Shown: piece by piece, positions 1 to 64,000 of the stretch
Numbering within the stretch: position 1 is the stretch's first letter
Layout of the letters: every line of letters starts with the position of its first letter
Source: Mesostigma viride
Taxonomy: Eukaryota > Streptophyta > Mesostigmatophyceae > Mesostigmatales > Mesostigmataceae
NCBI GenBank assembly: GCA_009746045.1
Contig: RPFO01000389.1
Span: forward strand, 1,499,982-1,563,981
Length of the DNA stretch: 64,000 bases
Reading direction: 5' to 3'
Made by a program: the position numbers and the translations under genes
The notes under the pieces: model-generated
What the model saw: the letters and a program-made list of their open reading frames with translations, nothing else
The model's database searches: none
What the model was told of the DNA's origin: nothing

Positions 1-163
1 GTTGTAGTTACGGACGTAAATTAGGTCTTTTGCCTCGGTTGTCCCTAGGTTTACGTGTAGCTCCTACCGGGACACTATTGTCCTCGTAACAGTACCGTGG
101 TACATTGGGTGCCTTTGGGCGCCGCGCCGCGTACTTTACTAGTGGTCCTGATCCTTTGGTAGA

Positions 164-217
164 ATGTAGTGGACCAGCGTGCATCTGTAGATGTAGTGGA
201 CCAGCGTGCATCTGTAG
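164..217. repeat. Tandem duplication, 27-bp unit, two copies
   Basis: Two perfect consecutive 27-bp units (164-190 and 191-217) begin ATGTAGTGGACCAGCG. Nothing links them to a function. Confidence 0.9.
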
Positions 218-921
218 GCGAGGGCCATGTCGGCCCGAGCGTGTTGGACCGTTGGTGACCATTTATGCACGTTCTACCCCTCGTGTGTGCACTCGGCGTG
301 TGTTAAATGAATTAACACATATAGGCTTGGGTCACGGCAGTGTAGTATTGTTTCCTTCGTAGTACCCTGGTTTTATTCGGTATATGGCGTATTATAAGGG
401 AATGCATTGAGAAGCAGCGTCGTCGCGTCCTAGGTCTTATAGCCAATATAGCTCCTCACTCCTAGGTAGGTGCCTCATCACTAGTTTAGGTAAGGTTAGG
501 CGAGATGTTTGGGATAGAGTCGAGCCAGGACGTAACAATGGTTCCGGAGGAACTTTCGTAGGTAGAGAACGAGACGACGGTCCTTTGTCACATACGCCTT
601 TGCAAGAACCCTTCCGCGTCCAGGGATACGAAGACGACACTTTCTTGACAGGTAATGGGCGGGTCGCCTTCAAGCTGGGAGAGTAGTGCTGCCCGGTTCG
701 GGACACGCTCTACCTAGATGCTAGACCTGCTCGCAGCGGATAAACCCTTTCGTAGATAGCCTGTCTTTCGCCTTGTCTTCCTGCTTACGGTTGCTTCCTG
801 TCGTAGATAGGGGATTATTCCTGTTCGGATCGGCCAGCGTGAGACGATTAGCGTCGCAGTAGCCTACACCTTTTTCCTTCGTGCTGCTGTTTTATTAGAC
901 GGCCGCACCCGCAGAGATACG

Positions 922-987
922 GGTCGCTGTTTTAGGACGAGCGCTGGACTATTCGGTCGCTGATTTAGGACGAGCGCTGGACAATTC
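922..987. repeat. Tandem duplication, 33-bp unit, two copies
   Basis: Two near-identical 33-bp units start GGTCGCTG at 922 and 955 and differ at two positions. Each contains TTTAGGACGAGCGCTGGAC. Confidence 0.85.
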
Positions 988-1049
988 CGCCCTCATGCTG
1001 CTTTCGGTGATCCAGATCGCCCAGATAAGTCGCCTACCCCTTCTTCTAG

Positions 1050-1475
1050 CGTGACGTCACAAGACCCACCAGGTGCGTTACCATAAGCCAACGTCGTGTT
1101 CTTACTGCGCCTTCCCATTCGTCCAGTGACAATAGCTTAGCTAAATATTACGTAGTTATTACCCCTCAATGGTCAGCCATTTTCCTCTCTTGGTCAGATG
1201 CTAGGAAGATAGTGCAAAATCGTACATATAATGTAATTAGGTATAAGAAATTTGTTACCTTCGAGGAAGCCCAACAATTCCTTATAGACCATAGTGTATC
1301 AGATTTAGGCCTACACGTACGTTCTACTCCTCATGGTCGCCCTCCTGTAGAAGCTCTAGATTTTGCTACCCCTCCTTCGTCTCCCCCTAAGCGGGCTGCA
1401 TCCTCATCTAGCTTAGATACTCCTCTCACCTTAGAATTCGGTTCCCTATCCATTACTGTTGTTAAAAAGGATTGA
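1050..1475 (+). CDS. Small ORF with RNase H1 N-terminal (viroplasmin-like) domain
   Basis: The open frame follows a TAG at 1047 and ends in TGA at 1475. The product has a segment starting KYYVVITPQWSAIFLSW (from 1143) and ending FVTFEEAQQFL. This matches the pattern of the RNase H1 N-terminal hybrid-binding / caulimovirus-VI fold: a YYVV strand, a W-x2-I-x2-SW turn, a helix, then KKFxTFEEAxxFL. That fold binds RNA-DNA hybrids. A Pro/Ser-rich tail follows. There is no ATG upstream in frame, so the start may use an intron or another codon, or may be lost. The ORF sits 124 bp before a gag-like ORF on the same strand, which suggests an accessory ORF of a retroelement. The domain call rests on reading the motif and has not been confirmed by a profile search. 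Confidence 0.55.
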   Translation, partial: RDVTRPTRCVTISQRRVLTAPSHSSSDNSLAKYYVVITPQWSAIFLSWSDARKIVQNRTYNVIRYKKFVTFEEAQQFLIDHSVSDLGLHVRSTPHGRPPVEALDFATPPSSPPKRAASSSSLDTPLTLEFGSLSITVVKKD

Positions 1476-1599
1476 TTTAAATTGTTTCCTTCTTTTAGGA
1501 GATTAAAAGCTTTTTCTTTTCTTTCCTTGCTTTAAATTAGGCCTTGTCCTTTTTCTTTACTGCTTTCATTGAGATTCCTATTCCTTTACTTAAGTAAAG

Positions 1600-2808
1600 A
1601 TGGACCCAGTGGGTGGAGATATGTCGCCTATACCTACCAATACTACTACTACTACTACTAATAATAATAATACTAATAACAATACCAATACTCGTGGTAA
1701 CCGACGGGACTCACTTGAAACGGTGCACCATCTCACTCCTCAAGGTAATCTTCGTACCTCACCTCCTTCTCCTGTTACTGGTGGTCGCCGTCGTCCCTCA
1801 CTTACCCCTCCTACCTATGAACAACGTATGCAAGTCAGATTTAGTGATGACCCTTCCCTTACCTTGAACCAGGCCCCTGCCCCTCCTGCGACCTTGGCTC
1901 AACCCCCCAGCAGGTCCTCACTAACTAACAATGTTTCTAGGCCTCCTTCCCACCCTGTGCCTTCCATGCCTGCTTTTAACACGGGTCGTACCGCTGCCCC
2001 TGTCGGCCCTTCTGGGCGCCCTAGTGCAGTTCCCTTTTACCCACCTGCTTCCTGGTCCTACCCTGAGACGGCCTATGAGGCAGCCCAGGTCCCTACCCGT
2101 GTGGCTGATTTAGAAGTTAATAGCGATTTCAGCACCATGCCCCTAGATGATAGAAATTATGATCATTTTGCCTACTCCTCTCTTCGTGAGCAATATACTG
2201 TACCTTTCTCCTATGGGCACCAGCCTGAAACGGTTGCCCCTTCTAGACCCCTACCCAAAACCTTTCCTCTTCCTTCCTTCTATCCCGCTTATGTAGCAGT
2301 GGAAGATAGTGGCCCTATGGGAAAAACTGACTCTTCTAATCCCCCTAAGCCCCCTGCTCTTCCCCTCTTTGCTAACCTTCCCAAGCTGGATGTCAAGTCT
2401 ACCCCTCAACAGTTTTTCACCTTTATTATGTTGCTTACCCAGAACACAGAGTCGTGGCAGAATCATAATAGATGGCGTCTCTCTGATGCTGTACTAGTCC
2501 CTCACTATCTTACAACCTGCATTACTCCTGAGCTTGCTAACCTCATTCAGTGTGAGTCTTTGGCCTCTCATGCCTACCCTAACTCTGTAGCAGAATTGTT
2601 TAAGCGTTTAGAGAACCATTTAGTCCCTCCTGATTCAGATTGGCAGGATAGATTAGCCTTTGGTACCTTGCAGCAGGGTACTAAATCATTTAAGGAGTAT
2701 ATGAAAGAGTTTGATGCGCAGATGGTACGAATTAGGGATTTGTCGGGTGCAGCTAGACATGGCCGAATTAACTTGGGTGCTCGGAAGTGGTTATTCCGGG
2801 CAAAATAG
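1600..2808 (+). CDS. gag: Gag-like protein of an unclassified retrotransposon
   Basis: A 402-codon ORF. The first 60 or so residues are low-complexity, with Thr/Asn runs encoded by ACT/AAT repeats, followed by a long Pro/Ser-rich linker. From about residue 255 the sequence becomes an all-helical capsid-like domain typical of retrotransposon gag: PKLDVKSTPQQFFTFIMLL, then LFKRLENHLVPP and GTKSFKEYMKEFDAQM. No zinc knuckle is reached before the stop. About 60 bp downstream the sequence changes abruptly into a minus-strand AGT-B gag. The element is therefore truncated, with no protease or pol visible. Codon use is more A+T-rich than in the neighbouring elements, which suggests a different family. 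The RNase-H1-N-like ORF just upstream is the likely partner. Confidence 0.7.
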   Translation: MDPVGGDMSPIPTNTTTTTTNNNNTNNNTNTRGNRRDSLETVHHLTPQGNLRTSPPSPVTGGRRRPSLTPPTYEQRMQVRFSDDPSLTLNQAPAPPATLAQPPSRSSLTNNVSRPPSHPVPSMPAFNTGRTAAPVGPSGRPSAVPFYPPASWSYPETAYEAAQVPTRVADLEVNSDFSTMPLDDRNYDHFAYSSLREQYTVPFSYGHQPETVAPSRPLPKTFPLPSFYPAYVAVEDSGPMGKTDSSNPPKPPALPLFANLPKLDVKSTPQQFFTFIMLLTQNTESWQNHNRWRLSDAVLVPHYLTTCITPELANLIQCESLASHAYPNSVAELFKRLENHLVPPDSDWQDRLAFGTLQQGTKSFKEYMKEFDAQMVRIRDLSGAARHGRINLGARKWLFRAK

Positions 2809-2871
2809 TGTGACGGACCGATTTGCCTCAGTGGGCAAAAAGGTTCCGGCACTATTTAACGTAACTCCCAC

Positions 2872-3878
2872 TTGGTGACCACCAGCCTGCTTCTGACCCT
2901 TGTTCTGAGCCCCTTGCTGCTGGCCCTTGCCACCTTGGTTCCCACCCCCCCTGCGCCTCCCAGCCCTCTGACGCCTGCTAGGATGAGGACCTCCCTGGGC
3001 TGCCTGCCCTGGGGCATCCCCCCTGCACCTGGCTAGCGGAGGCTGAAGCACCTGAGGTCTGAATGGTTTTGCAAGCAGGGGCAGATGGGCGAATGCTCAA
3101 GACTACCCTCTCTAAGGCAGCCAGCGACCCATCTGTCTGATCTGCAAACAGCCTAGCTGCATTGCGACCATCCACACTGAGCCCCTGATCTCAAACGCAT
3201 CATAGGCCAGCTTGTAGTGATTAGTGAGGTTGAGGACTTTGTCAGAAAACTCCTGACGCAGGCCCAGGAGAAACTTCTCCCAAGAGAGCTTATCCTTCAC
3301 TGCAGACCTGGCTTTGTCCCTCCCACGCTCAGAAGAATTCCTATTCACTGAGGAAGCATGGAACACCTGGACGAGATTGACAGTGGGATCTACGGAGTAG
3401 GTGACTAGCTCCATATCCTCTAACCACTTGTCTAACTCCTCCTGACTCACGGGTGGCTTCAGAGGCTTCTGGCCGTTCATCACGGCTACAGCACTCATGT
3501 GGGGTCTAGTTCCTGGCAACGCGCGAGCATCACTACCCACAACAGAAGCCCCAGCACCCCCAGCCCTAGCGTCTACAAAAACATGAGGAGGACCGACTGC
3601 CTCGGCCACACGGGCCGTCTTACCACCGTTGGCCTGCATCCCCTCCCCTTGGCATCCTCCAGCCAGCTCAATGCTGTCCGATGGCCCTTCTGCGCGCTCC
3701 TTCCCCCGTGCTTCCTCCTTTCGCTTCCGGTACCGCGTCTTTTGCCCCGCCACGCCCTCCATCGTGGGAATCGCCTCCCCTTCTGGCTGGCCGACTGCTG
3801 GCACTGACGCTTCCGCCTCTCACCCTCCGTCGCAACCGCCTTGCTCCCGCCGCCGACCCCGTTCTTGCCCTTAAGCAT
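2872..3878 (-). pseudogene. gag: AGT-B gag fragment (copy B4), truncated and frameshifted
   Basis: The minus-strand product contains KWLEDMELV and FSDKVLNLTNHYKL and closely matches the intact gag of B2 near the right end of the window. The C-terminal Gly/Gln-rich region ends at about 2872 against unrelated DNA, so the zinc knuckle is lost. Reading breaks by a frameshift near 3180. A further one-base shift separates the ATG at 3878 from the main frame near 3800. B2 has the same relative shift, so that one may be old or functional. The upstream LTR at 6011-6681 and this gag are probably one element, later split by the foldback element. Confidence 0.75.
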
Positions 3879-4582
3879 TATGGACACAGATACAAGGTGG
3901 CAGCAATGAAAGCAACGCCCGGACCGAAGAGACGTAGGCCGAACTGATCCTGCAGGCAGAGGAACTAGCCCCAACACCGGCTTACTGGTCGCCTTTCTTC
4001 CAGGCGCTCGACAGTTGACAAAGCCTCAGAAGGAGCTCATACCAAACCACGCACCCTGCATGATTTCCCCGCACAGGTCTCAAGCCTCGCCACAATGTCC
4101 ACCGCTTTCTTTGTAGACCACTGCCGTGACAACAATGCCGCTACCAGTCGCTTGCTGCCACTCTGACAGCTGCAGTTGCTCTTTCCGGTCTCAGTCGTTC
4201 TACAAGCCGCAATACACGTCCTTGACGTCCAGCCCGGCCTCGCAGACCACTACCACCTCAAGCGTGGCAGGGAAAACGACAGGCTGCTCCTGGCTCTGAC
4301 GAATATGCCGACCAAAACGCTCATCCGGAAATGCTGCCAAGCAACGAGGGCACAGGCTATAAATCCTCAAACCCACACCAGTCCAGGCAAAGTTAAATTC
4401 CTCGCCGACTGGACAGATCTGGCTGCCGAAACGCACGGGTTGTCTCGCTTGCCGCTTTCACTACCGCTAGCGTCACCAAAGCCCCTTCGCCATAGCTTTA
4501 ACTAGCCACGACGCGAGCAAACACCTGGCGCCACCTAGCGACATCACAGCAACTTCGCCCAAGAAAGTCCCGAGCACGTAGC
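3879..4582 (-). other. Remnant of the ORF1/leader region of AGT-B copy B4
   Basis: This lies between the B4 gag and the foldback insertion and should correspond to the ORF1 region. A 78-codon open minus frame (4200-4436) is present, but I cannot align it convincingly with the better ORF1 copies. It may be a divergent or decayed ORF1. Confidence 0.35.
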
Positions 4583-4587
4583 AAGAC

Positions 4588-4665
4588 AGTTATATACAAC
4601 GATTCCTTACGGAATCGATACTAAGCGCTTAGTATCGATTCCGTAAGGAATCGTTGTATATAACT
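4588..4665. repeat. Perfect 78-bp palindrome, left terminal copy
   Basis: Two 39-nt arms with no spacer, beginning AGTTATATACAACGATTCC. It is both a direct and an inverted copy of the right terminal palindrome, so the element can also be read as having palindromic mini-LTRs. Confidence 0.95.
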
Positions 4666-4712
4666 AAAACTTTTGCTTGCGCCGGCAAGGCTAAGGCCGA
4701 TACTAGTCGGGT

Positions 4713-4818
4713 CATCGAATTGGCTATTCGATTATCGAAGTTGCCTATTCGACCATCGAACTTTCCTATTTGATTATCGAATTTTTCCTTATTCGATTGT
4801 CGAAATTTCCTATTCGAC
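4713..4818. repeat. Degenerate minisatellite, about 21-bp unit, five copies
   Basis: The units resemble TATTCGATTATCGAANTTNCC. The same block occurs inverted in the right arm near 5600-5697. Confidence 0.8.
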
Positions 4819-5174
4819 AGGGGGTCAGAGGCCAGCGGCCTATCATACTCGGCGCCCAGCGAGCCACCGAACTAGGCCTAGTCGATTATAGCGAGACATC
4901 GCGTGGAAATTAGCCGATTTCGGGGACTTGGCCGATTTTCGGAGCGACGTCGAACAACACAGATGATTAGCCGGTTGAGCACATCATATCAGTCGAATAG
5001 CTAGCGCTGGTACTCCGCCTATAGTCAGCGGAGAGCACTTGCCTTATTCGATTAACGCATTGGTCCGAACGATTAGCGTCCGCAACGTTATTCGCATTTC
5101 TAGGCGAAAAATCCACCCCCGGAACGATCCTAGAGGGATTCGAACCCGGGATGCCGGCGTGTCGCAACAGTCTT

Positions 5175-5234
5175 AGTTATATACACTAACTAAGCGCTTA
5201 GTATCGATTCCGCAAGGAATCGTTGTATATAACT
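5175..5234. repeat. Central, partly deleted copy of the 78-bp palindrome
   Basis: It has the same ends as the terminal palindromes but lacks 18 bp of its left half. It forms the tip of the long foldback. Its right end is followed by AAGAC, the same five bases that flank the whole element. Confidence 0.9.
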
Positions 5235-5745
5235 AAGACTGTTGCGACACGCCGGCATCCCGGGTTCGAATCCCGCTAGGATCGGTCCGGGGGAGGATTT
5301 TTCGCCTAGAAATGCGAATAACGTTGCGGACGCTAATCGTTCGACCTAATGTGCTATGTTAATCGAAAAAGGCAAGTGCTCTCCGCTGACTAGGCGGAGT
5401 ACCAGCGCTAGCTATTCGACTGATATGATGTGCTCAACCGGCTAATCATCTGTGTTGTTCGACGTCGCTCCGAAAATCGGCCAAGTCCCCGAAATCGGCT
5501 AATTTCCACGCGATGTCTCGCTATAATCGACTAGGCCTAGTTCGGTGGCTCGCTGGGCGCCGAGTATGATAGGCCGCTGGCCTCTGACCCCCTGTCGACT
5601 AGGAAATTTCGACAATCGAATAAGGAAAATTCGATAATCAAATAGGAAAGTTCGATGGTCGAATAGGCGACTTCGATAATCGAATAGCCAACTCGATGAC
5701 CCGACTAGTATCGGCCTTAGCCTTGCCGGCGCAAGCAAAAGTTGT

Positions 5746-5823
5746 AGTTATATACAACGATTCCTTACGGAATCGATACTAAGCGCTTAGTATCGATTCC
5801 GTAAGGAATCGTTGTATATAACT
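5746..5823. repeat. Perfect 78-bp palindrome, right terminal copy
   Basis: Identical to the left terminal palindrome and ends at the right AAGAC target duplication. Confidence 0.95.
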
Positions 5824-6000
5824 AAGACCACCAAACCCGTCAATCAGGCCGTCTCGACATCATATTATAACACTGTCTCCGCCCTGCCGAGCACCGAGGA
5901 AAACAACCGCCTGCAGCCTAGCTCGCCTGGCGTCATTGCTTCTCGTGCCTGTCGCAGAGCAGAAACCACTGCTCCCGGAGCTCTTCACAAAAACCCGGAA

Positions 6001-6010
6001 CAATAATACG
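6001..6010 (-). promoter_or_regulatory. Primer-binding position of AGT-B copy B4
   Basis: Read on the minus strand, CGTATTATTG directly follows the LTR end. The same ten bases follow the 5' LTR of B1. Confidence 0.7.
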
Positions 6011-6681
6011 ATTTAGCGACCCCGGCCAAGCAGCTGCTGTGAGCTCCTGGTCCTTGTCGCGACTGTTAGAACCTAGGTTGCGTAGCTTGCAACCTTTGCT
6101 CCTCACCCCAGGTAACGCTCTCGCTGGCTTGCTCACTCCAAGTGACAACCACGGTGCGTCGGCAAAGAACTGCCTTGACCTCCCTTAGGCCATAGCTTTA
6201 TGTTACCTCATTTTCATCGTGCCCTAAGGCATCTCCCGTCGGCCTCGCACAGTGCACCGCTACCTTGCCAGAGCTCAGCTTACCGCTACCTTGCATCCTT
6301 GCTGCAGGCAGCGTTAAGGACCTCTGACATCCCGTGACTAGGTATCCGCCAGTTCCTGTCACAGCTCTGCACGGATGCGTATCCTTGCAGAGCCCGCGAC
6401 TGGCCTACTGGTCTCTACTTAGCCACAGGACCGTTGCGTCCTCAGCCTCCGTGGACCTTACCTTAGTCACGTGATGGTCCAGGCTAAGCCTGTGCAGGCC
6501 CTGCCTGCCACGTGTCCTGTCCACGGCGACCTCGGTGTGCACTGCCGCCGCCGCCGGTTGGCAGTACTTCGGGACCTGATAACTCTCACGTCCCTTGTCT
6601 GTTTCAGGCGGTCAGCACGGCGTTAGAAAGGTCTCCTCATCCTGCATCCAACTAGCACATTGGCGTCCCAATATGCTAACT
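6011..6681 (-). repeat. 5' LTR of AGT-B copy B4
   Basis: On the minus strand it begins AGTTAGCATATTGGG at 6681 and ends GCTAAAT at 6011, 671 bp in all. It shares blocks with the other AGT-B LTRs, such as CCTTTC(C/T)AACGCCGTG and a conserved AGGAGCTCACA near the end. It is inserted in B3 just downstream of that copy's ORF1. Confidence 0.85.
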
Positions 6682-6798
6682 GATATGGCTGCTGGAACCA
6701 CTCAGGCCGACGTCTCACCTACCCCAGACGAGGCCGCCTCCTGGCCTGCTCTCACCTGTGATTCCTCACGATCCTGTTGAGCACGCACCTTAGCACTC

Positions 6799-7854
6799 TC
6801 AGCATTGAACCGGTGTTGCTGGCGTGGCCACAATCTGGAGGTCCGGATTGAACTCTCCCAAGACGCAGCTCACTGGCCTCCCGTCGTCTTTACGTTCGAC
6901 CGGGTGCTGCTCCTCACCTGGATTCCGAAACCAGGCGAGATTGCGAACCCACCGTTTACCGCCACCAGCAAGCTCGTTTTGCTCGCCGCGGCCGAATCGG
7001 TCGTATTGGTGAGTAGCCTCACGAGGGATATGCAGATCTGCTCGCTGCCTCTCCTCGTAGGTTGCAGTAGTGCCGTCGCCCTCGTTGATCTGCTGGGCCG
7101 AGCGCTTTACAGAGCCTTCCGGCTTGTCGGTCCACTCAAAGTGGACGTCCTCGGGCGTCTTCTCGACACCGGTGACAATCTCGACTTCTGGACCCCACCC
7201 TGACGTGGTTTCCGGTCTGGGCGTGTCGAGCCGGGAATATACCCCGAAAGGTTGAGTGGTAATATAAAACCGGTCTGCGTAAGGCTCTCGACTCTTGCAA
7301 AAGGACAGCAACCAGATTTTCAATGGTTTGGGCAAATACCTCTGCAGTGCTCCATGGGTTGACCACCTCGCGAGCTCTGGCGTTCCGGATTATATCGGAT
7401 TCCGGCACCCCCTCCCCCAGCACAGCTGTCGCCACCCAGTGGTTAAACAGTCTCGTGCTACCCAGTGCTGTTGCCACAATCTGGCTTAGCGCTTCCCTGG
7501 CTAGGTCTAGAGCGGCGATTGTGATATGGCCGCCCTGATAGGCTACCTCCACGCCGTTGGCAGTTTCTGCTAGCGCGTCTCGTATACGCACTAGCTCCTC
7601 TACCGCCACCCGCCCTGCCTCGCCTGGGGATATCACGACGCGAGCCCGCTGTACAATTGGGTGCGCCGCCGCTGGCCTGTTGCCTCCCCCGCACAAACCG
7701 CCACCCACCCCTCTTCTTCCAAGTGCCTTGCAACGAAGGCTGCTTGCACGAACGTCGGGGCGTTCGCTTGGTTGCGGTACGGGTAAAAAGCTTGCGACTC
7801 ACGCTGCTCACTCGCCTCACCAGCACCGTTGTTGCTTGACGATGAGCCCGACAT
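6799..7854 (-). pseudogene. ORF1 of AGT-B copy B3, unknown protein, frameshifted
   Basis: This is one of four copies of a protein found between the 5' LTR and gag of AGT-B elements. Conserved blocks on the minus strand, in order, are FVQAAFVAR, GWVAVC, EVAYQGGHITIAALDLAREAL, RLFNHWVATAVLG, NPWSTAEV, LLQESR, ITTQPFGVYSRLDTPR, RSAQQINEGDGT, HIPREATHQYDRFGRG, GGGKRWVRNL and DGRPVSCVLG. The predicted protein is about 350 residues, soluble and mixed helical, with no cysteine cluster, signal or membrane segment. Frameshifts near 7300 and 7650 break it. I recognise no family. The extensive conservation between copies argues for selection on the protein. Confidence 0.75.
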
Positions 7855-7882
7855 GAAAACCTGCAAGGAAGGCAATAGTACG

Positions 7883-8028
7883 ATATGCGCAGCAACTCGT
7901 CAGCGAGCTTGTGAGCTCCTGGTCTTGCTGCATGGCTGGAATGACCCTAGGCGGCTGGCTAGCAACCTTTATCCTCACACCAGGCCTACGACCCTCGATA
8001 GGCTCGCCACTCGTCGTGACGACCAAGG
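7883..8028 (-). repeat. End portion of the 5' LTR of AGT-B copy B3
   Basis: The minus-strand LTR end (...GCGCATAT) abuts the primer-binding position CGTACTATTG (7873-7882). The LTR is cut by Cop1 at the CAAGG duplication and resumes at 25675. Confidence 0.8.
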
Positions 8029-8773
8029 TGTTGAAAGAACTAATGGGTTTGCCCTCTACAATGCTTGTGATTGAAACCCAAATGTGCCTGTCCTTGCAGG
8101 TACAGGCTATGGAGGATGGGAGCAAAGAGACAGAGACTCAGTTTGAGGCAGAATGATAGTGAGGAGTACCTTTGGCAAGGCTCCTCAGTTGTTTTATTAA
8201 CTCGAGGAAAAAACACAGGCAGAAAACTGGAATGACCTGATTGGCTGGCTAGGAATGTGCCTAGGAATATTCTCATGTAATACTCAGGCCACCAATCAGG
8301 TTAGGTCAGTGTACAGGCTACCAATCAGATCTAGACAAGAATAAATCTTATCTTGTAACTGCTGTACAGCCTTATCTTGTAACTGATGTACAGTCTTAAC
8401 TTGTAACTGCTGCACAGTAATCTAACTATTTAATAAAAGATCTCTCTGTGTGTGATCTGATGATGATGAAGTAAATCTGGCGTGAACATATCAGCGCCAC
8501 ATCTGACATGCACAGTGTACATGTCAATCAGTCAGCTGTCCTGTCATAGATTCTCATCTGACATGTCATAGGTCAGCTGACATAGACAGATTTGTCAGCT
8601 GCCTATAAGGATCCACTTGGCATAGGTACTAATCCCTGATTACTAAAACTGGCCACAACTTTCTCATTTGTAGGCCAAATCCAACGGGATAAAAAACAGT
8701 GGCTCCTGTACAAGAGCCTCTATCTATCTAGCCAGGTCAGGTGGGTACAAATACAAGGACCATGTCCTTGACA
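8029..8773 (-). repeat. 3' LTR of Cop1 (745 bp)
   Basis: On the minus strand it begins TGTCAAGGACATGG and ends CTTTCAACA. It matches the 5' LTR at 23341-25669 once the hAT insertion is removed. Confidence 0.95.
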
Positions 8774-8784
8774 CCCCCCTTACA
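8774..8784 (-). promoter_or_regulatory. Polypurine tract of Cop1
   Basis: Minus strand GTAAGGGGGG lies directly before the 3' LTR, the expected plus-strand primer site. Confidence 0.75.
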
Positions 8785-8874
8785 ACACATGACCTTGCTC
8801 TAGTGCTATCCTGTCAAGTATAACACTTAGAGCAAAAAAGCTCTCAGCCCCTGTGGGCATATACAACTGCATAT

Positions 8875-11813
8875 CTAAGTAGACACCAGCAGCTTGTCCC
8901 GCAGGGTGATGAACCGTGCCCTTCCCAGGGCCTTGGTGAAGATGTCAGCCAGGTTGTCCTTGCCAGGGCAGTGACGCATGCAGATGGAGCCCCCCTCCAC
9001 CTGCTCACGGATGAAGTGGTAGCGCACGTCGATGTGCTTGGTGCGCTTGGGGTGCACAGGGTCCTTGGCCAGGGCCACCGCGCCAGTGTTGTCGCACAGC
9101 ACGGTCGTGGGCCCCTCCACAGGTGCACCCAGGTCTCCCAGCAGGCGCCTGAGTGGCAGCACCAGCTGGGTGACGCTGCTCGCAGCAATGTACTCTGCCT
9201 CGCAGGAAGACAGAGCAACAATGGGTTGCTTGCGGCTGCACCACTCCACGGGCGCACCCCGGAACAGGACCAGGTTGCCCGTCACAGAGCGTCTGGACTC
9301 TGGGCAGTTAGCCCAGTCAGCGTCAGTCCAGGCCTCCAGCCCCCCTTCCTGACCATACCGCAGACCCTTGTCCCTCGTGGTGTAGAGGTACCGGATCAGG
9401 CGGTCGGCAGCCTCCATGTGGGCCGCCGTGGGTGCCTGCATGTGCTGGGCCAGTTGGTTGACAGCAAAAGCAATGTCTGGACGTGTCCACAGCGCGACAT
9501 ACAGCACGGCACCGGTTTTGGACTGATACAGCTGGGTGTCCGGGGCATTTAGCTGCATTCCCCCCTCGCGTTGGGGACTAACACGGGACACACTGACCGG
9601 GGTGCGTACAGGGAAGGAGGGAGAAAGCCCAAAGCGGGCAGCCAGGGCCTCAATATACACAGTTTGGTGCAAGGAAAGAGACCGGGAAACAGGGTCGACA
9701 TGGAGAGAAACACCGAGGAAAAAAGAAGGGTCATCGGACTCGGTGATCTGAAACTTGCTGGCCAAACGATGAGACCACGAGGCCAGCCAGGAAGAGGAAG
9801 GACTGCCTGCAATAATGTCGTCGACATGGACAAACACAAACGTACGAGACGTGGGATACACGTACAGGCAGGAATCCGTTGGGCTTTGTACAGCACCATC
9901 GGAGAGAAGATAGGCACTAAATGTTTTGTGCCAGTTACGTGGTGCCTGCTTGATGCCATAGAGGCTGCGTTGCAGCTTCCACACCAGCACATCACCAGCG
10001 GCATCACGCTGCTCAAAGCCAGCAGGAGGACGCACATAGACGTCCTCAGAAAGTGGGGCGTACAAAAACGCAGTGCGAACATCAAGTTGCTTCAGCACAT
10101 ACCCAGACGAGACACCAAAAGCTAGTGCCAAACGAATGGTGGAGGAACGAACAGTAGGGCTAAAGACCTCAGTGAAATCTATGCCTTCCCGCTGAGCAAA
10201 GCCCTTCACAACAAAACGGGCCTTGAAACGGCCATCGCTTTTGACAGCAAACACCCACCGAGATGGAAGGACCTTGGCAGTGCGAGGAAGAGACTTGGAA
10301 GAAACGAGTGAATATACTGCATGCTCGCGAATGCTAGAAAGCTCACTATCCATCGCAGCACGCCACTCAGGGCTAGCATGGGCCTCAGCAAAAGAGGAGG
10401 GGATGGACGTGGAACCTGAGCTAGTGTGGAGTGAGAAAGTATCAAACAGATCACGCACACTCATGTAGTCAGGGTAAAAACGAGCCCATTTAGGGGAAAC
10501 ACGATCAAGAGGGGTTGTGGGTAACACCTGAGCGAGGGGATCATGTGCAACGCCGTCGGACACCAGTGCAGCAGTGGCCATAGCGGCAGCCGGTTGCTTG
10601 CCGCGGAGGGCCTGCACTAATTTGTGTAGCTGGGACGAAGAAGGAGATTCAGCAGCAGGTGTGTCTGCCGTCGACACGTGTCCAGGTGGTGTAGAGGTAG
10701 AAGCCGACGACGCCTCCAGCGCAGGACTTGGTGCGAAAACAGGTGCAGACTCAGACTCAGCGGGTTTGGGCTCAGGACTTGGCGCTGGCGCCTCCTCCAG
10801 TGGCGAGCCCCCCTCACCACTGGCATCCCCCGACAAAGCCTCCAGTGGCGAGCCCCCCTCACCACTGGCATCCCCCAAAGCAGTGCCCCCACTGCTGGCA
10901 GCGCCCACAGCAGCGTCCTCACTGCTGGCAGCGGCGCGCCGCGCCATGGCTCTAGTCACAGGACCAGAGGGCGGTAGGGCCAGAGTAGTATCAGGCCCAG
11001 GGACAGAATTCTCAGTGACCGGTGGCAGCAGAAGCTCGGAAGCCTCCTCCCCCTCCACCAGTGCCGGCAGCAGCTGAGGTGATGGCAGGGCGTCGTTGCG
11101 CCAGGCCTCATTGAAGGCCACGTGGCGACGTTGCACCAAAGTGCGAGTGGCGGAGTCCAGGATCAGATATGCCGGCGAGTCGGGAGCATAACCGACAAAA
11201 ATGCCAGGCATGGCCTTGGCCTCCAGCTTGCCACGATGCCCTTCCACACGATGCCAGGCTGGGCAGCCGAAAATGCGCATGTGCGACAGATCAGCGTGAT
11301 GACCTGTCAGCAAAAAGTGTGGCGTGGCATCACCAGGATTCGAGGAGCACGGCAGGCGGTTCAGGATATAAATAGCACACTGGAGTGCCAATGCCCAGTA
11401 TGCCTTCCCCAGGCCGGCGTGTGTCAACATCGCCAGAGTCATGCCCATTGCCAGGCCCCAGAGCCGCTCCGCTACGCCGTTCTGCTCAGGGCAGTAAGGC
11501 GCGGAGAACTCCTGGTGGACGCGGTGTTCAGCACACACCGCCCGCCAGGCTTGACCGGTGAAGACCGCGTCGTTGTCGGTGCGCAGCACGACAGAGCCGG
11601 CGTAGAAGGGGCGAATATCGCGGACGAGCAGCTCTGCAAACCGCCCCACCGCCTCGTCCTTGGTCTTGAGCGCAAACCCCCATCGCCACCGAGTGGCATC
11701 GTCAGTGACGCCCAAGAAGTAGCGGGCTCCCCCCAGCGACTCGACGCTCATCGGGCCCAGCAGGTCGCCATGAAGCTTGGCGCGCGGCACAGTGGATCGC
11801 CGCTGCCCTAGCG
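8875..11813 (-). CDS. pol: Cop1 pol: integrase core, reverse transcriptase, RNase H
   Basis: About 979 codons up to the A1 insertion; the positions below count from the Met encoded at 11790. The integrase core has D9 (LHGDLLGP), D72 (LRTDN) and E108 (NGVAERL), an exact D-D-35-E. A long Ser/Pro/Ala-rich linker (about 240-430) contains a 12-residue direct duplication (GDASGEGGSPLE). Reverse transcriptase spans roughly 490-740, with QLDVRTAFL and the catalytic VHVDDI (D657, D658). RNase H spans about 815-950 with WTDADW, CEAEY and LCDN, followed by the copia signature KRTKHIDVRYHFIREQV and LADIFTKAL. All catalytic residues are present and there are no internal stops. The reading frame is separated from the protease half (21755-22626) only by A1 and its target duplication. 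Confidence 0.95.
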
Positions 11814-11818
11814 GAAAT

Positions 11819-12436
11819 AGTTAACGTAAAGGATTTACGTTAGATGGATAGAGATTGTTACGCTCTTTCCAACGGCACCTTGAACGCCTCATTTGGTTAA
11901 GGAACGTAAAAGTTATGACGTTTCCTAGGCTGTGCCGACAGTACCCGGCGCGCCACTGTGGGCGCGTACGGACACAGGATGTACAAGTGTCACTTTGATA
12001 GTCCGCAGGACGTTGACAGGACTTGTACAGGACTTGATGGTCAATTGATAGGTACCCGCGCTGTAGCGCGCCAGGACCTATGAGACAATTGATGCTGATC
12101 AGTGTACGGATAGGTCCACAGGACTAGCCGTATGGACAATTGATAGATCTGCGCGCCAAAGGAGTGCCAGAGTCTGTGTAATCAATTGATTGACAGTTCA
12201 GCTGTGACAGTGCAGCTGAATACTTGGACGCGTCCCTAGCAACCTATATGTGTGACTTGGTAGCTCTAGGACGCCAGTTCTTGCGTGCACGCTCTCTTGG
12301 CACTGCGACCCTGTCGTCTGTGCTGCGTGCAGTCTTGGAAGTGACGTGACTTACGTCTGTGTTCCTTTATTCATAATAAAGGCAACTTTCCTGCAAGAAC
12401 CATGGCGGAATTCAAGGCATTCACGCTCTCACAACT
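11819..12436 (+). repeat. 5' LTR of A1 (618 bp)
   Basis: It begins AGTTAACGTAAAGG and ends CTCTCACAACT. A possible polyadenylation signal AATAAA is at 12375-12380. Confidence 0.93.
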
Positions 12437-12445
12437 CGTATTACA
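12437..12445 (+). promoter_or_regulatory. Primer-binding position of A1, complementary to the 3' UTR
   Basis: CGTATTACA follows the LTR directly. Its exact complement TGTAATACG is at 18974-18982 in the 3' UTR. It does not start with TGG, so the usual tRNA 3'-CCA pairing is not possible here. Confidence 0.6.
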
Positions 12446-12460
12446 CGCCTCGTTCCAAAC

Positions 12461-13210
12461 ATGCCGAATTCTGAAGAATTCCGAATTCCAACGGATGAGG
12501 AGGTAGCTGCTCCGCCGGCTGACCCCTTACCGGCTCCGCGTTCGCGCGAGCCCAGGCCGGCTGCGCCATCGTGGCAACAATTACTTGACGAGGTCACGAT
12601 TTCGCTGGACGAACTACATCGTCGGCAGCGCGCAGCTCTTCCATTGCTCGGGGATTTTCCCGAGGACCCCCACCTGCCGCAACTGGTGCCGGCAATTCGC
12701 GGGCCGCTGGACACCATTCGAAATATTCTTTCGCAATTCACGGTCCAGGTCCGTGGCGGTTTGCGGTCGGTAACTGAGGTCACCACCGCCATCGAGGAGA
12801 TCGACAACGCCATTTCCTCGCTGACCGGCTACCAGAGAAACCTGCAAAACTGGGCATCGACACGCACGGGGGGCGCGCCGGTGGTCACAACCAACTTATT
12901 TCAAGACCTCGCATTGCTGTCGCTGCTCACCCGCGGCGTACGCAGTCGAGAACGCCAGGTTCTCATTAACCTGGTGGCTTTTCTTGCAGCCTTGCGAGAG
13001 TGGATTCCCGCAGGCTGGGAGTTGCTGTCGATCTTTACACATCCTCTGCGCCTCGTCGCGCGTCGGCGAATTGAAATTTTCGAACCGACGCAAAACGCAG
13101 CCAACACACCGGTGTTGATCCATACGGGCGCAGGTCCGGCACACACGCCGGATATGGAGGACCCAGCGTACTCCTACCAGTACTGTGATTTTCGCGGCCT
13201 CGATTACTGA
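12461..13210 (+). CDS. AGT-A ORF1, unknown 249-residue protein
   Basis: An intact ATG-to-stop ORF starting 24 bp after the LTR, in the same place as ORF1 of AGT-B elements. The N-terminus is Pro-rich. The middle is predicted helical (SWQQLLDEVTISLDELHRRQ; TEVTTAIEEIDNAISSLTGY), followed by LLSLLTRGVRSRERQVLINL and then GWELLSIFTHPLRLVARRR. No zinc finger, membrane segment or catalytic motif is visible. The GWELLSIFTHPLRL segment may be a distant counterpart of the RWVITTRPFGIWS block of AGT-B ORF1, which would make them one family, but that is weak. Function unknown. Possible roles are a capsid partner or an RNA-binding protein. Confidence 0.75.
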   Translation: MPNSEEFRIPTDEEVAAPPADPLPAPRSREPRPAAPSWQQLLDEVTISLDELHRRQRAALPLLGDFPEDPHLPQLVPAIRGPLDTIRNILSQFTVQVRGGLRSVTEVTTAIEEIDNAISSLTGYQRNLQNWASTRTGGAPVVTTNLFQDLALLSLLTRGVRSRERQVLINLVAFLAALREWIPAGWELLSIFTHPLRLVARRRIEIFEPTQNAANTPVLIHTGAGPAHTPDMEDPAYSYQYCDFRGLDY

Positions 13211-13373
13211 ATAAATCGGCCCGTTTTCACGTACAAGTCGGCATTTTGTCGATTTTCAGCGGCAATTCGCGGGGGCGGCGGCGACACCGGCGCAGGCGGC
13301 AATTGCGACAGTTTTTTGTACATACTTTATTTGCTGCTTTGCTGAGGTGTTTTTGAATAGCTTGTAGTGCAGA

Positions 13374-14496
13374 ATGGCAGACGGGCGCCGTAGCAAAGGT
13401 GCCCCAGCCAGTGGGAATAATGGTGGTGCTGGTAGTGGGACAGCTCACGTAGATGACGTGGGTGTCACCGGCGAAATTACCAATGTTCATCACAACCCTA
13501 ATAATACACAAGCTGTTCTTGGTTATGATCTCACTACCCAGGGTTTGCTTATTGTGAATCAACTGCAACCTGTCACGTCAGACACAAAGCCCAAGCAGGC
13601 TGAGGAGTTTGTGGAGGGGCTAGAGAGAGGGGTTTCCAAGTTTTTACGGTGGTACAAACTATTACCAGATCTGGATAGGTAGCCAGACTTTTGGCAAATA
13701 TACAGATCAGATAAAGGACCTCACTAGAGAGTGTAAGAAGGCCAACAAGGCCTGGGCAGTCTACGTGGCAGAGCTGAGGGAACTGCTAGAGGATCAGAGG
13801 AAGAAAGTGGGGATCCATTGGCAGGATAAATACCAAGGGTGGGAGGTCAAGGGAGACCTGATCCAGAACTTCCTTAACTATTGTAAAATGGTTGAGGAGG
13901 GCAGGGCTCACGGCTTTAATGTTGCTGACAACATAGCCCTGACAAACTGGCTCAAGGTTTCTGGGCTGGACAAGGCTACACGTGGCTCCTTAAAGGTCAT
14001 GTGTGCCCCACACTCAACCCTCAAGGCCTACAAGGTCATAATCAAACAAGCACTCGAGGCTGAGGAGCTGTTTGAGGGAGGAGTGCCAGCAGTGAAGGCT
14101 ACCCAGGCAGGTGGGCGTACCCAGGGTGGCTCCAAATCGTCCGAGGCTGACAGAAGCCAAGGAGGGCGTAGGGGCAACCACAACAAGCGAAAGGCCAATC
14201 ATTCACCCGACCCTGACGGGAGGTCACACTCCAAGTCGGTGTTCAGGCGGGTGGGTGGTCAGCCCAAGCAGGGCAACGCGTCTGACAACGGGGGCAGTGG
14301 CCAGGGCAAGTCAAAGATACAATGCTACCTGTGCAAGGGGTGGGGGCACATCAAGAAGGAGTGTCCCAGCTTCAAGAAGACCCAGGGCCAGGGCAGCAAC
14401 AAGAATAACAACAAAAACAACAACAAGAACAACAACAAGTCCCAGGCAGGCCAGCCTTCAAAGGGCAGTCAGCAAGAAGACAACAAGGAGCAGTGA
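13374..14496 (+). pseudogene. gag: AGT-A gag with CCHC knuckle, one frameshift
   Basis: It starts at ATG 13374 and ends at UGA 14494-14496. The N-terminal part reads to 13682 and the rest continues in another frame, indicating a one-base indel near 13670. The C-terminal half has a basic, Gly/Ser-rich stretch and then a zinc knuckle, C-YL-C-KGWG-H-IKKE-C (CX2CX4HX4C). An Asn/Lys-repeat tail encoded by AACAAC/AACAAG follows. Gag should form the capsid and bind the genomic RNA. The stop is followed by CTG and pol continues in the same frame. Confidence 0.85.
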
Positions 14497-14499
14497 CTG
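14494..14499 (+). promoter_or_regulatory. Candidate readthrough stop UGA-CUG between gag and pol
   Basis: The frame continues open after the UGA through the pol N-terminus with no nearby ATG (the first is at 14638). The equivalent sites are UGA-CUA in B1 and UGA-CUU in B2. Confidence 0.6.
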
Positions 14500-17400
14500 T
14501 CTGAGGCAACCCCTACACACCTTAATTCACCCAAAGGGGAGGCCAGGTGCTCCAATGCAGATTTTATATCTGGGCAACAAGAGGGTGATCTCCAGGTTCA
14601 GGGTGGCCCCAGGTCACCTGGAGAGGTACAGGTTCCTATGAAGACGTCCTTGACAGCTGGTGCAGCTGTAAGAATGTCTGACCCCATGCATCCTCGTGCT
14701 GGGCACGAGGGTGGACCTCTCATTTTGAGAGAAACCAATGTACAACCACAGAGGGGTGTGAAGGCCTCTGGTGGTATGCATGTGGTCCCTGCTGGCGGTC
14801 CAGGTGTTGGGCATGAGCAGGGTGACTCAGGCTCTGAGTCAGAACAGGATGGAAGTCAGCATGGTGATGCTGGACAACCTGACAGCACAGTCCTGACTGT
14901 GCCAGGGACTGCTTCCTCTGTGTACCAGGAGTTGGGTGCCCGAATCCTGGCACAACATGTTTGGGCATGCCACTTCTCTGTCAAACAACTTTGCCTTCCG
15001 TATGGGCAGGGCACAGTTAAAGCCCGACCGGCTCAGCTATGGCGGTCGGTCACGTTGAGCTTGGGATAAGGTGAACACAGAGAACTACTGTCGGAGCTGG
15101 CCCACCACTGGTTTATGTCTTAGCCAGCAAACCCTATCCGGTTAGCCGTAACCGTGGGACCAGCTAGCCGTCCGTACTGACCCGGATAAGGCCCCGGACT
15201 GGGGCCTAGGTGGCGCCGGCCCTAGGCGCCGCCCTTAGACCGGTCGCCCGCATCGGACCGCCGGATTATAGCCGGCGGCTGAGCGGACGCTAGCGGATGG
15301 CGTGCGGACGGACATGGGGAACTCAGAGCCAGATCCTAGGGCTCTAGAGTTACTCAACTGGCACCCCTTCTCAAGGCGTGTCAGCAAGCTGCCTCACGGT
15401 GTAAGTGCCAGTTGTCCTCCAACAAGCCCAGGAAATCACATGCCAAAGCTCTACCTCAGAGCATTGGTGATCTGCAGTGTGATATCCAACACATCAGGGG
15501 CATGCAACTGTTGGTGTGCGTGGACAGGTACACAAAATACAAGGTGCTTGAGCATTTACCTTCTATGAAGAACAGGTACTTGCTGGCTGCCCTGCAGAAT
15601 GTAAGAGCCAAGTTTCCTACCACAAGGATCCAGGTGGACATGCAGTTTCAGCATCTCAAGGGTGATCCCACCCTTCCTGAGTTGCTGGTTACACCTAGGG
15701 AGGCTCATGGGCAGCAGGGTGCTATCGAGAGGGCAATCCAGGAGGTCAAGAAATTGATCATCTCTGAAGACTGGGTACCCTTGTCTGCACCTGCACTTGT
15801 CAGGAGTGCATGGCTGAGGAACGTGGAGCAGCAGCTGAACAGCAGGGTTAACTTCTACTATGATGGAGTTGCTGTCAGCCCAATGGGTCTATATCATGGC
15901 CTGTGCCCACCACATGTGCTGGAGGGCTGGAAACATGCTGCACATGTCACCTTTGCCAAGCTGAGGGAGAAGGACCGGGGTTGGAAGATGCTGGAGCCAC
16001 AAGTGGGTCAGAAGGTCCTAGCTTGGAAGGAACCTAGCCTTTATGGCAAACGTGGTAGCTGGAGTCCTGGGGTGGTTACCCAGGTTGATGAAGCTAGCCA
16101 CGCATGCTTGGTCAGCATGGAGGACGAACCAAAGCATGTACACCGGCTGAGTTGGTCATATGTCAAGCCTAACCTGATGAATGAGGGCAGTCAGGCACAA
16201 GGCTCACAGGATCTGCAGGATTTTCAGGTCCCAAGTGACATCACTGACGCAACGACCACATCTGTTGCAGGGGAATCTGTCAGCCCTGGCCAGGTTGCAG
16301 AGGTACTGTTGAACAGGCTGCAAGGTCAACAGCTGGGGAGTCAACTGTCAAGCCCAAGGCACTAACCAAGCCCAGGGGGACAAGTTTGGCTGGATTGATT
16401 GGGGCTCTACAAAGGGCCAAGAAGCAGCCCAAGGTAGCCAAGCTCAGGTGGCATGGCAATCTGGGGCTGGACACTGCCTTAGAGGTAGACACTAATTCTC
16501 AGGTTTCCATCATTGGGACCAGGGCTGCAGCAGGGTACAGCATGACTGAACCCAGCTATCAGTTTGTGTCTGACTTCAGTGGCGGGGTACACGTGAAGGT
16601 ACTGGGTGAGGTATCTATTCCTATCCTTGGACAGGACACTGCTTTTTGTGTCTTGGAGGGCTATCAGGGACCTGCTCTTCTGGGGCAGAATTTCCTATGC
16701 CAGGATGGGGTAGTGATCACGTCCTCTCTCCTGACTAAGGAAGGGGCTGGTCAGGTCCCACTGATTAATTTCAGGACCACTCACCTATCACGTGCAGTAA
16801 CCAGGACGGTTAAGCGTGTGCAAGTGTGCCAGGGGCAGGAGCCCTTGGTTGATGACCTCATACTGCCAGCTGCTAGTCATCCAAGCAGTTTGGGCATTGG
16901 TCCTCACTCACTTGCTGGACACAGCCCTATCAACTACCAAGGCCTGGTGAAGCTCATGTCCTCTCCCATTATGTGTCCCCAGGTCACACTGGGTCTGATT
17001 AAATCTGGGGAGGACTGGATCTCCAAGAAATGCGTGGAACCTGTCAATGACCTGCCTCCTGCACGACGTCTACTCAAGCTCAAGTTTGTCATCAAGATGA
17101 AGGAGGTGGACGGGGTCAAGGTACCACATGTCAGGCCAGTGCTGAATGAGTTCAAGGGTACTGGTGAGTGCACTGCTGAGGAGTTGTATACCCCTGGCAT
17201 GTTGCATGACACTTGGAGGCTGCTGCTGTGTGTATTTCTAGGCCTTCTCAACAAGGGCTTGGACTATGGCTCAGTGGTGGTAGACTTCAAGAGGGCATTT
17301 CTGGAGGGGGATGCAGATGTGGCACAGGAAAAGTGGGAGGGCAAGACGCCTTTCTATGTCAGGGTGCCTGCTGTATGGAAAAGGGACATTCACACTGAGT

Positions 17401-18475
17401 TCCTTAAAATCCTCAAGGGCCTGGAGGGCCTGAGGTCAAGTCCAATAATCTGGAGGGAGACTCTCAACCGTTTCCTGAAGGAGCATTGCAACTTGAAGGT
17501 CTCTCCTGTAGACCCCTGTCTGTTTCTGGGGCAATGGGAAGGCCTACCAGTGTATGCTTCGCTGCACGGGGATGACCTACATCTGATAGCTCCCACGTCG
17601 TGGCTTAAGGAGCTGATCTCCATCATTAAGTCCAAGTTTCCTCTGGGTAGGGAGCAATGGCAGGTGGAGAATGAGCCTCTGCTGTTTGTGGGCATGGAGG
17701 CCACACTGGTGAAGAAGGGGGGGAGTGGCGTATGCTGCTGGTGGGGGGCAATGATTATCAAGAGACCCTCATTAGCAAGCTTCCTCCAGTCATCACACAG
17801 GCACTGTGTCCCATGGTGAGGGGCATGGTTGCTTGGGTGGCAGGCATTTCCAGGCCAGACCTTATGGTCATAGCCAGGTTGCCTGATGACATGCTGGTGG
17901 AGCTAGGGTCTGCCAAGGTGGCTGATCAGGTCAGGGCTTCATCTGGCATTCTGTTGTCTGCAGTGGATTTATCACAACCCATTTGCATGGAGCTGTATGT
18001 GGATAGCTCAATGGACAGCAGGCAGGTCTCCAAGGTCAGGGGCAGGGCTGCAGGGCTCTTTGTGCTCAGACAGGAAGGCCTGGGGAGTTTGGTGAGCTGG
18101 TTTAGTCGCCTGCACAAACGGGTGGCTGTCAGCAGTGATGTGGCAGAATGCAGGGCTATTTGTGAAGGCATTCACACAAGCCTTTATCTGAAGGAGTTGC
18201 TTCATCAGATGACTTCTAACACTCCTTGGCCACTTCAGGTTACCACTCTTCTAAAAACAGACTCCATGGGGATGGTGCAGTTTGTGCACAGGCAGATGGC
18301 CAGAAGTAGGGACTTGGATTATCTCCTTCTTAAGGAATTGTCCTCCTTGGCCAATATTGAGCATATCCCTGGGGTTGACAATCCTGCTGATGCTTTGACC
18401 AAGCTAGTGCAGAAGGCAGCAGTGCAATACAAGGTTCTTCAGTCTCTGATGGACCCATCTCAGCAAGCTGTCTAA
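14497..18475 (+). pseudogene. pol: AGT-A pol: INT, protease-like, RT, RNase H, with frameshifts
   Basis: It is interrupted by a solo LTR (15015-15359) and read in three frames. Integrase: QCDIQHIRG, then QVDMQF, then GQQGAIERAIQEVK, spacing D-29-E, followed by an SH3-like tail (VGQKVLAWKEPSLYGKRGSW ... HRLSWSYVKP). Next comes a retropepsin-like segment, EVDTNSQVSII ... ALLGQNFL, from about 16480 to 16700. Reverse transcriptase follows (KMKEVDGVKVPHVRP, VDFKRAFLEGD, SLHGDDLHL), then RNase H (ELYVDSSMD, AECRAICEG, KTDSMGMV, GVDNPADALTKL). Breaks lie near 16365 and in a G-run near 17720. The protease-like segment after integrase is the group's unusual feature. Confidence 0.88.
15015..15359 (-). 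repeat. Solo AGT-C LTR (345 bp)
   Basis: Flanked by GGCAC at 15010-15014 and 15360-15364. On the minus strand it begins AGTTGAGTAACTC and ends GGGCTTTAACT. It is the same 345-bp unit as the LTRs of C1 and C2. It interrupts A1 pol, so it is younger than A1. Confidence 0.93.
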
Positions 18476-21132
18476 GCTGGTGCCTGGTTATAGGGCATTG
18501 GAGAGCAGATTGTGTGGTAGTGTCAGCATTGTGACTGGCATAATACCTGTATTTTAGTCTGTACTAAGGCTCATGGACCATGGTACACTCACTCTGATTT
18601 TAATCAGGATACAGCCAGGTTTTGGCTGGGGTTCATGCTGTTGACTACACAAGGTTGACAGGTCCATTACAGACCATGTATTCTATTTTAAAAGAAATGT
18701 ATATTTGTACATACTTCTCACAATGGTCTGGGAACCTTTATTCTGGGGTTTATAGGGCGGGGTTCGATTCCCTGGTATTATGTTTCTACAAGCTGGCCTG
18801 TTCAGGTGTTTGCCTGTTCAGACTTCCCTAGTTCCCCAGGGCAGGATTTAATTGTTGCCTATGTGTTTCATTTTGTCATTTGTTTGCTGTGGCAGTTTAC
18901 CATCTGGCAAGTAGACGGGCGCCGTAAGACGGGCGCCAATAGACCCCTGTTGAGAGAATGACAGGCAAACTATTGTAATACGCCTTACTTTGTCAAGTGG
19001 TATTTTAATTGTCATGGATTTATTGTACTTATATTGAATATGTACTGGGTTTTATGGGATTAGTATCTGGGATTAATGTAACTCACCGCCAGAAGGTCAT
19101 TGTACTGGAGGCTCTACCGAGGTGATGGGATTAATTCCTGGAGAAGACCTCATAGAATTAACCTGTATGTATTTAATTTTGTGTGTTCCTAATATCTGGT
19201 GGTACTCTGTAATGCCACTTCCATAGGTTTTTATCCATTTCTCATGGAATGGTTTTCCCTGTGGCAGATCTGTTTCTTTTCCAGTTCCTTAACCCCTAAA
19301 TGGTCTGGCTGCCGATTTTCCGCCTAAAACTGAGTTACAGCCGACACGTCGGCCCCTTCTCGGGGGACCAAATGCCGCGAAAACTATTGAGAATTAGGAA
19401 AAGTTTAGCTGAGAAGATCGAAAGTTTATAATTTTCCTCACAGCATGGTACATACTAGGGTTTGCATACTTCTGACAAAGTTATAGAGGTGTTCTGGCCG
19501 GTCAAAGTACTAGGGGTCAGGGTACTTTTTCACGTACAACGTGCATTCCGGAAAACGACGACCTGGCCATGGCGGCTTGCGCCCACGCATGGCATTTACG
19601 TTTTCGTTCGAATTTTCTGACCAAACTCAGGAAATTGATTTTATACGTCCTAAAGATGATACAGGCCAATTTTTGGTTCGCGGGAATGCCATTTGATAGG
19701 TGTCGGCAGCGTTCTTGCTGGAAAAAACTGCGATCAGGCCGGACGATAGAAACGTTGACAGCAATACCTTTCCGGCGTATTTTAAAGGATGTATTGGTTT
19801 CTTTGTACTTGTTATGATACATAGTAGTCGTAAACGTGCAAGGGTGGCCAGAAATCGCCGAATCCAGCGACCATGCTGCACAACTTTGGTGTGCCGAAAT
19901 GCGCCATTTTGCGGCCACCGCCTGGGCCAAGGTAACGCCATCCATGCCTGGTAAAGCTGAGTTATCGTTTTCCTATCGATGTTTGACGTTTATATATACG
20001 TTCTAGCTTGTGTAGCACATTCTTTTTGCATTATTCATGCACTTTCTTGACCCTGGCCTGGCCCCTTTCTAAAACACCCTTCTTAGATGCTTCCCTCAGT
20101 CAGTTGACCTGCCACAGGGTGATGGTGAAAAGTTTTAGAGGCTGTATGGGTTTGAATACCTCCATATATGTTTGTTATACATTTCCCACACACATATTGC
20201 ATGAGTGTGAGGCAGTTGGCTGGTCTCTGTGGCATCATCAAGCATGTAACCGGTGAGTAGAAGCTTCCCATTGTCAGCATGTGCCACCAGGTGTGCTGGC
20301 CATCACCTGGCAAGCTATAGCAGCTTAGGCCTAGTTTATCCTTGCTAGGGCAAGCTGAAATAGGCTTAAAATCACTAGTTTGTTGGTGGCTGCCTCCTAG
20401 AATGCATGCCTTGCGTAGGGTATCCGTACCACGTTACCTACGTGCATGGACAAGGTGGCACCTGCACATAGGTGCCATGTAAGGGCAGTGTGATGATGCA
20501 GTTATGTTTCCCCATCATTGTGGAAGGGAAATGTATTGTGTGGCATGGTTGGGGGCCATATTAGTAGGTATTAGTAGGTAGTATGCCCACTCCTAACCCC
20601 TTGGTTGCTTTTTACCAACGGTACCCCTATGGGCTGTACTGGGTGTAACTGCTGGTATACCCACCCAAATGATGACCCCAATGGCTCAAACTGTTCAGCA
20701 ACTAATTGTTTATCATCCCTGAAGTGGTAGGTGCCTAGCTCTTACAACATAATTCAAAATGCACATTCTACCAAAAATGAAAACGCTCGTCTTGACCCCC
20801 CTGACTTTGACGGCAGTTATACATGGCCTACCCTGCATATATGTAAGGTTGTGATATACCAACCCGAAGGGCAACTCATGGACATGCTTGGCCCCCGAGG
20901 ACAGCCATTGGATATGGGTGGGTTGGATGGCATCTGGTTTGCAAAATTGTGAAGTTACAGCCGATGCATCGGCAGTATTTCTGCCCATTTAGGGGTTAAA
21001 AGAAAAGGCTGGGGGAATGGCAATGGCCATTAAAGACATCTGTTCAAGCTTCAAGCTGGAGTGAAGGACATTTCAAGCTACTTCAAGGGTCCCTGGCAGG
21101 AGATGTGATCCCTAAAGAAAAGAAGGGATTGG
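18476..21132 (+). other. 3' UTR of A1 with tRNA-like arm, GGGCGCC pair, anti-PBS and purine tract
   Basis: Read 5' to 3', this region holds a T-arm-like GGGGTTCGATTCCCT (18759-18773) and two GGGCGCC motifs (18917-18923 and 18931-18937). Next come TGTAATACG (18974-18982), complementary to the primer-binding position, and the TTAA element. It ends with a purine tract AAAGAAAAGAAGGGATTGG (21114-21132) directly before the LTR. No ORF of note. Confidence 0.65.
19293..20995. mobile_element. Non-autonomous TTAA-type DNA transposon (TTAA-1)
   Basis: It is 1703 bp and flanked by TTAA (19289-19292, 20996-20999). The terminal inverted repeats are CCCCTAAATGG, perfect over 11 bp. Subterminal GTTACAGCCGANNNNTCGGC motifs, each with a palindromic core, occur at both ends as direct copies (19339-19352 and 20960-20973). 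No transposase frame is visible. TTAA duplication and CCC-starting ends fit piggyBac-like elements; Kolobok is the alternative. Confidence 0.8.
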
Positions 21133-21749
21133 AGTTAACGTAAAGGATTTACGTTAGATGGATAGAGATTGTTACGCTCTTTCCAACGGCACCTTGAACG
21201 CCTCATTTGGTTAAGGAACGTAAAAGTTATGACGTTTCCTAGGCTGTGCCGACAGTACCCGGCGCGCCACTGTGGGCGCGTACGGACACAGGATGTACAA
21301 GTGTCACTTTGATAGTCCGCAGGACGTTGACAGGACTTGTACAGGACTTGATGGTCAATTGATAGGTACCCGCGCTGTAGCGCGCCAGGACCTATGAGAC
21401 AATTGATGCTGATCAGTGTACGGATAGGTCCACAGGACTAGCCGTATGGACAATTGATAGATCTGCGCGCCAAAGGAGTGCCAGAGTCTGTGTAATCAAT
21501 TGATTGACAGTTCAGCTGTGACAGTGCAGCTGAATACTTGGACGCGTCCCTAGCAACCTATATGTGTGACTTGGTAGATCTAGGACGCCAGTTCTTGCGT
21601 GCACGCTCTCTTGGCACTGCGACCCTGTCGTCTGTGCTGCGTGCAGTCTTGGAAGTGACGTGACTTACGTCTGTGTTCCTTATTCATAATAAAGGCAACT
21701 TTCCTGCAAGAACCATGGCGGAATTCAAGGCATTCACGCTCTCACAACT
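21133..21749 (+). repeat. 3' LTR of A1 (617 bp)
   Basis: Nearly identical to the 5' LTR: one substitution (TAGATCTAGG for TAGCTCTAGG) and one T fewer in a T-run. Followed by the GAAAT duplication. Confidence 0.93.
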
Positions 21750-21754
21750 GAAAT

Positions 21755-22626
21755 GGCTGGCGCTTGATGAAGCCAGCCGGGCAGGATGGGCAGCCAGGGG
21801 CAGTTGGACTCCTCGTCGTCAAGTTGGATGCAGGGATGGCAACCAGCTTCTTGATGCGATCGGCACCAGCATGGCCCAAACGCCAGTGCAGCAGCAGGCT
21901 AACTGGCCGCTCCACCGTCACAGCAGCCATCGCTGGCGCTGCCTTCGCCGCAGGTAACACGTAGATGTTGTTCTGCATGGCGATCTTGTGATGCTTGTTA
22001 TCCAGCACCACTGTCTCTTTGTGGAAATCCACCTTGTGACCTGCCTTTGCGAGTTGCGCAACTGAAAGGAGTCGTGCATTCAGGCCAGGTACAAGCAGCG
22101 CTCCTTGCAAGCGCACGCTGTGGCCAGGAAGCTCCACGGCGATGGTGCCCTGGCCGGTAGCGTGCAGCTGTCCGCCGGAGCCAGCGATTGCCCTGCTGTG
22201 GGGGGTCAGAGACACAAAGTCAGAACGGCACGGGGACATGTGGCTGCTCGCAGCCGAGTCCAGCACCCAGGTGAGGTTGTCGCACGTATACTGCGTGAGA
22301 GCAGCAGCCTCCGGCGGCGTCGACGGCGACTCCTCGGCAATGGTGACCATGCAGAAGCCAGGCGGCAGTTCAGCCGCCTCCTGAGTTGCGTTGGCAGCGG
22401 ATCCAGCAGGTGCGTTGCGTCCCTTGTTCTGGTTCCCTCGGTTGCCGCCCTTGCCCCCCCTGTGCTGGTTGGGGTACCAGCGTGGGGCCTTCTCAGGATG
22501 CTCCTTCCAGCAGTCTTTGTCCTTGTGATTTGACAGGCCACAGTGACTGCATTTCTTGGTCCCCCCGTTCCCCTTGCTGTTGGTGTGGTAGGCCTGGCCA
22601 GTGCCAGCACTCTCCTTTTTCACCAC
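21755..22626 (-). CDS. Cop1 gag C-terminus, protease and pre-integrase domain
   Basis: The minus strand encodes a zinc knuckle, C-SH-C-GLSN-H-KDKD-C. An aspartic protease follows with WVLDSAASSHM, where DSA stands in place of the usual DSG. The GAG-pre-integrase HHCC region has LLHWRLGHAGADRI and CPSCPAGF. The frame runs into the A1 insertion and continues as the Cop1 pol ORF at 11813. A one-base shift in a five-G run near 22630 separates it from the upstream gag ORF. The protease here lies before the integrase, the normal copia order. Confidence 0.9.
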
Positions 22627-23249
22627 AGCACGTCCCCCTTGAGCAGATCCTCCGCCTCCATGAGTGCCCTCTTCACCACAGGTAGTGGGTCCTCCTCGTT
22701 GAACCGTACAGACACCAGCGCAGGGCGGTACTCGTCTGTCAGTGCTCCCAGTAGAATAGCAGCAAAATCACGGTCCTGGATGACTCCCCCTGCAGCCTGG
22801 TAGTCAGCACGTAGAAGCTCCGCCCTCCTCACGAGCTGTTGCATGGTCTCGTTAGGAAGCTTCTGTAGGCGGTGCAGCTTGCTCCTCAGCTCAAACCTGT
22901 GACTCTTGGTTAGCCTGGTTTGCTCATAGTTTTCCATGAGACACTGCCATGCTTGGCTACCAGTTTTGTTGGCCACAGTGGCCATTAGGCGTGCAGCTTC
23001 ACCTGTTAGACAGGTGAGCAAAGCTGCCCACAGGGCCTTATCAGCCCTGTCATTCTCCTCAGTGCCCAGCAGGACAGCATCCAAACTGAAAAGACTGACA
23101 ACAGCCAAAAACAAATTCTTCCACTCCTCCCACTTGCTGTAATCATCACCAGCTGCACCAACAAATTTCTTGCAGCTCTTGGCAACTGTTGAAACAAGAG
23201 AGGTGTAGTCAGGCTGTCTGGTAGCAGTTTGGGTGTCTTGATCCTCCAT
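22620..23249 (-). CDS. gag: Cop1 gag capsid region
   Basis: ATG at 23249, 209 codons. The sequence fits the UBN2/copia gag type: WEEWKNLFLAVVSLF, AWQCLMENYEQTRLTKSHRF, LQKLPNETMQQLVRRAELL, DEYRPALVSV. It would form the particle shell. It ends at a TGA caused by a probable one-base indel in GGGGG; in the original frame it would run on into the zinc-knuckle ORF. Confidence 0.9.
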   Translation of the reverse strand: MEDQDTQTATRQPDYTSLVSTVAKSCKKFVGAAGDDYSKWEEWKNLFLAVVSLFSLDAVLLGTEENDRADKALWAALLTCLTGEAARLMATVANKTGSQAWQCLMENYEQTRLTKSHRFELRSKLHRLQKLPNETMQQLVRRAELLRADYQAAGGVIQDRDFAAILLGALTDEYRPALVSVRFNEEDPLPVVKRALMEAEDLLKGDVLW

Positions 23250-23329
23250 GGTTGATCTGGGTCTGGGTGTTGTCTCTGGGGTAGTCAGATGAATGTCTCT
23301 GCTCCTCAAATGCAGGGTAGGCATCAAAC

Positions 23330-23340
23330 CTCCGATACCA
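23330..23340 (-). promoter_or_regulatory. Primer-binding site of Cop1, initiator-Met tRNA type
   Basis: Minus strand TGGTATCGGAG directly follows the 5' LTR. It closely matches the TGGTATCAGAG site used by many copia elements. Confidence 0.88.
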
Positions 23341-23745
23341 TGTTGAAAGAACTAATGGGTTTGCCCTCTACAATGCTTGTGATTGAAACCCAAATGTGCC
23401 TGTCCTTGCAGGTACAGGCTATGGAGGATGGGAGCAAAGAGACAGAGACTCAGTTTGAGGCAGAATGATAGTGAGGAGTACCTTTGGCAAGGCTCCTCAG
23501 TTGTTTTATTAACTCGAGGAAAAAACACAGGCAGAAAACTGGAATGACCTGATTGGCTGGCTAGGAATGTGCCTAGGAATATTCTCGTGTAATACTCAGG
23601 CCACCAATCAGGTTAGGTCAGTGTACAGGCTACCAATCAGATCTAGACAAGAATAAATCTTATCTTATAACTGCTGTACAGCCTTATCTTGTAACTGATG
23701 TACAGTCTTAACTTGTAACTGCTGCACAGTAATCTAACTATTTAA

Positions 23746-25321
23746 CCGTGTTGGTCTGTACGGCAGTACGGGGTACTCGGTAAAACCCTTGCGTACTGTA
23801 AAAATACAGGTATTTTTGCGAGGGGTAAAAAATACGCGAAAAAACACGCAGTACGGCATACGGGGTATTTTTGAAATTGTGCTAAAAAAGTACGGGGTAT
23901 TATTGAGGCCAAGGCTTAAAGTACGGGGTATTCTAAGGATGTGTGGCCCTGCATCCAACAAATGTTACTATGTACTATGCTCTCTGCTATTCATTAATGA
24001 GCATAATGGCAGTGACTTGCCACCTGCCACACTTAGATCGACATTGCAATACATCCTTCAACTGTACATTTGTATATTGTGGACACGCAAACTATTGACC
24101 ATCTAACACCGGTCTCTTTTATTACAATGCATTATTGACAACATAATACATGATTGAATGGTATAATGCACCCAGAGCTCTGGCAGCCTCGATGCAGAGG
24201 ATGTCATAGCACTATAGATGGCAGCTTCGCTGCACAATGACAACAAGTGCATGCCACGAATCCCTAAGAAATAAAATCAAGGCAATGAACCCAGAATTGA
24301 CCTTCACTGCTGCGGCAGGTCCATACTTTGCCACTGCCGCGATCATGTTCTTGTACGAGGCGCTGGCGGCGACGTGAAACGGAATGCCATTCTCGTAAAA
24401 GAAAGAGGCCTGGGCAAGGCGGACTTCCTGGAGCTGCGCATTGGAAAAGCACTGTGGAATCGTCTTCTGCACTGCCTTGCCAGAGCCACAAGGGCCAGCA
24501 CCCGGGGCAGCGGCAGGCAGAAGGGCCTTGGCAACGCGGGCACCGAGCACTGCCTTTTGCTCCTTCTTTTCCAACCGGGCTGCCTCAGCCGCCTGAAGCC
24601 TCCCGATCAGGCCTTCTACATTCCTAGACTGCTGGCAAAATGTGGCTCCCTTGTTGGGGATGTGGCCCAGATGGCCGACAGCGCGATCCTTGCTAAAGTT
24701 GCCAGGCCTGCCGAACTTGTAATCGCACAGCTTGCACGCCTGGCCACCTCTGGCCGACTACCACGTCTTCCCCACTCACGGTCTTTTCCACCTCGTCAAT
24801 CAGGTGGAGGTATTGACACTCCTCTCCCCTTTTGACGACTGGAACTCTAGGCATGGTCGCCTCTTTTAGGATTGCCTAGCGCACAATACATGAACCGGCG
24901 CCCCCGGCACCCTCTATTTGCTTTAATTGCGTCTTCACTCTTCTGCGTCTTTCTGGAAGTGCACCCGTCCCTAAACCTTATGATTCTGCCATGCATGCTC
25001 TGTCCCCTCGCAGCTTTTCTCCCGCGAATAAAAAATCCTGTCAAAAAATGTAGAAAGAAAAAAAATGTAGAAAAAAATGTAGAAAGGCACACCGTCACGC
25101 GTGTACTAGCAAGTAGCTATGCACTCGCTGCAATTTCAGCAATTTTAGTACCACTGACAGGTCTGGGCCTCTCCCCACCGCGTGACACGTCCACGACCTC
25201 CAAAATCGGCTAAGTCCAAAGTGAAAAACAGTGAAAATCGTACGGCGTACGCGGTCGAAAGCGTCAGTACCGTGGAATACGGCGTATTTTCATACCCGAG
25301 GTGCCGTACGAACCAACACGG
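23746..25321. mobile_element. hAT-type DNA transposon with truncated transposase
   Basis: 1576 bp, flanked by the 8-bp duplication CTATTTAA (23738-23745, 25322-25329). Terminal inverted repeats CCGTGTTGGT(C/T)(T/C)GTACGGC match at 18 of 20 positions. It inserted in the Cop1 5' LTR. The 8-bp duplication and the transposase remnant inside identify hAT. Repeated GTACGGGGTA(T/C)T-like subterminal motifs are typical transposase-binding sites. Confidence 0.9.
24212..24757 (-). pseudogene. hAT transposase N-terminal fragment: BED zinc finger and start of DUF659-like domain
   Basis: The open minus frame runs from an in-frame TAG at 24758-24760 to 24212, about 180 codons. A BED-like finger is present: CKLC, then about 20 residues, then GHLGHIPNKGATFC. 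A Lys/Ala-rich linker follows, then RLAQASFFYENGIPFHVAASASYKNMIAAVAKYG, quoted here in parts: LAQASFFYENGIPFHVA and YKNMIAAVAKYG. The latter is the start of the DUF659 region of plant and fungal hAT transposases. The catalytic core and dimerisation domain are missing. The element therefore depends on a transposase from elsewhere. Confidence 0.8.
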
Positions 25322-25674
25322 CTATTTAATAAAAGATCTCTCCGTGTGTGATCTGATGATGATGAAGTAAATCTGGCGTGAACATATCAGCGCCACATCT
25401 GACATGCACAGTGTACATGTCAATCAGTCAGCTGTCCTGTCATAGATTCTCATCTGACATGTCATAGGTCAGCTGACATAGACAGATTTGTCAGCTGCCT
25501 ATAAGGATCCACTTGGCATAGGTACTAATCCCTGATTACTAAAATTGGCCACAACTTTCTCATTTGTAGGCCAAATCCAACGGGATAAAAAACAGTGGCT
25601 CCTGTACAAGAGCCTCTATCTATCTAGCCAGGTCAGGTGGGTACAAATACAAGGACCATGTCCTTGACACAAGG

Positions 25675-25761
25675 TTCGTGTGTGAAGACGCTCGTTGCCT
25701 TGTTGGGCCTCGAGCTATATGCAACCTCGTTCCATCCTTGTTCCTCGGTCATGAGCAACGC
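25675..25761 (-). repeat. Remaining fragment of the B3 5' LTR
   Basis: It continues the LTR interrupted by Cop1 and is broken off at about 25761 against the 3' end of B6. About 400 bp of LTR start is missing. Confidence 0.7.
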
Positions 25762-26084
25762 TAACCGTAACTGAAAGACCAGGTACTCACAATAGTACGT
25801 TCATGGACTCCTCTATCCAAACTCCTCTGACTAAGCGCTGAAGACCTAACTTTAATCTGCACCAGGTTCCCAAAGAAAGGGTTGGGATGTCATGTGGGTC
25901 AGAGGGCAACCTTTGAACCGATGAGCAGGCCTAGCTAGTCTTTGGAGGCACCTCAGGTTCCAAAAGAAAAGGCAGTCTGCATGGTCTCTGGGAGGGATCA
26001 GATGTCTCAGTGAAGGCTTGTGGGGGCAGTGGCTGAAAGGTTCTCATGCAGTCTGGTCCAAGCTCCAAAACAAGAAAGGGTTGG
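25762..26084 (+). other. 3' UTR fragment and purine tract of AGT-B copy B6
   Basis: It matches the B2 3' UTR (57295-57590) inverted. It contains ACAATAGTACG, the complement of the AGT-B primer-binding position CGTACTATTGT, and ends with the purine-rich AACAAGAAAGGGTTGG before the LTR. Confidence 0.75.
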
Positions 26085-26749
26085 AGTTAGCATATTGGGG
26101 TACCAATGTGCTAGATGGATGCAGGTTGAGGAGACCTTTCCAACACCGTGCCAACCGCCTAGAACAGACAAGGGACTAGAGAGATATCAGGTCCCGAAGT
26201 ACTGCCGACCAGTGGGCGGTGGCGGTGCACTCTCAGGGCACAGTGGACAGGACACGTGGCAGGCAGGGCCTGCACAGGCTTATTAGCCTGTACCATCACG
26301 TGACTGGGACACAGTGTACTGAGGACGCAACGGTCCGGTGGCTAGTAGAAGCCAGTAGCCAGCCAGCAGGTCTGCAAGGATGTAACTCCATGCAGAACTG
26401 TGGCAGGTCCTGTGCTAACTAACCTTGACACAGGATATAGCCAGAGATTCCTGTGTGCTGCCTGCAACGAGGATGCAAGGCAGCGATACGAGGCTCTGGC
26501 AAAGTAGCGTTGCACAGCGTTGCTCATCATGACCGAGGAACAAGGATGGAATGAGGTTGCATATAGCTCGAGGCTCAACGAGGCAACGAGCGTCTTCACA
26601 CACGAACCTTGGTCGTCACGACGAGTGGCGAGCCTATCGAGGGTTGTAGGCCTGGTGTGAGGATAAAGGTTGCTTGCCAGCAGCCTAGGGTCATTCCAGC
26701 CAGCAAGACCAGGAGCTCACAAGCTCTGCTGACGAGCTGCTGTGCAAAT
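26085..26749 (+). repeat. 3' LTR of AGT-B copy B6 (665 bp)
   Basis: It begins AGTTAGCATATTGGGG and ends GCTGTGCAAAT. It abuts a minus-strand AGT-B gag (B5), into which B6 probably inserted. Confidence 0.85.
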
Positions 26750-27464
26750 GTACCCCAGGTCTGTCTGTGGTCTCGTGGTGTTTATAATAGTTGGTGAGGT
26801 TGAGAACCTCGTCAGAGAATTCTTCCCTCAAACCCTCCAGGAACTGTGCCCAGGTCAGCTTATCCTTGACAGCTGTCCTAGCCTTCTCCCTGACACGCTC
26901 TGACGAGTCCCTGTTACACGTGGATGTATGGAAAACATGCACCAAATTGACAGTGAGGTCCACGGAGAGAACAACCAACTCCATGTCCTCCAGCCACTTG
27001 TCAAGCGCCTCCTGTGCATGGTAGTGGTGGGTTGAGTGGCTTCTGCCCATTCATGACAGATACAGCACTCATGTGAGGCCTCGACCCTGGCAACGCCTTT
27101 ACCGCTTCACTCACATGCAGTGGGTGTCACAACAACAGCACCACTAGGGCGTAGGGGAGGGTAACTCAACATGAAGTCTCTTACCATTTCCATCAGAGGA
27201 GGCGTCTCTCTTACGTTTCTCCACTGCTGGCTGTCCGTTAGCGACCATCACTGCATCATTCCGCCACGTTGCCCGCGCCTTCCTTGCCTCCTCCACCGTT
27301 TCCTCATGCCCCCGCTTGCTTCCCGGCCGCTTCCCCCCATCGCCGTCGCTGGCAGGGATAGCATCCCCTACCAGCTGCTCTTTGTCCTTCTGTGGCTCCT
27401 GGCTTTCCCCAGCCGGTGCCTCCGCCTCGCCCTTGTCGCCGTCGCCGGTCTTTCCACGAGGCAT
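26750..27464 (-). pseudogene. gag: AGT-B gag fragment (copy B5)
   Basis: It starts at ATG 27464 (MPRGKTGDGDKGEAEAP...). The N-terminal, highly charged region is in one frame and the capsid part (LDKWLEDMELV, KLTWAQFLEGLREEFSDEV) in another, so at least one frameshift lies near 27100. It is cut by the B6 LTR at 26750. Here the initiator Met is in the same frame as the VGDAIPASDG block, unlike in B2 and B4. Confidence 0.75.
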
Positions 27465-27593
27465 TATATATTGACGATGCAACAATACAGGCGAAGGAAA
27501 AGGAAGAACAAGCTCAAGCGCTGGCTTCGCCTGAAGAAGCTGTTGGCAGCTCCTCAGACGCAGCTTCTGCCTCACGCTCCTGTGCAGTAAGCG

Positions 27594-29427
27594 CTACCGG
27601 TGTCCCAACCTTGGAACTGCTCGCACCTCCGCCTCGCTGTAAGGTCCAAGCACCCGGCTAACCGGTCGCCCGTCAGCCGACAGCTCAACCGGCACCCTTG
27701 GCTCGCCGCCACGACGATGCCACTCCAGGTTCCTCACCCAACGGCCTCCACCCCCACGCCTCTCGTTATACGACCCCCGACCAAACTCCCCAAAGTCGTG
27801 CTCTGGTTCTGCCGGGATATGAACCTCTGCTCGTTGCCGAGCCGAATATCCCTCCTGCGTCCCGTCGCCCTCGTCGATCTGCTGAGAGGACCTGGCAATA
27901 ATGCCCGCCGGGCGATCCACAAACTGGTCGTGGAAATCCTCAGCAGTAACCTCACGCCCGGTGATTACGTTGATGGTAGGCCCAATCGCTCCTAGACACT
28001 GTGCACCCGGGGCGTGTCTAAGGTGGACCAAATCCCCGCCGGCCGCGTGGTGATGACCCTGAGTGATCAGCGTGACCACGGGACTCCTGGATCAAAATGT
28101 TCACCAGGTGCTCACAAGTCTGAGCAACGACCTCGGCGGAAGACCACGGGTTGTCTCGCTCCCGCGTTTGTGCGTCCCGTATGATGTGGGAAGCGTCAAT
28201 GCCCTTACCCAACGAACTGGTTGCCAACCAGTGATTGAACAGCCTCGTCGCCCTGTCAAATATCTAGCGATGTTTCTCTACTTTTGTCACACATTATGTT
28301 ATCACGCATGAATAATATGCGGGGGAAATTGACGCCGTCAGCTACATGTAGGTGTTTATATACATACACGACTTGTTGTTGGGTTTGCATCCCTATTAAT
28401 TGCACCCACAGGTCGTTGACTAACTTAATATCATATACAATGTTTGAGTGTACAAAAATCCGAATGATGTTGCTCGGAATACAGCAAGCGTTACCTGTCA
28501 GCACCGTTACAGGTGCCGTAATTTACATCGGCTCTCTCCGGATCAGATCAGGTCCGCAGTTTGTGGTGCCGCCCTGGAGGCGATAGGACTTTGAGCCTAT
28601 CAGACCACACACACAGTGTACCATGATGTGGACAATAGATTACAGGCTGCAAAGTCGTTATTATCTAGTGTTCTTTCCGTGGTTGTAGAGACGCTAAGCT
28701 GCAGTGCCGTTAGATGTAAATCAACGGTGCATAATGCATTAGCCGCCACTACTTTGTGTGCCTAGAGTTGTTTGCTTGCTAGCCGTGTGTGGCCCCGGCC
28801 GACCCAGTGTTGGTCGTGTGACCCTGCCCAGTGTTGGCATTGTCATTTGCCCTGGCCCAGTGTTGGCTATGGTAGACTGCGCCCAGTCTTGGCCGCACCG
28901 TGTTTTTCCACTCTCAGTAAACGTATTTTAATACAAGAAGTCTTTTCCATACACTTGTGCAATATCTGGGTCATAACAGGCAAAAGATCTTTCCTCCGAG
29001 CCCCGGTTTCTGACACGCCCCCAAGCAGACTGCGACCAGCTGACCCAGCGTCTCGCGGGCCAAGTCGAGTGCCTGCAACGTCACGTGCCCGCCCTGCATG
29101 GTACGCAACTTCTAGGCTGCTATCTCGTCGCGGATACCGACAAGACGCTCAGTGGCGACCCTGCTCGTCTCTCCTGGCGATGTTGTCGCCCTAATGCGCA
29201 TCACAACCGGATCGTTCATGCACCGACGGCTCAGCTGCGTTGCCGAACACCGCAACCCAACCTCCCTCCGCAAGCCCTCGCGCCACGTAGGCGGCCTGCA
29301 CAAAGGTTGACGCGTTTGCCTGATGAGTGTAAGGGTAAAACGGACCCTCTCTCACCGGCGGCAATGACGAATCCTGACGGCTCGGAGACTCTTGCTCAGG
29401 CGTCCTCGCCGGAACGTCTGCCGACAT
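27594..29427 (-). pseudogene. ORF1 of AGT-B copy B5, split by a solo LTR and frameshifted
   Basis: The N-terminal half (29020-29427) encodes FYPYTHQANASTFVQAAYVAR and GWVAVFG. The C-terminal half (27594-28253) encodes RLFNHWLATSSLG, NPWSSAEVVAQTCEHLVNIL, TPEDF-like ITGREVTAEDFHDQFVD, RSSQQIDEGDGT, HIPAEPEHDFGEFGRG and GGGGRWVRNLEW. It is the most divergent of the four AGT-B ORF1 copies, yet it keeps the same blocks, which helps define the conserved core. A frameshift lies near 28020. Confidence 0.75.
28254..29015. repeat. Solo LTR with TGTCA...TGACA ends, inserted in ORF1 of B5
   Basis: 762 bp, flanked by CGCCC at 28249-28253 and 29016-29020. The termini are TG...CA, so it is not an AGT-type LTR. 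Four imperfect CCCAGTGTTGG units occur at 28803, 28827, 28856 and 28882. No internal region remains, consistent with LTR-LTR recombination. Confidence 0.8.
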
Positions 29428-29455
29428 GAAATCGCAACAGGAATGCAATAGTACG

Positions 29456-30111
29456 AGTTAAGAACGCCCCAGTGAGCGTGAGCTCCTGGTCTTTCACACA
29501 ACGGGATGAGCCAAAGTTGCAGGGCAGCAACCTTTTAACCCGTGCACCAAGTCACGACCACGGTGGTCACTTCCACGTCCAATGTGGGCACCCGGCGGTT
29601 CGTGCTTGCCAAGATAGCTGGTCATCCCCATGACCAAGCTATATCCTTCTTCGTTGTTCCTCGTTCCCATCAGCGTGACGAGGCACGTTGCAGGCTTGCT
29701 AGCAAATCCCCAACGTTCACTGGCATCAGTGCAGAGCCAGGACGAGCTGGATTTGCCTACTAGACACCTGCAACCTAGGAAGTACAGGACCTGTCACAAG
29801 CCTGCAAGGCCTAGTATCCTTGCAGCCCTGTGCCAGTTCCAGTACCCCACCATGCAGTCACAGGCTGCTGCTACACCTGGTCTACGTGGACCACAGTCAC
29901 GTGATGGACAGGCTAAGCCTGTGCAGGCACGACCTGCCACGTGTCCTGTTCACTATACCAGAGGACTGCACCCTTGTCGGCCGTGGACGGCTAGGACTTC
30001 GGGACCTCATAACTTTCTTGTCCCTTGTCTGTTTCAGGCGGTCAGCACGGCGTTGGAAAGGTCTTTCCAAACTGCATCCACTTAGCATATTGGCTTCCCC
30101 AAATGCTAACA
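29456..30111 (-). repeat. 5' LTR of AGT-B copy B5 (656 bp)
   Basis: On the minus strand it runs from GTTAGCATTTGGGG (30110) to TTCTTAACT (29456). It is followed by CGTACTATTG (29446-29455), the primer-binding position. Confidence 0.85.
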
Positions 30112-30633
30112 GACGAGGCTCGTGCAAGATGAAGATGACGCGGTTGATGACGTCGGGGAGACTTTGTACCTTTCTAGTCGGCACTTAGCAAGACACCGAG
30201 CACTAAGACTAGGGAGGGTACAAAGCGCCACAAGACTGGAAGTTTTCTGGCATATTGTTTGGGTACCCCTGAAATCGGAAAATTAAGATGGGTTGGACAT
30301 TTTGTATGAACATTGTATTGACGAAGAAAATAAAGGAAAAAGTAGGAGATAGATCGAGTATGTTGCATGAATCTCACACATTGTGTCTCAATGCGTACAC
30401 CTTACCAGAAGTGCGGCCATGTACTGGTTCAACCGTCATGCAAGGATTAGTCGCAAGCCAAACCTTATCAGGACGCTATCACATATGATGAAGACTGGCC
30501 ACTTGTCTGCATGGTTGCCAGGCAGGAGGAAACCAAAGTCCTGCATGGTTGGCAGGAGAGCGTACTTGGAAGGGGTCTGGACTATATTTCCAAGTGCAAA
30601 CGCCGCCTCCCATGGAATGGGAGGAGGGGCACG
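30112..30633. other. Unassigned sequence between B5 and C1
   Basis: The only stretch in the right two thirds not covered by an element I can delimit. It may be the original host DNA. A short plus-strand frame (30383-30643) is open but resembles nothing I know, and its end runs into the C1 LTR. I make no call. Confidence 0.4.
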
Positions 30634-32877
30634 AGTTGAGTAACTCTAGAGCCCTATAGGATCTGGCTCTAAGTTCCCCATGTCCGTCCGCACGCCTTCC
30701 GCTAGCGTCCGCTAAGCCGCCGGCTATAATCCGGCGGTCCGATGCGGTCGACCGGTCTAAGGGCGGCGCCTAGGGCCGGCGCCACCTAGGCCCCGGGGCC
30801 TTATCCGGGTCGGTACGGACAGCTAGCTTGTCCCACGGTTACGGCTAACCGGATAGGCTTTGCTGGCTAAGACATAAACCAGTGGTTGGCCAGCTCCGAC
30901 AGCAGTTCTCTGTGTTCACCTTATCCCAAGCTCATCGTGACCGACCGCCATAGCTCAGCCGGTCGGGGGCTTTAAGGGGACGGTCCCGGCGCGAATATTT
31001 TTGGCGCCAAAAAATTCGCGGTACCCGTCCGTACCGTGATAAAGTGGTGCACGGTGCGCGCACCCCTACCGGAGCTGGCCATGGCGACGTGCTTTCAGGC
31101 AGAGTAGAAAAAGATAGCTCGCGGAATGCAGAGAAACTGAGCGAATCTTAAAGACGATGAGTAAATGATACTACTTCCGTAGCGGAGTTAGCGTTTTTTG
31201 CAGTGTCGATTGTTTTGATTGATGACCATCGCCACGGGGGTCCAATCTGATGTTTTCGTCGAGAGGAATAAATTAGAATGCACGCTGGCGGCGGTGATTG
31301 TCAGGTTTTATGGGCTTTACCTAGCGTCAAGGATGCGTTTAAATCGTTATTGGTAAAGCTTTAAAAAATTTGCTGGGTTTCGGCAAGATTTCCGTCATGA
31401 TCGGTTAGACACTCTCCAGGCTCGCGGGATGCGCGTCTTATTATTCCATGGAAGGTTGTTCTTTCTTGCGCCGCTGGGCGAAGGACAATTCCGGTAATGG
31501 TACGATCGTGTGATCAACGTGACCCTATGAATGTTTCGCTTCCTTTATGGGTTATCAACGCAGGTTTTCGGCTTCTTTCCGTGCAGTTAGCGCCAGGTAT
31601 AATGCCATTCCGTGCTGCGCATCGCCAGATTCCTGGCACCTTTCAGTGGTTTTTATGTACGTTGCATGGCTGGGATGTGTCAAAGCGTGACCGTGGCATA
31701 TCGTCAAGTTGTCAGGGATTTGCTGAGTGGTTTCTTGGAAGGAGATTGCTAACAGCACTCAGTTTTGTGTGAATATTGACGCGGCCTTTCTTAGCAGAGG
31801 CTTCATTGTGGTTAGAGGCTCACAAGCTTGAGTTTGTTTCTTGGCAAACAATAGCGCTGGAAAGAAAGGTGGCAGTGGTTTTTCTGAGGGGCATACTGCA
31901 TGGGTGGAACTGCGCGTAGGTAGGGGTTATCGTTGTCTTGTTGGCCTTTCTCCCACTAAAATGGGAGAGCCCTAATTCATATGCTAGCAAGGCAAGGTAA
32001 CCATGGTAAGAAGCCTTGGCAAGCAGCATGTATGATAATTCTGCTTTCTCTGTGGACTGTCTGTTGTTACCCTTGTTGGGCAATTAGTGGATATGGCTTT
32101 CTAGGGTGTGTTTGAGCTTGGTTTTGGGATGATGCCCACACCATAAACCTGGAATATGCTTTAGAAGTGTTGGCTAGGCATGTAGAGCTACCTGCCTCGT
32201 TGTTGTGCACACACGCAACAGGTTGCCCGTGTCGAGGTAAGGCAAGGGCACATGACGTGCCCAGCCACCTCCTTGTACATTGTGGTCGAATTGGGCATGG
32301 TCAGGAGCCTTTTGGATGGCATAGGAAGTGTTAGTGTGCCTTAATACTCACTAATGCCTTCCTTAGCGTCTGCACAGGTGGCCAACTGCCAAAATTAATA
32401 ACTGCTACAGCTGAGCTCAGAATGCCACCGAACTTTGACAGTGCCTTCTATGGTCATGACAGAATTTGACTTGTGCTTTTCAGGCCTAATTGATGTGTTG
32501 TGAGTGTGTATGGGAATGCCCCGCCTAAAAAAGCGTATTTTTGGCCCAAAAATTAATAACTCAAAGGGATGTGCTGATTTTGTTGATCCAATTAGGTAGA
32601 AACAATGTCCCATGACATTTTTACATGGGGTGTGCTTTTTTCATGCAACTGGTTCTCCCACTGTTCTGGGCAAGATGTGCCCCGGACAGCGTTTTTTTCT
32701 ATTTTTAGCTCACAGCCGGTGTATGGCTGGGGGTAGTACCCCCAACAGGTGGTGGTATGCATGCCCAAACATCATGTTTATGGTCCCCAAACATCATTCA
32801 GTGGTTGTCAGTTGCATTTCTGTAGTTATTAGGGGGGGTAAGTTTTGATATATTTCTATGGGACCCTCCCCTTAACT
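30634..32877 (+). repeat. 5' LTR of C1, interrupted at its last bases by TTAA-2
   Basis: LTR bases are at 30634-30975 and 32872-32877 (344 bp once the duplicate TTAA is removed). It begins AGTTGAGTAACTC and ends CTTTAACT. TGTATTCATAAA, the primer-binding position, follows at 32878-32889. Confidence 0.9.
30976..32871. mobile_element. Non-autonomous TTAA-type DNA transposon (TTAA-2)
   Basis: 1896 bp between TTAA at 30972-30975 and 32872-32875. The ends GGGGACGGTCCC and, inverted, GGGGAGGGTCCC match at 11 of 12. The uninterrupted site is preserved in C2 (54944-54960), which proves the insertion. No transposase frame is visible. The ends differ from TTAA-1, so it is a separate family. Confidence 0.8.
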
Positions 32878-32896
32878 TGTATTCATAAAATTCCCG

Positions 32897-35127
32897 ATGG
32901 CTTCCGGTACACGGAGCCGCACGGGCGAACACACAGATACGCCAAGTGGCGAGGCCGCAGGGACCGTCCTGCCATGCTTTAGTGCGGACGAGGCCACGAG
33001 GTTGATGCAAACCCTCGTGGCGCAACCTGAACTGGCCAAGCAGTTCAAGCATTTGATGCTTGCTGCTGACGACGCACTGAATCGCGGCCCTCTCAAGCAA
33101 ACGGAGGTGCCCGCTGATCTACCTGCCGACTATACGGCGGACGACGCAGCAGATTTTCTGGCTGCTCTCAAGCGTCAGCGCGATGGACGCGCGGACAAAG
33201 ATTCGGAGCTGATTGGCAAGTTCCGTGCAGTATTCTGCAGTACAACCAAGCACCCAAACATTGCCAATCTAGTTCGCATTGCGGACGACAACAAACAAAC
33301 CTGGGAAGTTTTTTACAACGGTCTAGATGCCCACTTGTCGCGGTCTAAGGAAGAGGCCGACGAGCAAGCCTTCAACGATTTCGAGGGCTATGCAGTTAAT
33401 AAGGCAAATTTGCCCGGGGCTGCACGTGATTTCCAGGTCTTCGTGCACAAGCACAAGCTGCTAGATACTCTCAAGCCCATTTTCCTGTGCAATCGCTTTC
33501 TCAAGAAATGCGACCTGTCGTCGGATGTGCATCTGACCATATAGCGACGGAACTCAAAAAGAAGAGTGCTGTCAGTTTCGACGAGGGCATGCTGTATTTG
33601 ATCTCATGCTTCAAGAGTGCGCAGTCCAAGCCGACTGCCTCGGCCGCTCTGCCATCCCTGCGCAAGGTGGATGCCGGCGCGTCTTCTTCTTCAGGCGCAG
33701 AGGCTCCAATTACGCGGTCGGAGCTTACGGCCATCCTGAAAAAGGTCGTCGGCCACGGCAACAACGGGGGCCAGCGAGGGCGCAAGCGCGGGCATGGTGG
33801 CGACGCCAAGCAGGGTGATCATCCCCCGGCCAAGCGGCAGCAGGGGGCGTCTACTGACCGCAAGCAACGCTGTGAGCGCTGCTTCGGACGTCGCCATGTC
33901 CGGGATGACTGCCGAGTTCGCCCGGACCTGGAGCTCGAGGACAACCTTTGCCGCAAGTGCCACGACGTTCTGCGTGGTCACAGCGTGGAGGCGTGCAAGG
34001 CCAAGCGCATCGTCGTCCACGGCACACGCGAGGAGTGGGCAGAGCGACGGGCAGCACGAAAGTCAGGTGAGAGCACGCTCGATACCCCTTCTTTTGCTCA
34101 ATGCGTCACGCTGAACCGGGCCGTCGTAGAGCCTGACGTCGTTCCTAAAAGCAACGTGACTGCATCCTCTGTCTCATTCCGTGATGTGCTCACGCAATCC
34201 GTTGATGCTGCTCTGGCTCTGTCGCGCCAGGATCACGTGCTTCCTGAGCACGGGTCTACAATGCGTGACCTAAGCAATGTGGTGTCTTCTAGGTCGGGTG
34301 TGTACAACGCTGAGCGACCAAGCACTACTGCAGCACCCCAGCTAGATACTGGGGCGGTTGGGCCTATGAGGAATGTTGTGGCAGTGCAAGAGAATGCTGG
34401 GCGGGCAGATGTTCTCGGTACACACCACCCTAGTGTGGATCTTCACATTGGCAAGGTGCTCACACGGGCGGCCTTTCGTGCAGCCTCTGAAGCTGCCCAG
34501 TTAGCCAATGTCACTACCCCAGTAGTCACCCCACCTGTTGAGAATCCTGACAATGCCACTGCACCTCAGGCTGTCACCCTGAAACTGTTAGCATACCAGA
34601 TGCACCGTACCTACGGGCATGAGGCCCAAGCCGAGGTAGAGGGGGCACACATGTTGGGGGCACCATTATACAACGAGCTGAAGAATGTGCGTGCTCAGTG
34701 TCCTGCCTGCATCAAGATCAGGAAGAAGTCGCGTAGGCGGCATGCCAAGACTCCACCCTTGGAGCGAGGGTACCTTGTGGGGGATGTCATGCACATGGAA
34801 GGGGGGGACACCTATTTCATAGTCAAGGATAGGTTCAGCAAGGTCACCTACATTGAGCCGCTGCCCCACATGTTTGAGGCTGACCTGCACAGGGCTATCA
34901 AGATCAGCCTGGCTTTCTTTCATCCCGTAGTGGAGCTCATGCTAGACAAGCAGTTCCGCTGTGTGCAAGGTTTGCCGGGGATGGAGGCCGTGGTCATCGT
35001 GGGGCGTGAGGATCACGGCAATATGGGCATGATAGATCGCACTGTAAGCTATGTCAAGACTGTGGCAGCCACGCGACAGGATAACCCACATGGCAAGTCC
35101 TACGCGGTCAAGACGGCGTGGTGCAAA
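32897..35127 (+). pseudogene. gag-pol: C1 gag and integrase, frameshifted
   Basis: It starts at ATG 32897, 20 bp after the LTR; AGT-C has no ORF1. The capsid-like region runs to about 33540, where a two-base insertion (absent from C2) creates a stop. The frame continues with two zinc knuckles: C-ER-C-FGRR-H-VRDD-C, and a longer C-RK-C-HDVLRG-H-SVEA-C. Gag and pol are fused with no stop. The integrase region includes YLVGDVMHMEGGDTYFIV, KDRFSKVTYIEPL, MLDKQFRC and GMIDRTVSYVK. At the positions of the first and third catalytic acids these read E and D, the reverse of the usual D and E. It is cut by PAL-1 at 35127. Confidence 0.85.
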
Positions 35128-36906
35128 GTGTCCCAATGTCCAGGAAAAGGCCTCAATTGAGGCCTTTTTTATAATGGGTGTTGCATGCAGCCAAACAACT
35201 TTTTTCCAAATATGAGCATAGGCCATGCATTATTATGATTGTTTTGGGGTTGCCAGCACTTAACATCAGTCATATAGCCCCAATACCTATTTAATTATGA
35301 TTTAACAAAACAGGGTGTCGCTGCGGTGGCACCATAAACACAGCATGACCATAGATGCAAGCAGAAAAAAGGCGCTAGTACTCAGTTCCCTCTGCCTCTT
35401 AGGTGTCTTTTGGACCTTACGAGGTTTCCCCACAACACGGTAAGCATGGCATGACATGGCATGCTCCCCAAGGGACGCCTCATACACAATTGCACGGCCG
35501 GGGCTGTCGCGCAGCACTGCAGGCAGCAACAGCCTGCCATGGGTATTGCACGTAACCATGAGGAATCCAAAGCCTCTATTACAAACACGCACAAGGATCA
35601 TGCATTATAATGATAGGTGTGACCTTCCAAGCGCTAAGCTTCACTCACATAGCCCCAATATCTACGTTGTTACGGTATATTCTGACAGGGGTTTGCTGCC
35701 GTGGCAGCAGATGAACAGCACATGGCAAGATATACAAGCATAACTGGACACCATTTGCACTGTCTTCTAGACCTCTAGCTTGATTTTAAGCTTTGCAAGG
35801 GTTGCCTGAGACATGGCCAGCATGGCAGGAACTGCCATGCTTCTTATGGAAAGCAAACACGTCTACACGGTGGGGGCCAGCCGCAGAGCACTGCACGAAG
35901 TAATATAGCCTGCCTTACGTCACCTCGGCACTAGGCGCCGATAGGCAGCTAAAAACTGGCGATATCACAAGCAAATCGATGCCATTCCCTTTCTACCACC
36001 ACGACGCACTTACCTTTCACACCCCTCACACCCGGGATCACTAAGCACGCATATGCGTTGGCGCTGAACGTGGCTGCATCAGAAAAGCTGTTCAAGCTCG
36101 GCGTTTTCAAGTTGTCCGGAAGCGATGCAGCCCGCTAATCTGGCCGGACAGACGCTCCATGCGTCGTCCATTGACGTATGAAAGCGGCTGCAGCGGCCTC
36201 ACCAGCGCTGTTCGCATACTTGCGCTCCCATATCTGGGGGCGCGCGCGCGTTTATTGTCCGCAACCCAGTTTTTCCTAGCTAAAAACACCCCTTCCTCTA
36301 CCTATGGATTCACGACAAAAGGCTCGCATATAACCAGCGCCCTTTAGTCACGGCTGCCCCAACATCCCCCCCGCCGATCCGCTAGTCTCCTTCCCAACAT
36401 TTCGAAGCATCGTCCTGCTGGCAGGCGCACTATCAACGCCATCTACGCCCCATCTGAACTTCACTAACCTGGCATTCAGCACACAAATAACGACCCCACG
36501 AATTTATAAATCGACTTTTGACACATTTAGCGGTCGGGCTAGCTTCAAGGATAATTTATCTGCCCAACGCGCTCCATACTGCTCGAAATGATGCACGAAC
36601 GTGGCCATACAGTCCATTTTACTCGAGGCCGCCATGGTCGTGCATTCGTGAAAATTCCTCGTCCCGTTGCACGAAAGTGGCCAAAATAGGTACTTTTCCA
36701 CCTCACGTATTTTTCAGTAACCGTCGACCCCTGTCGACCCCAACGGGTCAGGACGCTCAGCACATGTACCAGATTCGCGCCACTGGGGCCGGACGACCCA
36801 TAGGACCGGTCCTTCCCGCCAAAATACCGTACTTTGTGAGATCTTGGTGAAAAAGGCCTCAATTGAGCCAAAAGGCCTCAATTGAGGCCTCTGGACACTG
36901 AGACAA
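35128..36906. mobile_element. PAL-1, DNA element with subterminal CCTCAATTGAGG palindromes
   Basis: About 1.78 kb interrupting C1; C2 shows the intact site. The ends GTCCCAATGTCCAG and, inverted, GTCTCAGTGTCCAG match at 12 of 14. Just inside both ends lies AGGCCTCAATTGAGGCCT (35148-35165 and 36873-36890), with a decayed extra copy at 36853-36869. It shares an internal AAAAGTACCTATTTTGG with PAL-2. No transposase is recognised. The target duplication is unclear because of small changes at the junctions. Confidence 0.75.
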
Positions 36907-38348
36907 AAGAGCTCATGCATGTGTGCAACCATAGGCACGTGCTCGATGTCAAGGGCTTTGGGCTGGTCACGCCTCGGGGGCTGTCAGCGGGCACCTACTC
37001 ACCCGAGGTAGTAGAGGCATACCAACAGCATCTACAGGATACCGCCGCCAAGCTGCGGCTCAAGGATGCCACGCTGCCTGATTTGTCTAGCGCTTTTGAG
37101 GTCGGGCAGTTGGTCATGTTCCACAAGGAGAGCTCGCCCAGCGGCAAACGGGGCACCATGCAGGTTCCTGGGGCCATCACAAAGTTAGACTGGCCGCTGC
37201 GGGTCATAGACATAGAGTGGAATGATCGGGTGTATAGGGTACCATGGGCATCGGTGGCAGGCTATAAGCAAGGGGATGGCATGGAGAGTGAGCTGGCAGC
37301 CCACAGGGCACTGGGGTGGGTAGTGAAGGATAATGCGCCTGTCGAAGCATCTGAGGTGGTACCCCACGGGTCGCTCCCAGGGGCAGACACAGCTACACCC
37401 CCCCCTCCCCTGGGCCCCAATATGACCCCGTGGATGGGTGGGATGAGGATGGGGTGGGTTTGACGGGACCTAGTGCACGTAATGACTCACCTCCTGTGCT
37501 AGCCACGGATAATGTGGGAGGCCCGCCTAGCGTGGCCTCGCCGGAGGGTCAGGGTCCTGCCCATGCGCCTCGCCCACCTAGGGACCTGGCTTCAACGGTC
37601 ACGGCCTTGTGGCGTGCTCAGGCGCTTAAAGCGAAAGCTGCATCAGGGGTGGCTCAGGTCAAAACTCTCTCACAGGGGGTCAGGCCGGTTAAGTCAGCCT
37701 TGTTTCCTACGACGTGTAGACCGTGGCAGCTGGTGGCTGTGGACACGCAAGCATCCGTGTCTATTATCTCTCGTCGGGCGGCCACCCTGTATCCAGTGCT
37801 AGAGTCGCCGTACAAATCGGTGACCGACTTTGCAGGCACTTCGGCATATCAAGTTACCGGGATGGTGGTGCTGCCGGTGTTGGGCATTGACACGCCGTTT
37901 CACGTCGTGGATGGCTACGAGGATGTGGCCTTGCCGGGCGAACCTTTCGTATCATACCCGGGGTTCTCAGTGTCCGCTGACTTGCTGTCGGTCACGGGGG
38001 TGGGCAGCATCCCGCTTCGCGAGTACCACGCTCCATTGGGGGTGGTGGTCGGGCAGCCCGGCGTCGTGCGGCGCTTACCGATGGCGGCGTTTTCCACACC
38101 GCCGCTCGTCCAGTCCATCATTCAGCCTCAGGATTGGCACCCGCGCAGCTTCGGCCTCCACTCACACTCACTGGCGGCGGATAGCCCTGTGACGTGGGAG
38201 CAACTTGTCCTGGACTGTCAAGATCCTCTCAAGTTTGCTATGTGGCGCGACGCGTTCATTCGAGCCAAGGAGCAGTGGCGAGAGCGCGAGGTCTACCGAG
38301 GATTGGAGAGTGTGCCAGCCGGGGCCACGTGGTTGCGGTTGAAGTTCG
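36907..38348 (+). pseudogene. pol: C1 integrase C-terminus and protease-like segment
   Basis: It continues the integrase after PAL-1: an SH3-like tail with FEVGQLVMFHKESSPSGKRG and RVYRVPWASV, a Pro-rich linker, then AVDTQASVSIISRRAATLYP and, about 65 residues on, a retropepsin-like second half (VLPVLGIDTPFHVVDGYEDV). A one-base insertion in a C-run near 37410 shifts frame. It is interrupted at 38348 by C2; the pol continues at 55297. Confidence 0.85.
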
Positions 38349-38693
38349 AGTTAAAGCCCGACCGGCTCAGCTATGGCGGTCGGTCACGTTGAGCTTGGGA
38401 TAAGGTGAACACAGAGAACTACCGTCGGAGCTGGCCCACCACTGGTTTATGTCTTAGCCAGCAAACCCTATCCGGTTAGCCGTAACCGTGGGACAAGCTA
38501 GCCGTCCGTACTGACCCGGATAAGGCCCCGGACTGGGGCCTAGGTGGCGCCGGCCCTAGGCGCCGCCCTTAGACCGGTCGCCCGCATCGGACCGCCGGAT
38601 TATAGCCGGCGGCTGAGCGGACGCTAGCGGATGGCGTGCGGACGGACATGGGGAACTCAGAGCCAGATCCTAGGGCTCTAGAGTTACTCAACT
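38349..38693 (-). repeat. 3' LTR of C2 (345 bp)
   Basis: Same unit as 54952-55296. It is preceded in the sense strand by the A-rich AAAGAACAAAAGAGTATG, a poor purine tract. Confidence 0.92.
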
Positions 38694-39071
38694 CCGACAT
38701 ACTCTTTTGTTCTTTGATTAATTATCAAAATAATTACATCAAATGCAGATCATACAAAACCCTCTAAGGTAGGGAACTCAAGGGGGCCTCAAGGCCGTCA
38801 AAATCACCACGGTATCGACCCGCGCCCTTGTGATCACACATGAATAGTGATGTAATAAGTAGCGAGCAAAAAAACAACTATGCCACCAGACAAAAGGTGA
38901 CCCATTTATTAGGACCAGTGACCCGCCGACGGGCCCAAGGCACCGTCCAATGTGGCTAGGGTATGGTCATGACAAGCAAAAAAACTACCACCATGATATT
39001 CGTGAATGCTAGCAACACAGGGTGAGTTATGGCTGTATTCATAAAGCGCCCGAGCCGTAACCCTGTGTGGC
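38694..39071 (-). other. 3' UTR of C2
   Basis: No ORF. In the sense strand it contains TTTATGAATACA (39034-39045), an exact 12-nt complement of the primer-binding position at 54940-54951. A GGGCGC motif lies directly upstream (39046-39051). Confidence 0.7.
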
Positions 39072-40262
39072 TCACGGGTGTTGCATCGTCATGCGCTTGC
39101 GCAACACTGCGTACTGCGGGGCAGCCTCCCGCGCCTCCTTGGTGAGTGCATCCGCGGGATTGAGTTCATCCGCGATGTGCTGGAGACGCGTGACGCAGGA
39201 GGCCGCCTCAGCGAGTACGAGGTAATCAACGTCCTGTGACCGCGCATAGGGATTGTCAAGGAAGGCCAAACAACTTTGTGAGTCAGTGTGCACCGTGCTA
39301 GTCCAGTGAAGAGTGAACCCACACGAGCCAAATACCCAACCCAGCAAGTACCGCAGCCACATGCCATGTGAGATAGCTGAAACAATGCCCCGGCATTCAG
39401 CCGTGTTGGGGCTAGTGGCAATGCGGCTGTGCAAGCGCGAGTACCAATCTAACAACATGCCAGGCTGGCCCTCATTGCTGATAAAGAACAGCGCCCCCAT
39501 GCGGGCCCGCACTTGGCTGACTGTGCGCGTCTCTAGATTAGCATCCGTCACTATCTCGAGGTGCACCGGCTGTAAGCAATCAAGCCCACGAAGCACAATG
39601 CCGGGCGTCATGGCCAGCTGCCGCCGAACATGAATGGACCCTAGTCCTTCCAGCACATCATCGGGCAGGCGAGCGAGCACTGCCAAATCAGGTGCCACCG
39701 TGTCCGCCAACCACCCGAGCTTGCCCTTAACCGAGGGCCCATGGGTTGCCAACAGCGGGGACGGGAGATTGGCCAGCAGGTCAACCACATAGTTGCGGCT
39801 ATCCTGCATGTGCATGACCCATTCGCCAGAACGCGAATCCCGCTGCAACGTAGACTGCACGCCGCAAAATACCACGGGTTTACCCTCCTCATGATCCACC
39901 GCCCTGCCCAGGGGAAACTTAGCCGCCACTGCAGCAAGAAACTGTGTAGCAAAGGTGCGAGGTGCCACCAGCTTGAAGTCGTCACCATGCCACACGAAGA
40001 GGGCTGGCTCGCCAGGGACGCCGGTGGGGACCACAAAGAAGTTAGGATCCGCGCGATGGTACGTGGCCCCTAAGCTCTGCAAGACCTCCTCCGCGGAAAT
40101 GCGGAAGATGATGGGAGAGCTCTGCAGCCCCTCCACCCCTGTCAACAGCTCGATATACTCGCTGCCAATGGTGCCATCCTGCCAGACCACCGGGACCTTC
40201 ACCACGTAGCGGGTGCCTTGCCATGTTTGCTGCGCGACCCCAGCGTCGCTGTGGAGGATGCC
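39072..40262 (-). CDS. pol: C2 reverse transcriptase (most) and RNase H
   Basis: The minus strand encodes GVEGLQSSPIIFRISAEEVL, ADPNFFVV, the active-site segment FVWHGDDFKLVAP, and then an RNase H with HLEIVTDANLETRTV, TAECRGIVSAI, HTDSQSCLAFL and ELNPADALTKEARE. The frame is open from 40254 to the stop at 39072. It is separated from its upstream part by PAL-2. HGDD stands in place of the usual YVDD of LTR retrotransposons. Confidence 0.88.
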   Translation of the reverse strand, partial: GILHSDAGVAQQTWQGTRYVVKVPVVWQDGTIGSEYIELLTGVEGLQSSPIIFRISAEEVLQSLGATYHRADPNFFVVPTGVPGEPALFVWHGDDFKLVAPRTFATQFLAAVAAKFPLGRAVDHEEGKPVVFCGVQSTLQRDSRSGEWVMHMQDSRNYVVDLLANLPSPLLATHGPSVKGKLGWLADTVAPDLAVLARLPDDVLEGLGSIHVRRQLAMTPGIVLRGLDCLQPVHLEIVTDANLETRTVSQVRARMGALFFISNEGQPGMLLDWYSRLHSRIATSPNTAECRGIVSAISHGMWLRYLLGWVFGSCGFTLHWTSTVHTDSQSCLAFLDNPYARSQDVDYLVLAEAASCVTRLQHIADELNPADALTKEAREAAPQYAVLRKRMTMQHP

Positions 40263-42022
40263 CCAAACTCACATGTCCTCAATTGAGGACAAAATCCTCC
40301 CAATAAGGACAGCACCTTCAGCAGCAGGTATTGGCGCGAAACCTTGGTCCCAACGGTCATCTGACCCTTTTCCCGCGAAAATGGACTCGGTACCCGGCGC
40401 GGCGCGGTACTGGGGTCGACAGGACCCGTCCGTACCTGTAAATTATGTGGTGGAGAAAAGTACCTATTTTGGTGGGAACGTTGCAATGCGTGCGTGTGTT
40501 CCCGCAAATTGCGGCTATGGGGTCGAGCCAGGTCCGAGGCTTGCCTGAACTATACAGGCGATCGTTTTGCCCCGGACCAAGACAGAATTATAGATCGACG
40601 TCTAGAGCTTCCGCCCAAGCTGTTTTTGGGGGGCATTCGCTTTTTATTCTCTAAAAAATTCTTTGATGAACGGAATTTGTCTAGTTTGCAGAAAAACGGG
40701 AGGCGGCGTAGATTGCATGACAAGCCGGTATACTGCTCTGTGATGCGCGCTTTTTTCTTGACATTAGCAACGGATACCGTGAGGGTGGGTATTGTTACGC
40801 TTTCGGGTTCAAGGGCGAGTTCTGGGTACAAGTATTTTGGGCGGTTGGAAGCGTTAAATATACCCAGTTTTTATGTCGTCAGATCGTCGTTGCGCCTGGC
40901 GACGACGGCGGTGGGCGCGAGCCATAGATTTCATTTGCCGCAAGGCTGGGTGCTGCCCGCGCGTCCCCATGCTTTCTTTTATAATTTTCGAGCCTTTCCG
41001 CGCATCTGGCCGGCTGGGAGCACGTCGAGAAGCCGTCTCCGGACATCATCCGCATCCGTTTCTTCATATAAATTGCGACAACACATGTCGTAGGTTGTTA
41101 TTCGATTACATTGTATGATTTCGATTGTGTATTATGCCCAGCCCCTTCATTTTCATGCCGCTGTTGAATGGGGAGAGGCGAGTGTTAGCTGGCCACCGTT
41201 TTTTCCTTCCGTTCCGTCAATGCAAAGGTAATCGTTATCTGCATGGCCAACGCTGGCGTTAAAAGCAATGCCTTGCTTGCTATGGTAAGCGTAGTGTGGA
41301 TAGTTTCTTGTTGCTGCCTTGTTGCTGAAAGTTTTTCCAAGGCTTTCTGGGATCTTGCCTATATGGTTTCTGACATATAACCCTTTTTCTAGAGGGAGCT
41401 AGGTAGAGGAGTTGCCTTGTCATGTTGGCGTTCTGCTGCTGTGATAGCCTCTTCGTCTTTGCAATACCTATAATGAGCCCTTTATATTGCATGCATGGCT
41501 CTAGTAAGGGTGCTAAAGCACCATGGTGTCACCTAAGCGTCCTACGAAGACCTAGGACCTTACTTGGCCACTGAAAACCTGTCCTTAGCCTAGTTTGGCT
41601 TAGCTAGCTTTCCTTGTGCTCTGCCAAGTGCAATTGCTCGTATCGGGGTCCTGGCCGTCTGTCATAGCTTTCCGTGGGGTGGCCAAGCATGGGCAGCCCC
41701 GGGGTGGCTGCCACATGTTAGGGAGGTGTCCTATGGGTTTGGTGACCGCTTGTGGTCCTTGGAAGCATGGTCTTTATGTCTCATTCTCTCGTGCATTCAA
41801 GTGGAGGGTTTTTCTTGGTTGCCGATGCAGGCCCCCCTGCACCTAACAATTCATAATTAAACAGGAAATGCGCACATATGGATGATGTTAAGCATTGGAA
41901 CTCTCAAACACATCATAAATGATCATGGTTCAAAGCCCCATGCTTACTTTTTTGTGTGTGAGAGAGTTATTAACAGTATTGCACTGTCCTCAATTGAGGA
42001 CAAAACTGTTGGGTGTCAGCCA
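40263..42022. mobile_element. PAL-2, relative of PAL-1, inserted in C2 pol
   Basis: About 1760 bp. The target duplication is AGGAATGCC, preserved in slightly changed form on each side (40255-40262, 42023-42031), while C1 at 55530-55540 shows the empty site. TGTCCTCAATTGAGGACA, a perfect palindrome, lies near each end (40274-40291 and 41985-42002). An internal AAAAGTACCTATTTTGG is shared with PAL-1. The 8-9-bp duplication suggests a Mutator-like or hAT mechanism. The extreme ends are not clearly inverted repeats. No transposase is seen. Confidence 0.75.
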
Positions 42023-42031
42023 AGGAATCCC

Positions 42032-42628
42032 CGCTGAAAGTCACCGCACCACATCCCGTAGTCCTTGCCCGCGTTCCGCTTGCCCAAGTAGATGACCGTC
42101 AGTAGCCGATGCGAAACATGGTTGAGCCCAGGGGTATAAAGATCCTTGGCATCCAGCGGGGAGGACCCCTTCGTCTCCGTGACCACGGGCCTTACCCGGA
42201 ACACCACCGAAGAGTTGGTCTCGTCCGGCTTGTAGGTGAGCACGAACTTCAACCGCAACCGCGTGGCCCCGGCTGGCACACTCTCCAATCCTCGGTAGAC
42301 CTCGCGCTCTCGCCACTGCTCCTTGGCTCGAATGAACGCGTCGCGCCACAAAGCAAACTTGAGAGGATCTTGACAGTCCAGGACAAGTTGCTCCCACGTC
42401 ACAGGGCTATCCGCCGCCAGTGAGTGTGAGTGGAGGCCGAAGCTGCGCGGGTGCCAATCCTGAGGCTGAATGATGGACTGGACGAGCGGCGGTGTGGAAA
42501 ACGCCGCTACGGTAAGCGCCGCACGACGCCGGGCTGCCCGACCACCACCCCCAATGGAGCGTGGTACTCGCGAAGCGGGATGCTGCCCACCCCCGCGACT
42601 GACAGCAAGTCAGCGGACACTGAGAACC
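42032..42628 (-). CDS. pol: C2 protease-like C-terminus and start of RT
   Basis: The minus strand continues from the protease-like region (GFSVSADLLSV and the following linker) through the RT start: LRLKFVLTYKPDETNSSVVF, RVRPVVTETKG, LYTPGLNHVSHRLLTVIYLG and CGDFQRGFL, the first catalytic Asp region. Small changes relative to C1 lie near 42500-42600. It is bounded by PAL-2 on one side and B1 on the other. Confidence 0.8.
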
Positions 42629-42633
42629 CCGGG

Positions 42634-43277
42634 AGTTAGCATTTTGGGCAACCAATATGCTAAGTGGATACAGTTTGGAAAGACCTTTCCAACGCCGTGC
42701 TGACCGCCTGAAACAGACAAGGGACGAGAAAGATATCAAGTCCCGAAGTCCTAGCCATCCGTGGCCGACTAGGGTGCAGTCCTCTGGTGTAGTGGACAGG
42801 ACACGTGGCAGGCCGTGCCTGCACAGGCTTAGCCTGTCTATCACGTGACTGTGGTCCACGTAGACCAGGAGGAGCAGCAGCCTGTGACTAGTAGGGTACT
42901 GGCACTGGCACAAGGCTGCAAGGATACTAGGCCTTGCAGGCTTGTGACAGGTCCTGTACTTCCTAGGTTGCAGAGTCTAGGCAAATCCAGTACGTCCTGG
43001 CTCTGCACTGATGCCAGTGGACGTTGTGGATTTGCCTGCACGCCTGCACGTGCCTCGTCATGCCGATGGGAACGAGGAACAACGCAAGGATATAGCTTGG
43101 TCATGGGGGATGACCAGCTATCTCGGAAAGCACGAACCGTGGGTGCCACCTTGGTCGTGGAAGTGCCCATTGTGGTCGTGGCCTGGTGAACAGATTTAAG
43201 GTTGCTGCCTTGCAACATTGGCTAAGACGCGCTGTGAAAGACCAAGAGCTCACATACGTTGGGAGCTCTTTCTAACT
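42634..43277 (+). repeat. 5' LTR of B1 (644 bp)
   Basis: It begins AGTTAGCATTTTGGGC and ends CTCTTTCTAACT. A strong hairpin, AAGAGCTC / GAGCTCTT with an 11-nt loop (43244-43270), lies seven bases before the LTR end. Confidence 0.92.
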
Positions 43278-43288
43278 CGTATTATTGT
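43278..43288 (+). promoter_or_regulatory. Primer-binding position of B1, complementary to the 3' UTR
   Basis: CGTATTATTGT follows the LTR. The exact complement ACAATAATACG is at 50693-50703, between pol and the purine tract. Confidence 0.65.
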
Positions 43289-43302
43289 CTCCTTACTTCT
43301 TC

Positions 43303-44120
43303 ATGTCCAACGTGCCGAGGGAACAGGCCATTGAGCCTTCGCAAAGCCAGAGCTCGCAGCCGCAGCTTCGGGCAGGCGCCCCGGAGCGATCACGACCTTT
43401 TCATCCCTACGCTCATCCGAGCACTGCAACAACCTTCGTCCAGGCGGCGTACCTGGCAAGGGGGCTGGCGAAGAAAGGTTGGGTAGCAGTTTGCGGAACT
43501 GCAGCAGGGCCGGCGGCGAGCGACCCCATTGTGATGCAGATTGAGGCTTCGACAGCTCCCGGCGAATTGTCGCGAGAGGCCGTCGAAAAGTTTGTGTCAA
43601 TACGGGACGAGCTGTCCTCGACCATTTACGGTCTGGAGGTAGCTCACCAGGGCGGGCACGTGACCGTGTCGCAGCTGGATTTGGCGCGGGAGGCTCTGGG
43701 CCAGATCGTGGCCATTGGGCTGGGAGCAGCGCGACTGTTCAATCATCAGGTGGCAACGTCTGTGCTGGGCGCGGGAGTAGAAGTCCCGGACGTGATCAGG
43801 CAAGCGCAGGCGCGCGAAGTCGACAACCCCTGGTCGACAACAGAGGTGGTTTCACAAACGTGCGAGCATCTCGTGAACATTCTTTTGCAGGAGTCACGGG
43901 GTAACGCAGACCGGTGGGTGATAACCACACGACCATTTGGGATTTGGTCAACACTTGATACACCGCGGGCGGCGGAACCAGACGCACACGATCCAGTGGT
44001 CGAGGTCATCACGGGTCGGGAGGTAACGCCAGAAGACTTCCATTACCAATTCGTTGATCAGCCAGAAGGGATCATCGAACGTTCATCTCAGCAGATAGAT
44101 CAGGGCGACGGTACCGTGGA
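43303..44120 (+). CDS. ORF1 of B1, unknown protein, C-terminus replaced
   Basis: It starts at ATG 43303, 25 bp after the LTR. About 273 codons are intact and give the best view of the N-terminal two thirds: FHPYAHPSTATTFVQAAYLAR, KKGWVAVCG, VSIRDELSSTIYGLEVAHQG, QLDLAREALGQIVAIGLG, ARLFNHQVATSVLG, NPWSTTEVVSQTCEHLVNIL, WVITTRPFGIWSTLDTPR, EVITGREVTPEDFHYQFVD and RSSQQIDQGDGT. The frame then runs into the inverted 3' UTR/LTR piece and stops at 44178. Function unknown. The position, directly after the primer site and before gag, would make it the first protein translated from the genomic RNA. Confidence 0.8.
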
Positions 44121-44785
44121 GGGCCCAGGTTCCTGCCTCCTTTTGGGAAACAACATATACGCCCTTGGACCAGGCTAGGTGTACTGGCCAGTGAATCAGA
44201 GGTCACCCCAGGTTATCCCCTGACCCCTTGGTCAGCTCAAGTTAGAAAGAGCTCCCAACGTATGTGAGCTCTTGGTCTTTCACAGCGCGTCTTAGCCAAT
44301 GTTGCAAGGCAGCAACCTTAAATCTGTTCACCAGGCCACGACCACAATGGGCACTTCCACGACCAAGGTGGCACCCACGGTTCGTGCTTTCCGAGATAGC
44401 TGGTCATCCCCCATGACCAAGCTATATCCTTGCGTTGTTCCTCGTTCCCATCGGCATGACGAGGCACGTGCAGGCGTGCAGGCAAATCCACAACGTCCAC
44501 TGGCATCAGTGCAGAGCCAGGACGTACTGGATTTGCCTAGACTCTGCAACCTAGGAAGTACAGGACCTGTCACAAGCCTGCAAGGCCTAGTATCCTTGCA
44601 GCCTTGTGCCAGTGCCAGTACCCTACTAGTCACAGGCTGCTGCTCCTCCTGGTCTACGTGGACCACAGTCACGTGATAGACAGGCTAAGCCTGTGCAGGC
44701 ACGGCCTGCCACGTGTCCTGTCCACTACACCAGAGGACTGCACCCTAGTCGGCCACGGATGGCTAGGACTTCGGGACTTGATATC
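44121..44785 (-). repeat. Inverted fragment of B1's own 3' UTR and LTR
   Basis: 44121-44239 is the reverse complement of about 50788-50912 (3' UTR). 44240-44785 is the reverse complement of the LTR from its exact end (AACT) inward, truncated before the LTR start. The LTR end is joined directly to the 3' UTR sequence, as expected if an LTR end attacked the element's own DNA (auto-integration). An A+T-rich ATT repeat (44790-44815) follows. Confidence 0.85.
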
Positions 44786-44819
44786 TTTCTTAATTATTAT
44801 TATTATTAATTATTAAATA

Positions 44820-46440
44820 TTATTTTTCTTAACCAGACTGATGGCTCCTTGCGTGCTCTGGAGCTTGTAATCCTCAGCATAAGGAAGCCAGAACCTGCCT
44901 GCAAGGCTATCCAGTCCCATGGCAGCAATGCCACCTCCGCTGTGCAGGGCCAAGGTGATGTCCCCGGGTACCCAGCCCGTGATGGGGCAAGGCCCAACAA
45001 GCGTAAGCGCTTCAGGCGCCAGAGGCAGGGGGCTCAGGGTGGCAAGGGTGCAGGTCCCCAAGGAGGGGTTGGGGGCCAGCAAGCTGGTGGTCAGCAGGGT
45101 AAGGGTGGCCAAGGGCAAGGCAAGGGCCAAGCTCAAGGCAACCAGGGCAAGCAGGGTGGGCAGCCTCAGGGAGGCCAGGGGAAGCCTGGCAAGGGTGGGG
45201 CTGGGTCTGGGAAGAAGGGTGGAGCATGTTTTGTATGTGGCAAGGAAGGTCACTGGCGTCGTGAGTGTCCTGATGTCGCGTCTGCGTGCCACAATCTCCG
45301 GCGCCACCATGGCGGCTGGCCACTCAGCTTAATTTGGTAAAACCCAAATGAGCTGAGCTGACGTGCCTGCCTTAACTGCATGCCCTGTGGGGTGGGCGAG
45401 GACCTGTCCCATGATTGCCCCAGCAAGGATATTCAAACGCGGCACGCGACGGTACACAAGGGGATCAAGAAGGTGGTCATCAGGCACGAGGGACAGTTCC
45501 TTGTCCTCGGCTGAGAGCCCTCTTTTCATTACTCGAAGAGACTACACGCTGCGTGAGAGTCCTCTTCGACTATGAACCAAACCATTCGTCATGCCACACG
45601 CATGACACACGCCACACTTGTCAGTCCAGCCAGGAATGCCAAAACTATCTTGCTGCCTGAACCATGCAAATAGAAACCGCATTCCAGTTGCCGTCCTGGC
45701 TTTCTACCACACATGCCAACAAAAGCAGGAAGGCATCCCGACAAATCTAAATTGCTACCCTGTTGCCGATCTCATCTCCTAGAGGCTCCGGCATTTCTGT
45801 CCCTGGGAATGTCCGACATTGAGTCACGTCCAGCAAGGTCGAAGCATAATATCCTTCAGACAATCTGCACGCTCACACCTTGCGTGTGAGTGGCCCAGCA
45901 AACATTGCGTCTAATCGTTCCTTTCTAGAAGAAATCCCTTTGTAGGGCTGCCAGCGATTTCGCATTCATTCCAGCGATCTGGCTCCGCACCGCAAATTGT
46001 CCTTTTTCATTTTCTGTCCAGTCCTCATAACGTTGACCCGCTATTCTACACCACAAAGACACCTGGCCTGTCAATAGCCTCGGCGCTGTTGAAGTCCAGC
46101 ATGCAGTCCAGCTTCAGCTCCAGCTGTCCACTAACACGCGTATGATCCTCTCGACGCTGCGCACTTGTGCTGCCGTCCGCTCAAGTCAGTGCTGCGCGCC
46201 CAGCTGTGCCTGGCCCGGCGCGCATGCACGTACACTTTCGTCCGCTCTTATGAGCACTGCAAGTGCTAGTGTCCCCCCCCGGTCACTAGCCTTTGTCGAA
46301 AATGCGTAGAAAACAAATTCCTTGCGCACGTCACCGGTCTTGTGCATAGTGGGCGCCGCCCGGATGACATAGCTCGCGTCCGTGACACTGACAGGAAGGC
46401 CAAGCCTGCTGGGGCAGGAGGCCAGTCTGGGCAGCAGTGA
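44820..46440 (+). pseudogene. gag: B1 gag C-terminal half with zinc knuckle
   Basis: It begins inside gag at QTDGSLRALELVILSIRKPEPAC; the capsid start is missing. A basic Gly/Gln-rich stretch leads to C-FV-C-GKEG-H-WRRE-C (CX2CX4HX4C). The end of gag is split by TIR-1 (45274-46387) right after CPD. Removing TIR-1 and one CTGA copy restores the frame, which ends at UGA 46438-46440. The UGA is followed by CUA and pol continues in the same frame. Confidence 0.85.
45274..46387. mobile_element. TIR-1, small DNA element in B1 gag
   Basis: 1114 bp, with CTGA on both sides (45270-45273, 46388-46391). The ends TGTCGCGTCTGCGTGC and, inverted, TGTCACGGACGCGAGC match at 11 of 16. The gag frame is restored when it is removed, so the limits are well supported even though the family is unknown. 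No transposase is seen. Confidence 0.65.
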
Positions 46441-46443
46441 CTA
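46438..46443 (+). promoter_or_regulatory. Candidate readthrough stop UGA-CUA between gag and pol
   Basis: UGA followed by CUA is the best-known strong readthrough context in eukaryotic and viral mRNAs. Pol is open in the same frame directly after it, with no nearby in-frame ATG. Confidence 0.65.
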
Positions 46444-49400
46444 GCTACATCATCCCCTGTAAATAGTCAATCACCTCTAGGGGAAGGTGTGCTGGATGTA
46501 CATAAGGACGGGGGTGTGCCCCTTGTACAGCACCAAGGGTGTAAAGATGTTGTTCTTCCACTGGATTGCAATAACAATGCTGCAGCTGAATTCCCTATGC
46601 CTCATGCAGGTGGTGGGTCTCCAGCAGGTGCTGGCCTGGAGGGCCAAAGGACCTTGCTGGAAGGGCCTGGAGCGGTCCAGGGTGCAGGACCTGACTTGGG
46701 GCGTCAGGACGGCCTGCAGGGAAGCCCTGGAACCTCAGGAGTGGATCATGTGTCCCCACACACGGTTCAGACGTCTCGCCAGGTCAGTACTGACAGAGTG
46801 CTGAGCTATGCTGAGGCTGGCCATAGGTTGCATCACATGTTTGGGCATTCTGGGCAGGCAGCAATGTTTGCTTGGAAGCTAGGTAGGGAGCCTTTGTGGG
46901 AGGCTTGCCAGGCTGCTGCTGAGAACTGTGGTTGCCAGGAGAATGCTGTTCACCCACCTCAGTCCCATGCTAGGGAGCCTGCTAGGGAGCGTGGCGACAT
47001 CCAGATGGATATCCAGCATATCAGGGGCTTGTATATATTGGTGGGGTGGACAGGTTCAGTAGATACAGGCTGATAGACGTTCTGCCTGGTATGCAGGAGC
47101 ACCACTTGTTGTTGGGTATGAAGGCCCTGATCCCAGGCTTTGGGGTGTGCAAGAGTGTGCAGGCAGACTTGCAGTTTGACTGTTTGCTCAAGCATCAGGA
47201 CCAGCTGCCTTGTAAGCTGGTAGTAGTCCCCAGGGAGAGTCATGGGCAGCAAGGGGCTGTAGAGAGATCCATACGTGAAGTGAAGACAGTGGTGCTAGCA
47301 GCAGAGTCAGTGCCACTTGTGGCATCTGCCTTAGAGAGGGCAGCCTGGTGTAAGGGGATAGAAGAGCAGCTGAACCACAGGGTTAACTATTACTTTGATG
47401 GTGTGGCTGTCTCTCCCCTGGCCCTGCAGTATAGCTTGTTGCCTGAGAACGTGGTGCAGGCCAGTCTTAGGAAGGCAGATAGGTTATTTGCCCAGCTGAG
47501 ACGTAAGGACAAGAACTGGAATGTGCTGAGGCCTCAGGTGGGGCTGAAGGTCAGGATGTGGAAGGAACCATCTATTCCAGGCAAGCGGGGGAAGTGGCAG
47601 GATGGGGTTGTCACTCGTGTGGAGGAAGCTAACAGATCTTGCCTGGTGGCTTTGGAAAAGGATCCAAGGCACGTGTACAGGTTGTCCTGGGCTCATGTCA
47701 AGGAGAGAAGGCCACATGCAATCTGGCCTGCAGACGGGCCAGGCCCTCCCAGCTGGGTTGAGGAGCCAGGCCAGAGCCAGGCAGCAGCAGCTAACAATCC
47801 TCTGGTGGTGGATGATGGTCTGTCCCTGCTGGAAGATGACGAGCAGGAGGAGGCTGCTGAAGCAACTGTCACAAGGCCAGAGGGGACGGGGCAGCCACCT
47901 AAGGCCCGGGGGCCTCTCATGGCGGACGTCATCCGAGCACTCATGCGCAGCAAACATGATCCCAAGGTATCCAAGCTCACGGGGTGGGGGTCGTGCTGGG
48001 CAGCTACAATGGAGGTAGATACCAACTCACAGGTGTCTGTCATCAGGGAAGAGGATGCTGTAGGCTTACAGATGTCCCATCCCAGTTGCCTTGCTGTGTC
48101 TGATTTCTCAGGAAAGGTGTCCATGAAGATCCTTGGGGAAGTGAGTGTGCCTATCTTAGGGGTGCCCACCACGTTCTGTGTGGTAGAGGGCTATCAGGGG
48201 CCTGCCATTCTGGGTCAGAACTTCTTGTGCATGCCAGGGGTTACTTTGACCTCTGATGAGTTGGCACTAGAAGGCAGGGGCAGCCTCCCCCTTGAAAGAT
48301 ATCACTATTCCCAGGGTCTTGCAGTGGCGGTGAAGGCTGTTAGGAGTCAGCCAGCTGAGGGTCCTCAAGGTCAGGAGCCCATAGCTGAGGACTTGTTGAT
48401 AATCCCAACCACCTTTGATCCAAGGCAGTTAGGGGTAAACAGGTACCAGATAGCTGCTCACAGTCCTATTCCCTGGCGCCAGCTAGTCGAGATGATGCAA
48501 AGCCCCAAGATGGCTAAGGCATGGACTCTTGGCTTTGTTGCTTCTGGGCATGAGTGGATAGTTTCCAACTGTGCAGAACCTGTGGATGAGCTGCCAGAAG
48601 TTCACCAGCTGCTCAGATTGATGTTTGTCCTCAAGCTCAAGGAGGTAGATGGTGTCCAGGTGCCACATGTCAGACCAGTTGTAACCGAGTATCATGGCAC
48701 TGGCCAGTTGTTAGATGAGGAGCTCTATACTCCAGGGATGCTGCATGACACGTGGAGGATTCTGCTGTGTATATTTCTGTCTTTTCTGGTTAAGGGTGTG
48801 CCCTATAGCTCTGTGCTGATTGATTTCAAGAGGGCTTTTCTCAAGGGTGACCAAGATCAGGCTAGGCAGACTTGGAGAGATATCCCTCCTTTCTTTGTGA
48901 CTGTACCTGCTGTATGGAGAGCAGAGATAAAGGCCAGGTACCTGAGAATTCTGAAAGGGTTGGAAGGTCTCAGGTCCAGTCCCATTATCTGGAGAAAGAG
49001 CCTAGAGAAATTCTTGAAGAATACTTGTGGGTTTTCTGTGTCTCCAGTGGATCCCTGTTTGTTCCAAGGGTCCCACAATGGCCTTCCTGTCTTTGCCTCA
49101 CTGCATGGTGATGACCTGCATCTCATAGGTCCACCAGACTGGGTTGAGGCTGTCTTGGCTAAGATCCAGAAGCGGTTTGAGCTGGGTAAGATACAGCACA
49201 TGGTGGAGAATGAGCCTATGGTCTTCTGTGGCATGCAGGCTACGTTGTTCCAAGCCAAGGGCTCGTGGTTCATCAGGATGGAGGGTGGTAAGGACTACCC
49301 ACAGCAGATTGTGATGCATTGCAGGAGCCCATCACGCAGGCTAGGTGTGCTACCATCAGGGGCATGCTGGCATGGCTTGCAAGTATATGTGCCCCTGACT

Positions 49401-50010
49401 TGCTGGTTCTGAGTCGACTTACTGATTCCCAGCTGGTTGAGGTGGGTGCTGAGAGTGTGGTGCAGGCTGTCATGATGTCTCCCCCTCTCATACTGGGTCC
49501 TGTGGATTTGTACAAGCCCCTTGACATGGTTCTCTATGTGGACAGTTCTATGGATAATAGGAAGGTCACAGAGGTCAGGGGAGGGCAGCAGCATTAGTTA
49601 CCCTGGAGCAAGATCACACCTCACTTGTTACCTGGTACAGTCGGTTGCAGAACAGGGTTACACCCAGCAGTGATATTGCTGAGTGCAGGGCAATCTGTGA
49701 AGGGCTGCATACTGCTCTTTACTTGAGGGAGCTCTTCTACCAGCTATGTCAAGTGGCTTCCTGTAGGTTGCAGCTGCACACACTGGTGAGGACTGATAGC
49801 ATGGGCATGGTGCAATTTGTGCACAGGCAGCTGGCCAGGAGCAGGGACCTTGACTACTTGTTGCTCAAGGAGATGTCCTACCTAGCTCACATTGAACATG
49901 TGCCTGGTGTGGACAACCCTGCAGATGCCCTCACCAAGCTGGAGGAGAAGGCGGAGAGGCAGTACCCCCTGCTCCGTGGGCTCATGGACCCCTTACACGG
50001 GCGGCCATAG
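46441..50010 (+). pseudogene. pol: B1 pol: INT, protease-like, RT, RNase H, three frameshifts
   Basis: Nearly collinear with the intact B2 pol. Integrase: RGDIQMDIQHIRGLY, QADLQFDCL, HGQQGAVERSIREVK, SH3-like tail. Protease-like: EVDTNSQVSVI ... AILGQNFL. RT: VLIDFKRAFLKGD and SLHGDDLHLIG. RNase H: LYVDSSMDNRKV, AECRAICEG, RTDSMGMV, PADALTKL. One-base deletions relative to B2 lie near 47046 (in a G-run), 49310 and 49580. Otherwise most of the protein is well preserved. Confidence 0.9.
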
Positions 50011-51013
50011 AGACCAGGCCTTGCTTCAGCTTGGGTGCCCCAGTGGGCTGCTTGACCAAAGTACCAAGTGGTGACTGGTGCTTACTGGTTGACAGCCGGT
50101 CCTTCAGGGTTAGGTACACCCTCCTGGACAGGAGTTGGTGTGGAATGTCACTCCTACCAGCTGAGAATCATGCCTGGCCCTCCCCATGGGGTTCAGAAGA
50201 GTCGCCAGGACTTAAGTCGACGCCTTTGGCCTCAAACAGTTAGGCCATGCAAGGGCAACCCGAATGCTGGTTCTTACAGGTTGCTGTATATATGTTTTCT
50301 AGTGCTTGTTTCCAACCTGTTGCTAATAAAGAACCTGGTTGTGTGACCATGTGGAACATGGTTGCCAGGGAGCCACATTCTGGGTTATATAATGCTTGAA
50401 TAAAACATAATCATGTCTCTCTCATGTTGTTTCATGGTTGTAATGTTTCTCTTGTGTAAGTTCCAGGTCACCTATAAACCTGGAGGTTGGGGTGGGGTTC
50501 AATTCCCCAGCAGAGCCACAGCCTGGCATGAGTGATTCCTGGGCTTAACACCCAGTGAAGACATGGGCTCCCCAATAAGGCAGTATTTGTATAGGTGCTA
50601 CCTGAGTCCCTTTGAGCATAAAAGGGAAAGGCTGGCCAAGGCGGGCGCCATAAGAACGGGCGCCTGTGATAACTGTGAAAGATCAGGAACTCACAATAAT
50701 ACGTTCTTGGCATCCTTTAATCCCAGCCATTGGACTAGGTAATGTGCCTTGACTTAATCTAACACCAAGTTCCCAAGGAAAGGTTGGGAGCTGACCAAGG
50801 GGTCAGGGGATAACCTGGGGTGACCTCTGATTCACTGGCCAGTACACCTAGCCTGGTCCAAGGGCGTATATGTTGTTTCCCAAAAGGAGGCAGGAACCTG
50901 GGCCCTCAAAGGTCTGATCAGCCTCAAGGGACCAAGCGGTCTGTGGCTGAGTGGGCACAAGCAAGGTTAGGCTGGTTTCAAGCTGGTCCAGCTCCAAAAG
51001 AAGAAAGGGTTGG
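50011..51013 (+). other. 3' UTR of B1
   Basis: In order: a T-arm-like GGGGTTCAATTCCCC (50494-50508); two GGGCGCC motifs (50643-50649, 50658-50664); AAAGATCAGGAACTCACA then ATAATACG, ending the anti-PBS at 50703; and a purine tract AAAAGAAGAAAGGGTTGG directly before the LTR. The AAAGATCAGGAACTCACA block resembles AAAGACCAAGAGCTCACA near the LTR end. Confidence 0.7.
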
Positions 51014-51653
51014 AGTTAGCATTTTGGGCAACCAATATGCTAAGTGGATACAGTTTGGAAAGACCTTTCCAACGCCGTGCTGACCGCCTGAAACAGACAA
51101 GGGACGAGAAAGATATCAAGTCCCGAAGTCCTAGCCATCCGTGGCCGACTAGGGTGCAGTCCTCTGGTGTAGTGGACAGGACACGTGGCAGGCCGTGCCT
51201 GCACAGGCTTAGCCTGTCTATCACGTGACTGTGGTCCACGTAGACCAGGAGGAGCAGCAGCCTGTGACTGTGGGTACTGGACTGGCACAGGCTGCAAGGA
51301 TACTAGGCCTTGCAGGCTTGTGACAGGTCCTGTACTTCCTAGGTTGCAGAGTCTAGGCAAATCCAGTACGTCCTGGCTCTGCACTGATGCCAGTGGACGT
51401 TGTGGATTTGCCTGCACGCCTGCACGTGCCTCGTCATGCCGATGGGAACGAGGAACAACGCAAGGATATAGCTTGGTCATGGGGGATGACCAGCTATCTC
51501 GGAAAGCACGAACCGTGGGTGCCACCTTGGTCGTGGAAGTGCCCATTGTGGTCGTGGCCTGGTGAACAGATTTAAGGTTGCTGCCTTGCAACATTGGCTA
51601 AGACGCGCTGTGAAAGACCAAGAGCTCACATACGTTGGGAGCTCTTTCTAACT
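51014..51653 (+). repeat. 3' LTR of B1 (640 bp)
   Basis: Matches the 5' LTR with a few small indels near 51268-51290. Followed by the CCGGG duplication. Confidence 0.92.
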
Positions 51654-51658
51654 CCGGG

Positions 51659-54600
51659 TATGATACGAAAGGTTCGCCCAGCAAGGCCACATCCTCGTAG
51701 CCATCCACGTTGTGAAACGGCGTGTCAATGCCCAACACCGGCAGCACCACCATCCCGGTAACTTGATATGCCGAAGTGCCTGCAAAGTCGGTCACCGATT
51801 TGTACGGCGACTCTAGCACTGGATACAGGGTGGCTGCCCGACGAGAGATAATAGACACGGATGCTTGCGTGTCCACAGCCACCAGCTGCCACGGTCTACA
51901 CGTAGGAAACAAGGCTGACTTAACCGGCCTGACCCCCTGTGAGAGAGTTTTGACCTGAGCCACCCCTGATGCAGCTTTCGCTTTAAGCGCCTGAGCACGC
52001 CACAAGGCCGTGACCGTTGAAGCCAGGTCCCTAGGTGGGCGAGGCGCATGGGCAGGACCCTGACCCTCCGGCGAGGCCACGCTAGGCGGGCCTCCCACAT
52101 TATCCGTGGCTAGCACAGGAGGTGAGTCATTACGTGCACTAGGTCCCGTCAAACCCACCCCATCCTCATCCCACCCATCCACGGGGTCATATTGGGGCCC
52201 AGAGGAGGGGGGGGGTGTAGCTGTGTCTGCCCCTGGGAGCGACCCGTGGGGTACCACCTCAGATGCTACGACAGGCGCATTATCCTTCACTACCCACCCC
52301 AGTGCCCTGTTGGCTGCCAGCTCACTCTCCATGCTATCCCCTTGCTTATAGCCTGCCACCGATGCCCATGGTACCCTATACACCCGATCATTCCACTCTA
52401 TGTCTATGACCCGCAGCGGCCAGTCTAACTTTGTGATGGCCCCAGGCCCCTGCATGGTGCCCCGTTTGCCGCTGGGCGAGCTCTCCTTGTGGAACATGAC
52501 CAACTGCCCGACCTCAAAAGCACTAGACAAATCAGGCAGCGTGGCATCCTTGAGCCGCAGCTTGGCGGCGGTATCCTGGAGATGCTGCTGGTATGCCTCT
52601 ACTACCTCGGGTGAGTAGGTGCCCGCTGACAGCCCCCGAGGCGTGACTAACCCAAAGCCCTTGACATCAAGCACGTGCCTATGGTTGCACACATGCATGA
52701 GCTCCTTGCACCACGCCGTCTTGACCGCGTAGGATTTGCCATGTGGGTTATCCTGTCGCTTGGCTGCCACAGTCTTGACATAGCTTACAGTGCGATCTAT
52801 CATGCCCATATTGCCGTGATCCTCACGCCCCACGATGACCACGGCCTCCATCCCCGGCAAACCTTGCACACAGCGGAACTGCTGGTCTAGCATGAGCTCC
52901 ACTACGGGATGAAAGAAAGCCAGGCTGATCTTGATAGCCCTGTGCAGGTCAGCCTCATACATGTGGGGCAGCGGCTCAATGTAGGTGGCCTTGCTGAACC
53001 TATCCTTGACTATGAAATAGGTGTCCCCCCCTTCCATGTGCATGACATCCCCCACAAGGTACCCTCGCTCCAAGGGTGGAGTCTTGGCATGCCGCCTACG
53101 CGACTTCTTCCTGATCTTGATGCAGGCAGGACACTGAGCACGCACATTCTTCAGCTCGTTGTATAAAGGTGCCCCCAACATGTGTGCCCCCTCTACCTCG
53201 GCTTGGGCCTCATGCCCGTATGCACGGTGCATCTGGTATGCTAACAGCTTCAGGGTGACAGCCTGAGGTGCAGTGGCATTGTCAGGGTTCTCAACAGGTG
53301 GGGTGACTACTGGGGTAGTGACATTGGCTAACTGGGCAGCTTCAGAGGCTGCACGAAAGGCCGCCCGTGTGAGCACCTTGCCAATGTGAAGATCCACACT
53401 AGGGTGGTGTGTACCGAGAACATCTGCCCGCCCAGCATTCTCTTGCACTGTCACAACATTCCTCATAGGCCCAACCGCCCCAGTATCTAGCTGGGGTGCT
53501 GCAGTAGTGCTTGGTCGCTCGGCGTTGTACACACCCGACCTAGAAGACACCACATTGCTTAGGTCACGCATTGTAGACCCGTGCTCAGGAAGCACGTGAT
53601 CCTGGCGCGACAGAGCCAGAGCAGCATCAACGGATTGCGTGAGCACATCACGGAAGGAGACAGAGGATGCAGTCACGTTGCTTTTAGGAACGACGTCAGG
53701 CTCTACGACGGCCCGGTTCAGCGTGACGCATTGAGCAAAAGAAGGGGTATCGAGCGTGCTCTCACCTGACTTTCGTGCTGCCCGTCGCTCTGCCCACTCC
53801 TCGCGTGTGCCGTGGACGACGATGCGCTTGGCCTTGCACGCCTCCACGCTGTGACCACGCAGAACGTCGTGGCACTTGCGGCAAAGGTTGTCCTCGAGCT
53901 CCAGGTCCGGGCGAACTCGGCAGTCATCCCGGACATGGCGACGTCCGAAGCAGCGCTCACAGCGTTGCTGGCGGTCAGTAGACGCCCCCTGCTGCCGCTT
54001 GGCCGGGGGATTATCACCCTGCTTGGCGTCGCCACCATGCCCGCGCTTGCGCCCTCGCTGGCCCCCGTTGTTGCCGTGGCCGACGACCTTTTTCAGGATG
54101 GCCGTAAGCTCCGACCGCGTAATGGGAGCCTCTGCGCCTGAAGAAGAAGACGCGCCGGCATCCACCTTGCGCAGGGATGGTAGAGCAGCCGAGGCAGCCG
54201 GCTTGGACTGCGCACTCTTGAAACATGAAATCAGATACAGCATGCCCTCGTCGAAACTGACGGCACTCTTCTTTTTGAGTTCCGTCGCTATGGTCAGATG
54301 CACATCCGACGAGAGGTCGCATTTCTTGAGAAAGCGATTGCACAGGAAAATGGGCTTGAGAGTATCTAGCAGCTTGTGCTTGTGCACGAAGACCTGGAAA
54401 TCACGTGCAGCCCCGGGCAAATTTGCCTTATTAACTGCATAGTTCCGAAGTCGTTGAAGGCTTGCTCGTCGGCCTCTTCCTTAGACCGCGACAAGTGGGC
54501 ATCTAGACCGTTGTAAAAAACTTCCCAGGTTTGTTTGTTGTCGTCCGCAATGCGAACTAGATTGGCAATGTTTGGGTGCTTTGTTGTACTGCAGAATACT

Positions 54601-54932
54601 GCACGGAACTTGCCAATCAGCTCCGAATCTTTGTCTGCGCGTCCATCGCGCAGACGCTTGAGAGCAGCTAGAAAATCTGCTGCGTCGTCCGCCGTATAGT
54701 CGGCCGGTAGATCAGCGGGCACCTCCGTTTGCTTGAGAGGGCCGCGATTTAGTGCATCGTCAGCAGCCAGCATGAGATGCTTGAACTGCTTGGCCAGTTC
54801 CGGTTGCGCCACGAGGGTTTGCATCAACCTCGTGGCCTCGTCCGCACTAAAGCGTGGCAGGACGGACCCTGCGGCCTCGCCACTTGGCGTATCTGTGTGT
54901 TCGCCCGTGCGGCTCCGTGTACCGGAAGCCAT
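51659..54932 (-). pseudogene. gag-pol: C2 gag, integrase and protease-like segment
   Basis: ATG at 54932. One small frameshift near 54440; otherwise open for more than 900 codons. Capsid-like region, two zinc knuckles (CERCFGRRHVRDDC and CRKCHDVLRGHSVEAC), then integrase with HMEGGDTYF, LDQQFRC and GMIDRTVSYVK, an SH3-like tail, and AVDTQASVSIISRRAATLYP. The E...D...D arrangement at the integrase acid positions is the same as in C1, so it is a property of the lineage rather than of one dead copy. Gag and pol are fused in one frame. It is interrupted by B1 at 51658. Confidence 0.88.
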
Positions 54933-54939
54933 CGGGATT

Positions 54940-54951
54940 TTTATGAATACA
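54940..54951 (-). promoter_or_regulatory. Primer-binding position of C2, complementary to the 3' UTR
   Basis: Minus strand TGTATTCATAAA directly follows the 5' LTR. Its 12-nt complement lies in the C2 3' UTR at 39034-39045. Confidence 0.65.
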
Positions 54952-55296
54952 AGTTAAAGCCCGACCGGCTCAGCTATGGCGGTCGGTCACGTTGAGCTTG
55001 GGATAAGGTGAACACAGAGAACTACCGTCGGAGCTGGCCCACCACTGGTTTATGTCTTAGCCAGCAAACCCTATCCGGTTAGCCGTAACCGTGGGACAAG
55101 CTAGCCGTCCGTACTGACCCGGATAAGGCCCCGGACTGGGGCCTAGGTGGCGCCGGCCCTAGGCGCCGCCCTTAGACCGGTCGCCCGCATCGGACCGCCG
55201 GATTATAGCCGGCGGCTGAGCGGACGCTAGCGGATGGCGTGCGGACGGACATGGGGAACTCAGAGCCAGATCCTAGGGCTCTAGAGTTACTCAACT
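54952..55296 (-). repeat. 5' LTR of C2 (345 bp)
   Basis: On the minus strand it begins AGTTGAGTAACTC (55296) and ends GGGCTTTAACT (54952). The gag ATG lies 19 bp downstream. Confidence 0.92.
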
Positions 55297-56640
55297 GTTC
55301 GTGCTCACCTACAAGCCGGACGAGACCAACTCTTCGGTGGTGTTCCGGGTTAGGCCCGTGGTCACGGAGACGAAGGGGTCCTCCCCGCTGGACGCCAAGG
55401 ATCTTTATACCCCTGGGCTCAACCCAGGGGTATATGTTTCGCATCGGCTACTGACGGTCATCTACTTGGGCAATTAAGCGGAACGCGGGCAAGGACTACG
55501 GGATGTGGTGCGGTGACTTTCAGCGGGCATTCCTCCACAGCGACGCTGGGGTCGCGCAGCAAACATGGCAAGGCACCCGCTACGTGGTGAAGGTCCCGGT
55601 GGTCTGGCAGGATGGCACCATTGGCAGCGAGTATATCGAGCTGTTGACAGGGGTGGAGGGGCTGCAGAGCTCTCCCATCATCTTCCGCATTTCCGCGGAG
55701 GAGGTCTTGCAGAGCTTAGGGGCCACGTACCATCGCGCTGATCCTAACTTCTTTGTGGTCCCCACCGGCGTCCCTGGCGAGCCAGCCCTCTTCGTGTGGC
55801 ATGGCGACGACTTCAAGCTGGTGGCACCTCGCACATTTGCTACCCAGTTTCTTGCTGCAGTGGCGGCTAAGTTTCCCCTGGGCAGGGCGGTGGATCATGA
55901 GGAGGGTAAACCCGTGGTGTTTTGCGGCGTGCAGTCTACGTTGCAGCGGGATTCGCGTTCTGGCGAATGGGTCATGCACATGCAGGATAGCCGCAACTAT
56001 GTGGTTGACCTGCTGGCCGACCTCCCGTCCCCGCTGTTGGCAACCCATGGGCCCTCGGTTAAGGGCAAGCTCGGGTGGTTGGCGGACACGGTGGCACCTG
56101 ATTTGGCAGTGCTCGCTCGCCTGCCCGATGATGTGCTGGAAGGACTAGGGTCCATTCATGTTCGGCGGCAGCTGGCCATGACGCCCGGCATTGTGCTTCG
56201 TGGGCTCGATTGCTCACAGCCGGTGCACCTCGAGATAGTGACGGATACGAATCTAGAGACGCGCACAGTCAGCCAAGTGCGGGCCCGCATGGGGGCACTG
56301 TTCTTTATCAGCAATGAGGGCCAGCCTGGCATGTTGTTAGATTGGTACTCGCGCCTGCACAGCCGCATTGCCACTAGCCCCAACACGGCTGAATGCCGGG
56401 GCATTGTTTCAGCTATCTCACATGGCATGTGGCTGCGGTACTTGCTGGGTTGGGTATTTGGCTCGTGTGGGTTCACTCTTCACTGGACTAGCACGGTGCA
56501 CACTGACTCACAAAGCTGTTTGGCCTTCCTTGACAATCCCTATGCGCGGTCACAGGACGTTGATTACCTCGTACTCGCTGAGGCGGCCTCCTGCGTCACG
56601 CGTCTCCAGCACATCGCGGATGAACTCAATCCCGCGGATG
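55297..56640 (+). pseudogene. pol: C1 reverse transcriptase and RNase H, broken
   Basis: Continues C1 pol from 38348. RT: FRVRPVVTETKG, CGDFQRAFLHSD, SSPIIFRISAEEVL, FVWHGDDFKLVAP. RNase H: HLEIVTDTNLETRTV, AECRGIVSAI, HTDSQSCLAFL. A templated inverted insertion (55406-55434 forms a 12-bp stem) and a four-base TTAA insertion with a stop (near 55473) damage it. It ends abruptly at NPAD where the B2 LTR begins. Confidence 0.85.
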
Positions 56641-57294
56641 ATTTGCGCAGCAACTCGTCAGCAGAGCTTGTGAGCTCCTGGTCCTTGCCGGCTGGAATGA
56701 CCCTAGGCTGCTGGCTAGCAACCTTTATCCTCACACCAGGCCTACAACCCTCGATAGGCTCGCCACTCGTCGTGACGACCAAGGTTCGTGTGTGAAGACG
56801 CTCGTTGCCTCGTTGAGCCTCGAGCTATATGCAACCTCGTTCCATCCTTGTTCCTCGGTCATGAGCAACGCTGGGCAACGCTACATTGCCAGAGCCTCGT
56901 ATCGCTGCCTTGCATCCTCGTTGCAGGCAGCATACAGGAATCTCTGGCTATCCTGTGTCTAGGACAGCACAGGACCTGCCACAGTCCTGCAAGGACTTAC
57001 ATCCTTGCAGACCTGCTGGCTGGTTACTGGCTTCTACTAGCCACAGTACCGTTGAGCCCTCAGTACACTGTGTCCCAGTCACGTGAGAGTCCAGGCTAAG
57101 CCTGTGCAGGCACGGCCTGCCACGTGTCCTGTCCACTATGCCCTGAGTGTGCACCGCCCTCGCCCACCGGTCGGCAGTACTTCGGGACTTGATAACTTTC
57201 TAGTCCCTTGTCTGTTCTAGGCGGTTGACACGGCGTTGGAAAGGTCTCCTCAACCTGCATCCATCTAGCACATTGGTGCCCCAATATGCTAACT
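56641..57294 (-). repeat. 3' LTR of B2 (654 bp)
   Basis: On the minus strand it begins AGTTAGCATATTGGGGC and ends GCGCAAAT. It is directly preceded by the purine tract AACAAGAAAGGGTTGG. Confidence 0.9.
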
Positions 57295-58229
57295 CCAACC
57301 CTTTCTTGTTTTGGAGCTTGGACCAGCCTGAGAACCTATCAGCCACTGTCCCCACAAGCCTTCAGACATCTGATCCCTCCCAGAGACCAGACCTGCCTTT
57401 TCTTTTGGAACCTGAGGTGCCTCCAAATATTAGCTAGGCCTGCTCATTGGTTCAAAGGTTGCCCTCTGACCCACATGACATCCCAACCCTTTCTTTGGGA
57501 ACCTGGTGTAGATTAAAGTTAGGTCTTCACTTAGTCAGAGGAGTTTGGATAGAGGAGTCCATGAACGTACTATTGTGAGTTCCTGGTCATCCAGTTATCA
57601 CAGGCGCCCGTTCATATGGCGCCCGCCACGGAGCCTCCTTTATCTTTTAAATCCTTCCAAAGACTGAGAGAGCCCTGACAAATGTTAGCCAACACATGGG
57701 GAGCCCATGTCCTCACTGAGTCTCACTCAGGATTCATACATGCCAGGCTGAGGTCAGCTGGGGAATCGAACCCCACCCCATATCCTCCAGGTTTGGATCA
57801 GCTCCTGGAACTGAGCATCACAAACAACAAGACATGACAATAACAAGATTATGTTTTATTATAAAGGAGTATAACCCATAGTGAGGCCCCTGGCAACCAC
57901 GTCCAACATGGTCACACAACCAGGGATTTTATTAGCATGCAACAGGTTGGTTACAGAGAATATATACAAATGTACAGCAACCTGTTAGAGCCAACACTTG
58001 GGCTGCCCTTGCAGGGTCCATTCCATGAAGACCCAAGGCCCATTACAAAGTCCTTAAGACTCTTCTGCAGCTCCATGACAGAGCCAGGCGAAATTCTCAG
58101 CCAGGGGAGTGACTCCACCCTGACCCCTGTCCAGCAGAGTGTGTCTGAACTCTGAAGGACCTGCTGTCAGCCACCACGTGGCTGCCCAGCCCACTGGGAT
58201 GCCTCCCACCTAGAGCAAGGCTGTTTGGT
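57295..58229 (-). other. 3' UTR of B2
   Basis: In the sense strand: T-arm-like GGGGTTCGATTCCCC (57760-57774), two GGGCGCC motifs (57618-57624, 57603-57609), then ACCAGGAACTCACA leading into ACAATAGTACG (57566-57576), then the purine tract. The order is the same as in B1. No ORF of note. Confidence 0.7.
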
Positions 58230-61200
58230 CTACTCTGGCCCTCCCCCCTTGGAGGCCATGAGCCCACGAAGCAAAGGGTATTGCAGCTCAGCCTTCTCCT
58301 CCAGCTTGGTGAGAGCATCTGCAGGGTTGTCCACGCCAGCCACATGTTCAATGTTAGCTAAGCAAGACATTTCCTTGAGCAACAAATAATCAAGGTCCCT
58401 GCTCCTGGCCAGCTGCCTGTGCACAAACTGCACCATGCCCATGCTGTCAGTTCTTACCAGTGTGTGCATCTGCAACCGACAGGAAGCCACTTGACATAGC
58501 TGGTAAAATAGCTCCCTCAAGTAAAGAGCAGTATGAAGCCCTTCACAGATTGCCCTGCACTCAGCAATGTCACTGCTGGGAGTTACCCTGTTCTGCAACC
58601 GACTGTACCAGCAGACCAGAGAGGACTGTTCCTGCACCAGGGATATTAATGCTGCTGCACGGCCCCTGACCTCTGTGACCTTCCTACTATCCATAGAACT
58701 GTCCACATAGAGCATCATGTCAAAAGGCCTGTACAAATCCAAAGGACCCAGCATGAGAGGGGGAGACATGCGAACAGCCTCTACCACTCTCTCAGCACCC
58801 ACCTCAACCAGTTGGGAATCGGTCAACCGACTCAGTACCAACAGGTCAGGAGCACAAATGCTGGCCAGCCATGCCAACATACCTCGTATTGTTGCACATC
58901 TGGCCTGGGTGATGGGCTCCTGCAAGGCATCTATGATCTGCTGAGGATAATCCTTACCACCCTCCAGCTGGATGGACCATGTACCCTGCTGATGGACCAA
59001 GGTCGCCTGCATTCCACAAAACACCATGGGCTCATTCTCAACCATGTACTGGATCTTACCCAGTTCAAACCGTTTCTGGATCCTGGCCAGAGTCAACTCT
59101 TGCCAAGTGGGATGGCCCAGGAGATGCAGATCATCACCATGCAGGGAGGCAAACGCTGGCAGCCCCTCATAGCTACCCTGAAACAGACAAGGATCAACTG
59201 GAGAGACTGAGAGACCACAGACAGACCTGAGGTACTTCTCCAAGCTCTTCCTCCAGATGATGGGACTCGATCTAAGGCCTTCCACGCCTTTGAGAATCCT
59301 CAAATACCTCGTCTTCAGCTCTGCCCTCCACACTGCAGGCACCTTAACAAAGAAAGGGGGTATTGTGCGCCAAGTATCCTGTGCTTCCTGCTGATCACCC
59401 TTAAGAAAAGCCCTCTTGAAATCTACCAACACAGAGCTATAGGGTATCCCCTTCTGCAGAAAAGACAAATAAATGCACAACAAAATCCTCCATGTATCAT
59501 GCAGCATCCCTGGTGTGTAAAGCTCCTCATCTGCTAACTGTCCAGTGCCATGGTACTCAGTCACAACTGGTCTAACATGTGGCACCTGCACGCCATCTAC
59601 CTCCTTGAGCTTGAGGACAAACATCAATCTGAGCAGCTGGTGATCCTCAGGGAGGACATCCACAGGCTCTGCACAGTTGGCAACTATCCACTCATGCCCA
59701 GAAGCAACAAAGCCAAGAGTCCATGCCTTAGCCATCTTGGGGCTTTGCATCATCTCCACTAGCTTGCGCCAAGGTACAGGACTCGTTCCTGGGATCTGGT
59801 ACCTCTGCACACCCAACTCACGTGGGTCAAACGTAGTAGGGAGGATCAGCAGGTCCCCAGCAATGGGCTCCTTTGTATCAGGACCCTCTGCCTCTAGACC
59901 CCTCACAGCCCTTACAGCCACACTAAGACCCTGGGAGTAGCGATATCTCTGCAAGGGAAGGCGGCCCTGCCCTTCTAATGCTAGCTCCTCAGAGGATATC
60001 CTCACCCCTGGTAAGCACAAGAAGTTCTGACCTAGAATGGCAGGCCCCTGATACCCTTCAACCACACTGAACGTGGTGGGCACCCCCAGGATAGGCACAC
60101 TCACTTCTCCCAAGATCTTCATGGACACATTCCCAGAGAAATCAGACACAGCTAGGCAGCTAGGGGATGACCACTGCAAGCCTGCAGCATCCTCTACCCT
60201 TAGAATGGACACCTGTGAGTTGGTATCCACTTCTAGTGCTGGTGCCCCACATGACCCCCATCCCGTGAGCTTAGATACCTTGGGATCACGCTTGCTGTTC
60301 TGCAGAGCTCGAATGATGTCCGCCATAAGCAGCCCCCTGGACTGTGGTGCAGCCCTGGCCACCTCTGGCCTTGTGACAGACGTCTCAGCAGACTCCTGCT
60401 CACCCTCATCCATCCAGGACAGACCATAATCCAAGCATGGTGGGTTAGCATCTGCTGCCTGGCTCTCATCCTGCTCATCTCCCTCCAAGGGAGGATCAGG
60501 GCCGTCTTCAGGCCAGATTGCAGTTGGCCTTCTCTCCTTGACGTGAGCCCAGGATAGCCTGTACACGTGCTTGGGATTACTCTCCAAAGCCACCAGACAA
60601 GAATGGTTAGCTTCCTCAACATGGGTTACCTGCCCATCTTGCCACTTGCCACGCTTGCCTGGTAATGACGGTTCCTTCCACATCCTGACCCTCAGTCCCA
60701 CCTGGGGCCTCAGCATTTTCCAACCCTTGTCCTTACGCCTCAATCTGGAAAACACCCTGTCTGCCTTCTTCAGGCAGGCTGCCACCACGTCCTGTGATAG
60801 CATACCAAACTGCAATGCCAGGGGAGAGACTGCCACACCATCATAGTAATAGGTTACCCTGTGGTTAAGCTGCTCCTCAATCCCCTTACACCAAGCTGCT
60901 TTCTCTAGAGCTGATGCCACAACAGGCACACTCCTAGCTGCTAGCACCACTGTTTTTACTTCACGTATAGATCTCTCTACAGCTCCCTGCTGCCCATGGC
61001 ATTCCCTAGGGACCACTACCAACTTACAAGGAAGCTGGTCAGCCAGCTTGATCAAGCAGTCAAACTGCAAGTCAGCTTGCACCTTGGTGTACACCCCAAA
61101 GCCTGGCAACAAAGACTGGAGACCCATCAACAGCTGATGCTCCTGCATTCCAGGAAGAATGGTCAGCAACCTATATCTGCTAAACCTATCCACCCCCACC

Positions 61201-61817
61201 AACAGATACATGCCCCTGATGTGTTGGATGTCCACCTGGATATCCCCCCGCTCTCTAGCAGGTTCTCTGGCATGGGACTGTGGGAGGCGAACAGCATTCT
61301 CCTGACAGACACAATTCTGAGCAGCTGCACTGCAGGCCTCTAGCAAAGGCTCCTTGCCAATCTTCCAAGCAAACATCTCTGCCTGCTTAGAGTGACCAAA
61401 GATATGGTGTAGAGTGTTTCCAGCCTGAGCATAGCTCAACCCCCTGTCAGCCTGGCTGCACAGAGAGGAACGTGACAAAGACTGTGTGCTTGGGATAGCA
61501 CGACCCACCTGCTGTTCTCTTGCTCCAGGGACCTCCTCCAAGGTAGCTCGGCTCCCAGAGCCAGCCCCGGTTCCCACAGAAGCTGCAGGTCCTTCCAGTC
61601 TGGCGGCTTGACTCCCAGAGTCAACCCCAACAACTGGAGACCCTGCACCTGCCACAGGCACAGGGAATTCCACTGCTGCAGCAGCGTTATTGCAATCATT
61701 GAGTGGAAGCACCTCATCATTCCCAACCCCTTGCTGCTGCACAAGAGGGACACCCCCATTACTATGTACAACTGTTCGTCCCACTAGGGGTGATTGACTA
61801 TTTACAGGGGACAACAT
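58230..61817 (-). CDS. pol: AGT-B pol polyprotein: INT, protease-like, RT, RNase H (1195 codons, intact)
   Basis: Residues 1-130 are a Gly/Ala/Ser-rich linker. An HHCC-like pre-integrase region lies at about 135-175 (LHHIFGHSK ... CVCQ). The integrase acids are D196, D249 and E281, spacing D-31-E rather than 35, in GDIQVDIQHIRG, QADLQFDCL and HGQQGAVERSIREVK. An SH3-like tail spans about 374-430. The retropepsin-like segment spans about 525-605: EVDTNSQVSIL (D531) and AILGQNFL (594-600). RT spans about 730-960: HVRPVVTEYHGTG, VLVDFKRAFLKGD (D799) and SLHGDDLHLLG (D895, D896). RNase H spans about 1035-1175: LYVDSSMDS (D1039), AECRAI (E1086), RTDSMG (D1124) and GVDNPADALTKL. The order differs from both copia (PR first) and gypsy (INT last). 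The ATG is two codons after the gag UGA, in the same frame. Confidence 0.93.
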   Translation of the reverse strand: MLSPVNSQSPLVGRTVVHSNGGVPLVQQQGVGNDEVLPLNDCNNAAAAVEFPVPVAGAGSPVVGVDSGSQAARLEGPAASVGTGAGSGSRATLEEVPGAREQQVGRAIPSTQSLSRSSLCSQADRGLSYAQAGNTLHHIFGHSKQAEMFAWKIGKEPLLEACSAAAQNCVCQENAVRLPQSHAREPARERGDIQVDIQHIRGMYLLVGVDRFSRYRLLTILPGMQEHQLLMGLQSLLPGFGVYTKVQADLQFDCLIKLADQLPCKLVVVPRECHGQQGAVERSIREVKTVVLAARSVPVVASALEKAAWCKGIEEQLNHRVTYYYDGVAVSPLALQFGMLSQDVVAACLKKADRVFSRLRRKDKGWKMLRPQVGLRVRMWKEPSLPGKRGKWQDGQVTHVEEANHSCLVALESNPKHVYRLSWAHVKERRPTAIWPEDGPDPPLEGDEQDESQAADANPPCLDYGLSWMDEGEQESAETSVTRPEVARAAPQSRGLLMADIIRALQNSKRDPKVSKLTGWGSCGAPALEVDTNSQVSILRVEDAAGLQWSSPSCLAVSDFSGNVSMKILGEVSVPILGVPTTFSVVEGYQGPAILGQNFLCLPGVRISSEELALEGQGRLPLQRYRYSQGLSVAVRAVRGLEAEGPDTKEPIAGDLLILPTTFDPRELGVQRYQIPGTSPVPWRKLVEMMQSPKMAKAWTLGFVASGHEWIVANCAEPVDVLPEDHQLLRLMFVLKLKEVDGVQVPHVRPVVTEYHGTGQLADEELYTPGMLHDTWRILLCIYLSFLQKGIPYSSVLVDFKRAFLKGDQQEAQDTWRTIPPFFVKVPAVWRAELKTRYLRILKGVEGLRSSPIIWRKSLEKYLRSVCGLSVSPVDPCLFQGSYEGLPAFASLHGDDLHLLGHPTWQELTLARIQKRFELGKIQYMVENEPMVFCGMQATLVHQQGTWSIQLEGGKDYPQQIIDALQEPITQARCATIRGMLAWLASICAPDLLVLSRLTDSQLVEVGAERVVEAVRMSPPLMLGPLDLYRPFDMMLYVDSSMDSRKVTEVRGRAAALISLVQEQSSLVCWYSRLQNRVTPSSDIAECRAICEGLHTALYLRELFYQLCQVASCRLQMHTLVRTDSMGMVQFVHRQLARSRDLDYLLLKEMSCLANIEHVAGVDNPADALTKLEEKAELQYPLLRGLMASKGGGPE

Positions 61818-61826
61818 CTCAAGTCA
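61818..61826 (-). promoter_or_regulatory. In-frame UGA-CUU-GAG between gag and pol
   Basis: The gag stop UGA (61826-61824) is followed by CUU GAG and then the pol ATG, all in the same frame. Readthrough or reinitiation at the ATG are both possible. Confidence 0.6.
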
Positions 61827-63171
61827 TGGCTTACCCACCTGGCCAGAGCCTGCTCCAGCAGACTTGGCCTGGTCTGGGCAGTCACGTCGCCAATGACCCG
61901 TCCTGCCACATCCAAAGCATTTGTCATCCTTCCCAGCAGCAGCCTTCTTCAGGCCACCCTGGTTCTGGCTGCTCTGACTGGCCTGGGTGCCCTGGCCCTG
62001 GCTCTTGCCTTGCCCTTGGCCACCCTTGTTCTGCTGACCACCCTGGTGACCACCAGCCTGCTGCTGACCCTTGCCTTTGGATCCCTGCTGCTGGCCCTTG
62101 CCACCCTGGTTACCATTCTGCCTGCGCCTGTTAGCCCTCTGACGCCTACTAGGTCTGGTTTCTCCCTGAGCACCCTGCCCAGGGGCGTCACCATGGACCT
62201 GATGAGCGGAGGCTGAAGGGGCACCAGTCACCTGGATTGCCTTGCAAGCAGCATTGTCAGATGGACGGATATTGAAAATAACCTTTTGCAAGGCTGGCCA
62301 CGTCCCATCTGTCTGATCAGCAAACATCCTAGCTGCATTTCTCCCATCCACACTCAGCCCCATGCGATCCAGGAAGTAATCTGCCACTGCTCTATCAGTC
62401 AGATTGAAGCCATGCTTGGCCCCCTTCTCCCTGATGCGTGTGAGCCGCTGCAGCTCCTCAGCTATTGTGCCCTTGATCTCAAAGGTATCATAGCTGAGCT
62501 TATAGTGATTAGTGAGGTTGAGTACCTTATCAGAAAACTCCTGACGTAGGCCCTCTAGGAACTGAGACCAAGTCAGCTTGTCCTTGACAGCCTGCCTAGC
62601 CTTGTCCCTCACCCGCTCACTTGAATCCCTATTAGTCGTGGATGTGTGGAATACCTGCACAAGGTTGACAGTGGGATCTACAGAGCATGAAACTAGCTCC
62701 ATATCCTCCAACCACTTGTCTAGCTCTTCCTGTCCCACAGGAGGCTTGAGAGGCTTCTGGCCATTCATCACAGCCACAGCACTCATATGAGGTCTAGTCC
62801 CAGGCAAAGCACGAGGGTCACTGCCAATGACAGCAGCTCCTACTGGTGCTAATGGCGCAGGAACATAGCTGCAGGAACACCAGACGGAGGCACACATGGT
62901 CTCTTACCAGGTGCTTGCCGTTCAGCATCATTCTGGCCCTCCCCCGTCAGCACCACGCCGTCGGTTGGCCACCCTGCACGCTCCTCCCCTTGTGCCACCT
63001 CTTTCCTCTTCCGGTTGGACGCCCTCCTGCCATTGACGCCCTCTGCCGTTGGGATTGCCTGTCCCTCTGGCACGACGTTGGCGGGGCCTCCCGTGTCTGC
63101 CCTTGCCTCACCCCCGCCATCCCCCGCTCCCGCCCCGCTCCCGCTGCCGCCCCGCGCGTGTTACGAAGCAT
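61824..63171 (-). CDS. gag: AGT-B gag with CCHC knuckle
   Basis: The main frame (357 codons from 62897) holds the capsid-like domain: MNGQKPLKPPVGQEELDKWL, EDMELVSCSVDPTVNLVQVF, KDKLTWSQFLEGLRQEFSDK, LDRMGLSVDGRNAARMFADQ. A basic Gly/Gln-rich region follows, then C-FG-C-GRTG-H-WRRD-C near the C-terminus. Homology with B4 and B5 extends upstream: an ATG at 63171 (MLRNTRG) leads, after one frame change in a G-rich stretch, into VPEGQAIPTAEG, and there is another change near 62890. Gag would assemble the particle and package the RNA. Confidence 0.85.
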
Positions 63172-63233
63172 TATAGAATACCACAGAAAACACACGCAGA
63201 TATGGCCGCTGGAACCCACTCAGGCTCACGCAC

Positions 63234-64000
63234 TTACTCCAGACGAGGCCGCCTCCTGGCTTGCACTCGCCTGCCCCTCCTCACGGTCTGGACGCTGCTC
63301 AACACCCTCAGCAACCGTGTGGCTGCTGCTGCCTCTGCGACAATCTGGAGGTCTGGGTTAAACTCTCCCAGCACGCAGGTCACAGGTCGCCCGTCTTCCT
63401 TGCGTTCGACTGGATGTTGTGTCTCGCCTGGGTTGCGATGCCAAGCAAGATCGCGCACCCACCGCTTACCGCCGCCGACAAGCTCGTTCTGCTCGCCTCG
63501 GCCGTAACGGTCGTACTCGTGAGTCGCCTCACGAGGGATATGCAGATCAGCTCTCTGCCTTGCCTCGTAGGTCTCGGTAGTGCCGTCGCCCTCGTTTATC
63601 TGCTGGGCTGAGCGCTTGACGGAGCCCTCTGGCTTGTCAGTCCACTCAAAATGGACGTCTTCAGGCGTCTTCTCGACCCCTGACAATCTCCACCTCCGGA
63701 CCCCACGCAGTGGTGGTTTCCGGCCTCGGTGTATCAAGCCTGGAGTACACTCCGAAAGGCTGCGTGGTAATATAGAACCTGTCTGCGTACCCTCTCGACT
63801 CTTGCAAAAGGACAGCAACAAGATTCTCAATGGTTTGGGCAAATACCTCCGCCGTGCTCCAAGGATTTACCGTCTCCCGAGCACGCGCGTTCCGGATGAT
63901 GTCGGCGTCTGGTACCCCCTCTCCTAGCACTGCTGTCGCCACCCAGTGGTTGAACAGTCTGGTGCTGCCGAGCGCTGTTGCCACGATCTGGCTAAGCGCC
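63234..64000 (-). CDS. ORF1 of B2, unknown protein, N-terminus outside the window
   Basis: C-terminal two thirds of ORF1. Blocks: ATALGSTRLFNHWVATAVLG, RETVNPWSTAEVFAQTIENL, LLQESRGYADRFYITTQPFG, KTPEDVHFEWTDKPEGSVKR, SAQQINEGDGT, HIPREATHEYDRYGRGEQNE, GGGKRWVRDLAW, DGRPVTCVLGEFNPDLQIV. A frameshift near 63680 divides it. It is closest to the B3 copy. No recognised family; the gag ATG lies about 60 bp downstream of the stop. Confidence 0.75.

Follow-up and report, generated by a model that had tools for sequence, protein, structure and literature searches.

Introduction

In LTR retrotransposons, the 3' end of the primer for reverse transcription must lie at LTR+1, the first base after the 5' LTR. 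Three primer types have been counted for plant LTR elements (PMC6317226). In Tf1, a Ty3/gypsy element, the RNA primes itself: its first 11 bases, at the 5' end, pair with the primer-binding site (PBS) and serve as the primer (PMC7175516). The TAR lineage of plant Ty1/copia, which includes Houba and Osr-1, is likewise predicted to be self-primed, the primer being released by cleaving the 5' LTR of the transcript (PMC6317226). Ty1 is primed by tRNA-iMet, and its genomic RNA contains a direct 5'-3' pairing, CYC5:CYC3, that aids initiation; CYC5 lies downstream of the PBS (PMC4974528). The PBS of Ty3 is bipartite: the 5' end and the 3' UTR share its function, and both parts pair with the tRNA (PMC4974528). 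Some lineages are left without a known primer, including Skipper (PMC5006619) and SM-Tcn1 (PMC2864245). Most of the dictyostelid Skipper elements, which are chromoviruses with a polypyrimidine stretch, have no TGG motif and no complement in the left LTR, and the accessible portion of that source describes no 3' UTR partner.

We analyzed a window of 64,000 nucleotides from Mesostigma viride that contains three families, A, B, and C, of diverged copia-like LTR elements with the ends AGT...ACT. As in Tf1/sushi elements, the primer proposed for the Mesostigma elements comes from the RNA of the element itself. However, the Tf1 primer is at the 5' end of the RNA and the TAR primer is cut from the 5' LTR, whereas the match in Mesostigma is in the 3' UTR. 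The Mesostigma elements resemble Ty1 in the direct pairing of the two ends, but their 5' partner, starting at LTR+1, coincides with the PBS position and does not lie apart from it. Finally, the two parts in Ty3 pair with a tRNA, while the two ends in Mesostigma are complementary to each other. Thus, the parallels to Ty1, Ty3, and Tf1 drawn in an earlier sequence-only reading of the window are each partial.

Results and Discussion

Complementarity of the PBS position and the 3' UTR

Complementarity between the 3' UTR and the bases after the 5' LTR, in register with the LTR edge, is present in A, its subfamily A', B1, B2, and C. Specifically, a complement of LTR+1 onward occurs at one 3' UTR site each in B1 (11 nt), A1 (9 nt), and C2 (12 nt) (Table 1). 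The sequence-only reading had located these three pairs and the B2 3' site correctly; its position for the B6 site, 25794, is corrected in Table 1.

Table 1. Features of the Mesostigma elements in the window.
Feature	Position	Strand	Details
B1 5' LTR (AGTTAG...CTAACT)	42634..43277	+	5-bp target duplication CCGGG flanks the element on either side
B1 3' LTR	51014..51653	+	
B1 PBS position CGTATTATTGT	43278..43288	+	LTR+1..+11
B1 3' UTR site ACAATAATACG	50693..50703	+	Exact complement of LTR+1..+11; putative primer 3' end, 50703
B1 3' UTR folded domain	50633..50715	+	Outer stem, GGCGCC hairpin, second hairpin, single-stranded joint; z-score -3.7
A1 5' LTR	11819..12436	+	
A1 PBS position CGTATTACA	12437..12445	+	Directly after the A1 5' LTR
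A1 3' UTR domain	18908..18996	+	Stem order as in B; site TGTAATACG at 18974-18982
C2 PBS position TGTATTCATAAA	54940..54951	-	After the C2 5' LTR, 55296-54952
C2 3' UTR hairpin	39000..39080	-	Site TTTATGAATACA at 39034-39045, in the loop, adjoining the descending stem
C1 PBS position TGTATTCATAAA	32878..32889	+	C1 3' end not found within the window
B5 PBS position CGTACTATTG	7873..7882	-	B2/B6 subfamily by LTR
B2 3' UTR domain	57554..57640	-	Site ACAATAGTACG at 57566-57576; z-score -3.7
B6 3' site ACAATAGTACG	25789..25799	+	B6 truncated upstream, about 25768
B3 PBS position CGTACTATTG	29446..29455	-	No 3' partner seen
B4 PBS position CGTATTATTG	6001..6010	-	No 3' partner seen

In Markov versions of the 3' UTR, a match anchored at LTR+1 had a frequency of 0/20000 with B1, about 1e-4 with C2, and 0.007 with A1. 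LTR+1 was the single best start among 586 for both B1 and C2. The A1 match is weak when taken alone, 7 of the 586 starts being equal or better. Within the window, the full-length complements of the A1 (9-mer) and C2 (12-mer) sites occurred only at the 3' site. The pairing did not extend into the LTR by Watson-Crick pairs in any of the seven combinations tested. In C2, a T:G wobble is possible at the next base on the LTR side.

When partners were swapped, complementary runs were 9-12 nt within families versus 0-7 nt between them, except that A and A' kept the match, as they share the site. The sites of B2 and C change along with their own 3' UTRs. In A', the junction was found starting from the 3' end: when the 1.4 kb upstream was searched with a 131-nt 3' stretch in five windows, two of these had their longest complement, CAACT joined to CGTATTACAAT, exactly at the LTR edge. 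Chance, or shared ancestry without function, is an extremely improbable source of these matches. It would draw on the weakness of A1 alone, on the relatedness of subfamily copies, and on the trinucleotide GTA, which is common to the PBS positions near their start. Against this, the anchored match occurs in three lineages whose pol pieces, comparing A and C to B2, have about 30-60% protein identity, and the swap test separates the families.

Covariation among genome copies

We examined 73 copies from the genome: 21 B1-type, 20 B2-type, 16 A, 5 A', and 11 C. Both ends were seen in 41 copies. In the other 32, one end was absent from the stretch taken; L056 was placed among these, as its listed match lies where there is no 3' domain. 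In most B1-type copies, the match was approximately 6.9 kb from the LTR. The pairing seen in the window recurs in genome copies: at positions 1-8, 36 of the 41 paired copies were fully Watson-Crick, one contained a G:U, and four (L036, L042, L054, and L095) contained one mismatch.

The sequence-only reading had described a compensatory change in family B. At position 5, both bases differ between the subfamilies: 16 of 17 B1 pairs have T:A, and 7 of 8 B2 pairs have C:G. L025 carries a G:U intermediate at this position. Copies within one subfamily do not represent independent events. The same reading had grouped B3 and B5 with B2 and B6. This holds for B5, whose LTR is 92% identical to B2/B6 over its remaining 150 nt, but the B3 LTR is B1-like (88.6%).

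In family A, conservation was limited to positions 1-8. Among exact A junctions, these positions were CGTATTAC in 65 of 66, though the search pattern left them free. The claim of covariation failed at A position 9, where compensation was looked for and none was found: copies with T at this position keep TGTAATACG (4/4 of those seen with a 3' domain). A positions 9-10 are therefore neither paired nor rewritten from a primer. Overall, a non-TGG primer position with a kept 5'-3' pairing is well supported by the swapped families, the genome copies, and the A' junction.

The folded 3' UTR domain

The complementary site sits inside a folded domain of the 3' UTR. The stems of this domain differ in sequence between A and B, yet are paired in both. 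A pattern search for the GGCGCC double hairpin returned 1276 places versus 0 for the reversed control. The lowest-energy fold of A' differs from the common fold and one A' stem has a mismatch, while the C fold lacks the GGCGCC hairpin. A second 5'-3' pairing, via GGCGCC at B1 +96, was rejected: GGCGCC is absent from the first 286-400 nt of A1, B3, B4, B5, C1, and C2.

An RNA-like domain of this sort would be accounted for if a host small RNA other than a tRNA were the primer and the 3' UTR carried a captured copy of it. A two-copy repeat on C335 and C334, which contains B-box-like motifs and GTAATACG, would also fit. We nevertheless consider such a primer very unlikely. Between families, the domain varies jointly with the site, which would not be expected of one host RNA. 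Moreover, no Rfam family reached the gathering score anywhere in the window, and the one match listed around the B1 site was sub-threshold (E 0.46) and on the other strand.

Search for other primers

As the sequence-only reading had stated, the PBS positions do not start with TGG: at none of the seven junctions in the window do the 15 nt next to the LTR contain the start of a TGG, and an ordinary tRNA primer was rejected on this basis. Element X, also in this window, differs in that its LTR is followed by TGGTATCGGAGG, with TGG at +1. A Tf1-type primer in the LTR was likewise rejected. In all 12 B1-type stretches tested, of 20 fetched, the only anchored match of at least 7 nt in 10 kb was that in the 3' UTR, and therefore none was in the LTR, nor did the LTRs in the window contain a full-length complement for A1, B1, or C2.

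In Drosophila copia, Osser, and Bianca, the primer is half a tRNA, cut in the anticodon arm. With single-base gaps allowed, the A site resembles the complement of half a tRNA-Ile. Plant Ty1/copia includes elements primed by half a tRNA-Met or half a tRNA-Ile (PMC6317226). A half tRNA binding at LTR+1 could thus be the primer in Mesostigma, with the 3' UTR site mimicking it or tethering the RNA, but we judge this unlikely. The site changes of B2 and C follow the 3' UTR rather than one tRNA. Further, a host tRNA matching the A/B site, which the sequence-only reading had named as counting against its own interpretation, did not emerge: the pattern TARTACG followed by the T-arm GTTCRANYCC, which misses tRNAs with another T-loop, such as the tRNA-Ile of L127, occurred at 11 places versus 14 for the reversed control, and ARAGORN called no tRNA at the 4 of these 11 places that were taken out. 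Based on this pattern search, a tRNA half is disfavored for the A/B sites. A survey using RF00005 yielded 63 scored matches out of 10691 candidates, which is less than a full tRNA set. Four matches that were taken out are tRNAs; some of the 63 are on small contigs that appear organellar or bacterial.

Proposed self-priming from the 3' UTR

Our best reading, which we favor by a little, is that the elements prime reverse transcription from themselves using a primer from the 3' UTR. The folded domain would display a strand of 8-12 nt (...AATARTACG in B, ...GTAATACG in A, and TTTATGAATACA in C) that would pair with the sequence directly following the 5' LTR. Cleavage of the 3' UTR would take place right behind the site; the simplest agent would be the RNase H of the element or a host nuclease that attacks the RNA in its paired or folded state. 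Elongation of the freed 3' end into U5 would then yield minus-strand strong-stop DNA. The same RNA, a dimer partner, or a separate processed fragment could supply the cut strand. The priming step itself is what we infer from the sequence; a duplex of 8-12 bp is short for priming, and an internal site requires an exact cut. Further points against this reading are the unpaired A positions 9-10, the four mismatched copies, the 32 copies with one end absent from the stretch taken, the weakness of A1 alone, and the deviating folds of A' and C.

The main rival is that the pairing circularizes the RNA, similar to CYC5:CYC3 in Ty1, and aids initiation or strand transfer, another RNA being the primer. 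We consider this possible but doubtful. A 5'-3' interaction is needed for efficient initiation in Ty1 and Ty3 (PMC4974528), and a site within a folded domain is where a display loop would be. In addition, a motif in U5 of the B elements recurs in the 3' UTR immediately before the B site, which would fit strand transfer. However, the pairing is anchored at LTR+1 without a Watson-Crick run into the LTR, and the evidence thus leans to a primer over cyclization. Because the pairing occupies LTR+1 onward, where a primer must bind, any other primer would have to displace it from these bases or compete with it, and a partial search found no alternative primer with the needed end. The sequence-only reading had proposed both cyclization and a primer from the 3' UTR; the non-TGG position and the kept pairing underlying its interpretation have held, and of its two proposals the latter is the better supported.

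Whether self-priming from the 3' UTR amounts to a fourth primer source for LTR retrotransposons, located in a folded 3' UTR domain, co-evolving with the PBS and freeing the element from host tRNAs, is in our view evenly balanced. If so, it would be a new type beside whole tRNAs, tRNA halves, and self primers from the 5' LTR, and would suggest where to look in lineages without a known primer. It would also offer a naturally occurring case of joint change in primer and template.

Family assignment

The pol pieces were compared to Pfam profiles. Scores for RVT_2, the reverse transcriptase profile typical of Ty1/copia, were 28.4 bits for A1, 22.5 for B1, and 18.1 for B2, all below the cut-off of 31.6, and the C pieces had no match to this profile. 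B2 (E 0.16) and A1 (E 0.0067) each have a weak rve (integrase) match that precedes RVT_2. The order is thus integrase then reverse transcriptase, as in Ty1/copia, and the pieces of A and C are collinear with B2 when aligned to it. No relatives of the B2 pol were found in collections of viral contigs and genome contigs. In Ty1/copia, the protease is located 5' of the integrase. A protease-like stretch containing DTN/DTQ sits between the integrase and the reverse transcriptase, its best Pfam hint being weak (E 0.28).

Elements in the window and their family

The window contains a nest of LTR elements. The LTRs of families A, B, and C all start with AGTT; AACT terminates those of copies B1, A1, and C2, and AAAT those of some B copies. 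Target duplications of 5 bp flank B1 (CCGGG), A1 (GAAAT), and C2 (CGAAC). The pol protein of B2 matched 512 of 514 residues of a EukProt protein labelled jgi/Mesvir1; with the prefix taken to denote Mesostigma viride, this streptophyte alga is the most likely host. The three families have related pol genes, identity to the B2 protein being approximately 51-60% for the longer A pieces and 30-43% for the longer C pieces. RVT_2 scores fell under the Pfam cut-off, so the families are classed as diverged copia-like elements. Each carries a protease-like stretch, with an invariant DT followed by N or Q in place of G, between integrase and reverse transcriptase, an apparently unusual gene order. The canonical Copia element of the window has an ordinary TGG site, TGGTATCGGAGG, directly after its LTR. 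This element is apparently split by A1 and itself inserted in a B5 LTR. In the deeply nested region, C2 apparently lies within C1, a copy of the same family, B1 within C2, and B2 within C1. An inverted piece inside B1, in which LTR positions 94-644 precede a segment of the 3' UTR, is perhaps a product of autointegration or template switching. In a published M. viride genome, LTR retroelements (60339) are described as the largest share of repetitive elements, at 27.9% (PMC6947507).

Coordinates of features in the window and, where G000 is given, in the genome assembly
Feature	Position	Strand	Remarks
Canonical Copia element	8029-25670	minus	RVT_2 173.7 bits
Deeply nested region	30632-63999		C1, C2, B1, B2
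Inverted piece	44113-44790		inside B1
Protease-like stretch	59784-60266	minus	families A, B, C (all four stretches)
Protease-like stretch	47973-48455
Protease-like stretch	16455-16937
Protease-like stretch	37733-38165
U5 motif of B1	43234-43254
3' UTR motif of B1	50675-50693		directly before the site
Repeat, first copy	G000 C335:5103740-5103860		L123
Repeat, second copy	G000 C334:5700-5820		L124

Pairing at the LTR edge

The sequences directly after the LTR, at the primer-binding position (PBS), are CGTATTATTGT in B1, CGTATTACA in A1, and TGTATTCATAAA in C2. As the sequence-only reading had claimed for the three lineages, each has an exact complement, hereafter the site, in the 3' UTR of its own element. 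In Markov versions of the 3' UTR, an anchored match as good was obtained in 0 of 20000 for B1 and at frequencies of approximately 1e-4 for C2 and 0.007 for A1; the last is weak taken alone. For A1, 7 of 586 starts matched as well as the first base after the LTR (LTR+1) or better. In none of seven combinations, four of them cross-element, did the Watson-Crick match extend into the LTR. Under the usual scheme of LTR-element reverse transcription, the 3' end of the primer sits at LTR+1. The pairing thus starts at the base expected for a primer 3' end.

Covariation among genome copies

In the 440 Mb assembly, which includes the window, 73 copies were analyzed: 21 B1-type, 16 A, and 11 C, each including the window copy, together with 20 B2-type and 5 of a subfamily, A'. 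Both ends were present in 41 copies; in the other 32, one end was absent from the stretch taken due to insertions, truncation, or other length, a set that includes one chance regex match (L056). The pairing was largely kept in these copies: positions 1-8 were Watson-Crick paired in 36 of the 41 copies, the remainder having one G:U (L025) or one mismatch each (L036, L042, L054, and L095). A compensatory change separates the B subfamilies: position 5 was T:A in 16 of 17 B1 pairs, L025 being the G:U exception, vs C:G in 7 of 8 B2 pairs, L036 having C opposite C. All ten positions were paired in 6 of the 8 B2 pairs. Members of one subfamily share ancestry and are undated, so few of the changes are independent: one position between B1 and B2, positions 8-10 between A and B, and several in C. 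Combining a PBS with the 3' site of another family reduced the paired run from 9-12 to 0-7, except between A and A', which have a common site.

Subfamily A' was recognized from a hallmark of the 3' domain, the GGCGCC double hairpin, which occurred at 1276 places in the genome vs none for the reversed control. One loop variant among 100 listed hairpin places represented this subfamily, absent from the window. Complements to its 131-nt 3' stretch were sought in five windows of 1.4 kb at the expected 5' end. The longest, of 11 nt, CATTCAACT|CGTATTACAAT, fell precisely at the LTR edge in two of them; no junction of that kind was found in the other three. Since the A' and A sites are identical, the test is only partly independent; it contributes the register and two paired bases beyond those of A1.

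A pattern for A junctions with positions 1-10 left free matched 85 places, 66 exactly and 19 with one mismatch, the latter including chance matches. Counted by hand, the exact junctions had CGTATTAC in 65 cases and CGCATTAC in one, with A (61) or T (5) at position 9 and C (58), A (7), or G (1) at position 10. Copies with T at position 9 had an unaltered 3' site (L049, L051, L052, and L068), indicating that the conserved A core is 8 nt and that the template, not a primer, is the source of positions 9-10.

The folded 3' domain

The longer folds of B1, B2, and A1 are organized alike: an outer stem is followed by the GGCGCC hairpin, then by another hairpin in two parts, and finally by the site as a joint strand. 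An outer stem of that form is absent from the short A1 fold. Pairing is kept while sequence varies in both the outer stems (GCCAAG/CTTGGC, CCGTG/CATGG, and, with one bulge, CAAGTA/TACTTTG) and the second hairpin (TGTGA/TCACA and AATAG/CTATT). In C2, the site lies in the loop of a long hairpin, adjoining the descending stem. The minimum fold of A' is unlike the common one, and the second hairpin of A' contains a single mismatch. Fold z-scores were -3.7 for B1 and B2, -2.1 for A1, -2.9 for A', and -2.4 for C2.

Other primer sources

No further anchored complement of at least 7 nt occurred in 12 B1-type stretches of 10 kb (of 20 fetched), so those stretches have no Tf1-type 5' primer. In the window, no Rfam family attained its gathering score. 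A host tRNA with TARTACG, from the A/B site, before the T-arm was sought genome-wide, giving 11 places vs 14 for the control; ARAGORN called no tRNA at the four of these 11 analyzed. The pattern misses other T-loops, such as that of a tRNA-Ile in L127. In a two-copy repeat, the B-box-like motif GGTTYGATTCC occurs twice, along with GTAATACG and a downstream T run; this repeat received no tRNA call and is a candidate host primer for family A.

Proposed mechanism

Judged from sequence, the simplest account of the pairing is that the 3' UTR strand would pair from LTR+1 onward, be cut at the end of the site, and act as the primer. Cyclisation by itself leaves pairing at the primer's own place unexplained, but the pairing may still reflect RNA cyclisation or a helper role for another primer. 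In the open-licence literature searched, which contains few subscription papers, we found no account of an LTR element that takes its primer from the 3' UTR. According to a yeast review (PMC7175516), potentially novel priming has been proposed for Cryptococcus Tcn2-5; as we know this proposal through that review only, a like mechanism may already have been reported.

In B, U5 contains GTGAAAGACCAAGAGCTCACA, which resembles GTGAAAGATCAGGAACTCA directly before the site in the 3' UTR, the common motif being approximately 18-20 nt. Given this likeness, the new minus strand could, speculatively, anneal beside the site and so be guided to the 3' LTR.
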